Part shown: positions 1-64,000 of the stretch, piece by piece
Layout of the letters: each line of letters opens with the position of its first letter
How positions within the stretch are numbered: the stretch's first letter is position 1
Origin: Gossypium raimondii
Taxonomy: Eukaryota > Streptophyta > Magnoliopsida > Malvales > Malvaceae
Direction: 5' to 3'
Length of the DNA: 64,000 nt
NCBI RefSeq assembly: GCF_025698545.1
Contig: NC_068565.1
Span: 62,001-126,000 of the forward strand
Position numbers and translations under genes: made by a program
Notes under the pieces: model-generated
Databases searched by the model: none
What the model was told of the DNA's origin: nothing
What the model saw: the letters and a program-made list of their open reading frames with translations, nothing else

Positions 1-1019
1 ATCTATTTCATTGGTTACCTAAGATAGAAACAATGATTACCAACAAGATTTCCTGTGTCAGTGGAAGGCAGGGATAAGTCTACCGTCATCCATAAACAAA
101 AATAAATGTCTATATTGTATTTGGCTTTTTGACGAAAATAATATACCCCAATTTTGTTATCGACAACGCCACCTGGCCAAACCCGTAAGTGGAATAGAAT
201 TAAAAAAAAAAGTTTAGATAAAAAATAAGATTTTTTAAATAAGTCAGTAGAAATTTTTGGTTCGGGCTCAGCTTAACTCAACTTGAATAAGCCTAAACTT
301 CTTTACATGTTTTATTATTGTTATATCATTGTTTTACTATTGTTATATTATTATTTTGCCATCATTTTACTATTATATTGTTATTATTTTATTGTAATTG
401 TTTAAATATTATATAACTCTTATTTTATTGTTAATTTTGTTACTATTTTAGATGCATTTACTTGTTAAGTTGCAACTATTTTAGTTATATTTAAATATAA
501 AGACTTTTTTAATACATTTTCAATTTGTTAAAAATATTTATTTTAATGTTTTAATATATTTTATGTATTATATTTTTATATAAAAATACGGGCAGTCAGG
601 TTAGAATAGAGTTTAGCATTTTTAATTTGAATAAAGTTTGAACAGAATTTTAAGTCTACTTTTTGAGCTCGAGCTTGGGCCTAAATTTGTGGCCCAAACC
701 GACTCAACCGAGCCCATCCCATGATTAAATGTACTATTTACCGAAATGGAATGTGGGTTCACCAGGGTGGGCAAATTGGCCTATATGTGAAAGGGGAGCA
801 GGGAGATGCTGAATCGGTGCATGGGTTCCTTGCTCCCTTGACAGAGACAAGCCCTTTCATTGTGGGAATTTGGGAAAAAATGCCAGAATCCAAAAGTAAA
901 AAAACTTTTTGGTTAATAAGAATAGCTTGTATTCAAAACAACCCTTTAAAAAAAAAAAAAACCCCACTTTGCTAAAAAAAAAAAATCTGTTGTGAAGATC
1001 TTCAGAGAAAAAAAAAAGC
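1..1019. other. AT-rich intergenic DNA
   Basis: Very AT-rich, with low-complexity TTATT-type runs at about 300-580. A patch rich in GGGCTC/GAGCCC words at 255-300 and 665-720 could be the two ends of an old inverted-repeat element, but the match is weak. The open frame at 721-975 has no recognisable protein similarity. I see no gene here. Confidence 0.5.
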
Positions 1020-1700
1020 ACCACTTGCAAAAATGGAGAATGATTTCATTGCATATGTATACTAGAAAGGCCAAATTTATCGGTCTAAAGTTGGCTTTGT
1101 TTTTAAATCCAATCAAAAGGTCGGCGTAAGGTTCAGCCATGATACTAAGATTGATGAATTAAGAAGAAATATTGACACGAAAATATCCCATCATTGTGGA
1201 AGTTATTTTCGTGTTATGAGTTGCAAAGGCACCGGTGTAACCAATGGATGGAAAGGCTTTAAGGAGAAGTTGGCCAAGGGTAGTTGATTGGTTCAATTCT
1301 ACGGAACATTATCAATTATCAGTGGGCCCAAAGTTTTGACAATGGGTCTCGATACGGTCATATGGCCACAATTTTAGCAGAGGCAATAAACTCCATATTT
1401 AAAGGAGTTCGTCATCTACCATTTTCAATTGTATTCTCGACAATGCTCTATAGGTTGGTCGTGTTGGTGCCACTGATGTGTACAAAGCAGGAAAAACAAA
1501 TAGAGGTAGGGAACATTTACTCGGAGGATCGAAGGAAAGCGATGGTTATGAACATAATAAAAACAAACAAAATGTTAGTTCAACTATACTCTGACGTCAA
1601 TCAGACCTTTCATGTGATTGAATTTGTTAGCGTTTGGGCAGGCATCCTACCTAGGTCATATCATGTTGATCTTTTGAATAGATGATGTAATTATGAGAAA
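1020..1700 (+). mobile_element. Decayed MULE (Mutator-like) transposase fragment
   Basis: The frame at 1284-1682 reads like the C-terminal half of a plant MuDR-type transposase: WAQSFDNGSRYGHM, then LAEAINSIFKGVRHLP, then a region just ahead of the SWIM zinc finger ending LPRSYHVDLLNR and a stop. Upstream at about 1030-1270, in another frame, are words such as VRFSHDTKIDELRRNIDTKI that resemble the N-terminal part of the same family. The central DDE catalytic region is absent, so this looks like an internally deleted, non-functional copy. It has no intact reading frame, and I found no terminal inverted repeats. This is a plain DNA transposon relic, recognised from family memory. Confidence 0.6.
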
Positions 1701-2166
1701 TTTCAAAAATTCCGACCAATTTCTTTTTGTCTCTCTTTCTCTTATCTTTTTTTATGTTCTTATTATTTTAAAAAATATAATTTCATTTATATTTCACTAT
1801 TTAAAATTTAAAAAATAAATTATTTATATATTTGTTAGCCTTTCAAATAATATTTTATACCCTAATAATTATTTTATTTTGTATCAATATTAAGTCTCAC
1901 CGAATATATTATTGTGAAGGAGTTTATGTTTGGAGTTTTGTATTTAACTTTGGGGGTAGCAACGTGTTGACATTTTGTGTGAGCCGAAGAGTGATGGAAA
2001 AAACAAAAACAAAGGCACCAAAACTGGGGTATGCGTTCGGCCAAAAACAACATATTAAACGTTTCCAAACTATTAACCCAAATATAACATGAAAAACAGA
2101 AATGAGATTGAAGAAGCAAGCAACCATTAGTTTGTTTGTTTCATTCCTTTTTCTTTTCTTCCTTTA
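1701..2166. other. AT-rich DNA and putative promoter/5' UTR of the patatin-like gene
   Basis: AT-rich up to about 1900, then a mixed-composition stretch and a pyrimidine-rich run (about 2130-2165) just before the ATG at 2167, as is common in plant 5' leaders. No other feature seen. Confidence 0.4.
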
Positions 2167-5100
2167 ATGGCTCCTTCTATTTCTTCTATTTTCATTTCCC
2201 ACACTTTCAATTCTTTCGCTTCCTTCACTAACTGCTCTAAAAACAACAAAAACCACACTACTCCACCTTCACAACATAAAAATCATCGACTTTTTTCTTC
2301 TTCTCCAGGAAAAGTGTCTTTCGCCGCTGCAACAGGGGAGCTTTTCTTGGGAATTGCATCAAGATTTATTAAAAGCAGTTCCAATTATGAAGATTCAGGC
2401 TCTACAATCCCTGTTTTCAGCAGACCCAGAAAGAGAATCAATGGGAGTGAGGCTGGAAACAATGATAAGGACAGAATTGGGTTAGTGATGGAGGATGAAA
2501 TTGAGCCAGAGGTGATATGGGAACAACGAGTCAAGGATATTGAAGCTGAAAAAGAAAGAAGAGTGGTTACTAGCCCTGGTTTTAGCTTCTCTGCTGCTGG
2601 CCTCTTGTTTCCTTATCATCTTGGAGTGGCCCAGTTCCTCATTGAAAAGGGTTATATAAAGGTTTGATCTTTTGCTTCCCCCCCCTCATTTTACAGAAGT
2701 AGATTGTATGATTGTTCATCAATTCAGTTTGATTTCTGTTAACTGGCAGGTTCTTGTTTATTGGTAGGGAAATTCATTTAGAAATCTCTTTCTTTTGAGA
2801 GAAGCTAGAATTGAAGAATCTTGGCTTTCTTGAGCTCTAATTTTATGCTATAAGCAAGCATATGAAGTTAAGTGATGGTTCCTATTTTAAAGTAGATACC
2901 GTAGTCCGTATATTTTCTAGAAAGTAACAATTTTAAAACATAATTAAACTTGATCACTATTCTGTTAACCTTGGTTTTTTTTTTCTTGAGAACACTGACA
3001 AACTCTTTATATGACTCTGTGCTGTAATATTTCATCATGAACCACTCTGGCCATACCTGATATTTCTTTTTTTCCACTCTGATGCAGGAAACCACACCAT
3101 TGGCTGGTTCATCTGCTGGTGCCATAATATGTGCAGTGATTGCTTCTGGAGCTAGCATGGATGAAGCCTTAAAAGCTACTAAGGACCTGGCTGATGATTG
3201 CCGGCTTAAAGGGACTGCATTTCGTCTTGGGGTATGCCTAGGCCTAGCACAGTGACTTATTTGTGGCTTAATGCACTTAGAGTTAGCAATAAACTAATTT
3301 CAATTGGTAACTTTTAGCCACTCACATGACTTGTTTGTGGCAAAGAGAAGGAAAAATTTTGCTTATTTTGGTTAGCTCTTGCTTTTTACTATAGTTTTTA
3401 CTCATCTTTCTAACTTCAAGTTTAAATTTATACTAATTATTCTTTATTTTAAGTCTAACGATTTTAACACATGTATTAAATAAACATTTTCCTCATGTTA
3501 TTACACTAGTAACCACACGTGTCATTATTATTTTGTTTTATAAATTTTAGTTTCTTTATGTTTTTATAGTGTGTATGATTGATGGTCATTAATTGCTAAT
3601 AATCATGTATATTTGCAATCTAATTTCTCAACACAAACGGATGCAAAGATTAACATTTGAATTTAATCATGAATGATTTTAAAGGATCTTGATTTCATCA
3701 GCTTTGATATTTTAGTGGCTTAATATCTCATTTACTTTTTTTGGCCATTTGCTTATCATCCCACTAAAGAACTCATATTTCTGCATCAGCTTTTGATAAG
3801 TTTTCACTTTTATGTTAACTTATGCTTTTTTAAAACCGACAGGCTGTTCTCCGAGATATTCTTGACAAGTTTCTGCCTGATGATATTCATACTAGGTCCA
3901 ATGGGAGGGTTCGTGGTGAGTATGATTATTTGAAAACAAACTAGAAACTGTACGTATATTCTTTTATACTGGGAGTACATAGAGCTGATAATTAAATTTT
4001 CTTTGAAGCATATGAGAAAATAATATTATCATCCTACAATTGTAATCTTTGAATGACACATTTAGATCATGATAACATTGAGATAGCTGCTCAGATCAAG
4101 CTGGTAATAAGGAAAAAGTAGATAGGCGTTGGGGTAGTAACATGCAAAGCATTGGTCAAATCATAATGTTAGAGAGATGCTAGCTGAGGTCTAGATTGTT
4201 TTTTAAAATACCGAAGTAGCTACAAACACATTATGAAGACGGTGGAGGGTGTTACTATAACTTCAGTTGTTTTTACACTAGATTCACTAATCTACCTTTC
4301 TCTGTGCCAAGATAAATTCTCTCTTTTTAGTGTATGACATTCTTTATAAAGCAATTTGCATAACATTGATGTCTGATTTTGACTTGCGAATCTCCACCAC
4401 TTTGAGCAATTAACATTTCTTTTATTGTGCAACTATAATGTCAGTTGCTGTAACTCAGATTCTTTGGAGGCCTAGGGGTTTACTGGTAGATCAATTTGAT
4501 TCTAAAGAAGATTTGATCAATGCAGTCATTACATCTTCCTTCATTCCTGGGTAATTGGTTAAGGCATAGTTCTGCATTGAAAGGCTTGCTATGAAGTTAC
4601 GAGAACCTGATACAAAACATCTTTGCAGGTATCTTGCTCCTCGCCCAGCAACAATGTTCCGAAATCGTCTATGCATTGATGGGGGTTTGACATTATTTAT
4701 GCCCCCAACATCTGCTTCTAAAACGGTATTTTCTTGAGATTGTTTAAAACTGAACCTGCCTCCAAAAATTCCGGGAAACTATTTGTCCCAAGACGTTCTA
4801 TTTTACTGAAATTTGCAATCTGATATAGGTTTGAAACAAGAATATTTAGTCATAAATGGTTTTGAATTGAATTGCTAGCTGTTGAGTGTCATTTTGATAT
4901 TCTGATTAGCACTACAATAATATATGTGGTCTCAAAAGTTACTGAAGTGTTTTGTAGCTATCGAATACAAAGCTTGGATTCAGTCAAATCTGTTTTATGA
5001 TCCACATATCACTTTACATGTGATTATTGTTAAGACTTGAAAAAGCCTTGTATAGTAATTCACCATAGTTTATTAATCACTGGTCAAGATTTACAAGGAC

Positions 5101-5634
5101 GAGATTGGCCTGCGTTTATATGTAGTGTTATTACTCTTGTTTATCCGATATTTTACAGTTGCAGTGAACTGTGGAATTGAAGTCTTTTGACTTTGAGATA
5201 GGTAAAAAGTGGTAGTATCCTATTCCACTGGACCTAATACCAAGCAATGATGATTACACAAACTTACTCCTGATGGTGATATGATGGCTGATTTGTCTTT
5301 GCAGGTCCGAGTCTGTGCTTTCCCAGCCAGTCAGTTGGGGTTGCAAGGAATTGGGATTAGTCCAGACTGCAATCCTGAGAATAGGGCTAGTGGAAGAGAG
5401 GTAATCCCGTAGGTCTGCAAATATTGATTGTTTCCCTCAAGTATAAACCTCTGAACTCTTGTTGCCAACTCCTCACAGCTTTTCAATTGGGCATTGGAGC
5501 CAGCAGATGATGAAATTCTTGATAGGCTCTTTGAGTTTGGATATATAGATGCGGCCGTATGGGGAGAGCAGAACCCTGTCAAGGACATTGTTGCAGATAA
5601 CAGTCCCCTTGTTGGGAATGGTTCTGCCAAGTAA
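2167..5634 (+). CDS. Patatin-like phospholipase, probably plastid-targeted (7 exons, 388 aa)
   Basis: Exons 2167-2661, 3088-3231, 3843-3915, 4445-4550, 4629-4725, 5305-5400 and 5479-5634 join in frame with GT-AG introns. The product is a patatin/PNPLA-fold acyl hydrolase, a family that cleaves acyl chains from membrane glycerolipids with a Ser-Asp dyad. Visible motifs are the glycine-rich oxyanion stretch (about residues 138-153, GFSFSAAGLLF), the nucleophile elbow GSSAG at 172-176 (Ser174) and the IDGG motif with Asp290. The first 60 or so residues are rich in Ser, Thr and Asn and poor in acids, like a chloroplast transit peptide. The N-terminal start is the first ATG after a pyrimidine-rich leader. 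Length and layout resemble the small plant acyl hydrolase group typified by Arabidopsis At1g33270 (from memory). The substrate is not predictable. Both catalytic residues are present, so it should be active. Confidence 0.9.
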
Positions 5635-7735
5635 ATACTTAGATGGTCGGATAGCATTTCAGGGTAACTCTCAAGTCTCAACCCTGGCAAGTAGGAGAAT
5701 CGAATTTCATTTGGAGTGCTAGACCATGGCTAAAATATAGATATAGTAGCCAAGATTATATAAAGTTTATATGGTATGAAATTGTCAAACGACCATGAGA
5801 TGTCATAGGTACAGTAAGTGAGGAAGAAAGGAATTGAAATGTAGAATTTAGGATAAGGATATAATATTGTACTCTGGGATGATGTCAAAATCCATTCATC
5901 CTTATCCATCTCATGTTCTCCATTGCCTTGTAATCTGAGGATTTCTTTGTATAATACCAGTAAAACTGCAGTTGCTCACTCTTGGATCATATTAAACATC
6001 ATCTCGTTTTTATGGATGATCCAAGTAGTAATCTTGGAAAGCACTAATCATTTACCAAAAAAAAATCTTAATTACAGATTTGAAAGAGTTTGAACTGAGG
6101 AGTGAGTTGTGACAGACAATTAGAGGGTGAGTGGCAGACAGAAACAGTCCCACATTTTTGTATCCTCCTTTTGCAGCAAGTCAAAAGGTATTGAAGAGAC
6201 GCATGAAGCCCCAGCATATGGCGTGGTCAACGACAGATCTCATAGCTTTGCTTTGTTGAGGTTGCGGTCTTTAAGACTGTTGCGTTTTCAATTCATTCTG
6301 ACTTTGCAAGGGACGATTATGACAGGCAGAGAATATTTTTTTGTTTGGTTGATTACAACAAACACGACATGATCGAAAATGGCTTCTTATTTCAAACCAG
6401 ATATTTCTCTTCTTTGCAGTAGAAGGAACAAATCTATCCTTTAATCTTGTCAAGTTCCAGCAACTGAACAAAACCCTTTCTGACATATTTGTAACAGCTC
6501 TATGGGGGATTTTGAGAGGCGCAGTTGCAGAGCCAATTTGGCATTCTGTCCACCTCCACCAATAATTCTTGGTAGTGGAGGTGGCCAGTATGTCAAACAG
6601 GCAGTGTAAATTTGTCACTGAGAAACCCCAAGAGAAATTAATGAAATACCCCTTTACCATCATGTCTTCATCTGTTGAGGTACAACTATATCATGTAGTC
6701 TTGGAAATGCCAATTCCAACACCCTAATGTCCATCTTTTCTTGCATATATATGTATTATCTTCTTCTTCTTCAATATGTTATTGAATCCAGTTTGCTGGC
6801 AATGCTTTAAACTTGCTTTGGTCATCTCTTCAGCCTTTTTTTCTCAGGTGGAAAACTGACGTTACCTAATATCTCATCCAGATTTTGCCTTGGGTTGGAG
6901 TTTTCTGATCCATGAATTTGTTCACAAATTTGATCTGTACGTTTCTTTAACATATATATTTTTTTCTGATCCATGAACTCTCTTGCATGCTTTATACTTC
7001 TATCCTCTCATATACTGGCTCTCAACATCTCATCACCATGCGAACCGCACTCTGTCTCCGCCCTCTTCTTGGTCATCGACACATACAAGCGTTTGTATAT
7101 ATTTCTTCTGCTCCGCTGCATGGCATGCAGTACGTGCATTTGGTAATTTGGAGGTCAAATATAGATCAAAATTAGACTATAACCATAGCCAAGGGAATTT
7201 CTTATGTTAATCAAACTCCATGTGGGATGATCATTGCGAAGAGAATAACAACTCGTTTAACTTTAAGCTGCGATTAAATAACCATTCGTTATTCGATTAT
7301 TTCTTGAATTTTTTTTATCCAACACATTCATTCTACGTTTGAGTTTTCAGTTACTCTATTATTGAAGAAGCGAATGCATTAGTTATAAGCATCATGCCCA
7401 ATTATCTTTTGTTCCACAGCCTAAATACAAATGTTTATTTATATTTGAAAATATTAAATTTTGTACCAGGAATAAGAAAATAACAAATAAAAACTTTGGG
7501 CTGTGATTTGAATGGGGTTTTGATTTCAATGGGCTTTTTGGAACAGAAACCTCATCAGTCCACATATCGACCATTTTATGTACGTTGATAATCCTAAAAT
7601 AAATTAAAAACCCTTTATAAAATTAAACCAAAAAGAAAAAAAAGAAGAAAGAAATTCGACCAAAATATATCCATCGCGAGGGTTTTCGAGTTAACCTTGG
7701 TCGTCTTTTCTATCAAATTAACAAGTAAATTCCAA
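5635..7735. other. Intergenic: 3' UTR of patatin-like gene, then no clear gene
   Basis: About 300 bases of probable 3' UTR are followed by unremarkable DNA. Short open frames at 6127-6372 (+), 6271-6663 (-) and 6983-7210 (+) show no family motif, and I leave them out as genes. The last 100 bases carry the probable 5' leader of the pinin-like gene. Confidence 0.5.
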
Positions 7736-10700
7736 ATGGGAAGCACCGCCGTCGAGAAGACAGCAGAAGAGCTTCAGCGAGAGATTGATGAGCTTCATCG
7801 CCAGCAACGCGAGGTTTCTATCTCTTTCTCTCTTTCTTTTTCTTGTAAATACGACTCTACGAATACTTTTAAGCTACATTCTTTTCTTTATTAATTTGTG
7901 TATGCTTTATATAGATTACAGAGAGGCTGAGAGATCCTCGAGGACTCCGAAGAGGAGGACTGTCAGGCATCGGTCCTCGTAACTTCGCCGCCAATGGTTC
8001 TCGCCAGCGTGGCTTTCTTCGACCTGTATGCTTCTGTTTCTCTTTAATTCTCGCTTTTGCTGTTTTTCGCCTTTTTTAGGGTTTAAGTTTTCTTCTTTTT
8101 GTTTCTTGTAGGCGGATAGGATTGATGGAGAAGATCAACCTCCGGCTAAGAGGCGATTGTCATCAGCTGTTGTCAAGGTAAACCATTTCTTGCTCGATTT
8201 TCGTTAACAATTAGTAACTATTAAAAGTCTATTGATTCACCTAGCCTTTCTTATGCTCTTTTTTATATTGTTAATTTGTTAATTTTGGACTGAAGGTTGA
8301 AGATGGAGAGATTGTTGATGATGAAGTAGCAAAGGATGCCAGTGACATGGCTGTCGAAGGATCTGGTGCAGTACATGAGAGTGATAGAAAGCTTTCGACT
8401 CAGCAGCAAAGTGGTTGGTCTAGAAGGGATGTAAATCAAACACCACTGAAGAAGGTTTTTCTGTACTCTAAATTTAAATTTTTATTGAGCTGTGGGATTA
8501 TTTAGGTCCATGAATTGTGACATTCTTTTTATCCTTGTTTTTTGTTGTTAGGATGCCGAAGTTCCGGTTGCTGAGCATGTTCCAAGGATTTTGCCCAAGG
8601 ATGAGGACCCAAGCTTGATTAATAGGAATAAAAGAATGTTGGGTCAACTTTTAGGGACTTTGGAGGTATTTATGTCGTAGTTTCTGTCTTAGTGAAATGT
8701 TAATCATTGAAATTCCTACTTTGGATTGAAATAGAACCACACCAGCTTACTAAGTACAGCAAGGATCTAAAGAAATGGCTTTAACAGAAACTATAAGCTG
8801 CGAAGTTTAACAATAGTTGCGATGTAGAGCTCCTTCTCGTGGATAATTTCTATTTCAGCCTCCCATCTCCAGTTTTGATGGTTTTATTTAAATAAATAGC
8901 TTCTTGGTCCGGAACTAGGAAAATCAATCATTTAGAACCCCTACAAGCTATTTATTTTGGTATTTGTGTTGTAAAGCCCCCATTTGTGCCCCTTCACCAA
9001 CACACAAAAAAAAAGGAAAAAAATATCATTTCCTTGTACATAATGCTGGTATTACCTATTTCTGCCTGCTGGCTTTTGTAGATTCATAACAGCATATCTT
9101 TTTTTGTTTTCATTTCTGCAGAGATTCAGGAAAGAAGATAAGCAACTTTCAGGGACAGAGGCATATATGAGACGGTCAAATTCCTTGCAAAGAGTAAGCT
9201 TGTGCTTTTTCATATTATGAATTTCTGGTTTCATTTGTAAATCGAGTAACTTCTTATTGTTAGTTTCTTAAGATTAGATTAACAATTATTAGGGAATACA
9301 AAATGAGCAACATTGGATGACTTTGTTCCCATGAGACCTAATTTTCTGTGTCTAAAGTTTAAAGAAATAATCATTGTAGAGTTTGGGGATTTACTATGAT
9401 AAAGTATTTTGCTGGTCACTAAATGTTTGGATTTCTTCATAGGCTGAGCAAAGAGCTCGCGAAGAAAGTGAGAAGCTGAGGCAACAAGAGCGTGAACAAA
9501 TAGCAGAAAAGAGGAGGAGAGATCTGGTTTGTCATTGATCATTATTGCTGTTAGTTGACGTTAAAAGTTGTTAGATGTAGAAGTCAATGATCATTATTGC
9601 TTTCCCCTTCTGTTTTTCAGACTCTCAGGGCTCGTGTGGCTGCCAAGGCTGAAGAAAAGAAGTTGGAGTTGTTGTTTCTTCAGTGGAGTGAGCACCACAA
9701 AAAGCTTAGCAATTTTATAAGGTATATATGTAATATCAATTTTAGTATGATATGGTGTCAGCACCTTTCAGGCATAAAACATTTTCTGCTTTAATGTTGC
9801 TTTTGCTACGAATGGCTCTAGTATTAACACCCTTTCCGCCTGTTGCAGGTTAATTTTAACTTTGGTCCAATAGTGTCCATATTCACAATTTTATTGAGAC
9901 AAAGATAAGTTTCTGTTCAAGTGCATAGTAGTGTTGAAGCATCTGAAGACTTCAATGTTCCTGCTTTCTAGGATCTAGGTAGACTGCAACAATTATTTTT
10001 TGGATAATTTTGTACTCATCTTGATTGCTCTTGGAATGTGTTTCAGGACGAAAACTGAGCCTCCAATATATTATTTACCAACTAAACCATTGCATGAAGA
10101 TGCAGCCATATATGAGCAGCAGAAAGAACAAGTAAGTTGTCTAAGTCTCATGCTATTAAAAAGAAGACCAAATTTCTTCCCTAGTTTGTTGTCAAAAGCT
10201 AGAATTCCTGAAAAAGGTGCCATTTTTTCATGGACTTTCCAACTATCTTGTGGATGCTATTTCAATTTTTCAAATTTCAGTCTCTTAGAGTGGCAGGGAT
10301 AGTGTGTATCAGCATCGTGCTGCAATTAATGCACTCTGTTTCCGAAAGAGTTCCCTGCAAAATCAATTGTAAGAGGAAGATGGGCAGTTGTATTTCATCC
10401 TAATAATTAGAAATATCAACAATCATCTGCCTGACATCACTTTCTTACTAATATTAACAATCTGTCTTATTATGGTGTGATGCTAATTACTCGTGATATC
10501 AATATATTTGCAATTGCATAACAGGAGTATTTGGAATGGAAGACAGCAAGGAGGGAGGAACTGTCTGAATATCAGAAACAGATAGGAGAAGAATATGTAG
10601 GGAACGTGGAAAAGGAGTTGGAGAGGTGGCAAAATGCTCGGAAAGCTAGGAAAGCAAACAATGACATGAACCTACAAGAAACAATGGACAAAGAATTGGA

Positions 10701-10920
10701 TAGCCATAGACTGGAGCATGGTCCAAAGAAGAGAAAGATACCAGGTGGAAACAACAATGAAGATGAGGAAGATGTGGAAGATATCAATGTTGGGGAAGAT
10801 GATATGATGGATGATGTGTTGGGTGTTGATGATAATAATGGTAGGAGGGGAGATGAAACAGCGAAAGCAGAGCCCGATAACACTAGTCCAGTTCCTGATA
10901 ATAATGTTGATCAGCTTTGA
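7736..10920 (+). CDS. Pinin-like (pinin/SDK/memA domain) splicing-associated protein (10 exons, 421 aa)
   Basis: Exons 7736-7813, 7915-8025, 8112-8177, 8296-8454, 8552-8665, 9122-9193, 9443-9526, 9621-9721, 10047-10131 and 10525-10920 join in frame. Pinin is a nuclear protein of the exon-junction and splicing-speckle machinery, binding partners such as RNPS1 and acinus in animals. Here the N-terminus (1-60) has the short coiled coil and the DPRGLRRGG motif typical of pinin. Residues about 155-300 form the charged pinin/SDK/memA domain (LGTLERFRKEDKQL, then AEQRAREESEKLRQQE) with the conserved LFLQWSEHHKKLSNFIRTKTEP segment split over two exons. The C-terminus is acidic, with DEEDVEDINVGEDD. 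An in-frame start at TTG 7697 was rejected in favour of ATG 7736, which fits the family. Arabidopsis At1g15200 is the comparable gene (from memory). Confidence 0.92.
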
Positions 10921-11754
10921 ACCTTAGGCCGTAGGTCAGGTCAATCTTTACTAGTAGGTCTTTTCTTTTTGGTTGTTTTAGCATTCATTTTGGCTGGCAT
11001 GGCATGATTCCTCTTTTTGTTTCTCCTTTAACCCGTTACTAGATTAGATTTTAGATGCGTTTTCCTATATAATGCCCAAATACTTATTATCTAAATAACA
11101 ATAGCCGTTACCAGAAATTAGAAATTCGTGTTGAAGTCATTTTTGCAGTCAGTTAAAAAGAAGGCAGGCTAATAATTAATAAGAAAAAAAGTGAATAAAA
11201 AGCTTGTATTTCCTCGAAAGTGAAGTTGGCGGGAAAGTTAAATTTACTTGCTTAGTTACCAAGTATTTACCATTTATTATAGCGCCATGATCAGGTAGAA
11301 GTGGTAAGGTGGAAAGAGAGCGTGAGTTAAAAACTTACCTCACCGAATCAAGCTAAGTTAAAATTTCTGCTTTATCGCTTTATCTTATTTTTACAATTTA
11401 TTACAAAAATCTATATTCTTGAAAAAGATTATAATCGAAGTTTCTATTTTATCAGTGTTACAAAAATCTACATTCAAACTAGCTTTTCCATTTGATTTAC
11501 ACTCAAATAAGTATTAAATTGAAATTAATGTTTTAGTTAAAAATACCATATATTCGTATACCTTCAAGTTTCACCCCCGGAAAAGCACACTCCCCTCTCT
11601 GAGTCGTCTCCCACTCTCAGTCCCCTCTCCATATCTATCCATCTCTTCTGGAAGCTTAGAAGCAAGTGTAGTTCCAAAATCAATCTGGGAAAGCAGGGAG
11701 TTAGTGAGAGAGGAGGAGCTTTTTCTTTGAAAACTTAAAAAGAGTAAAAAGCAA
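10921..11754. other. Intergenic between pinin-like and LEA2 genes
   Basis: Holds the pinin 3' UTR (to about 11100), AT-rich spacer, and from about 11570 the likely promoter and 5' leader of the LEA2 gene. No other gene or repeat seen. Confidence 0.4.
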
Positions 11755-13764
11755 ATGCCACCCCACGCCAGAGAAATGCGTCCAACCCCCAATGGCGACC
11801 ACCACCGCCGTCACGGCCTCTCCGCCGCACCACCTCTCGCTTACTACCCTCGCTCTTCCTCTTCTTCTGCCTCTTTCAAAGGCTGCTGTTGCTGCCTCTT
11901 CCTTCTCTCTTCCTTCTTACTCCTTCTCGTCCTAGCTGTTTTTCTCATAATATTCCTCGCTGTTAAACCCGAGAAACCCCAGTTCGATCTCCAACAAGTA
12001 GGGGTTCAATACATGGGTATCTCCACTTCTAATCCTTCCTCCTTGGACGGCACTGGCACCGCTGTCTCGCCTTCCCCAACAACCGCTTCTTTGTCCTTAA
12101 CTATCCACTTGCTTTTCACTGCGGTGAATCCCAATAAGGTCGGCATCAAATACGGCGAGTCTAGGTTCACCGTTATGTACCGTGGGATTCCTTTGGGAAA
12201 AGCTTCCGTCCCTGGGTTTTACCAAGAAGCTCACAGCACCCGGAATGTGGAAGCTACCATCGCCGTTGATCGAGCTAACTTAATGCAAGCTGATGCAGCT
12301 GATTTAATCAGAGATGCTTCACTTAGTGACCGTGTTCAGCTTAGAGTTTTGGGTGATGTTGGCGCTAAGATCCGCGTCTTGGACTTCGATTCTCCTGGCG
12401 TTCAGGTCTCTTCTTCTCCTTTCCCTTCTATTTTAAACTTTCTAATTACAGCATTATCCTCATCCCCCCATCTCTCTTAGAATCCTTAGTTTCAGACTCC
12501 TTTTCCTTCGGGAGCGGCGTAGGTGGTGGTGTCCACACTGGCTGCCTTAGCCACCCCACCCCCCAATTAGTCGCTGTCCACTCCACTTTATTCTCGTTTG
12601 TTTTTACTAACTGGCACCACTCTTTGGATACTTAGAATTGTTAGTAGGGAAGGGTAAGCGTGTTTATTTTTCCCCTCTTGGATGCTTTCTTTTGTCTATT
12701 AATTGCAATCATTTGACCTCTGAAAATTCGTGAGCATATTCATTTTTCACTGTGAATTAGTCGATGCCATGGTTTGGATTTTACCTACTCGATCCAATGA
12801 CTTTTGTGTACTTATTTATCAATTTGGATTGAGCATTATTATTATTCTTTGTTTTTGGAAATTTTTGTGTGGGATGAGTTGAGACAGAAAGCAGTAGTTG
12901 ATAACTTGATATGTGTTGTAGCATGGTGGTATTGTGGTAAAGACAGAAGTGAATAAATGTCATAATTTTGGGTTTTGATTATTATTATTTACTTGATATC
13001 CCAAAATATGTCTTTTATTTCGTTTCTCACCCCTTGACTATCACTCTGACCCGACCATCTTTAGTGTTTTTTTTTTCTTTTCAATATTTCAAACAAGGTT
13101 GAGATTTGAACCCAATTTAATGGATTTCACTTCTTAAAAGAGAATGATTGCATGTTGAGATTTATTTATTTTTCATTTATATATATTAGAACCTTTGAGT
13201 TGTTTGTTTGATGTCTTTTTTTCAAAGGCTGACTGCATATGGAGTTCACTTTTTTTTGTTCTTCTTTACAATGTAGGATCCACGGCATTTACCTATAGAT
13301 TATCTTGTGTGATCCATAAGTTCTAACTCCAATCCTCTCTTGTATGATTTGTATTTTGTAATGCTTTAGGGTCTCTTTTAAGGAAAGTGGGAGTAAAAAT
13401 GTTTTTCCCTATTAGCTGTTGGGGTAGATAATGAGAACATACATTATTGTGGCTTCTTGCCATGATGCCATAGTATAGCATTTCTTAGCCGTGAAGCAGT
13501 TTTGATAATGTACAATAAATTGCGGCATGATGCTTTAAGAAAACTTTTATGATCATTCCCCTTTCTCTGGTGTTTATGACCAATTTTGACAACTCACTCA
13601 CATCAGTGTAAGATATATGTTGGGGTGCATAGATTAGCTAGTGTTTTGTTGTGTTGAAATGGGGTTGGCAATGGCAGGTATCGGTGGATTGTGCAATAGT
13701 GATCAGTCCAAGGAAGCAGTCTATCACCGACAAGCAATGTGGATTCGATGGATTGAGTGTTTAA
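11755..13764 (+). CDS. LEA2/NHL-type (hydroxyproline-rich glycoprotein) membrane protein (2 exons, 245 aa)
   Basis: Exon 1 is 11755-12405 and exon 2 is 13678-13764, joined in frame at VQ|VSVDCA. The long intron (1272 bases) hides the C-terminal 28 residues. The product has a Pro/Ser/His-rich cytosolic tail (1-40), a CCCC cluster followed by one strongly hydrophobic membrane segment (about 43-70), and then a LEA2 beta-sandwich domain (about 105-220). The tail ends with CGFDGLSV, a signature of this plant subgroup. Relatives (NDR1/HIN1-like proteins) act at the plasma membrane in defence and stress, but the role of this member is unknown. Reading only the first exon would give a false C-terminus that runs into the intron and stops at 12480. 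The Cys cluster suggests palmitoylation (inference). Confidence 0.9.
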
Positions 13765-14900
13765 AGTTCAAACTCACATTGCCTAATAAAATCTTATTGG
13801 TGAAAGGTATTCTCCTCCTTTTTGCTTATTCTCTCTATTATTCTGTGTCCCCAAATGGGATCGTGAAAGAATTTGGAATAAAAAAAAAAAAGGGAAAGAA
13901 AAGGCAAAAGAGGGGGGTAAAATTCAGGGGAAGGAAGAAAGAGAAGTGGATGGATGGAGTGTATTATTATTATTATTATATAAAAAAGTAAAGCGTTGGG
14001 AAAAGACAAGACGATGATAAGAAGATTGTAAATTGTTGGTCGGTTTCCCCCCAAGCCCAAGATTCAATTTTTTGGAGTGGCATTGTAAAATTAGTAGCAT
14101 GTGTAATGCTGCCAAATTATCGTTGTGCTTGTGCAGTGGATGGTGCCTCTCAGCCATAATGGCAGATGGGCCTTCTTGTAAACCACGCGCGATTTTGTTT
14201 GTGCCTTCGCCCCCTTGGATCTAAAAATTCATCTCTGCCCAATCAATGTGTTGTTCTGCTTTTTACTTCATTGCTAAAATAATTGTTGTTTTTTTCCACT
14301 TATCATATTCACACCTGATCTTTTAGCCGAAGGAATTTATAGTTATTCCATTGTTTTTTTTATCCATATATAAGAAAGGAATTTAGAAAATAAAATTTGT
14401 AATTAATAATTAAATAAACTTATCCGTATTTATTTATAAGTCTTCAAATATATTATTATTTGCTCATTGATGTAATGATTTAATGTGATTCATTGATATG
14501 TATCATGAATGTTATGCATTCATAATGCATCAAATATTTTGTGAATAACTTTGATTTTAAAATACACTCGGAAAAGATATAAAACATTTTTAAAATTAAA
14601 ATTTAATCAAACAAAAACATACTTCTGATTCTTATTATATATCTTGCAATCAATCTTTCTAATAAAAAAAAAATCATTCAATGATCTAACGGAAAATTCC
14701 CCAAATGAAGACTTTCTGGCCTAAACGAAATATAGACCAAAGCATTACAATTTACAAGCCACTCAATGCCAACAATAATATAATATATATATACCAGATT
14801 GATTAAAGAAAAAAAAAAAAAGCTTTCCGGGAGGCAACCGAACTGAACTCGCAACGACACGGACCGATAAATGTAGACTTGATAATTCATATCATCCAAA
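13765..14900. other. Intergenic between convergent LEA2 and actin genes
   Basis: Convergent 3' ends meet here. There is a TTA/ATT microsatellite at about 13963-13980 and AT-rich DNA at 14270-14680. Small open frames are compositional. No gene seen. Confidence 0.45.
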
Positions 14901-16331
<1,431 letters not shown>

Positions 16332-16333
16332 CT

Positions 16334-16757
16334 CTGATTAGCCTTAACAAGGAAATGGATTGTTTAAGTTAAATCTTGGATCAAAATTTGAACTAGGAAT
16401 CAAATAAGTTTCTAACAAAATGAATCATTGAAGAAAGACATACAACTGAAACAGCTCTAGGATTAAAACACATATTACAACAAAATCTACAGAATCTTGA
16501 TGTTCTCAAGCAAACACCAAGCAGAATGAATTGTAAATAGATGTCAACCCAGAAATATTTACACATGGATAAGCAATAATAACAATAAAACAGATTAAAA
16601 TAACCAATACCTTGTTTAAGCAAAAAAACACTGAGCTTCTCTGAAAATGAAAAAAAAATAACAGAGAAGCTGAAGGTATATAGCCTATGGAGGAGAAAAG
16701 AAATGTTATTAGATCGTTAATAATATAGTAAAAGACTCTTGATTTATATATATATAG
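16334..16757 (-). promoter_or_regulatory. Actin promoter, 5' UTR exon and leader intron
   Basis: A TATA box (TATATATATAAA on the minus strand) lies at 16743-16756. A 5' UTR exon follows and ends at 16611 with a donor (AAG|GTATTG). The acceptor is CAG just 2 bases before the ATG, giving a leader intron at about 16334-16610. Plant actin genes usually have such a leader intron, and it often raises expression (known for the family). The exact transcription start is inferred. Confidence 0.65.
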
Positions 16758-18400
16758 CAGAAATGAGAGAGATGCAAATGGAATTCAACCCAACTTGAGT
16801 TAAGCCTTGTTTGGCAGCTGAGAAAAATAAAAATAATAAAAGGTTTGCTTCATATGGGGAAAAGGGAATCTCTTACACAGAGCGTGCCAGAGGATGTTTG
16901 CTGGACTTATGTCGGAATCCAAACAAAAGCCGTCCAAGATCCAAATGGTGGAGTTAAGTCAGGTATGATGTAGACATTAAGACCTAAAATGTAATTAATG
17001 AGGCATCAACAAAAGGGCGGCTAAAGTTAGGGTGGGCGGTGGTGTCTCTTGCCGACCATGTCTATCTATGCTTGCTTCTATATTGGTTGGCACTTGGCAG
17101 TGGCATTGGCAATGGCCCCCACTCACCTCCTTTCCATTTCCCTCTATAATTAAAATTACAACTACACTAGATTGGTATTTTCTTTATTTCTCTTCTTTTT
17201 CCTATTCGATTGGTTTTTTTTGACAAAATGTTTTTTTTTAAAGAAGGAAAACTATTCAAAGTTAGAATTCTAAGAAAAATATTGAAAATTCATAGTTATG
17301 CAACGTGTTATTTTTAAATAATTTAATTGTATTAAAAATTGTTATTTTTAAAAGAAAATATGCATTTTATAGTTAAAAATAAAAATTTAAGACCATATCT
17401 TTTAACAAGTCGAACACCCTCTAGTAAGTTTTGAACTTTTCCAAATTCCTCGCATCCTTTGAGTGCTAAACTATATATTTTTCTTTGTTTTAATGAATAA
17501 ATATCAAATTTATATTTAAATATATACGTTTAAAGAAATTAATACATAATACCTATTTTCATATTGGATTAAATGATTGTTTATGTATGCAATTAATATA
17601 TCAACCTAAAATTATATTGATTAGATAATATTGTCAGAGAATTTTAAAAATCAAAGAAATTTTGAATTATCAAATTTTAAAAACTTTTTGTTGTTTATAT
17701 TAATTGATAGTGGGGAAGTTGATGTTTAATTATGTTTAAGCAACCCAAAGAAGACCAAGCAGCTCACCAAATTTGATTTGGAAAAATAACTAATCAATAT
17801 TCCTAATTGTTTCTATCAATCAATTTAATACTTTAAAAGTCAAATATAATATTAATCAGAACGGAAACGAATTTGTATTTAAGTCTAATCAAAGGAAAGC
17901 CACAACTATTCATTTCAAGGAATAATTATTATAATTAACTAACAACATTTTCGCTCAAATAAGATAATATTAAATTTATTCATATATGAAAATAGTATTG
18001 ATAAAAGTTAAAATAGTAAAGCTAATCTATAATTTAACCCTTAAATGAGATATTAGATTTTACGTGACATAATTTAAAATAAAAATTTTAAAGAAAAATG
18101 GATGTTATAAAAATATTGATTTTGAGATTTACTTGATAGTTTGAGGATGTAATTAAAATGTTTTGAAGTTTGGAGACCAATTTAAAAGGAGGGTTATAGT
18201 TTGAGGATGTCTAGTACAATTAACTCTTATTATATAAACACGTTCCCTTTTGCCCTTTTCCCGAAAACGGTGCCGGACGACTTTTAACAGGTTAGTTTTC
18301 AGGCCAATTGCACACTAGTACGAAGGACCATAAGCTTAGGAAAGCCCATAAAATTGGATCCAAAAATAGAGGTAAGCCCATAAATTCTGGCGGCAGTTGT
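16758..18400. other. Long intergenic region between divergent actin and QCR6 promoters
   Basis: AT-rich, with no recognisable gene or repeat family. Short open frames such as 17032-17223 look compositional. The end overlaps the presumed QCR6 promoter. Confidence 0.45.
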
Positions 18401-18859
18401 GCGCACTTTAAGCTCACTCTTATACTCCGCGTTTTCCGCAAGTAAGGATTCGCCAATCGCCATAGCCGAGATCTCGTCTTCCTGTCTCAAGGTACTCTTT
18501 TTCTTTTCTTTTCTTTTTTGGTCAAATGTATTATGTGAAGGTGATATCATATTCCATAAGGAATAGTAATATATTTTTAATAATAACTGATAATGAATTC
18601 TTCATTCAATTGTTTTTCTTGATCTGTAAATCTAGGGTTTTAGGGTTTAGTAGATTTCATCTTTTCCTTGTTTTTATTCAAAACCAGAAACTTTATCTCT
18701 TTTTTTTAATTTCAATATTTCATTTTTCAGTTTTTTTTTTTTGAGAATTTACTTGATTGCTAACCTTCAGCTTTACATTTTGTTGACTCTAATTATTTGT
18801 GTGATAGTTAGCTGATCTCCAAAGCTCTGTATTTTGCTGAGTTCTCTACTTCATTTGCA
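18401..18859 (+). promoter_or_regulatory. QCR6 5' leader with probable intron(s)
   Basis: Around 18400-18491 lies a GC-richer leader that ends CTCAAG|GTACTC, a good donor. A TAG acceptor near 18808 (TGTGATAG|TTAGCTGATC) would close a 5' UTR intron, followed by a short exon reaching the split ATG at 18860. Inferred from splice consensus only. Confidence 0.4.
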
Positions 18860-20068
18860 ATGTAAGTTTATCTTTTTTCTCATGTATAAATATATCTCTT
18901 ATTGCTTGTTCCTACTTGGATTTTTTTTTGTTCGATCTGTAAAATATATGATTAATTGACTGCCTTCCAATACCATGTCTATATTTCACTTAATTGTCTT
19001 TAAATAATTATTTTAGGGCGGACGAGGAGCCTGTTGATCAGAAAAAATATCTTGAAGATGGTTGCAAGCCTAAATGTGTGAAACAGCTTCGTTCATATGA
19101 GGTTGGTAATAAACCGGTTGTTTATGAATTAGAAGCAAGATTTTCTGATTGTTCTCACCGTTCTTTCAATTATATGACTTTGATAATTGCTGATATAAGT
19201 ATATGCTCTTGGGGTGGTTTTTTCTACTTATATTAATGGGATTCATTGAAGATTGCTGATTTATTGTCTTTTTGAGTTGTCTAAAATTCTAATATAGTAA
19301 TATCTCCCTGTCTCTTTCTTTTGAGTGATTCATTTCCTGTTTTACTAGTTATTGTATGTTTGTTAGAGGAGCACTTAGCATTTTTAGTCACTTTTTTGAA
19401 GAAGTGCTACCCCAATTTTTAGTTTGGAGACTAAAGTCTTATTTTCTTTGATGCTGACGAACTGGTCATCCTAATATTTAAAGGAAAAATAAGCTTATTG
19501 AGGATATATGTGAAGTTTTTTGTAATGCAAGTTGTTTTCTTCTTTTGAACCAGACCTAACTCTGTATTTCACTAAAATCCAATATTAAAGTAAAATCTAA
19601 CATAAACTCCTTGATAAAAATGCTAGGCCTCACATGCATATATATTTACTCTCAAAGTGGTATGCCAGTGTTTGACTAAACTGGTCATTTACTTATCTTT
19701 TCTTGTTAATGAATTCTAGAATCCTTAAATTTTATATTTAGACATGGTGTCCTATTGAGAAATTCTGTTTCTTGTCTTAAATAATTGATAATTCTTGTTT
19801 GGAACATTGCCTGTTATGATGAATAATTGTGCAGCAACTTATAAGTTACTGCTTTCCTGCAGGCATGTGTTAAAAGAATCCAAGGTGATGAAAGTGGGCA
19901 CAAGCATTGCACTGGTCAATATTTTGACTATTGGTCTTGTGTTGATAAATGTGTAAGTAGCTTTATTTGCTTAGAGCCTCAGTTTGGCTAATGTTGTTAT
20001 GTAACTTGTCCTGATATCAATTTGGTGGAATGTAGGTTGCACCATCGCTATTCACAAAACTGAAATAA
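18860..20068 (+). CDS. Cytochrome b-c1 complex subunit 6 (hinge protein, QCR6), 69 aa, start codon split by an intron
   Basis: Coding segments are 18860-18861 (the AT of the ATG), 19017-19101, 19863-19952 and 20036-20068. The product reads MADEEPVDQKKYLEDGCKPKC, then ACVKRIQGDESGHKHCTGQY, ending VAPSLFTKLK. This is the small acidic hinge subunit of mitochondrial respiratory complex III, which helps cytochrome c1 meet cytochrome c. The Cys pattern (CKPKC, C-V-K, HKHC, WSCVDKC) is the family pattern for intramembrane-space disulfides. Length is the usual 69 residues of plant homologues. The donor GTAAGT at 18862 falls between the second and third base of the start codon; the third base G comes from the next exon (ttttag|GGCGGAC). 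A gene finder without split-start support would call an N-terminally extended ORF from 18994 instead. Confidence 0.9.
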
Positions 20069-21088
20069 CCAGGGCCAGAGTTGTACAACGGTAGCATCAT
20101 GTCATGCTGTTGAATGATTGTTTCAGATAATTTGGCTCCATAAACTTGACAAATGTTAAAAAAATTTTGTGTTACTTTGGAAACATTTAAATAAATTTGG
20201 ATCCTGGGATACATCCCTCTTGGGAATAGGATCACAAGTGTTATGACAAGTTTGAGTGCAAAAATATTGACTATAAATTGTGTTGATGTGCACAGAAAAT
20301 TGAGTTTTAGAAAATGTGTATTTCTATTTTTCAACACCCTCGAATCAGAGAGGTAAAAGCTGGAGAATAATATGAAGAAGATAGATGAATCATTGAATTG
20401 TTGAACAGGGGCTGAGCCCTTTCTCCAATGGCACCTCTTATGCGCACTTCAGGCTTGAATCTACAGCAAGTGTTGCACCATCAGCTTTACTATCTTCTCG
20501 TAAACTTAGCTTCCAACCAAAATTTCATCTTTTTTGAACCCTAGGTTGACACCGCATTGGCTCTTATGGCAGCAGTGCAGCACCATTAACCTGTATCAAC
20601 AAGGATCGTCATCAGGGCCCGGAGTCGCTCCGGGTGACATTCATATGCTAAACAATGGTTTAATTCTAGTTTGAACAAATTATAATTCCTTGTTATTATA
20701 CTCATCAATAATGAGACATAGATGCAATATTTCTTATTAATGACAAAATAATATAATATAGTAAACACGACACCTTATTGGTTAAACGTGATCAATGCCA
20801 CACATTTAAACAGCTGGAAGTTGTGTTGTTCAACAGGAATAGAAAACGAGAATCGCAATGGCAGCAAGATTTACAGTTTTATAGATTTGAGTCGTGAAGG
20901 AGAAACAAAAATACAATGCAGAACAGAAGCATCCTCTAGACCTGTTAAAATTGAAAAGGAAAAAAAAAAAAACAACAAGAATTCTAAGCGTATGTACGTA
21001 AAGGAGCGCAAGTATGCATGACCTGAACTAATCTTTTACGTGCTCTACATGAGATCAAATCCAAAAGCATCAAGTTCTGAGGACTTAC
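20069..21088. other. QCR6 3' UTR and intergenic DNA with a small GC-rich hairpin
   Basis: Probable 3' UTR up to about 20340. At 20618-20634 there is a perfect 7-bp hairpin (CCCGGAG-TCG-CTCCGGG) in otherwise AT-rich DNA. No gene recognised. A short frame at about 20410-20535 has mixed composition but no family motif. Confidence 0.4.
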
Positions 21089-21545
21089 TGCCTGGAATTT
21101 CCCACAAGTCGCAGCATGGACATTTCCAGCAGTAACACGTAGTTCTCTTATATTCTCTTGTGTCATAGAAACCCATTTCTTGGAGTTGTGATAATTGTGT
21201 AGCATACACTTCTTCCACATGGAGCTTACCATCAGACCAGCAGTATCAGGTGCTCCTGAAACTGCAACTAAACGAAAAATAAGGGTAAAAATATGAAAGA
21301 TAGAGGAAGGTCCTAAAGCAAGTTCGAGAGAGCCATTGATTGTTCGAGCAACTACTCTTCATGCCCTTTGTAGAGAAAGTTCAGAACTACAAATTGTACT
21401 CATTTTTATCATGTACCTGTAGGAACACCACCCTGGTCTGTAGCCCTGTAAGAAAGCCAAATGGTGAACAAAAAAACAATGAATCAATAAAGCCATTTTA
21501 ATAGATAGATACAATCGCTTACTGGGTTGATTGCTGTTGGTTGAG
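21089..21545 (-). pseudogene. DSK2/ubiquilin C-terminal (UBA domain) gene fragment
   Basis: Three exon-like pieces lie on the minus strand. 21523-21545 reads LNQQQST and has AG and GTAAGC borders. 21417-21445 reads ATDQGGVPT between AG and GT. 21089-21255 starts GAPDTAGLMV and continues into a UBA domain. In one frame this last piece gives EEVYATQLSQLQEMGFYDTRE; after a frameshift it gives ENIRELRVTAGNVHAA; after another indel it gives RLVGNS. Together these match the C-terminal ubiquitin-binding UBA domain of plant DSK2 proteins, which shuttle ubiquitylated cargo to the proteasome. At least three frame breaks are visible, and the preserved intron borders show it is a duplicated gene piece, not a retrocopy. 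I did not find the N-terminal ubiquitin-like domain. Host gene relic. Confidence 0.75.
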
Positions 21546-22126
21546 CTGAAACACAAGTAACTGCTGTAAAAGCTAGCAATTGCAGCAAGAAATAAATAAA
21601 AAAAGAAAACGAGAGGTGACTTCACTGTCAAAATAGTACTTGAAAATATCAAACAATCTGATATTGTATCCACTGAGAAGTAGCCTTAACATGCCTATAA
21701 CACCATAATAGCTGAGGATGAGCTTATACAGAATAAAAGACAGATCCCATAGCATAAAATCATCTAAGCATTTAGCATTTATTAGGAGAGAATTCAGAGA
21801 TGCATACTGCATCAAATTTACCTGCATTGAAAATCACAGTTTTGCATATATAACCAATCATAAAATGTTTAACTGAGCTTCATATTACAAATAAATTGGT
21901 TCTTTTTTCTTTTCAAAAAATGTATACTTTTTACACTGCAATGTGAGTGTCAAAATATATATTCATAACAAGAAAAGAAACAGCCATTATACGATGAAAA
22001 CTTGTGGGCAATGATTCCATTTATGCCCTTGAGCATGTCAATGTCAACCAAGCTTGGTACTGGAGAAGTCTCTTTGTATCTCTCACACCAGCATGTCTTA
22101 TTTTCATTGATGTAGCCACCCACAAA

Positions 22127-25100
22127 TTAATATTTCATCTCGACTTTAACCTTTCTATGGCCCCTAATCAGATATCGACTGCTCTGATCACCACTGCTGA
22201 TTTCTCCTACACTTTCCACGCTGCTATATCCTGATATTCTATCCCGTTTCTTTCTCCTTGCAATCCCACTATCGCTCATGCTCCCTTCTAAGAGTGGATC
22301 ATCGATATCACGAGTTACCCTCTGTGCAGCTGTTGGAATACAACTATCATCCCTTGTCTTCCTTTTGTGTCTGCGACGCCTCTTTATGTTTTCAGAGATC
22401 TTATGGAGTTTCTTGTTGAACTTCGTGATCCCCTTCTCAACAGGCACAACTGCTTGGTTTACTGTAAATTTTACATCGTTTACGATCTGCACCAGGAAAG
22501 GTAGATTCTTTCAACAATACTAATGTCACCATACTAAAGAAAAAGTAAAAGAATGTGGTCTTAAAAAGATTTATCTGCATACAATAAAAAAGGCCCCCAA
22601 CAAACATAGTGGAAGAATGTGCATCATTGATTGCACTTTTCAGTTTTTATCGATAGATGGTGGATGTTAATTAGCAACTTAATCAATTCTACCCACTTGA
22701 ACTCCTGAAGAGATGCTATCATGGAGGACCAACAACAAAGATTATCAGTATAATCTGAAGACTTACATATTCACCACCACCAATAAATACGTCTTTCACA
22801 CTTTCTTTGATGGTCATTCCACTTCGGGCCTTCATTTCGGGATCCAGAGGGCAATCAACCGATGCATAGTCTCCAAGGATTGGAACACTTTCAGGAATGG
22901 GATCTCCCATTAACTCATAAGGTGTGGAAGGGAAAACATATAGGTGAACTATAGAAGCAAGGCCCATCTGTACTGGAGGAATATCACAACATTCCAAACT
23001 TTCATATTAGTAAAGGACCCATAAAATTTAGCTTTTTTATTTAGATGACCGAAAAGGGCAATATTCCAGTTTATATAGGCATAGATAAATAGGAGTTCAA
23101 CCAAGAAGAAATTTGTTGGTGATTGAAGACAACTACCTCTATACAAATGATGAAGTTTTGGACACTTGACTTAAACTGCAAGCCTTCAGCAATTGGACTT
23201 CTGAACAGACCAAGAGCATAAAAAAGGGCAATTGCCACACCTTGCCACCAAGTTAAAAATACTATAGATTTAAATGTCAAAAACTTGGCCAACGGATTTA
23301 TGCGTGCCAGTTCATCTTTTGTGACAGCATAAAATTGAATTAAACAGTATAAAGCCCATGATTGACTGAAATTGAGAACCACTGCCATATAAGGATACCT
23401 GAAAATCAGGAAACAGTGCCAAGATAATGAAAATTTTCTTAAGAGGGCCCATTTGCAAAAATCCGTTTTCAGTATTTAATGTTAACTTTAAATGAAACAA
23501 CGAAGTCCCTGAATATTTTCAACAAACACTTGTGCTCGCAAGTAAAACAACAACATATATTCTGATTTTAGGAGGTTTGTTACTTAGCAGGTGAAGCACT
23601 AAAGGAGGCATCAATATGAATCACAATCATTGATGATTACTTTTTCTATATAACTCACACAATCCTTGCTATTATAAGCAACATTAAGATCATCTTACCC
23701 ACATCCCCATTTGAATTCTCCTTCACAATATACACCAAAAGCTTCAAGAAATACTGCTAAAAGAGCAGTTAATGACTTGATTATCATCTGCCACCAAAGC
23801 ATAAAACTTTGTTAAAACAGGGAACAATAATAGAAACAAAAGTAATACTTAATTTTTTTCAAGCTAAAAAACACTTACATATTGGACAATGGCGAACTTG
23901 ACAACTTGGTAAAACCATTGACCAAGTTTCCAGGGTCTAAGGATATAATTCATAGGAAAAGGGTGCTTAATAGTCCCCTTTTCATAATCAAGTTCCAATA
24001 GTGGAGTTTTAGAACTTGCACGCCCTAATCTTTTCATGAATTCGATAGTCCTATCTTCACCACCTTAAAAGCAGAATTGCAGTAAAGAACAGAAATTTTC
24101 TCAACATTAGCCATAAAAATAAACAGTTGGTTTACTCTGAAAAATGAAGACCGTTAAAAAATGCAAGGGAGAATAAAATTGCCAAATCAGTAATTTAACA
24201 AATAGCCTATGTTTTCAAACCTCAAAAACTAGTGTTGCACTTTGACATTTACGCTATATGGACCTTTGAAAGTCCATAAGCCAAAAATGCATGCTATGCA
24301 AAGGTGTTAATTTTCTAAATATTTTGATAGAAATTATCATTAGAATTTTAGTTCTGTAATATCAAATGCATAAAACTAGCACATATACTCAGTTTGACAG
24401 AACTTTTTGGCACCCCTTAAAGGAAATATATGTTGTGTATAGTACCTTTTTCCTTAGTGTGAGTGCATGTCTGTGTGGTTTATTTCATATGGGTGTCATG
24501 TCATCAATAGCTCAATGCATGACATTTTTAGCCCCAGATAACTTTACAATAAAACTACCAGTTGGCAGGCTATTGGAAATAGCCTACAGCCCCCGTGAAG
24601 AATGTGGACTGTTGAGCCTTTAGATTTTCTCATCAGTGCTAAAGGTAAGGCCTGCAAATAATTACATCCTGGACCTTGCTTGAGTAAAACCAACAGAGTA
24701 GAGCATATTCTCTTTTAGAATATAACTAGAATGAATCAGGGGCATTGTATATTAGACATCAGAAGAATTTATATAAAAAACAAATAAGATGGCACTCCAG
24801 AAACAGTAAACCAGAATTACAAAATAAAATTTTTAGTTGAACTTTGAGGCTCTAGAAATGGACATACCCAAGCAAGCAACAAGGTATCTTTCAAAGCAAT
24901 ACATGGCAAATGATTCGTAGCAATCTCGTAGTATCGAAAAATCAACACTAATTGATTGATCCACCAATGATACAAACTGTTAAAAGTAATTGGGTAAGCA
25001 AGATAGAAGATAACATACCATTGAATCAGATACCTGTTGCCAAAATATCATGTTGAAGTACTCTGCCAAAGCTATACCATAAAAGTTTCGCATACTAAAG

Positions 25101-26005
25101 GCATACCAAACTCAAAATTTTAACCTAAGCTGAATATAAGTCAAACTTCATCCAAACACACCGCTTGAAATTAAGTGAAAAACCAACATAAAACACCTTC
25201 AATGCAAGCAAGTTAGCAATACCACAACACACAATTAAAGATTTGTGCCAATGATTTTACACAATTTCTTAAGGAATGTTCAGTAATCTCAAACACCAAC
25301 TTTTTGCTTCAAATTTTCAAAAGTCAAGTATGATATTCCAAATTCAGGAATCTAGGAACAGAAATTTCCTACAGTAAGCATCTTCAACAAAAAGGTAAAA
25401 CATTTATGCTAGTGATTTCACAGTTGTACATTCCATAATCGCCAAAAGACCAAATTCCACCCAACAGGGCAGAACTTTGGGCAATAATAGACAAAAACTT
25501 TGAGCATTGTTACAAGAAATTTATCTGAGCTCCAGGCATGGTAATGATTTTAATCTTAGAGTATCAAAAAACACTTATTTTTATCAAACACATTACAAAA
25601 TGGTGCAAGACACTAGGATTTGCACGATCTGAACCACATGAAAACAACTAGCAAAAGTTTTCGGATTGAAAACTCCCTATAAACTGAAAAAACAAGTACA
25701 CAAAAAACCCGATCACAGAACTCACCGATTCTACAGCATACAAAGGAACCATAAGAATGACTCCGATCAAAAACTTTTGCTCCTGCCGGTCCAAAAGCGC
25801 AAGCAAAGTCAGAAAATAGTACAGATTATGGGGAAAGAGCCTACAATGTCTAAAAAGAAAACCTTACCTCAGGATTCTTGTAAGAATAGAGATGTTCGAG
25901 GACAAGATACATTGAAAGCGAAAGCGTGACGACTACAAACACTCCAGCTATCAAAGTCGCCCAAATAGGTGGCGAATAGCCCAATAGATAATCTGTAATC
26001 TTCAT
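22127..26005 (-). CDS. LAZ1-like DUF300/TMEM184 (Ost-alpha fold) membrane protein (8 exons, 466 aa)
   Basis: Exons in gene order: 25868-26005, 25726-25782, 24868-24976, 23879-24063, 23699-23787, 23137-23398, 22767-22967 and 22127-22486. All join in frame. The family (organic solute transporter alpha/DUF300) has about seven membrane segments. Hydrophobic stretches are visible in exon 1 (WATLIAGVFVVVTLSLSMYL), exon 2 (FLIGVILMVPLYAVES), exon 5, and twice in exon 6. Conserved words include RDCYESFAMYCFERYLVACLGG and PFPMNYILRPWKLGQWFY. The C-terminal 120 residues are soluble and basic (RRRRHKRKTR) with Ser/Asp-rich stretches. Arabidopsis LAZ1 acts at the vacuolar membrane in cell-death and brassinosteroid signalling; its homologues are similar (from memory). 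I infer an endomembrane protein, transported substrate unknown. Confidence 0.9.
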
Positions 26006-27131
26006 CAGCGATTAGCGACTACACTTTTGGCGGTAAATCGGTATAACTGAATTCCCACTTTCCGGGAAAAAGAAGTTAAAAGTCAACTGATAATCATCGT
26101 TAATCCATGATTCAAAATCAGAAAGAATTTTAATTGAACATAAACAGAAAAAAAAGAATTGGAATCCCTAGGAAAAGATATGGAGGTAAAAGCCAAAGCC
26201 ACAGAAGGTGACTCGAATGGAACATGAAACTGAGGCATGCACGGACGCTGCTCGTGGATCCGTTTTATCTGTTATCTCTTAGATTATTACTATAATACCC
26301 TTTTTAGAGTTTTATTTAATACAGCCCCTGTTCAAACCCAACCCATTATGCATTTTTAACCTGCTTAAATTTAGGTTCTCTTCAATGTTGTAACAATAAC
26401 GATATTGTAATATCATTGAATTGTTTTTTTATTTTTGAATTAATGCACATTTAAGCAAGTCAATTAGAAATGTAAAGAGTATAAAATTTATATTTGTTTC
26501 TAATGGTTCTTAAATTTATTGGTAGTGTAATTTATTAACACTGAGGACAAAATTATCCTAAGTTGTAACTTACTCTATTGAATATTCATATTTTTTAGAA
26601 ATAACATGAATTCGAATCATAATTATATAAAAAAAAATTGATGAATAGATAGACTTTATCAAAATCAAGGTGTAGTTAATTAATTCGGTCCAAATTATCA
26701 TTAAAACACTGATAAAATGTGAACGAGGTTCACATGTTTAATTCGAATAGAAAAGATGATGAAATGGGCTGGCAGGTTGGTTTGTCGGGAGCAATACAAT
26801 ATAGATCCAGATTAACTCAATTTGGCAGCTTTCACCCGTTGCCAAATCTTTGGTAGTTAAGCCAAAATAGTACAACTTAATCTGCACTTTCAAATCATAA
26901 TCCTATAATACTAACAAGTTTTGTCTTTTATTGTAGAACAAGACAAGCCATTCGTGCACATAATTTCATGTCCTATCTTTTTAACTTCAAAATAAATGTG
27001 TCGTGAGTTGTAAGGAGACATTGCATCTACAATGCAGATATTGCATTTAAACCCCAAATCCAGAAAAATTATTCGGTGTTTGATGAGAAATGAAGATTCC
27101 TCATACCTCACCTGATATATATAATATCCAT
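26006..27131. other. Intergenic: LAZ1-like promoter side and AT-rich spacer
   Basis: The 5' flank of the LAZ1-like gene, then AT-rich spacer from about 26280. No repeat or gene recognised. The DUF241 relic starts at 27132. Confidence 0.4.
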
Positions 27132-28012
27132 ATGGCAAAGACAGCCATTACAGCTTTGAACCCAATAATGGCTACTTCACATGCTCGGTCTATCAGCTTG
27201 CCTTCTCGATCAAACCCCAAAATTCTTCAAATACAAGAGCTTCTTTTCAGGTTAAAGCCTGTTGAAATTGTCTCTCTGTCAATGTCCGAAATCAGCACCA
27301 AACTCGGTGGTGTTCGAGATCTGCTCGAAATTTTCGACGAGTTATTGTTATTGTCACAGACACAACAAGCTTTACTCTGAGGATGTAATGAAAAATGGGC
27401 TGATGACTTGCTTGACGGACCTGTTTTGCTACTGGACGTATGCGGCATTGCTAAGGATGTGTTGTCGCAATCCAAAGAACACATTCGAGGACTCCGATCG
27501 ATGTTTCGAAGAAGAAAAGCCAACGAATTCGAGCTCACAAAGGAGATCAGTCACTACTTGGCTTCCAGGAAGAAATCAAACAAGTTGATTCACAAAGTCT
27601 CAAAAGATTTAAACACTAAACGTAGCTGTTCCACCTCGTACAACAAAGCCGGCAACGACAACACCATGGCCACGGCAGACATGTCGAGACAGATCCAACA
27701 AGTCGTTCTCACAACACTCAAATCTCTGCTATTGTACATAACAGGATTCAAGACACAGTCAAAGGTTGGCATGTGGAGTTTGGTTTCTAATCTGATACGG
27801 TCGAAACATGTCGATCGAAACGAATTCGAGAAAGTAGATGATGCATTGACGTGTTGCTTGATCATAAAGCAGAGAAACATAGTAACCAGAATCTACAAAC
27901 CGAATTGGGAAAACTGGAGTTGAGCTTTGAAGATGTTGAACAATAACTGGAATGCTTGCACAGAGATTTGATTAAAACCAGAGTCACCCTTCTTAATATC
28001 CTTAATCACTAG
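27132..28012 (+). pseudogene. DUF241 family gene broken by in-frame stops and a frameshift
   Basis: A single-exon frame starts at ATG 27132 (MAKTAITALNPIMATSHARS) and shows the family's HARSISLPSRS motif. It continues through KLGGVRDLLEIFDELLLLSQTQQALL to TGA at 27378-27380. The same frame resumes at once with EKWADDLLDGPVLLLDVCG, AKDVLSQSKEHI and YLASRKKSNKLI, all typical of DUF241, up to about 27880. There the frame shifts: the other frame reads NLQTELGKLELSFEDVEQ, then TAA at 27944-27946, then the usual ending LIKTRVTLLNILNH and TAG at 28010-28012. Three lesions make this a pseudogene, or a truncated 80-residue product. Plant DUF241 proteins have no firm biochemical role. A single error could explain one lesion but not all three. 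Confidence 0.8.
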
Positions 28013-28632
28013 ATCAAACAATGCCCTCAAAATCAAATCCTTGTATATGAATGAATGTACAAATTTTCCTTGATATAGAATTTTTTAAAGATTTTGATGT
28101 TGTTTAGGAATCTGATTTCTTCAATTTTCTTTTCTCGGGCTGGAATTTTAGTACCAAAGCAACCTGTTTTCAAATTAAAATTTCAGTCATAAAAATGGTA
28201 AAAACTACTGCCAATTGAGAAAGATGCGTGGCAGCAGGAGGAGACAGCCCAAGCTGGCTTGCATTGTTCTCAGTCAAAGCCACTCGTGCAGTTGCAGAAA
28301 CAAATCTCAAGAAAAAATTATCAGCGATGGCCAACACCACAGATTTTGAGATTTTGGATCAAAGCAGACAAATCCCATACTATTAACATGAAAGATTCAG
28401 TATTTTGTATAAAATCAAACACGTTTTACAGTGTTAAGTGTTCCCTTCACACAACCACCTTTGTGGCATATCGCAGGCCTTTTTCTCTATCTTCAACATA
28501 TATGCAAGGCCTTGAAAGAATCCGAAACAAATGGAAACCATATTTAACACCTCTCCTTTCAACAATGGTTTTTTTTTTTTTTAATCAAAGCTTGGATCAC
28601 TGCTCTCAAGTACTGACATGAATAAAAGGGTA
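28013..28632. other. Intergenic spacer after the DUF241 relic
   Basis: AT-rich, with no gene, tRNA or repeat recognised. The open frame at 28259-28621 has no motif. Confidence 0.4.
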
Positions 28633-28930
28633 TATACACATTTTGATACCTAAACTTGACCTCAATGCTCAAATTGTACCAAAGGTTTTTTTTTTATCAA
28701 ATTAGTATCTAAACTTGTTTTTTTTCTTCAAATTAGTACTTGAGCTTGGTTCCATAGTTCAAACTGGTCAAGTAAGTCATTTATCGTAGCTACTAATTCA
28801 GACTAAAAAGCTAAGTTCAAATACCTTTTTGAATCAAGAAATTAAGTTCAATTACCTAATTAGGCCAAGATAAACTTTAGGTACCAAATTAAACTTTAAA
28901 GTTAAGTTTCAGGTATCAAAATGTATATTT
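28633..28930. mobile_element. MITE with about 26-bp terminal inverted repeats
   Basis: The left end reads TATACACATTTTGATACCTA and the right end is its reverse complement with a gap and a few changes (CAGGTATCAAAATGTATA). The interior has words of the type 'caaattagtacttgag' common to plant MITEs. A TA flanks each end, which would fit a Stowaway/Tc1-mariner-like duplication, but two bases prove little. About 300 bp, no coding capacity. Confidence 0.6.
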
Positions 28931-29116
28931 ATCTTAAATAAAAATTTCATGGTCTTTTTTCCCACAAATTTCCTTTCTTTTCTTACTTCTGGGGATAGAT
29001 TTTAATCATCTTCACAGAGAATTTTTGGTGCTTATTTTTGCATTCATAGGCTTATTTGTGCATGTTGACTGTCTTAGCATCATTATCCATGGTATAAGGG
29101 TGAATATATTTGATAG

Positions 29117-29468
29117 GTCCTTTATTATAAGGATTTGATTAAATTAATCCTTTTATTATTAAATAAATTAATATAGTCTCTATACTATTAAATAATAATA
29201 AGGCTAAATTAGAATAGATTTAATATTTATTGTTTAAACAATATTATTTATTGTGTAAAAATAATATTTTTAAAGTTTTATAATTTTGTAAATGAAATAT
29301 TTTGTTCAGAATTGAATTGCAATTGAAAAAATTAATTTTAAGATATTTTAATAAATTAAATGTCAACTCGTTACAATTTGAACTTATTTAATTTTTAATA
29401 GTATAGGAACTAGATTGATATATTTAATAATAGAAAGGACTAGTTTAATTTAGTTACTATAAAGAGAC
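29117..29468. mobile_element. MITE-like element with long degenerate inverted repeats (about 75 bp)
   Basis: The first about 75 bases (GTCCTTTATTATAAGG through TCTATACTATTAAA) match the reverse complement of the last about 75 bases (TTTTAATAGTATAGG through TATAAAGAGAC) at roughly 70 per cent by eye. The centre is AT-rich and non-coding. No clear target duplication, so the class is unknown and it is older than its neighbour at 28633. Confidence 0.5.
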
Positions 29469-29569
29469 TCCTAAGTACTTTTAACTTGAGTCTAAATTTT
29501 CATGATGAGAGATTTATGCAAAAAAAAAAAAAACCTCATTGACAAAACTTGAGTAAGAGAACATTAGAT

Positions 29570-30654
29570 TTAAAAGTTGAGGATATTGGCAACGTAGGGT
29601 GTAAGATTTTGGAACCAAGGGCTATTTAACTGAGCCCAAAACTGATCTTGGGTCCAATCAGTCAACATTTTGGGTATTTGAAGTTGTCCCATATTTTCAT
29701 TGCCTAATGGTAATTGCAAAGATGCAGAAGAAATTTTCTTCTGTTCCTTTGCTATTCCATCTGATCTTTTCTCTTTCACCATTGCTTCCTCGTCTTCTTC
29801 TTTCTTGAAGACCACCAAATCTTGTTTTGGTGTGCAGAAAGAGATGGTGTCCATGGATGAGAATGAAGATGATGAAGGAAGAGATGTGTTCTTCAACTCT
29901 TCCTCCATTGCTGCCCTTTGCTCCAACACTTTCAAGGATGTTGCTTTCCTATATACTTTGCACATCACTATGTCCTGTAAACACCAACCACGCAGCTATA
30001 AATCAGACCATGAAAATAGAAAATTTGCAAACTAGGTGTTTTCATTTTAGTCAGCTAATTTTAATAAATTTTCATTTTGTTAATTGGGTGAAGGGTGGGT
30101 GATTTTTCTAACTTGAAGAAATTGTGCATATATATACCTTGGGCAAAGTAGCATCAGGGAGACGATACTCATTCATAACCCAATCAGTCTTGCATCCTCG
30201 TTGAGCTCTCCCTTTATAGAAAACAAGTGTCTTTTTGAAGCCAATCATCTTTTTCTGATCCGATAAGCTCACAATTTTCCGATCAGAACCGGTGGCTTTC
30301 CAGAACCCATTTTTAGTAGTCCTGTTAGGCCTCCCTCCTTTCCCATGTTTCCTGTCTATTGGCACAAAAAAATACCATTCTCTCTCTCCAACCTTTGACA
30401 ACCCTATCAAAACATTATCAATCAACAACTCACATAAATAATCATTATTAATCCAGCAAATGAAAAATCATATATATATATATACCAGGCAGGTCCCAAG
30501 GATCATGGTGATAGATGTTGAGAAATCCAATTACATCATAACTCAACATCTTGCCATAAACGATGTTTCTAAGGTAAAATTCTAGCAATTCTTCCTCCGT
30601 TGGGTGGAATCTAAAGCCAGGAAGTTCAACCTCTGGGTTTGATTGGTAGCTCAT
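29570..30654 (-). CDS. NAC-domain transcription factor (3 exons, 279 aa)
   Basis: Exons in gene order: 30486-30654, 30138-30403 and 29570-29974. Residues about 10-165 form the complete NAC DNA-binding domain: [19 protein letters not shown] (A), the DPWDLPG motif (B), [14 protein letters not shown] and [20 protein letters not shown] (C), [10 protein letters not shown] and [10 protein letters not shown] (D), and [19 protein letters not shown] (E). The first two introns fall at the usual NAC positions. NAC factors bind CACG-core promoter sites as dimers. The [12 protein letters not shown] and [13 protein letters not shown] wording resembles the NAC094/NAC022-like group (from memory, unsure). The C-terminal 100 residues are Ser, Glu and Lys rich and end [11 protein letters not shown], which is probably the activation region. 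Nothing is truncated. Confidence 0.93.
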
Positions 30655-30792
30655 TGTGGTTAGCTTTAGTGTCACTAAACACTTGTCTTGCTTACTGTCA
30701 GCTTGAATCAAAGCTATATTTGTATGTGCATGCAAAAGCCTGAGCCTTGGGAGATTGATATTTTGTAAGGATGGTAGATAAGCATTGCTGGG

Positions 30793-30798
30793 TTTATA
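30793..30798 (-). promoter_or_regulatory. Candidate TATA box of the NAC gene
   Basis: TATAAA on the minus strand about 140 bases before the NAC start codon, a plausible core promoter position. No experimental support. Confidence 0.4.
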
Positions 30799-33612
30799 AA
30801 TGTTTGGACAGTGAACACTCTAAAGACCAAGTCATCAACAAAAGCAAGTCCTTGATCTTGTGTTCGAAAATAATTTGCAAGAAAAAGAGTATGGTCTTTC
30901 AATGGAACCCACACGCTTTTAGATAACTGACCAATGACTGAGTGAGTATACACCCACTTCATTTCTGGCTTCTTGCTTCAGCTAAGCTTCACTTACTTTT
31001 ATTTAATCACTTATTTTTTAAATTTTAAAATTTCAGTTATCACCAAACAATAACAGTTAAATTTATTAAATAAAATCTGATGCATCATATAGATATTATC
31101 ATATGTGTAATAATACCATATCAACTTATTATTTTCACATATTTCTCACTAAAATTTCTGTTAATGGATTAATGACAGGCATTTAGGTCCATACTCCCTA
31201 CTGAAATTTTAAATTTTGAAAAAGTATAAGAATTTAGAATGATCCAATTAGAGAATATAGGTACAAGACTAATAATTGGATTTAACCAAACGAACTTAAC
31301 TATTATTGTTTGGACGAGGACTAAAATTTTAAATTTCGAAAAATGCAAAAATTAAAAATTGACCAATTCGAAAAATATAGATATTAAAAATGATCAAACA
31401 AAAATTTAAAGATTAAATTCATAATTTTTTTGGACATTCTTTACTTGGAAATTCAAGAGCTGTAGGGGTTTTTCTTTTCCAAGTAACTTTGTGCCACATA
31501 ATTCGATTTTTAAAACAAATGAGCTAAGATTGATGCAGATTCAAGCCAGAATCTTGAATTGGTCATAATAACTAAATTCTCTGGAAAGTTGTATGCATGT
31601 TCCAGGATATTATTTTCTAAATGATAACAACTTTCAGGAAACTGGCAAAGACTTGACTTCTGTTTTTCTTTTCATTTTTGTTTTCTAATATCTTCTGGCA
31701 AAGACTTGACTTATAACCCATTTTTACTGTTGAAAATATGTTCTTTTATAATTAAATTTCGTGGTTTTGAAGATTGCTTTCGACTTGGAAGCTGAGTTGT
31801 TTATGACTGAATTGATCGGGTCAAGGTATAGGATTGCATTTTATCTTTTTATATTAAAAAATGGATATACGTTAGATAAAAAAATAATCTAATTTTAAAA
31901 ATTCTATTTATTTTTATTTTTAAAAGTTAGTCGTTTAACTTATCTATTTTTAGCAGAAAAGACAAAATATTATATAACTCTTAATATATCCATAACACTT
32001 TTATTCTAATACAACTTATAAATTTATTTCTCTCTTTAAAATATTAATGAAAATTAAAAACTATGGTTTGATATTGATTTTAATGAATTTTAATATAGGT
32101 GTATTTGCGCTATTAGTTCTGGCACTCTTTTAATCTTTTTTTTTAATTTAAAAGATTTAATTACTTTAGTATTTGAATTTTAATAATTTAAGTTTAATGT
32201 TATCAGTGGAATTTCATTAAATTAGATTTAAAGTAATTAAAAGGATTTATAAGATCATATTAACATTTTTATTTGTTTATTTGATCTTCTACATGTGTAA
32301 CGTTGACCATTTGTACAATTTGTTTTTAATTGCAATATAATCTAGTTTAATGAAATATTTCAATTATGTTACTAATTAGACTTTTAAGGACTAAATTCTT
32401 GGAATAAACACAAATGTTAAAACTTAATAAAAACTATTAAAAATGCATAATAATACACTTAATAAATATAAAAATATAAACATGAGACACATGACAATAA
32501 ATATCTCAAACTTGAGAGAAATTAAATATTCTGGGTTGTGTTTCACTAGTAATACAAAATCAAAGAGGTGGTTCATGTTGATGAGCAGCAGCTGGCGGCC
32601 ACCACACCACCGTTATGCCTTTGCGTAGGGAAGGACCGGAGCAGCACAAAAGCAGACAAAAACTGAGAACAAAAAAACAAAACTAAAAGCCGGTCGGCAA
32701 CAGTTGTCAGATTCTCCGGCCCCATGACCTGAACCTGATGATAACATGCTTCTTCTAGGCAACCAATGGCCGTATACCTTTGTACTATATTGTTCCTTGC
32801 TATAGGAGTAGGACCAGGCAGCCATGAAATGATGTTATTATACTTGGTTAAATTTACAACTAATTCTCATTTTTAAGTTACAATTTTTTTAACCATTTAT
32901 TCAGAACTCAAAAATCATCAAATAAATGAGTTCCAAGGGATGAATGACTGATTTCTTGAAGCTGTTCATTGAAATGCATGTACATGGTAGAAACTATCAC
33001 ATCATAAGATAATATATGAAGCTTTCCATTTATGTTCAAGCAAAAGTCCCCCCAATCCCCAAAGGCTAACAAAACTCTTATTAATATCATATAATGCAAA
33101 TAACACATCAATATCAGGGCAAAATGGCTAGTGATTTCACCTTACCACTTGAACTAGTCAAAGTCTAGTTTAGCAATTACATCATAATCAGCGGCTATAG
33201 TTCAAAAATACCACTGTCCCTGCAAATGAGCTGGAGAATGTAGCAATGGTAGTATTGTAGTCTGAAATTCAGATCCCAACCGAACTAAGAACAAAATATG
33301 TAAAACTTTCATCAAAAGTAATGCAAGCATACCTATTCTTTCTATATATATGATATTTTACATCACCATAGATAACCAAAATACAACTTAAATGCCCAAG
33401 TAAATGAGTTACCTCTTTTAATACCAAAACAAGACCACTTCTGTCAACTTTCTTTATCTCTTGTCATTAATCAAACCTTACCATATTGTTAATGGCATGG
33501 TTGGTATATATATATAATGACCCAAAAATCAAAGTAAAAAGCTAAGACTAAGAGCCTAAAACACCCTTTTTTTTCCTTCTTTTCCATGTTATTCCATTTT
33601 CATGTCTCTCCT
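30799..33612. other. Intergenic between NAC and LOG genes, with a short direct repeat
   Basis: AT-rich throughout. About 55 bp of diverged direct repeat occurs at 31205-31258 and 31325-31379 (both start aattttaaattt.. and contain 'gaccaatt' or 'gatccaatt' words), probably parts of an old non-coding element. A 70-codon frame on the minus strand at 32613-32825 lies in GC-richer DNA and ends in a hydrophobic stretch, but has no known family, so I do not call it a gene. Confidence 0.4.
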
Positions 33613-34928
33613 TTATAGAGTGATCTCAGTCTGTAAAGTAGTAGTAGTAGCAGTGAAAGCCAGCTGTTCAGCTTCCCAACTTGCTTTAGCAATGACTCCA
33701 TGGACAGGCACATACTCCTAATCAAAAACAAAAAACACTGTCATCTTTTTACAAACAAAACAAGACACAATAAAACATGTCACCAATGTAGTAAAGATTG
33801 CTTTTTTAAACCTCCATATTGTCTATTTCTATATATGAATAACTCACCTCAAGCTTTTGAACCAGTTCTTTAGAATTTGGTGCAGAGACAAAGATATGGC
33901 GTTGGGAAGGTTTGATAAAGCCATCATCCACGGCTTTGTCGATGAAAGTAAGTAAATAGTTATAATAGCCATCAACATTAAGCAAACCTACCTGTTGGAT
34001 ACCCAAAAAAGGTTTCAACTTTTTAAAGACATAACCTTGAAAAGTATGTTCCTTTTTAAAAAAATAAAAAAGCAAAGTTTTTCTTACAGGTTTGTCATGG
34101 ATTCCCAACTGAGCCCAAGTTATGACTTCTAATAACTCCCCTAAAGTTCCATAGCCACCTGAAATGAAACAAGAAAGCAAAACTAGCACTATGTGGGCAT
34201 GTTTTGGGACAGAATTTGCTTTTAATAATATTTAAGAGTGAAATGGGGGACCTGGTAGGGCAATGAAACAATCAGAGTGATTGGCCATTTCTGCCTTTCT
34301 TTGGTGCATGTCAGCTACTGCCCTTACTTCCCCAATAGTTTCACCACTTATCTACGGCTCCACAACCCAATGAGACATTCTCAAAACATCATTGGAAAGC
34401 TAAAGATTAAATATTTAAAAAGAATGGTTAAAAAAATGAAAACAAAAGTATCTGATTTGCACCTCTTTACTCATTAGAGTTCTAGGAATGATCCTGTTAA
34501 CAACAACATAAAAAAAATTTGACGGTCCATGCATTGAAATCACATAATACCCAGAAAAAGAAAAAACATTAAATGAGCACTAAAGTGGTGAGTGTACCCA
34601 AGAACATTGCCTCCACCATGGTGAACAGCTTGTGAAACCAAACCCATTAACCCAGTACTCCCTCCTCCATAAACAAGGTCCAATTTTCTTGCCACCTTTC
34701 AAAAACAACCCAAAACCCCATTAAACTAACATTAACAAAACAAGTAAAGAACAACAACAAAGTGATCAAAAGAGAAAAGGGCCATGCTTTAATGTTTTGA
34801 GTGTATACCAATTCTTGGGCTAATTCAACAGCAGCATCTCTGTAACATTTCCTCTTGCCAGTACTGCTCCCACAAAACACACATACCCTCTTGAATCTTG
34901 ATTTCAAAACTTCCCCTTTCATGTCCAT
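33613..34928 (-). CDS. LOG-type cytokinin riboside 5'-monophosphate phosphoribohydrolase (7 exons, 222 aa)
   Basis: Exons in gene order: 34809-34928, 34598-34695, 34463-34493, 34252-34351, 34088-34158, 33848-33991 and 33613-33717. The enzyme releases active cytokinin base from its nucleotide in one step in cytosol and nucleus. Motifs: [15 protein letters not shown] near the N-terminus, [11 protein letters not shown] for the nucleotide site, the MHQRKAEMA helix, and the PGGYGTLGE motif (family consensus PGGxGTxxE, with Glu kept) followed by [27 protein letters not shown]. The codon run encoding FTATTTT near the C-terminus is a small ACT repeat. One oddity is that the residue before the motif Glu is Gly, where many LOGs have Glu; the Glu of the motif is retained. 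Length and exon layout are normal for LOG1-8. The start is the upstream of two Met codons. Confidence 0.95.
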
Positions 34929-35064
34929 ATCTCCACAGATGTTTCCCCTGTTTGCTTACTCTTATACCAAAAGTGGGCTCTAGAGAGAGGGTAAAAGGGA
35001 CAAGCAAGCTCCTTTACTTCACTTTGGACTAAGTAATTAAGAATGAAACAGGCTACGGGCCCCT

Positions 35065-35072
35065 ATTTTATA
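35065..35072 (-). promoter_or_regulatory. Candidate TATA box of the LOG gene
   Basis: TATAAAAT on the minus strand, 137 bases before the LOG start codon, with pyrimidine-rich leader sequence between. A good core-promoter candidate by position. Confidence 0.5.
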
Positions 35073-38000
35073 AGCAAAGAAAATTCACTCTTCTTCTCAA
35101 AAATCATATTTTAAAAAAAATAAACATATTAATTTAACGTACCATATTTTACAATTTATTCCCATGCAAAAAAAAATGAAAAAGAAAACCCATATTAATA
35201 AACTAAAAATAATGGACTAATAGATATCATACAAGAAACATGAAGATTTGGAACAATATGTATCATCATTAATATCATACATTTTAACTCAGAAGATTCA
35301 TTTTCCATTTTCAATCATAAAATTCAAGAACCAATGTTTAGGGAATAGGCATGAGGTTATAACCTATTTGATGATTGGTTTTCTGATGATTCTGATAAGT
35401 TCATCATAAAGCATTCGCCAGAGAAGAGGTGTTAGCTATATTTGCTGTGCTTTTGCAGCTATGGGTTCCTTTTGTTTTCATTACAAAAGAGCCAAAAAGC
35501 CGATCTTGCTGCTAAAACAGCATTTATTTGTTTGTTTTCCACTGACTAAAGCAAAATGCATATTGCTGTTTCAGGTTAAAAGTTTGAGAGCTTCAGGTAT
35601 TCCCTTCAAAGCTGTATTATCAAAAGCAGCTTCCATTACCCAAATAATGCAAATGGCAGCTTGCAATATGAAAAATCCTTCTTTTCACAGAAATGAAACC
35701 CCAAAGCAAAAAAGAAAAAAAGAAAGAAGCATAAATTATGTTCATTTGTGCATTAAATAGGGTGGTAAGGGTTACATCATATCCTTAATCATCATAATGA
35801 TTTACTACACAACTTTTTAGATTGCATAAACTGGAAGGGAAGGTCTCTTTTCTCACTTAACAATTGTTGGGTTTTTACAGGCGGTTAATAAAGTTCACTT
35901 CTACCTTGTGTTTTAATGGCCATTAAAGTAATGGCAAATCAAAGATCCATTCCATTATGTTCATTTGTCAGCTGAAGGTAGAAAATTGCAGCAAGGCCAT
36001 TGCTGTTGTTGAACCTTCCATTGCATTAGCCAGTAGCTCTTTAGCCCTATTTCCTTTCTCTTCTCATCTACTACTACTATTTGATGCTCTTCACATTTTC
36101 CTGCAACCTTAATGACATTATATTGAATGTAATTTTCTTTTTCCCTCTTCGTCCTGTTAGTTCAAGAAATTTTTTAATTGTTAATGTCAGAGGAAGGTTT
36201 TTTCTACGTCTCAAGGACTTGCTTACAATATTATTCATGTCATATTTCGATATCCTTATGAAATGAGCAAAGGCTTAATTAGTAATTATAGTGTTGTAGT
36301 AGGTTCTTTAATGCAATAAAATTTCAGTTTACCGGTAGGTAGTTGTTTACTAATTAGTCTTCTAAAACCTTCATTATTACACTTTCAAGCCCCTTTAAAA
36401 TCTGTTTAGCTAAAGCTAATGAATGTAATGGTGTGACTCAAACCCCTGTCATCTTCCACATTAGGATCTAACAAAAGCTTGGCTTTACATACCCTGCCGC
36501 CAAAGAAAGCCTTGCCCTCAGCCGCTGTCCTCCATGGGTCTCTTGGCTGACTATAAAATCCATGAAGAGGCCGAATCACCGTTTTTCCATTCTATCAAAT
36601 ATTCCATGCCTTCCCTGCCCGGTAGAGCTCTGCTGCCGATGCTTTTGCTGACTTCATTGCTAATGCTTGCTTCAACTGTGTTCCCTGCTTCTTGGGTTCT
36701 AAGTGATCGTGGTTGTGGTAAGAAGATTGGAGACGAGTTGCTTTCATTAATTGACACTGGCTGGCTCCATGTTGTCCCCGAAATTTATTAGGGTCAATTA
36801 CACTTAAGGTCACCAAACTCTTACTGAGTTTACATTTTGGTTACGAAATTTATTAAAGCTCCGTAACCAAACATTTTATAAAAAAAGAACTTAAAATCTG
36901 AATGATTTAAATGAAAAACTTATGAATACTTTACGAGTTTTAAATAATTTAATGACTATTTTATAACTTTTTAAAAATAAATAACCAAAATATAAACATC
37001 CTAAGAATTTAATCACTTTAGTATAATTTATTCAATTTATAGTTACCGCCATTTTCCGAACATTGTTCACCCATGAGTTGCCCAAATGCTGCAAATTGGG
37101 CTAAACTATAGTGTCGCTGGCCTGCTCGGATTTTCCTATGGTCTTCACTCTTTTTGAATATTTATTTTTAAGTACATTTATTAATTTGTATACTTAAAAT
37201 TACTTTCGCTCAATAATTAAATTTAGAATTAATAATATATATTAAATATAATAATATAATTTAATAATAAAAATATCAAAATAAAAAATTCAATAAGATT
37301 TATAGATTGTTCAAATCAATTATTACCCAATTCATTCAAATCAATTATTACCAAATTTGAATTTGGATCAAATAATTATCAAATCAAAACGAATATTTAT
37401 GAAGTTTTAAAAGGAGGAGAATATATATTGATTCCTTATAAAACCTTGATCCAATTAATTAGCTTGTTTTACGTTTTCCAAATTGTGATCATAAAAATTA
37501 TAAAGAGGGTGGGTGAGGTCCAAATGCCAAATTGCCACGTCAAGTAATTCATCAGACTGGAATTATCCTTTATCAAATGCGTGCTTGAGAGTCAACTCCC
37601 CTCTCCTCCAACCACGTGTCCTTGCATAATTTAATATTTTAAACAGTCAGCTATCCAAAATAACAAGTGATTAATTAGTGTCTTTATTGATTAAGAATGT
37701 AGTTGGCACACAAAAATATGTGGATTATTGCATTAACCTTTATTATATTAAGTATTTAAATTAATTAATAAAATTATAAAATGAAAATACAAATCCATTA
37801 TATTTCACACGGAATGGGGGATGGATTTGAGTATAAGATAGTAATTAAAAAGATATTGATAATCTTATATTAATTACTGATTACTCTAAAACACAATGTT
37901 AATCCTCCAGAAATGAGATACGTGGGCGTTACCCACAGTACTCTCAAATCTTATCCATTAAATATCCCCAAGCAAATATAAAATAGAATATCTAAAAAAG

Positions 38001-38248
38001 GATCAGGTTATGGTATTGTATTGTCCCACCTCAGCTTGTTTTGTTAATACAGTTTACCCGCGGAACTAAAATAAAACAATTAGGAAATAAAACCAAAAAA
38101 GTAAAATCTCTCCTTTTCTTCTTTTTCTTTAAATATGCGTCTCCATGTATGATATAAACTCAACGTAAATCGCAATCACAATCACAATCACAATCACAAT
38201 CACATTCACGCTTTTCTTTATTGCTTTCGCTTTTTTTTTCTCAAACCA
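35073..38248. other. Long intergenic region between LOG and the kinase gene
   Basis: Mostly AT-rich. A GC-richer frame at 36534-36791 (+, 85 codons, MGLLADYKIHEEAESPFF, with a hydrophobic middle) is the only stretch with coding-like composition, but I recognise no family. About 36791-37032 has weakly matching inverted ends (ggtcaattacactt against agtataattta), perhaps an old MITE. The kinase promoter and 5' leader occupy the last 150 bases. Confidence 0.45.
38174..38203 (+). repeat. Hexamer microsatellite (AATCAC x5) in the kinase 5' leader
   Basis: Five perfect copies of AATCAC in a row, followed by a diverged sixth. It lies 46 bases before the start codon, so it should be transcribed in the 5' UTR. 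Length variation there could affect translation (inference). Confidence 0.85.
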
Positions 38249-41200
38249 ATGGTGATGGAGGATACCGAGAGTTGCGGGAGCAAAGCTAAAGATACGCCGC
38301 CGTTGCAAAGCCAGAAACAGCGGCTAAAGTTTGACGTCTACAATGAGGTGCTCCGACGGCTTCGACGATCCGATAAAGAAGAGGCTGATAGGCCCGGCTT
38401 TGACCACCAACTCTGGACTCACTTCGATCGCCTTCCTACTCGGTATAATAGCATATATGTTTTTTTCTTCATAATTTACTACATGCATAAAATACGACCT
38501 GAAATAAGGCAACGTATTCAGTCTTTTTTATTTTTATATAATTTTTTTGTAATTATGATTTTTTTTAATCGAGATACTGAATCTCAGATGCGTTCTTTTT
38601 TTCCTGTTTGCCTTTCGTGCTTAGAATTATAGATAGCGTTGGAGTTAAGGAACTGTTTGGATTAAAATTATGGTCAAAATTCTCTAGAGGTTAATAAGAA
38701 AATTTATAGGTTACGGTTTTGTTGTTAGTTTCGATCAGTGGATTAATATCGTATTTTTTTCTTTTGCTGTTGATGATATCAGAATCAAGTAATAACTGAA
38801 GCAGATTTGATAGTTTGCTTTTCTTTTCATTCATCAGAAAATCCATTTTTTGAACAAATTATAAATAGCTGTTTGAACTAAGCTGAGCTGATTATACATT
38901 GCAGCTATGCTTTGGATGTGAATGTGGAAAGAGCAGAAGATGTTCTTATGCACCAAAGATTACTGCATTTGGCTCATGATCATGCCACTAGACTAGCAAT
39001 GGAAGTTCGTCTCGTGCAGGTGACTTGTTTTTCCTCTTTCTTTCTTTTTTCTTTAGTTACATTTCATAACTAAGAACTAAGATTTTCTCTACGTTCTTAG
39101 TATAGGTGAAAAAATTGGTATTCCTAGACATTAGCATAATCAAATGTACCATGATGATTACCTGCTTGTGTAGGTGCAATCTACCTCTGATGGGAACTCT
39201 CCGAGTGAGGAATCTGCTCAAAGTTCTAGGAAATTGTCTAACAGACAAAGGTATGCTTCAGAAAAGCTTTTACGATCCATACCATAATTTACATGCATTA
39301 CTTTCTTAGAAACAGCTCTCATATGTCTACTTGTTTTTAAGGCTTGTATAATCTATTTGCCTCTTGATATTTTTCTTTCAATATTTTGCTTGTTCATTTT
39401 ATACATTGGCTGGTGTTAATGATGATAACAACTCTTGACTGGCTTTTCAATTGTCAGCATACATCCACCACCTGCCTTTGGCTCCTCACCTAATCTCGGA
39501 TCCCTTGCTGATCAAGATGGAGATAATTCTGAACATGGCAATTCACATTTTTCCAGGTATTTATTTATGTCTTAAAATGTCCTTATGCAAGCGATGATTG
39601 GTTAAGTTAGTGTCTTAGTGGTAGCTTTGTTTTGTACTTGATAAACTTACCATTTTGAATATCATGTATTGGTTCTTTTAAATATTCAGGAGCACATTAA
39701 TGGACAAACTCTTGTATAGGACCAAGTTTTCTTACCTCAGAGCTGTGCTTCACACGTGCTATCTTTTATTGACTTAAGTTTGAGTTGTTTATGCACATTT
39801 GTGATTGACATGTTCAGCTTCTGTCCCTCTGGCTTATTTTTCTACTGATATTTGGATAATTTTTTGGTGAATCTCTGTAAATACTTTCTATCATTTTGGA
39901 TGGTCAAAATTCCATTCTTTTCCAATTGTTGCTGATGCAGGCCCATGCATGAAATTACATTTTCAACAGAAGACAAACCAAAACTTCTCAGTCAGGTAAA
40001 GTATATGTTTATTCGTGGAATTACAAGAATATACTTGTTATTTTGAATTTGATGCTTCATGAAATCGAGATGGTTAGACTTTTATATTATTTAGGAATGA
40101 AGTTGTTGATAAAAAAGTAAGCCTTAGGGTCTGTCTGGGTCCTTGGTACAACTAACTGGAAGCTTATTGTTCTCTGGCTACTGGTTAGTCTTTTTTCATG
40201 TCAAAACTACAATCATTATATTGTTACCCATGCTTGAATTACTCCTCTAGAGAGTCTATGAGCTTACATGTGAAGTGCACATAGTTTTAGATTTTTGGCT
40301 ATGTAATATTACTTCTAATTCCATTGGGCCATAACCATGCAATATTTGCAGTTGACAGCATTGCTTGCTGAGATTGGGCTGAACATCCAGGAAGCACATG
40401 CATTTTCTACAGTTGATGGTTATTCCTTAGATGTTTTTGTTGTTGATGGTTGGCCATATGAGGTACTTTTCATTTTAATATCTTACTTCAGTAGCCAAGG
40501 ACATAATTATTTTTTACAATGACCCTTTAACTAAAAAAGAAAGAATAACAGCTCTGGAGATTGGTTTTTGTATATTTTATTTTAGCTGTCTACAAAGTAT
40601 CCTTATTATAGCTCAAAATTCCCAATTTATGAATTCTGTCATTTGTTAGTTTAGATGGTAATTGTTTTTGTTTTCTTGGGAGTCATTGAAACTCCGTTGG
40701 GGAACTATATGATTCATGATTGCTGCACAATTAGAAGGATTAAGCTTAAACATTGACCTATCAGAATATTATAATTTTTTTAGACTTGCTTGACTTATGA
40801 TATGAAATTGTCAGGAAACGGAGCAGCTTAAAGATGCTTTGGAAAAGGATCTCTTAAAAATTGAGGTAATTCATTACGGCAGTTTTAAAGTGTGTTAAAT
40901 TACGTGTGAGACTTTTGAGTGAAAGATCTCTCCTTTTGCTAAGGTGTTTCTTCCCACAATTAAAGTGATTATGGACTGTCATGGTGTTAGTTCTATCTGC
41001 AAAGCTTACAGTTCACTTGCATTGAATGTACTCATCATTTTGTCGTGCCCTATTATGCTAAAGTACTGGTTAATAGGACTAATTTCATGAAACTTTTTTG
41101 TTCCTGGCCTTTGTTCGTCTTGTCTATCTTTTCAAGTAAGCACTGGATGATGATGCTTATAAAATTGATCAGCTGTAAACGGCCCCCTCTGCATGATAAT

Positions 41201-43810
41201 TCTTTCTAATTTGTGAATCCAATGCTAAACAAAGGTTTAACTAATTTTATGATTGGCAGGTTTGGTGACAAAATAATTCTTACTACAATTCTAACAGTAT
41301 GCTTAAATGCAAAATGTTTATAAAGAAATGGAAATGTTGATGTGAGAGTCAGAATTTATTAACTGAAAGTTTGGGCTTTATATTATGAGCAACTCTAATC
41401 AGACTTTACTTTCAACTGGTTTTTATGCAGAAGCAATCTTGGCTGAAACAACTTCCCACTTCTCCTACAAAGGGCCAGGAGACTAGGACCAAAGGTGATC
41501 AGAATTATGTTGCAATTCCTAATGATGGGAGTGATGTTTGGGAAATTGATCCTAGACACTTAAAGTTTGAGAACAAAGTTGCATCTGGGTCATATGGGGA
41601 TCTGTAAGTGAATTAATTACTTTCTAATTGATCCTTTTTCTCCCTTTTGAGCATTAATAACATTGTCCTTGTTACCCTGTTTCAGGTATAAAGGTACTTA
41701 CTGTAGTCAGGATGTGGCTATTAAGGTCCTCAAGCCAGAGCGTGTAGATACTGATATACAGAAAGACTTTGCCCAGGAAGTCTTTATTATGAGGTTTGTA
41801 TTAGCTGATATGACAGGCTTCTCTAATTGCTGTTCTTTATGTTTATAGATGCATACCAGTGTCCATTTAGGAAGCAGTTACTTGCCTGACATCCTTGATC
41901 AGTTTTCAAATATTTTACCTTTCTTTCATCATGAACTCCACTGCTTTTTAATATTTGATCAAAATAGAATCCTTCTTTTGGATGACTGCATTATTAATTT
42001 GCTCCTTTAATAAAAAATTCATTCAAAATTTGCAGGAAAGTTCGGCATAAAAATGTAGTACAATTTATTGGTGCATGTACCAAGCCTCCAACCTTGTGTA
42101 TTGTAACAGGTATTCTGATGATTCTTTATTGACTAGATGAAAGTGAATTTTAAGACTATTGTTCTTTCATCCTTGGATATACTCTTTTCTAAATGTTCTT
42201 TCATTTTCTTTCTCTCTGCAGAATTTATGTGTGGTGGAAGTGTGTATGACTATCTTCATAAACAGAAGGGTGTTTTCAAGCTTCCATCATTGCTTAAAGT
42301 TGCAATAGATGTTTCCAAAGGAATGAACTACTTGCACCAAAATGATATAATCCACAGGGATTTGAAGGCTGCAAATCTTCTGATGGATGAAAATGAAGTC
42401 AGTCCCTAGAATTTACTTAAGTTTATCCTCAGCTTTTTCCAAGTTCCTCTCATTGTGATTCTACGGCATGCTTTTCATATTACAGGTGGTTAAGGTTGCT
42501 GATTTTGGGGTTGCTAGAGTGAAAGTTCAATCTGGAGTTATGACAGCTGAAACTGGAACATATAGATGGATGGCTCCAGAGGTGTGCTCTTAACCCTACT
42601 TTTTGTTCTTCGAGATAAAAATGATTATAAAAATGTTATTTATATTTGTTCATTTATCTTGATAAACAAACAGAAATTTGGATTATTTATCAAACGCCAT
42701 GTTCATTTACAACCCTACACTAAACATACATTAGGGAACCGGTTTACTTGCCTCTTGGATATCTCTTTATTCATTGTTGCTTTTATTTTCATCTTTAGAT
42801 AATTAATTGGTAGTAGCTAGTAGCGATCATTTGAATTGAGATTGCTGTCATCTTGGATATCCTACAACACTTTGTTTTGCATTGAAGGTCATTGAACATA
42901 AGCCATATGATCACAAGGCCGATGTTTTCAGTTTCGGAATCATGTTATGGGAGTTGTTAACTGGAAAGGTATTGCTGGATCAATTATCTTTTCTTTTGAT
43001 TATATGTTTAAGGTATGCATGCATTAAGATATGTGCTTTTGTTTGTTTTGGGTTGTTGAATCCCATGGTTACCTTGCTGCTTTTGTTTCCATTGTCAGCT
43101 TCCATATGAATACTTAACCCCATTACAAGCAGCTGTAGGAGTGGTTCAAAAGGTTCGTCAACTTTTTTCTCAATGCAATGTTGATAATGATTTTTCATAG
43201 CATAGGTTGAGAACAAAATTATTATCACGTAAAAGTGGTAAAAGTATTATGGACTATAGAGGACTTGTATTAGAAGTTAAATTGTATTTTATTCTCTTTA
43301 CTAAAAAAAATAACAAATTAGTCCTTATATGTTAGATAAAAGAGTGGGCCAATTTTAACAATAAAAATTGATGAAATTTTAACAAAAGAATCAATTTACT
43401 CTTTAATCTAATGTATAAGAACTGATTTACTTATTTCTTAAGTAAATGGGACAAAATGCAATGCAAAGATGAGCATGATACTTTTACCTATAAATGTAAT
43501 GATTTGTCATTGACATTGATTCCAGGGATTACGTCCCACAGTCCCAAAGAACACTAACCCGAAGCTCACTCAACTGCTAGAGAGATGCTGGCAACAAGAT
43601 CCAACACTAAGACCTGATTTTTCTGAAATCATAGGCATTTTACAGCAAATTTCCGAGGTCTGTTTTCATTCTGTGCACATGTTATAGTTTATATACTTGC
43701 AATAACTCGAACGACATGAATATTGATATCGAATTTTATAAAAACAGGTAGGAGATGAAGGGAAATCTTCTGGAGGATTTTTCTCAGCTCTTAGAAAGGC
43801 AGCAAAGTAG
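38249..43810 (+). CDS. STY46/STY8/STY17-type ACT-domain protein kinase, complete copy (16 exons, 552 aa)
   Basis: Exons: 38249-38442, 38905-39019, 39174-39250, 39458-39556, 39941-39995, 40352-40462, 40815-40865, 41431-41603, 41686-41793, 42036-42109, 42222-42397, 42486-42581, 42888-42968, 43099-43152, 43526-43657 and 43748-43810. All join in frame. The family is plant Raf-like MAPKKK (group C) kinases; Arabidopsis STY8/17/46 phosphorylate chloroplast transit peptides in the cytosol. An ACT domain lies at about 163-235 ([20 protein letters not shown]). The kinase domain spans about 280-535: Gly-loop [11 protein letters not shown], Lys305 in [14 protein letters not shown] (Asp399), DFG at 417-419, and WMAPE. 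All catalytic residues are present. The ATG at 38255 is an alternative start. Exons 2-16 are repeated downstream in the tandem duplication. Confidence 0.95.
43237..43490. mobile_element. Mutator-type MITE, copy C (kinase intron 14)
   Basis: Ends GGTAAAAGTATTATGGAC and GCATGATACTTTTACC are inverted repeats of the same family as the copies at 52624 and 54213. The interior shares 'caaattagtccttatatgttagataaaagag'-like words. It is shorter (about 250 bp), and the 9-bp flanks match at about 6 of 9 positions, so it is the oldest copy. The same insertion is present in unit 2 at about 50075-50329. Confidence 0.7.
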
Positions 43811-44765
43811 ATAAAGTTATAGAAACATAGGCTTTTCAACTATGTTGGCGATTCCCTCCCAGCATTTTCATCACTTCTGTACAGCATTATTGTCCTTTAT
43901 TTAACCCATTTTTTGCTGGTATAAAATGAGCTTTTGTGACATGATTATTTCTACAGTTAGTATTTTTCTTTCTTTTTCTGAACCAATTTTGTTTTCTTTA
44001 TTTCGAATAACAATGGGTCATGTTTTTGATGAATTTGTCCACATCTACTGATAAAGTATTGGATCTGCTTTAACCCAATAATTTGGGAGCTTAAATTGTT
44101 ATTTTTGCTGTGAGAGTTTTTATTTATTTATTAACTTAGCATGTGTCTACCATCCTACTTATTAACACATTATTTAATATTTTGTAATATTTAACACATA
44201 TTTTAAAATAGTTAGACATAAAATAAAAATAATTAATACAAATTTAAACATATAATTAGAAAAATAGAGTACCTAAGAAAATAAGGCTTTTTCAAAACAC
44301 CTAATATTTATTTATTAAGTATTTATTTATTTATTAAGTATGCAAAAAAGAAAAAGACCCCAGAACTTCTAATAATATCAACATTCAAAGCCCATGTACA
44401 AAAAAAGCCTGTAAGAATTCACAGATCAAAACCCTGTCTAACTAAACACCAACATTTCATCAATCGAAAACAATGATGCAATGCTTGAATATGATGCTTT
44501 TAAAAAAAATCAATCCTTCAATTACAAAAAAAAAATACCAAACATATGAAGCTTTGGGGGCTGCCTGCCTGCCTACCTCAAATGCTGAAACCAAGCTCCA
44601 CGTGTAAATTTTCTTAATGAGTTTGCTTCAATGAATTAATGCGAAGAGCGGTGATGTTTTTTGCCTTGGGAAAAACATCTCTTTTGCCAGTACCACCGTG
44701 TGAAGGCATGAAATATACCAACAGAGACCGTACAACACTGACAAGTATGGATGATAATCGAGATC
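43811..44765. other. Spacer between convergent 3' ends (unit 1)
   Basis: Kinase 3' UTR and AT-rich spacer leading to the orphan transportin 3' end. The short frame 44639-44866 is antisense to a transportin exon. No independent gene. Repeated at 50648-51605 in unit 2. Confidence 0.5.
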
Positions 44766-45337
44766 TTATACTTGATACTTTGATAGTTTGTCTTTCTCAG
44801 GTGGCTCCAATGCAGACATACATTGGTCCCATGCCCCATTCCTTAGCATCTGCAACAATTCAGTGAATGAACTTAGTCTAATGCATAATATAATTTGTTT
44901 CTATAAATACACCAAAATATAGATCATCCTCGAATGAATAGTAATTCACTGCAATTAAGATATCCTATCAAATTATAGAAAAAGACAACTTTTGCTAAAT
45001 ATGTGTGTGTTTGCAGTTACCCCAAATGAAGTAATACATGCAGTCAGAAATATTTAAAGGATTTTTAGCATTTTAACATATACATATATATATAAAGACA
45101 AAATATTCAGGAAATAACAAAGAACCCCCCACCTGTTTATAACCGTGCAAGACCTGGCAAACTTCATTATGTAGTTCTCCATTCCTTATTTCCTACAGGC
45201 ATACAACAATGTCAAAAAGCTCCAACTTCAGTTTAACATATACAACCCTCTAAAACATTTATTAACAGCATCCTTACATCCCAACTTGCAATAGCTTTGC
45301 ACATCAAAACAAGTGAACTCAGAGCAGCTGATGGGTT
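44766..45337 (-). pseudogene. Orphan 3' end of transportin (last exons only), from the duplication
   Basis: Copies of transportin exon 29 (44766-44849), exon 28 (45133-45192) and a part of exon 27 (45278-45337) lie here without any upstream exons. Sequence equals the intact gene: [20 protein letters not shown] and [20 protein letters not shown]. Exon 27 is cut off after its NPSAALSS part by the duplication breakpoint. It cannot be translated as transportin, but could supply a polyadenylation site or an antisense transcript for the neighbouring kinase (inference). Confidence 0.9.
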
Positions 45338-45742
45338 ATGATTTAGGCAACGTATTCAGTCTTTTTTATTTTTATATAATTTTTTTGTAATTATGATTTT
45401 TTTTAATCGAGATACTGAATCTCAGATGCGTTCTTTTTTTCCTGTTTGCCTTTCGTGCTTAGAATTATAGATAGCGTTGGAGTTAAGGAACTGTTTGGAT
45501 TAAAATTATGGTCAAAATTCTCTAGAGGTTAATAAGAAAATTTATAGGTTACGGTTTTGTTGTTAGTTTCGATCAGTGGATTAATATCGTATTTTTTTCT
45601 TTTGCTGTTGATGATATCAGAATCAAGTAATAACTGAAGCAGATTTGATAGTTTGCTTTTCTTTTCATTCATCAGAAAATCCATTTTTTGAACAAATTAT
45701 AAATAGCTGTTTGAACTAAGCTGAGCTGATTATACATTGCAG

Positions 45743-48700
45743 CTATGCTTTGGATGTGAATGTGGAAAGAGCAGAAGATGTTCTTATGCACCAAAGATTA
45801 CTGCATTTGGCTCATGATCATGCCACTAGACTAGCAATGGAAGTTCGTCTCGTGCAGGTGACTTGTTTTTCCTCTTTCTTTCTTTTTTCTTTAGTTACAT
45901 TTCATAACTAAGAACTAAGATTTTCTCTACGTTCTTAGTATAGGTGAAAAAATTGGTATTCCTAGACATTAGCATAATCAAATGTACCATGATGATTACC
46001 TGCTTGTGTAGGTGCAATCTACCTCTGATGGGAACTCTCCGAGTGAGGAATCTGCTCAAAGTTCTAGGAAATTGTCTAACAGACAAAGGTATGCTTCAGA
46101 AAAGCTTTTACGATCCATACCATAATTTACATGCATTACTTTCTTAGAAACAGCTCTCATATGTCTACTTGTTTTTAAGGCTTGTATAATCTATTTGCCT
46201 CTTGATATTTTTCTTTCAATATTTTGCTTGTTCATTTTATACATTGGCTGGTGTTAATGATGATAACAACTCTTGACTGGCTTTTCAATTGTCAGCATAC
46301 ATCCACCACCTGCCTTTGGCTCCTCACCTAATCTCGGATCCCTTGCTGATCAAGATGGAGATAATTCTGAACATGGCAATTCACATTTTTCCAGGTATTT
46401 ATTTATGTCTTAAAATGTCCTTATGCAAGCGATGATTGGTTAAGTTAGTGTCTTAGTGGTAGCTTTGTTTTTGTACTTGATAAACTTACCATTTTTGAAT
46501 ATCATGTATTGGTTCTTTTAAATATTCAGGAGCACATTAATGGACAAACTCTTGTATAGGACCAAGTTTTCTTACCTCAGAGCTGTGCTTCACACGTGCT
46601 ATCTTTTATTGACTTAAGTTTGAGTTGTTTATGCACATTTGTGATTGACATGTTCAGCTTCTGTCCCTCTGGCTTATTTTTCTACTGATATTTGGATAAT
46701 TTTTTGGTGAATCTCTGTAAATACTTTCTATCATTTTGGATGGTCAAAATTCCATTCTTTTCCAATTGTTGCTGATGCAGGCCCATGCATGAAATTACAT
46801 TTTCAACAGAAGACAAACCAAAACTTCTCAGTCAGGTAAAGTATATGTTTATTCGTGGAATTACAAGAATATACTTGTTATTTTGAATTTGATGCTTCAT
46901 GAAATCGAGATGGTTAGACTTTTATATTATTTAGGAATGAAGTTGTTGATAAAAAAGTAAGCCTTAGGGTCTGTCTGGGTCCTTGGTACAACTAACTGGA
47001 AGCTTATTGTTCTCTGGCTACTGGTTAGTCTTTTTTCATGTCAAAACTACAATCATTATATTGTTACCCATGCTTGAATTACTCCTCTAGAGAGTCTATG
47101 AGCTTACATGTGAAGTGCACATAGTTTTAGATTTTTGGCTATGTAATATTACTTCTAATTCCATTGGGCCATAACCATGCAATATTTGCAGTTGACAGCA
47201 TTGCTTGCTGAGATTGGGCTGAACATCCAGGAAGCACATGCATTTTCTACAGTTGATGGTTATTCCTTAGATGTTTTTGTTGTTGATGGTTGGCCATATG
47301 AGGTACTTTTCATTTTAATATCTTACTTCAGTAGCCAAGGACATAATTATTTTTTACAATGACCCTTTAACTAAAAAAGAAAGAATAACAGCTCTGGAGA
47401 TTGGTTTTTGTATATTTTATTTTAGCTGTCTACAAAGTATCCTTATTATAGCTCAAAATTCCCAATTTATGAATTCTGTCATTTGTTAGTTTAGATGGTA
47501 ATTGTTTTGTTTTCTTGGGAGTCATTGAAACTCCGTTGGGGAACTATATGATTCATGATTGCTGCACAATTAGAAGGATTAAGCTTAAACATTGACCTAT
47601 CAGAATATTATAATTTTTTTAGACTTGCTTGACTTATGATATGAAATTGTCAGGAAACGGAGCAGCTTAAAGATGCTTTGGAAAAGGATCTCTTAAAAAT
47701 TGAGGTAATTCATTACGGCAGTTTTAAAGTGTGTTAAATTACGTGTGAGACTTTTGAGTGAAAGATCTCTCCTTTTGCTAAGGTGTTTCTTCCCACAATT
47801 AAAGTGATTATGGACTGTCATGGTGTTAGTTCTATCTGCAAAGCTTACAGTTCACTTGCATTGAATGTACTCATCATTTTGTCGTGCCCTATTATGCTAA
47901 AGTACTGGTTAATAGGACTAATTTCATGAAACTTTTTTGTTCCTGGCCTTTGTTCGTCTTGTCTATCTTTTCAAGTAAGCACTGGATGATGATGCTTATA
48001 AAATTGATCAGCTGTAAACGGCCCCCTCTGCATGATAATTCTTTCTAATTTGTGAATCCAATGCTAAACAAAGGTTTAACTAATTTTATGATTGGCAGGT
48101 TTGGTGACAAAATAATTCTTACTACAATTCTAACAGTATGCTTAAATGCAAAATGTTTATAAAGAAATGGAAATGTTGATGTGAGAGTCAGAATTTATTA
48201 ACTGAAAGTTTGGGCTTTATATTATGAGCAACTCTAATCAGACTTTACTTTCAACTGGTTTTTATGCAGAAGCAATCTTGGCTGAAACAACTTCCCACTT
48301 CTCCTACAAAGGGCCAGGAGACTAGGACCAAAGGTGATCAGAATTATGTTGCAATTCCTAATGATGGGAGTGATGTTTGGGAAATTGATCCTAGACACTT
48401 AAAGTTTGAGAACAAAGTTGCATCTGGGTCATATGGGGATCTGTAAGTGAATTAATTACTTTCTAATTGATCCTTTTCTCCTTTTGAGCATTAATAACAT
48501 TGTCCTTGTTACCCTGTTTCAGGTATAAAGGTACTTACTGTAGTCAGGATGTGGCTATTAAGGTCCTCAAGCCAGAGCGTGTAGATACTGATATACAGAA
48601 AGACTTTGCCCAGGAAGTCTTTATTATGAGGTTTGTATTAGCTGATATGACAGGCTTCTCTAATTGCTGTTCTTTATGTTTATAGATGCATACCAGTGTC

Positions 48701-50647
48701 CATTTAGGAAGCAGTTACTTGCCTGACATCCTTGATCAGTTTTCAAATATTTTACCTTTCTTTCATCATGAACTCCACTGCTTTTTAATATTTGATCAAA
48801 ATAGAATCCTTCTTTTGGATGACTGCATTATTAATTTGCTCCTTTAATAAAAAATTCATTCAAAATTTGCAGGAAAGTTCGGCATAAAAATGTAGTACAA
48901 TTTATTGGTGCATGTACCAAGCCTCCAACCTTGTGTATTGTAACAGGTATTCTGATGATTCTTTATTGACTAGATGAAAGTGAATTTTAAGACTATTGTT
49001 CTTTCATCCTTGGATATACTCTTTTCTAAATGTTCTTTCATTTTCTTTCTCTCTGCAGAATTTATGTGTGGTGGAAGTGTGTATGACTATCTTCATAAAC
49101 AGAAGGGTGTTTTCAAGCTTCCATCATTGCTTAAAGTTGCAATAGATGTTTCCAAAGGAATGAACTACTTGCACCAAAATGATATAATCCACAGGGATTT
49201 GAAGGCTGCAAATCTTCTGATGGATGAAAATGAAGTCAGTCCCTAGAATTTACTTAAGTTTATCCTCAGCTTTTTCCAAGTTCCTCTCATTGTGATTCTA
49301 CGGCATGCTTTTCATATTACAGGTGGTTAAGGTTGCTGATTTTGGGGTTGCTAGAGTGAAAGTTCAATCTGGAGTTATGACAGCTGAAACTGGAACATAT
49401 AGATGGATGGCTCCAGAGGTGTGCTCTTAACCCTACTTTTTGTTCTTCGAGATAAAATGATTATAAAATGTTATTTATATTTGTTCATTTATCTTGATAA
49501 ACAAACAGAAATTTGGATTATTTATCAAACGCCATGTTCATTTACAACCCTACACTAAACATACATTAGGGAACCGGTTTACTTGCCTCTTGGATATCTC
49601 TTTATTCATTGTTGCTTTTATTTTCATCTTTAGATAATTAATTGGTAGTAGCTAGTAGCGATCATTTGAATTGAGATTGCTGTCATCTTGGATATCCTAC
49701 AACACTTTGTTTTGCATTGAAGGTCATTGAACATAAGCCATATGATCACAAGGCCGATGTTTTCAGTTTCGGAATCATGTTATGGGAGTTGTTAACTGGA
49801 AAGGTATTGCTGGATCAATTATCTTTTCTTTTGATTATATGTTTAAGGTATGCATGCATTAAGATATGTGCTTTTGTTTGTTTTGGGTTGTTGAATCCCA
49901 TGGTTACCTTGCTGCTTTTGTTTCCATTGTCAGCTTCCATATGAATACTTAACCCCATTACAAGCAGCTGTAGGAGTGGTTCAAAAGGTTCGTCAACTTT
50001 TTTCTCAATGCAATGTTGATAATGATTTTTCATAGCATAGGTTGAGAACAAAATTATTATCACGTAAAAGTGGTAAAAGTATTATGGACTATAGAGGACT
50101 TGTATTAGAAGTTAAATTGTATTTTATTCTCTTTACTAAAAAAAATAACAAATTAGTCCTTATATGTTAGATAAAAGAGTGGGCCAATTTTTAACAATAA
50201 AAATTGATGAAATTTTTAACAAAAGAATCAATTTACTCTTTAATCTAATGTATAAGAACTGATTTACTTATTTCTTAAGTAAATGGGACAAAATGCAATG
50301 CAAAGATGAGCATGATACTTTTACCTATAAATGTAATGATTTGTCATTGACATTGATTCCAGGGATTACGTCCCACAGTCCCAAAGAACACTAACCCGAA
50401 GCTCACTCAACTGCTAGAGAGATGCTGGCAACAAGATCCAACACTAAGACCTGATTTTTCTGAAATCATAGGCATTTTACAGCAAATTTCCGAGGTCTGT
50501 TTTCATTCTGTGCACATGTTATAGTTTATATACTTGCAATAACTCGAACGACATGAATATTGATATCGAATTTTATAAAAACAGGTAGGAGATGAAGGGA
50601 AATCTTCTGGAGGATTTTTCTCAGCTCTTAGAAAGGCAGCAAAGTAG
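45743..50647 (+). pseudogene. 5'-truncated copy of the STY46-type kinase (exons 2-16 only)
   Basis: Begins at the exon 2 acceptor (exon 2 is 45743-45857) and runs to a last exon ending TAG at 50645-50647. All 15 exons and splice sites match the complete copy; translated exon segments appear identical. Promoter, 5' UTR and exon 1 (residues 1-64) are missing. If transcribed, the first in-frame Met is at 45786 in exon 2 ([16 protein letters not shown]), which would give a 473-residue protein still holding the whole ACT and kinase domains. Splicing of copy-1 exon 1 onto this copy is also conceivable. The call as pseudogene rests on the lost 5' end, not on broken frames; all coding frames are open. 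Confidence 0.85.
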
Positions 50648-51605
50648 ATAAAGTTATAGAAACATAGGCTTTTCAACTATGTTGGCGATTCCCTCCCAGC
50701 ATTTTCATCACTTCTGTACAGCATTATTGTCCTTTATTTAACCCATTTTTTGCTGGTATAAAATGAGCTTTTGTGACATGATTATTTCTACAGTTAGTAT
50801 TTTTCTTTCTTTTTCTGAACCAATTTTGTTTTCTTTATTTCGAATAACAATGGGTCATGTTTTTGATGAATTTGTCCACATCTACTGATAAAGTATTGGA
50901 TCTGCTTTAACCCAATAATTTGGGAGCTTAAATTGTTATTTTTGCTGTGAGAGTTTTTATTTATTTATTAACTTAGCATGTGTCTACCATCCTACTTATT
51001 AACACATTATTTAATATTTTGTAATATTTAACACATATTTTAAAATAGTTAGACATAAAATAAAAAATAATTAATACAAATTTAAACATATAATTAGAAA
51101 AATAGAGTACCTAAGAAAATAAGGCTTTTTTCAAAACACCTAATATTTATTTATTAAGTATTTATTTATTTATTAAGTATGCAAAAAAGAAAAAGACCCC
51201 AGAACTTCTAATAATATCAACATTCAAAGCCCATGTACAAAAAAAGCCTGTAAGAATTCACAGATCAAAACCCTGTCTAACTAAACACCAACATTTCATC
51301 AATCGAAAACAATGATGCAATGCTTGAATATGATGCTTTTAAAAAAAATCAATCCTTCAATTACAAAAAAAAAAATACCAAACATATGAAGCTTTGGGGG
51401 CTGCCTGCCTGCCTACCTCAAATGCTGAAACCAAGCTCCACGTGTAAATTTTCTTAATGAGTTTGCTTCAATGAAATAATGCGAAGAGCGGTGATGTTTT
51501 TTGCCTTGGGAAAAACATCTCTTTTGCCAGTACCACCGTGTGAAGGCATGAAATATACCAACAGAGACCGTACAACACTGACAAGTATGGATGATAATCG
51601 AGATC
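50648..51605. other. Spacer between convergent 3' ends (unit 2)
   Basis: Same content as 43811-44765: 3' UTRs of the truncated kinase copy and of transportin. No independent gene. Confidence 0.5.
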
Positions 51606-54600
51606 TTATACTTGATACTTTGATAGTTTGTCTTTCTCAGGTGGCTCCAATGCAGACATACATTGGTCCCATGCCCCATTCCTTAGCATCTGCAACAATT
51701 CAGTGAATGAACTTAGTCTAATGCATAATATAATTTGTTTCTATAAATACACCAAAATATAGATCATCCTCGAATGAATAGTAATTCACTGCAATTAAGA
51801 TATCCTATCAAATTATAGAAAAAGACAACTTTTGCTAAATATGTGTGTGTTTGCAGTTACCCCAAATGAAGTAATACATGCAGTCAGAAATATTTAAAGG
51901 ATTTTTAGCATTTTAACATATACATATATATATAAAGACAAAAATATTCAGGAAATAACAAAGAACCCCCCACCTGTTTATAACCGTGCAAGACCTGGCA
52001 AACTTCATTATGTAGTTCTCCATTCCTTATTTCCTACAGGCATACAACAATGTCAAAAAGCTCCAACTTCAGTTTAACATATACAACCCTCTAAAACATT
52101 TATTAACAGCATCCTTACATCCCAACTTGCAATAGCTTTGCACATTAAAACAAGTGAACTCAGAGCAGCTGATGGGTTCGCTCGGACCTGAAAACGTTGG
52201 GTGTCATCCAGGTAAAATTAGATTATTTTGAGTTAATGATGATGATTAGAACAAGAGATGCATACCACTGCACATAGACCTCGGAAGGCATCTTCTTTCT
52301 CGATATCATCACGTATCCTGCCACAAATTGTTTGATATAAAGACAATGCTAAACCGCACCACGAGAGTAGCTTAACAGTACATCAAGAAAAGAAATCATA
52401 AGGGAAATGAATCGATACTTACATAGACAAAGAAATACACCATGGTTGCATGAAATGCTCCATGTGTGGTGATACAAGGTCTGGACACACCCATGCAAGT
52501 CTCCCTAGAGTAATTGCAGTATTTTCAACAACTGACTTGTTTACCCCTTGCTGATCATACACACATGAGATAATGGTATCAACATGATCGTCAAGGCACT
52601 AATGCACAAACACGTAATTATGTGGTAAAAGTACTATGGAGACCCTATCCTAGGTGTCAGGTTAGATTTTGCCTCCTCTACTTAAATAATGAGAAAATTA
52701 GCCCCTATGCATTAGATCAAAGGGCAAACTGATCCTTTTTGTTAAAAAATTCATCTATTTCTACTGTTAAAAATTGGCATGGATGACAAAATAACCAAAC
52801 AATGACATATGGTATGCCACATGTATCTCATGCTGACGACAGAGAGCAGTTTTTAGAAGTAGAAATGGATGAAATTTTTACAGAATGACCAATTTACTCT
52901 ATGATCTATTGTACAGGGACTAATTAGCCCATTTTTTGAGTAGATAGGTAAAATTCAATCCTGCTCCTAGTACAAGAGCCTCCATGATACTTTTACCATA
53001 GTTATGTTTATATGGGCATGCAAGCCAACAAATGTCACCAACAAAAAGGGAAGATTACCTCTGCATGCTGAAGGATAGGAACCAAACATGAGATCACTGT
53101 CATGACAACCGGAGAAATTTCTTGACGAACCTGAAATTAAAGTCGAATAGTCAGTGACGATAAATGAGGGAAAACAAGACATCAAAGAAACCAAAGGGGG
53201 GTGTAAACTCAAGAAGGTGAATGAAGAGCACACATACCTTAATTGCTAGCTCTCCAATGGCCCAACATGCATTGTTTGCCACTGCAATGGTCTCATTTAA
53301 CTTGGGAGTGGTCTGCATGGGGGATATACTATGTAACACTATAAAGATGGTAAACTGAGATATGGAATTCCAAAATGAAACTTTACCAATTGGTTAGTTG
53401 CAACATCAAGAAATTCAGACAAACGAGGACGCAAATGAACAGGGCAAACCTAATCAAATTCAACATATGAATAAAGTGGATCAGCTTGGACCACGCCAAA
53501 AGGGGGGCGGGGGGATTATGAAAAAAGGGTGGTTTCGATTTGAACTTACTTTTGCAAGGTCCCCAACAAGTGCAAAGGCACTTTGTCGCACATCGGAATC
53601 ATCATCCATACAACATTGCAAAAGCAGGTCCCTCAAATTGCTCTGTGCAACCTGCATATAAGGTCTATGTGAACAGCACAAAACATACCAGTTCACATTG
53701 TAATATAACATATTTACCAATATCCAGACCACATGTTTTTTTCATCAAGAGCAAAGGAGAAAGCAAGTACCAGACTCTCTATTCCACCTTGAAGGCCCTC
53801 TGTAAGTCCAGAGAGCAAATCAAGTGAGCACACAATGAACTCCTTATCATACTGAACTCCAGCTGAAATAGGATCAACCTGCAATAGAAATTTCTATCAA
53901 TGTCTTCAAAAAACTATGTCGGAGAAACAACGGTAGTTGTAGTAACATTATTATGCAAATAGAATAGTATGTTGCATGGCAGATCAGTAGTTGTTCTGAG
54001 GTAAGATTCCAAAGATAGAGATTGTAGTAACTTTCTAGCTGATTCATCAGAACTAATGATTTTAACAACAGCATTATGCAAAAAGAATTTCAGCTGTTGG
54101 ACATGTTTGAAACTAATAGATGCTCTTAATTTCTCTCAATATCTACAGTATCTTTACTGTTAATGCTAATAAGATGGAAGTAGCACAAGTTGAAAGAAAG
54201 GTTCTGTACTTAGGTAAAAGTACCATGAAGGCCCATATACTAAGAGTCAGATTGCATTTTGCCCATTTACTCAAAAAATGGGCAAATTAGCCCCCGTATG
54301 TTAGATTAAAGAGTAAATTGGTCCTTTTTGTAAAAAATTTCATCCAATTCTACTGTTAAAAACTGATGTGGTTGACGAAATAACCAAACAGTTACACATG
54401 GTATGCCACGTGCACCTCATACTGACGTACATGGACCAGTTTTTTAACAGTAAAAATGGAAAGAATTTTTAACAGAATGTCCAGTTTGCTCTTTGATCTA
54501 ACATACAAGGACTAATTTGCCCATTTTTTTCATAGAGGGGACCTCCATGGTACTTTTACCACTGTACTTAATATATATAATACAAAATGTAATTTCACAT

Positions 54601-57600
54601 GCATTGGCTAAACATCTATACATCAAAAGCAAACACATGCTACCGTTATATCATCAATAAAATTAACCAGGTAATGGAACAGAAAACAAGCCACTCCGCA
54701 AGGCACTAGTCAATATACTGCTTAATGGAAGAGATCAATCACATTTGAGTAAAAAATATATAGGAAATCATTGGCCAACCATGAAGGGCAGAGAACACAA
54801 ATGAAAAACTAATTCAACATGATTGTCGATTAGTAGAAATTAACAGTCGATTATAAAAACCTTGGCCAGTTGTTGAGTCTGGATGATATTTATGCACCTC
54901 TGGAATACAGGCTGATCAAATTGAGAGAATCCAGTACCCAATGCCTGAAAAAGTAAAATACATTAATCCTAATGGTAACTCTACTAAAAATTTGTACATA
55001 CAGCATATTGTTGAAAAATATAGCAAATTTCTTAAACAAGGGATTAGATTACAAGAACAAGGAGGTCAAAATATATCTGCTAATATCAGTATATCGATGA
55101 ATAAAGCTTAGAAATGCATAAAACCGGAGTGATATATCCTAATAATAAATTGTTCTAAAAAGTTATGGTGATTAGCTGATTGCAGATTAAAAGAATTACG
55201 TACACTGATTGTTTGTACTCACTTCTATGTTTAGTTGCCCATCTAGGCAATAACTACTTATAAAAGAAATAAATAAATGAAAAGGTTAAAGAACAGTTAA
55301 CCGACCTGTGCTATGGACGTGAAGCACTCCAGCAGTCGAAGGAGATCTTTGTCAGAATTTGAAACCTGCTGCCACTTCGCAATGAGTGGTGGCATCAGAA
55401 TTTCAAGATAAACTGGCTGCAAATGATAAAGCCAGTCAATGGGAGAGAATCATCTTACCACAAACAAATAAAACCCACCAAAAAGTGAAATAACTTTTGA
55501 GCATAACACGGCTAATATAGATTAGAAGGAAGAGACAAAAGTTTGAGGAACATGGTTATCATCTTTAGCAGTAGCATACTGAAATACCTGATTCAATTTC
55601 TCTCCAACAGCATCTGCTAGAGTTCCAATAGCATCATAAACAATTCTAAGATTCCGTCTCTGTAAATGTTTATACACACATAAGTAAGCAAGAAGTTTTA
55701 TCCGATGGTGATGATGAAGCAGCATATGGTATTAAAGGAAGGCAACAACTGACAGTACCAGGTCTCATATAAGTCATAATTGCAACACTAAAAACAGCTT
55801 ATTATAATGTAGTGGCCATCAAACAAACCTGATACTTGCCAAAAGCGCACATAAGATGCTGTAAAATTACTTCCAACCTCGGTGCCAACTCTTCAGCAGC
55901 CTCCTGAAAATAAATAAAACAATTTTTATATTATTGAAGTAATGGGAGGATTATGAAATGACTCCACCTGATTTATTGATATAAACCTCTATAAACTACA
56001 CTATTAGATATCGATAAGAATTTAAATCCTAAAACCAACAATTCATGCAGCAGATTCATAACAACCTCTTCAAGTGTTGCAAAAGCCGAACAAGCAGCCT
56101 CTTGCACCCGCTTGTTAGTATCCAATATTCTTCGCAGGAGACCCGTAAGAACTGAGTCGAATTGCTCATACCCTTTTTTATTACCACTATCCTGAGATAA
56201 ATGAAACATTAGAGTCACAACCACAGAATTCTGTGAAGTGATATGCACCAAGAACAATAGCTGAATAATAGCCAAAAAGATTTCATCTGTACCTGAACAA
56301 TGTATTTGCTGAATCGAGAAAGTGTCCAACAAGAAATACTCCTTATGAGTGCAAACTTATCATCTAAAAGGGGAATCAGAAATGCTACAATCTGCACATA
56401 TAAATATGTTTTTCTATCAATGCAAGTATGCAACAAGCAGCATGACAAATAAGAGTAAAATAAAACCATTGCTAAAAGCGGTGATTATAAATTTAAGAGC
56501 ACAATTTTATTTAATGAAAACAGATGAATCAAAAACGTAGACAAAAACAATAATTACCTCAGACAAATGAGGATAAAGACCATTAATGCAACCTTCAGCA
56601 ATTGCACCAAGAGTCAACACGGCAGCTTCCCTATCTTTCCAAGCTTCATCACCACTAGCAGATAACTTGGCCTGCAGATTCAACAGTTAAGACCATGTAA
56701 CTAAATAGCTCAACACCAAAAGAATAGATTTTGATGCAAACTCCTATTAAAAGTTGTTGAGGGGGTTGGCTCTCTTTCAGAAGAAGTCTTTGAAATGTTG
56801 TCCGTCGAGCAACCGATCGAACCCTCAAACAATGGAGGTATTGAGCCCGAGGTGTCTATGCTCGGTTTTATCCCCAATTTTTTTCTCCCGATTCCAACGA
56901 GAGCCCAACAGGTTAACGGAGTTTGGGGAGCACCTCGCCACCATCTAACCAAGTGGTAGTGTTCTTACCCACCAATGCCATATAAGGGAATGGGTTTGAA
57001 CCCCACCAGGCCAAACACTAAACATTTCCTTGGTGGACCAGGCGCTCCCACTAAACTCTGTGAACCCATCGAGGGCTCTCCGCAAAGTCAGGAGACAAAC
57101 ACTCAGGGATAAAACCGAGTATAGATATCCTAGGCACAATACTTCCACTATTTGAAGGTCCGGTCGATTGTTCAACGGACGACACTTCAAAGACTTCTCA
57201 CAAAAAGAGAGCCGACCCCCTCAACAAAAGTCAACTGACTTTCAAATATCACTATTTTCCATAACTAATTTCCATGCACACATACAAGAAAAGTTTGTTG
57301 TTAACAGCAATAACATTGTGATTCAAGCTAGCATATCCATGTCATAGCAAATTACTCAAGTTTGTAGATTCTTCTGAAAGAAACAAGCTGATCTTCTGAA
57401 ATGTTCATGCAACAAACTGAGCTAAAATCTTTTGGCCAAGATGAACACATAATGCAACATGCCAATTGGTGATGATGGATGGCCAATAACATAAATGGAA
57501 ACGTTAAAACAGTTACAATTTTCATGATCATACTTTGACATCCCCAATAGGTAAGTTACCTCAATAATAGGCATCAAAGCAGGAAGAATTTCATCTCCAA

Positions 57601-60600
57601 ACACATTTGACAGAACATCAAGAGCCGCTGCACTGCATTTCCGTAAGTTCCATATGCCATAGGAGTCATCATCCTGTACCGAATTATCCAGGAAACAGTT
57701 TCATTAAGGAACCGATTTTTCTAAAACTAACAGACATATAGAACTTAGCTATGTTAGTTGCTGAAAGGAAAAAAAATGCTTACATCATCTTCTGCATCAT
57801 CAGAACCATGAAATCGCGGTGTATGAAATCGAGGTTTTAGATCCTGAAGAGGAAATGCCATGAGAGGATATATTAGGAAGCAATTTCAGCAAGACAGAAT
57901 GCAGATATGTGACAAATTCTAGAAAACTAAGAGCTGAAAATAAATTATATTAACCTGATCTCTGTCTGGAAGAGACTCATCTTCCTACAACAATGAACGG
58001 TTCCCAAGTAAGTTATCAAATTATAATTGCCAAGTCAAATAATCTGAAAGCAGAAGCTAACAAGACATAACCTCAGCATCAACAAGTGACTCATCATCAT
58101 CAGCATAAACCATGTTTGACAATAAAATCTACAAAAAAACAGATACATGAAAACCAATGATAAGGACATTGTATGGTTATGCAAAGAGAAAAAGAATCAA
58201 AATATGAAAGACAGCAAAGTATTAGCATACCGGAATTAGACGTGGCAAAAATTCTCTCAAACTCTCATATGGTAACTGTGCATCACAATATACAGACCTG
58301 CCAATCACGATCAATGTTGAATCATAAACACTTGGCAGGGAAGGGGGGCTTAAAGCTAGTAAAATTAAATCCAATTAAATCCATGGCCTTCGTTCCTGTC
58401 CCTGTGCAGATTCAAGAAAATGAATCTACATTTCTAACAGAAAGGATTAAGAATATGATGGATAATGGCTATGATATTCAAAATCTTGGAAACTACAGCT
58501 CAATTTACAACATAAATGGCACATAGAGGCAGACATGCAGGAGTAAGCACACCTCCAAGATCTCTGACATATTTAACTCACATTATGGCACTATTAAGTA
58601 GAAGTTGTCAATATGCCAAAGCAATCAAAATTATATGGTTTTGCAATACCCCTAGTCTACATATCAGAGATTTGCACATGGAATGCATAAAGTAGAAATT
58701 TACCAAAATTCACATGCTTCTAGTGCTACTTCATCATCAGTGTCCTTACTGACTTGCAGCATATATTCAATTACGTTCTTCAAATGTGGCTGAGAAATAG
58801 TGAAAATCACATCAGTGAATTGGCAAAAGAAGACAAGACAATTGCATATAGACTAAAATATAACAACAAAATATACCGACCTCCAGAAAGGATGGATGGA
58901 TTTCAATTAGCTGGACAAATGCTGCACAAACCTGACCATTTGGCAAAAAAAACATTGATCTAAATATGCTTAATCTTAGAAAAACAAGATTGCATTTTGT
59001 AGTCATCACTGACTCAAAATACTAAAAATAGCCAATTTTATACAGAAGAAAATTTAGTAGGAGACAAACAGTTCTTGGTGTAGTATCCCATTTAATACAT
59101 GTATTAGGAGAGTCCAGCAAGATTATAGTCTCATGGCAGGAAAAAGAAATAGCACCATTAACATCAAAGACTAGTTTTAAAACATGTCTAACTCTAATAC
59201 TGCATTCTATATATCAATGCTAACAACAGATTTAAGAGTTCCATGCAAAAGACTTAATTATAACTATAAAAAAGAATACAAGAGGAGAAAGAAAAACAAT
59301 TCACCAATTTCCGCACTTCTGCAGCAGGGTCATTAGCAAGGACAAATAAACCCTGAAGGAATTTATCCATGGATGTATATAAAGCCTGCAAGATATTAAT
59401 GTATGGTATCAAGTACTGCCCCAAAAGTATCAGTAAGAATACAAAATTTCAAGTTAAAACTTACGGAAGGCATCAACATAATGTATTGGTTTACAGAATC
59501 CAATGAAAGCTTTCTCAGAGAAGTATGTGGAGATTGAAAAAACTGCTCATAGAAAATAATAATAATAATTAGCAACAAAAATAGAGTATTGATAAATGCA
59601 TGATGGAATTTTAATACAAGGAACTACATTTAACCTGAAATAAACGAGGAAGGAATATTTTGATAGGCCTTTCAGCTAACCCAGGCATATCTGAATCTAG
59701 CACTTGTGGTATATCCTCACAAATCTGTCTTACAAAACAATGGTTGATGAATTAAGTGTAAGTAGTATGGTACATACTTAGTATTGAAACATGTCTTTGC
59801 TGTAGGAGCTTTTCTCAGCTAGATTAAAAGTTTGATCATAGGAAAGCAGTAACCAGGGTTCGTAGCTTCTTGTATTTGAGTGACAAAAGAACCTTAGTAC
59901 TTGAAACAGGTTTCCAATATTTAGAATATCATGGATTTTCATAAGGAAATTTTGTGTATAAGCTATAAGCATCTTAAGAAGAGAAGACCGGAACTAGGAA
60001 AATAAATAAGTAGAACTTGTAGGCACCAACTCTGGTGCAATGTAAGATCAAGAATCTTGTTCCACTGACAATACATGTTTATATGTAAGTGAATCTAGTT
60101 CTAAAAGGTCAAAGCATCATCTGCTACATTGCTAGATGCTGAATATTTTCAAATAGCTTATAGACTAAATTACAGTGACATGCTTTTATTGATTTAACTT
60201 AAGGTTCACAATAATTACCAATATGACGACTTCCATTCAATGATGATAGAAATTAGAAGATTACGCATTGCATACCTTTGACAATGCATCCATGGCACCT
60301 TCCATGTGATTTAAGTCACTGCTATCCAAGCAATTGACAAGAGCTTGCAACAGCTCAGGCCACCCAAGAATTCCCCCTTGTTGAACAACCACGGTTACAA
60401 TAGTCCCAACTGTGGACCTAATATGTTTATCAGCTGCTCCTAAACAAGGTAACAATTCAGACTTTATATATTGCTGGTGTGCAGGCGACATTAACTTGTA
60501 TGCTGTCCTGAGATTATTTTTCAACAACAAACCAGCTGCTTGTCGAATCTCTCCTGATTTTCCCTGCATATAGAAAGTAGACAAGTGTTGGTAATATGCT

Positions 60601-60933
60601 AGTGCATTAAACACCTAATATATGAGCAAAACTACATCATAGTAGACATGTTTGATCAAAGTACATAGAAATCCAGTTCCTCAAGAAACACGTAAATTCA
60701 AATAGAAATAAGAGAAAATTTCTACTAAACTAGCTGAAACAAACCTCAGCTCGAGCAAGGATAAAAACGAGATAGTTGTTAAAATCAGGGAACTGAGAGT
60801 AGTGCTGAAGCTGTTGCCAAATCTGAGACTTATCAGCTGAAGAATATGGCGAAATCTGCTGTTCTAGTAATCCACAGATCTCCTTTAACCCCTCTTCTTG
60901 TGGCTGCCACGAAGCACTCCCAGCCGCCGCCAT
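51606..60933 (-). CDS. Transportin-1 / karyopherin beta-2 (29 exons, 894 aa)
   Basis: Start 60933 ([20 protein letters not shown]), stop 51606-51608. Exons: 60745-60933, 60276-60563, 59635-59724, 59465-59542, 59305-59385, 58881-58931, 58704-58789, 58231-58297, 58072-58128, 57955-57984, 57784-57843, 57560-57673, 56558-56671, 56293-56391, 56066-56191, 55829-55903, 55588-55659, 55306-55416, 54861-54944, 53771-53878, 53550-53651, 53387-53449, 53238-53312, 53059-53130, 52423-52550, 52266-52317, 52119-52187, 51974-52033 and 51606-51689. It imports PY-NLS cargoes (hnRNP-type RNA-binding proteins) through nuclear pores with RanGTP; Arabidopsis TRN1 also affects miRNA loading. HEAT repeats run throughout, and the acidic H8 loop is at about 320-362 ([25 protein letters not shown]). 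C-terminus ends KLSKYQV. The last exons lie in the tandem duplication, and this copy is intact. Confidence 0.97.
52624..52998. mobile_element. Mutator-type MITE, copy A (transportin intron 24)
   Basis: Inverted ends GGTAAAAGTACTATGGAG and CTCCATGATACTTTTACC. It is flanked by 9-bp target duplications TAATTATGT (52615-52623) and TAGTTATGT (52999-53007), one mismatch. Interior has 'gcaaattagtcc'-type words and an interior motif ending in a run of A. 375 bp, no coding capacity. Nine-bp duplications are the hallmark of the Mutator superfamily. Confidence 0.85.
54213..54561. mobile_element. Mutator-type MITE, copy B (transportin intron 19)
   Basis: Inverted ends GGTAAAAGTACCATG and CATGGTACTTTTACC. 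Perfect 9-bp target duplication CTGTACTTA at 54204-54212 and 54562-54570. 349 bp. It closely resembles copy A along its length (shared ACTGTTAAAAA and TTTTTAACAGTA arms). The youngest copy of the family here, judged by its perfect flanks. Confidence 0.9.
56755..57226. mobile_element. Foldback element with about 190-bp inverted arms and a tRNA-like core (transportin intron 12)
   Basis: Left arm 56755-56943 and right arm about 57027-57226 are inverted copies at about 75-80 per cent (by eye). The outer ends are TGTTGAGGGGGTTGGCTCTC and its complement. A 5-bp direct repeat AAAGT flanks it (56750-56754, 57227-57231). The core carries a tRNA-type A box (TAACCAAGTGG, 56946-56956) and B box (GGGTTTGAACCCC, 56992-57004) 35 bases apart. 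No protein. The superfamily is unclear; a 5-bp duplication does not fit hAT (8), Mutator (9) or Harbinger (3). Confidence 0.75.
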
Positions 60934-63431
60934 TCTATTAACCAGAATATAATTCTACTAGAATCCAACTTCTTTGATCTCAGTTCCAATGGATTAATTT
61001 GCAAAGATAACAGAGTTTATGGTCTTTTGCTGTTTTTTTATTTTTCTAATTTCAGTTAAGGCAGCACTACTTCAAGGAAATTCCCAAGTATTTTGGACAA
61101 GAGGACAAAAAGAGAAGAAAAGAGACTGAAGACGGGAATTTGCTTCGAAGTGTAAAGCAAAACAATAAATAAAGTAGTAGTAATATTATATAAAGGTAAA
61201 AAGCAATATTCGAAAGCCATTATACTTTTGCAAAATAACAAAGATTTTGGGTTTCTTCGAGTTTCCCTTTTCAGCCATTTTAGTTTCTCCATTAAAGTTG
61301 GGTCTAAAATATAATAGAAAACCCAAAGCAAGCATTATTATTAGCATTCAAAGCTAAGGCAGAATTGGGCTAAAATATAAAAAACCCAAACTATGTATAA
61401 AGTAGATGAGATCAGTGGATTGTTTAAAGGGAATCCATTTGCACCACAAATTCTTAAGGAAACTTGGTTTTTTGCTGTCCTCCATTGCAAAATTTTTCAT
61501 CTTTTATTAAAATATTTGTCTTTGAATGAAGCCTGCATGGTCCATGCAAAGAATTATTATGTGTGTGGGTAGTAAGCTATACCCTTTGTACGTGGAACAA
61601 GGTACTTGGTGAAAACCAGTGCAAGATCTTGTGTTGTTTTGTGGGGGAACATGTAATGAGCCAGCCCAGGCCCAGCAAATTTTCTGGGCATTAATTTTAA
61701 CCGGTACTCGTGCCCTTCAACATGGGATATATAATGGCCAAATTTTTATCATTACACAACATTTCATTGAAACACACCAAAAGGCCATTGCTGTCTTTGG
61801 AGTCTAATGATGATGGTAGTTTCACCTAAAAAAATGTTGTCAAATTATTTAATCTCACAACAGTTGTTGCAATCAGATTATTTTTGTCTAAAAAATTGAT
61901 GAATCATAATATTTGTTATATTCATAATCCAAATAAATTACAACTTACTAATATTCATAATTGCAAATTAAATCCCCACCAAACTAAAACATCCTTTTTC
62001 ACGTTTTATATCAATGGAACATCTATACCCACAATTGCTTGCAACCATCTTAGAATACGAGATAGAGTCCAAAAGTTGTAATATTTTATACATTGTAGCA
62101 TTAGCATATTACACGTTTAAATATGTTTAAATCAACAACTTTTAATTTTTATAATAATAACGGTACTAATCAAAGTAAAATTTAGTCAATCAATAATTAT
62201 ATTTGTGCTCAAAATTATTAGGAAACATAATCTTCCTCTAGAATAGAGTCTGTGTAACAATGGAAAGCATGAAATTGAGAAATAATTTAATTTTCAATCC
62301 GCATTTTAAAATAAAACAAACACAAGGATTTAAAATGTAAATTAAAGGTACGCTGTCAAATTTAGTCTTCCATGTTTTTTGTCAATTTGGCCTTAATTTC
62401 TTTTTGGCACTCAAGCTTTCAAAGAAGAGGCAAATCACATTTTTTAATGAAAATGCTTACTAAAACATTAAATTATTAATGATGTTGGTGTGTCAGTCCT
62501 CATGTACTTTATACAGACATGGCAATATTTATCTTGGCTCGCGTCAACAAATAATTTAAAAATTATAAAAATATTTAAATAAAAATAAAAATTCAAGGGA
62601 AACGTATAAAAAAGTTCACGAATTTTTTAAAAAAAAGCATGAGTTACATGTGGATTGCCATGCGAGCTACTTTGTTTAAAATTTTAACATTTTAGTCAAC
62701 ATTTCTGTTGAAAAAAACAATTAAGCTCTTTTTGAAAGGTTGATGATTAAATTCAATTTAATTTTTTTAAAAGATTGAAGGTCAAAATTAGCTAAGAGAA
62801 AAGAGCAAAGGTCAAATTGATAAAAGATGTAAATATTGAAGGCTAAATTTAAAATTATGCCTACATTAAAATACATGTTAGGCCAATAAAAAAGTTGAAT
62901 GGGCCGTGGAATTTTTTTAACCCAAATCCATACACAACTAAAATTAGATCCGAGAAAAAAAAAAGACACCCACTAATTCGAGTAACTATAAATTACCGTA
63001 CGCCAAAATTTCACTGCAGTCAGCCCTAGTATTGGCGGTACATTCCAACATCTGAAAAATCTCTCTAGCTACTCGCCTTGAATATTTTGAATTTGCTTTC
63101 TTCTCCACAGGTATTTTCACAGATTCCCTTTTCACTATCGTTTCCATTTCCCACTGCTTAATTACGATGGCCGAGAAAGTAAATCTTCAATTTCAATTTT
63201 GATGGGCTTTTTTTTTTTTTGAAAAATTTAGCGTTTTTGTTAATTTCTCTTGACGTCCTGTTTTTCGATTTAAAAAAAAGAAAATCAGCTGTTTCAAATT
63301 AGAGCAACATTTTGGTTAATTCAGTGAAACTAGTGGTTTTTCCTTGTTTAATTAATGTTTTATTTTCGTATCTGAGCTGAGTTTAGTTTTTTTGATTTAT
63401 TTGTTTGATTGCAGATTAGTAGGGATTCAAT
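60934..63431. other. Intergenic between transportin and the CC1-like gene
   Basis: Transportin promoter side, then AT-rich spacer. At about 62357-62855 there are weak inverted ends (CAAATTTAGTCTTCC and GAAGGCTAAATTT) with 'caatttg'-type interior words, perhaps an old MITE. From about 63000 the presumed promoter and leader of the CC1-like gene begin. Confidence 0.4.
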
Positions 63432-63460
63432 ATGGATTTTGATGAATATGAGTATTTAGA
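63167..63460 (+). promoter_or_regulatory. CC1-like 5' leader with a possible overlapping upstream ORF
   Basis: ATG GCC GAG AAA at 63167-63178 is followed by GTAAAT, a fair donor. Splicing this to the acceptor before 63415 (gattgcag|ATTAG) gives an 18-codon frame MAEKISRDSIWILMNMSI that crosses the main ATG at 63432 in another frame and stops inside it. An alternative donor, CACAG|GTATTT near 63110, would remove the upstream ATG. Choice of donor is not decidable here. Confidence 0.35.
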
Positions 63461-64000
63461 GAACACAGTTGAGAATCCTGAGCCTCAAAAGGCAAAGAAA
63501 GAAAATGGAAATGGCAGCGTTGATACTGTCAAATCTGAGGAGAGAAATCGAAGTCGGAGTTCGAAGCATAAGAGGGACGAGAGAGCTGATGGTTCTGACG
63601 ATTATCATCATCCTTCCAAACACTCGAAGTCGATAGAGGAGTCATCACGTGATCATGACCAGCGCAAGGAACTAGGCTCATCTCAGCTGTCACGGTCTAG
63701 AGATGGAGAGAAGGATAGGCACCGAAGCAGTCGAGAGCACAGGTCCAAGGACAGGGATAGGGAGGACAGGAATGGGAGGGAAAGAGAGAAGGAACGTGAT
63801 CGAGATAGGAAAGAGCGTGATCGTGAAAGTGAGAGGGATAGAGAAAGGGAAAGGGAGAGAGAGCGGTCAAGGAGAAGCAGGAGCCGATCGGAAAGAGAAC
63901 CAGACAAGAGTCGTGACATGGAGTTCAGAGAAAGAGAAAAGGAGAGAGAACCAAGGGAACGAGACAGAGGAATCAGGTACCCCTGCATATTATTTTCACT
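63432..64000 (+). CDS. CC1-like/RBM39-type splicing factor, N-terminal exon only (cut by window end)
   Basis: Starts MDFDEYEYLENTVENPEPQK and has a long Arg/Ser/Glu/Asp-alternating RS-type domain (about residues 35-180, KDRDREDRNGRERE). The first coding exon is 63432-63976, ending AATCAG|GTACCC in phase 2; the rest is intronic or beyond the window. RBM39/CAPER proteins are U2AF-related splicing factors, with RRM domains expected in later exons that are not seen here. MDFDEYEYLE is the conserved N-terminus of the plant CC1-like splicing factor group (from memory). Function inferred from this part only. Confidence 0.85.
   Translation, partial: MDFDEYEYLENTVENPEPQKAKKENGNGSVDTVKSEERNRSRSSKHKRDERADGSDDYHHPSKHSKSIEESSRDHDQRKELGSSQLSRSRDGEKDRHRSSREHRSKDRDREDRNGREREKERDRDRKERDRESERDRERERERERSRRSRSRSEREPDKSRDMEFREREKEREPRERDRGIRYPCILFS

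Follow-up and report, generated by a model that had tools for sequence, protein, structure and literature searches.

Two convergent genes, a protein kinase gene on the forward strand and a transportin gene on the reverse strand, meet within the 64-kb window of Gossypium raimondii DNA (the whole stretch that was analysed). A pair of long direct repeats spans the ground where they meet and carries part of each gene. The features, by position in the window, are as follows.

38249–43810, + strand: intact gene for a Raf-like protein kinase with a putative ACT domain, 16 coding exons, 552 amino acids (by-eye splice model)
51606–60933, − strand: intact transportin-1 (karyopherin beta-2) gene, 29 coding exons in the model (splice model)
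38507–45337, + strand: unit A, left copy, 6831 bp (megablast, global alignment)
45338–45344, + strand: junction filler ATGATTT, 7 bp, which continues neither flank at the break (alignment)
45345–52178, + strand: unit B, right copy, 6834 bp (megablast, global alignment)
45743–50647, + strand: 5'-truncated kinase copy, exons 2–16, in unit B (splice model)
44766–45337, − strand: 3' fragment of the transportin gene, 60 of the 69 bp of exon 27 plus exons 28 and 29 (splice-model coordinates)

All 15 introns of the kinase model are GT-AG, and the frame stays open for 552 amino acids. Pfam identified the kinase domain (PF07714, 2.7e-73) together with an ACT match (PF01842, E 8.3e-06) that scores 25.9 bits, under the curated cut-off of 27 bits. 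Among the best 60 of 65 PDB matches (E 1e-50 or better), CTR1, which we take to be a plant kinase, ranks second and third. The closest named plant group is presumably STY8/STY17/STY46. These kinases have been assigned to Raf clade C2 (excerpt of PMC6419318) and are reported to phosphorylate the transit peptides of chloroplast precursors (excerpt of PMC7020404). About 40 bp upstream of the start codon, AATCAC is repeated seven times in tandem (38168–38209).

The transportin model combines 28 exons with a 30-bp micro-exon (57955–57984) to give 29, with the end of exon 2 placed by visual inspection. It yielded a full-length match to transportin-1 (832.7 bits, query 8–892 of 895, with one query residue of the micro-exon guessed). 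Two matches to the MIR7502 family, on both strands, lie in transportin introns (52740–52882 and 54329–54474). Both are palindromic, and by blastn they are 80% alike over 320 bp, which has the look of a miniature inverted-repeat element and not of dedicated microRNA genes. Among 10 of the 16 papers listed under the name MIR7502, nine concern cotton by title, so the matches would suit cotton or a relative as the source. At ~56750–57225, also in a transportin intron, inverted ends read by eye (TTGTTGAGGGGGTCGGCTCTCTTT... and a near reverse complement) point to a non-autonomous DNA element some 470 bp long.

Comparing the window with itself by megablast (E ≤ 1e-10) returned one repeat pair only, 38507–45337 against 45345–52178, which covers 6839 columns at 99.78% identity with 2 mismatches and 13 gap openings; weaker repeats in the window, such as the MIR7502-like elements, are detectable by blastn and not by megablast. 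Chance could not plausibly yield a 6.8-kb match at 99.8%, and adjacent direct copies of such identity, set 7 bp apart, have the form of a recent tandem duplication. Base-by-base global alignment resolved 15 differences between the units, comprising 13 single-base indels and two substitutions (unit A versus unit B: 44636 T versus 51476 A, and 45305 C versus 52146 T). The initial annotation had described two direct copies 7 bases apart and about 99.8% identical; megablast and alignment both bore this out, and the base-by-base comparison confirmed its coordinates and its two substitutions. There are no N characters at the junction or elsewhere in the 64-kb window. The duplicated segment is present in the sequence as given.

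The left break falls inside kinase intron 1 (38443–38904) and the right break inside a transportin coding exon (52119–52187), which is exon 27 of the 29 in the model when the micro-exon is counted; both placements had been proposed at first inspection and agree with the splice models. Exon 1 of the intact kinase gene lies outside the unit and exons 2–16 lie within unit A, while the intact transportin gene has exons 28 and 29 and 60 of the 69 bp of exon 27 within unit B. Because the breaks fall in kinase intron 1 and transportin exon 27, the outer kinase and transportin genes are whole, and the geometry claimed earlier, with intact outer genes and two partial copies in the middle, holds in the splice models. 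The unit-B kinase copy is without upstream region, start codon and exon 1, and the unit-A transportin fragment is without exons 1–26. These truncated genes stand head to head at the junction on opposite strands and point apart, so no sense fusion is made there; 'joining two convergent genes', as the duplication had been described, is apt for the layout but not for any fused product.

The coding sequence of kinase exons 2–16 is identical in the two units over 1465 bp, and the sole coding difference between them is synonymous (TTG/TTA, leucine, on the transportin strand). The reading frame of the kinase domain and the putative ACT domain is undamaged in the unit-B copy, whose first in-frame methionine is residue 80, leaving 473 amino acids. 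Most likely, the two inner partial gene copies are non-functional passengers. There is a very slim chance that the unit-B copy is transcribed from the rearranged junction to give an N-terminally truncated, newly regulated kinase beginning at Met80; were that so, the locus would show a new gene variant at the moment of its origin. In the cotton literature consulted on tandem pairs of this kinase, 10 of 164 listed papers and the excerpt of PMC6419318, nothing bore on this locus. Exact scans of viral contigs with a 29-mer from the junction and another from the kinase gave 0 matches. Protein scans of prokaryote contigs with the first 189 amino acids of transportin (15 candidate stretches) and of viral contigs with 179 amino acids of the kinase (10 candidates) confirmed none; plants are outside the scope of both collections, so these negatives carry no weight.

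Around the junction, three short sequences drew our attention.

38553–38561, + strand: TTATGATTT, candidate template for the filler, matching the filler plus the two preceding bases over 9 bases, 46 bp inside the unit
38496–38504, + strand: GACCTGAAA, 2 bp outside the left break (shared 9-mer)
52185–52193, + strand: second GACCTGAAA, 6 bp outside the right break (shared 9-mer)

Chance would give a filler match of 9 or more bases with probability 0.041 when 100 bp around either break are considered, and 0.062 when 200 bp are. The match is only nominally significant and is one among several features examined. A search confined to 50 bp of the break returned no template match, and an inverted copy of the filler with its two preceding bases lies no more than 500 bp from the right break. 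Sharing of GACCTGAAA outside both breaks has P 0.00275 for this combination and 0.0085 for any of the four direct combinations. The 9-mer is absent from the junction, which rules out a simple model of unequal crossing over at the shared copies and leaves GACCTGAAA without a simple role in the route proposed below.

Filler and candidate template would suit TT priming and copying of the kind seen in polymerase-theta-type joining. By this route, a broken or stalled DNA end would be extended by ~6.8 kb on the sister template. Polymerase-theta-type end joining would next connect the extended 3' end (...GGGTT) with the original end (AGGCAACG...). In that step the terminal TT would prime on TTATGATTT, which lies 46 bp within the other end, and ATGATTT would be copied; sealing of the ends would leave a head-to-tail 6.83-kb duplication. 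In the excerpt of Kamp et al. (PMC7368036), 24 of 33 insertions of at least 5 nt at deletion sites were templated nearby. Tandem duplications there range from 1 kb to 1 Mb, mostly ~10–20 kb, and their junctions resemble deletion junctions in showing microhomology and occasional insertions; the authors favour joining of a sister-chromatid-extended end to the other original end as the source of tandem duplication. The C. elegans brc-1/brd-1 tandem duplications of that excerpt (PMC7368036) resemble the present case in being head to tail, in having one new junction, in their kilobase scale and in a short insertion possibly copied from nearby. They differ in that the majority measure ~10–20 kb and come from repair mutants tracked through generations, whereas here a single plant junction is at hand and the polymerase-theta pathway is proposed from its sequence. 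A literature search for such junctions in plants listed a single paper, which concerns embryonic stem cells.

The nature of the 15 differences bears on whether the duplication is real. Each of the 13 indels lengthens or shortens a homopolymer run in the alignment, a pattern on which the initial annotation did not remark: 11 of the 13 fall in runs of 4–5 bases, one in a 3-base run and one within the 25 runs of 6 or more bases. In Arabidopsis, indels made up 8/39 and 10/70 of mutations in mutation accumulation controls, and 20/74, 35/123, 29/98 and 53/183 in warmed or heated lines and populations (excerpt of PMC8145854); close indels were filtered in that work, which lowers its indel counts. Across Arabidopsis indel fractions of 0.14–0.30, the probability of at least 13 indels among 15 differences was 8e-10 (fraction 10/70), 8e-8 (8/39) and 7e-6 (29/98). 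The indels are also crowded. Four gaps between neighbours are ≤25 bp, versus 0.39 expected (P 0.00035), and the same copy is the shorter one in all five neighbouring indel pairs within 150 bp (P 0.027).

Two of the indels could be polarised with the help of one further feature.

43304–43462, no strand assigned: degenerate MIR7502-like palindromic element in kinase intron 14 (blastn, alignment)

This element has no Rfam match. As reference we used its two better-preserved copies in the transportin introns, which supply four aligned arms. At sites 43353 and 43377 the four arms carry 5–6 T, copy B carries 5 T and copy A carries 4 T; copy A is therefore the changed copy, by loss of a base, at both polarisable indels, and the remaining 11 of the 13 could not be polarised. 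None of the 13 indels lies in a coding exon, versus 1.9 expected after run-length matching (P 0.13), which leaves exon selection unsupported as a cause. Frameshifts in unique coding DNA say nothing on overall base quality: none occurred in 2669 bp of modelled exons, versus 0.83 expected, and the models were built to avoid stops.

Taken on these counts, the 13 indels look poorly explained by plant mutation and well explained by residual long-read consensus error. Short-run losses that come in close pairs within one copy point the same way, and such errors would be kept because short reads lack unique placement in near-identical copies. In bacterial genomes, homopolymer-length errors outlast short-read polishing in repeats, since reads prefer the error-free repeat instance and leave the erroneous one uncovered (Polypolish paper, excerpt of PMC8812927). 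Most of the 13, and perhaps every one, are probably consensus errors and not mutations. Homopolymer differences of this kind are unfit as a clock, whether the duplication is real or false.

On balance, the sequence probably records a genuine and recent event in which one 6.83-kb segment was duplicated head to tail, with residual consensus errors left in the copies, and both copies would then be present in the plant. We favour this reading because the junction contains no N and the filler has a candidate template nearby; the shared 9-mer, the identity of kinase exons 2–16 and the synonymous nature of the sole coding difference lend it further support. The weights given to this reading and to the two considered next are a matter of judgement and were not computed.

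A false duplication made by the assembly is a possibility we regard as doubtful, and it could take two forms. The homotype form supposes a pair of contigs from one locus that overlapped by 6.83 kb, stayed unmerged through homopolymer errors and were joined end to end, the 7-base spacer being contig-end noise or a faulty gap fill; in the heterotype form, units A and B would be two haplotypes of one locus. Error-like differences between copies, here the 13 homopolymer indels among 15, are a mark of homotype false duplications and would be expected of an assembly artefact as much as of a real duplication with consensus errors. All 15 differences could be errors, and differences of this type are what keeps overlapping contig ends apart. 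According to the excerpt of Ko et al. (PMC9516828), false duplications arise from accumulated read errors, the published cause of under-collapsed homotype copies, or from divergent haplotypes; a gap most often separates the false copies, unsupported fill sometimes does, and false gene copies lying side by side are among the cases given. The locus resembles homotype false duplications of that source (PMC9516828) in its near-identical copies, in differences of the read-error type and in seeming to add partial genes. It differs from them in having no N or assembly gap between the copies (though the spacer could be an unsupported fill) and in carrying a short filler that continues neither flank and has a plausible template.

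The distribution of the shorter copy can be read both ways. Copy A is shorter at all six indel sites in the final 2 kb of unit A, as expected near a contig end, but it is the shorter copy at 39630 and 39653 too, a long way from that supposed end. Blocks of sites with the same shorter copy had P 0.010 over the 13 sites but 0.107 with close pairs merged, and we dropped their clustering as an argument. The two substitutions would be unexpected, though not impossible, from indel-type error, and for the heterotype form two substitutions in 6.8 kb would imply a nearly homozygous plant. A somewhat older real duplication, in which the indels are true mutations and gene conversion removed substitutions or kept them low, is improbable: adjacent direct copies can be homogenised, none of the indels is exonic and counting all 15 differences gives point estimates of ~157–423 thousand years, but conversion would erase indels as well as substitutions, and neither the indel excess nor the scarcity of indels in long runs (11 of 13 in runs of 4–5 bases) fits slippage.

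If the duplication is real and recent, as we favour, its age can be gauged from the two substitutions over ~6826 columns. Substitution rates of 2.6e-9, 3.5e-9 and 7e-9 were used for dating and gave 56, 42 and 21 thousand years, respectively; the 95% limits, taken across all three rates, run from 2.5 to 204 thousand years. The initial annotation had called the duplication very young and placed it within tens of thousands of years; the arithmetic is fair and the estimates of 21–56 thousand years agree, but the dating rests on two bases and holds only if the duplication is real and un-homogenised. Those two substitutions might be errors or allelic, in which case they could give no age, and any conversion between the copies would make the estimate too low.

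Local tandem gene duplication in plants produces adjacent direct copies of genic DNA. The present locus is like it in having two adjacent direct genic copies and unlike it in that neither gene was copied whole and both inner copies are partial. The duplication is either an ordinary kind of event or an assembly error, and no new mechanism is needed. A real event would be a new tandem duplication whose junction can still be read, an example of how plant segmental duplications start and a marker usable between accessions. If it is false, a gene count or a claim of young duplication drawn from this assembly would be wrong.

Two further matches lie elsewhere in the window. At 6524–6610, a MIR394 precursor match scores 61.7 bits versus the Rfam gathering score of 60 bits, and its hairpin contains TTGGCATTCTGTCCACCTCC, which we take to be the mature miR394 sequence. 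At 10290–10439, the H/ACA snoRNA snoR135 is matched at 119.5 bits between open frames on the + strand.
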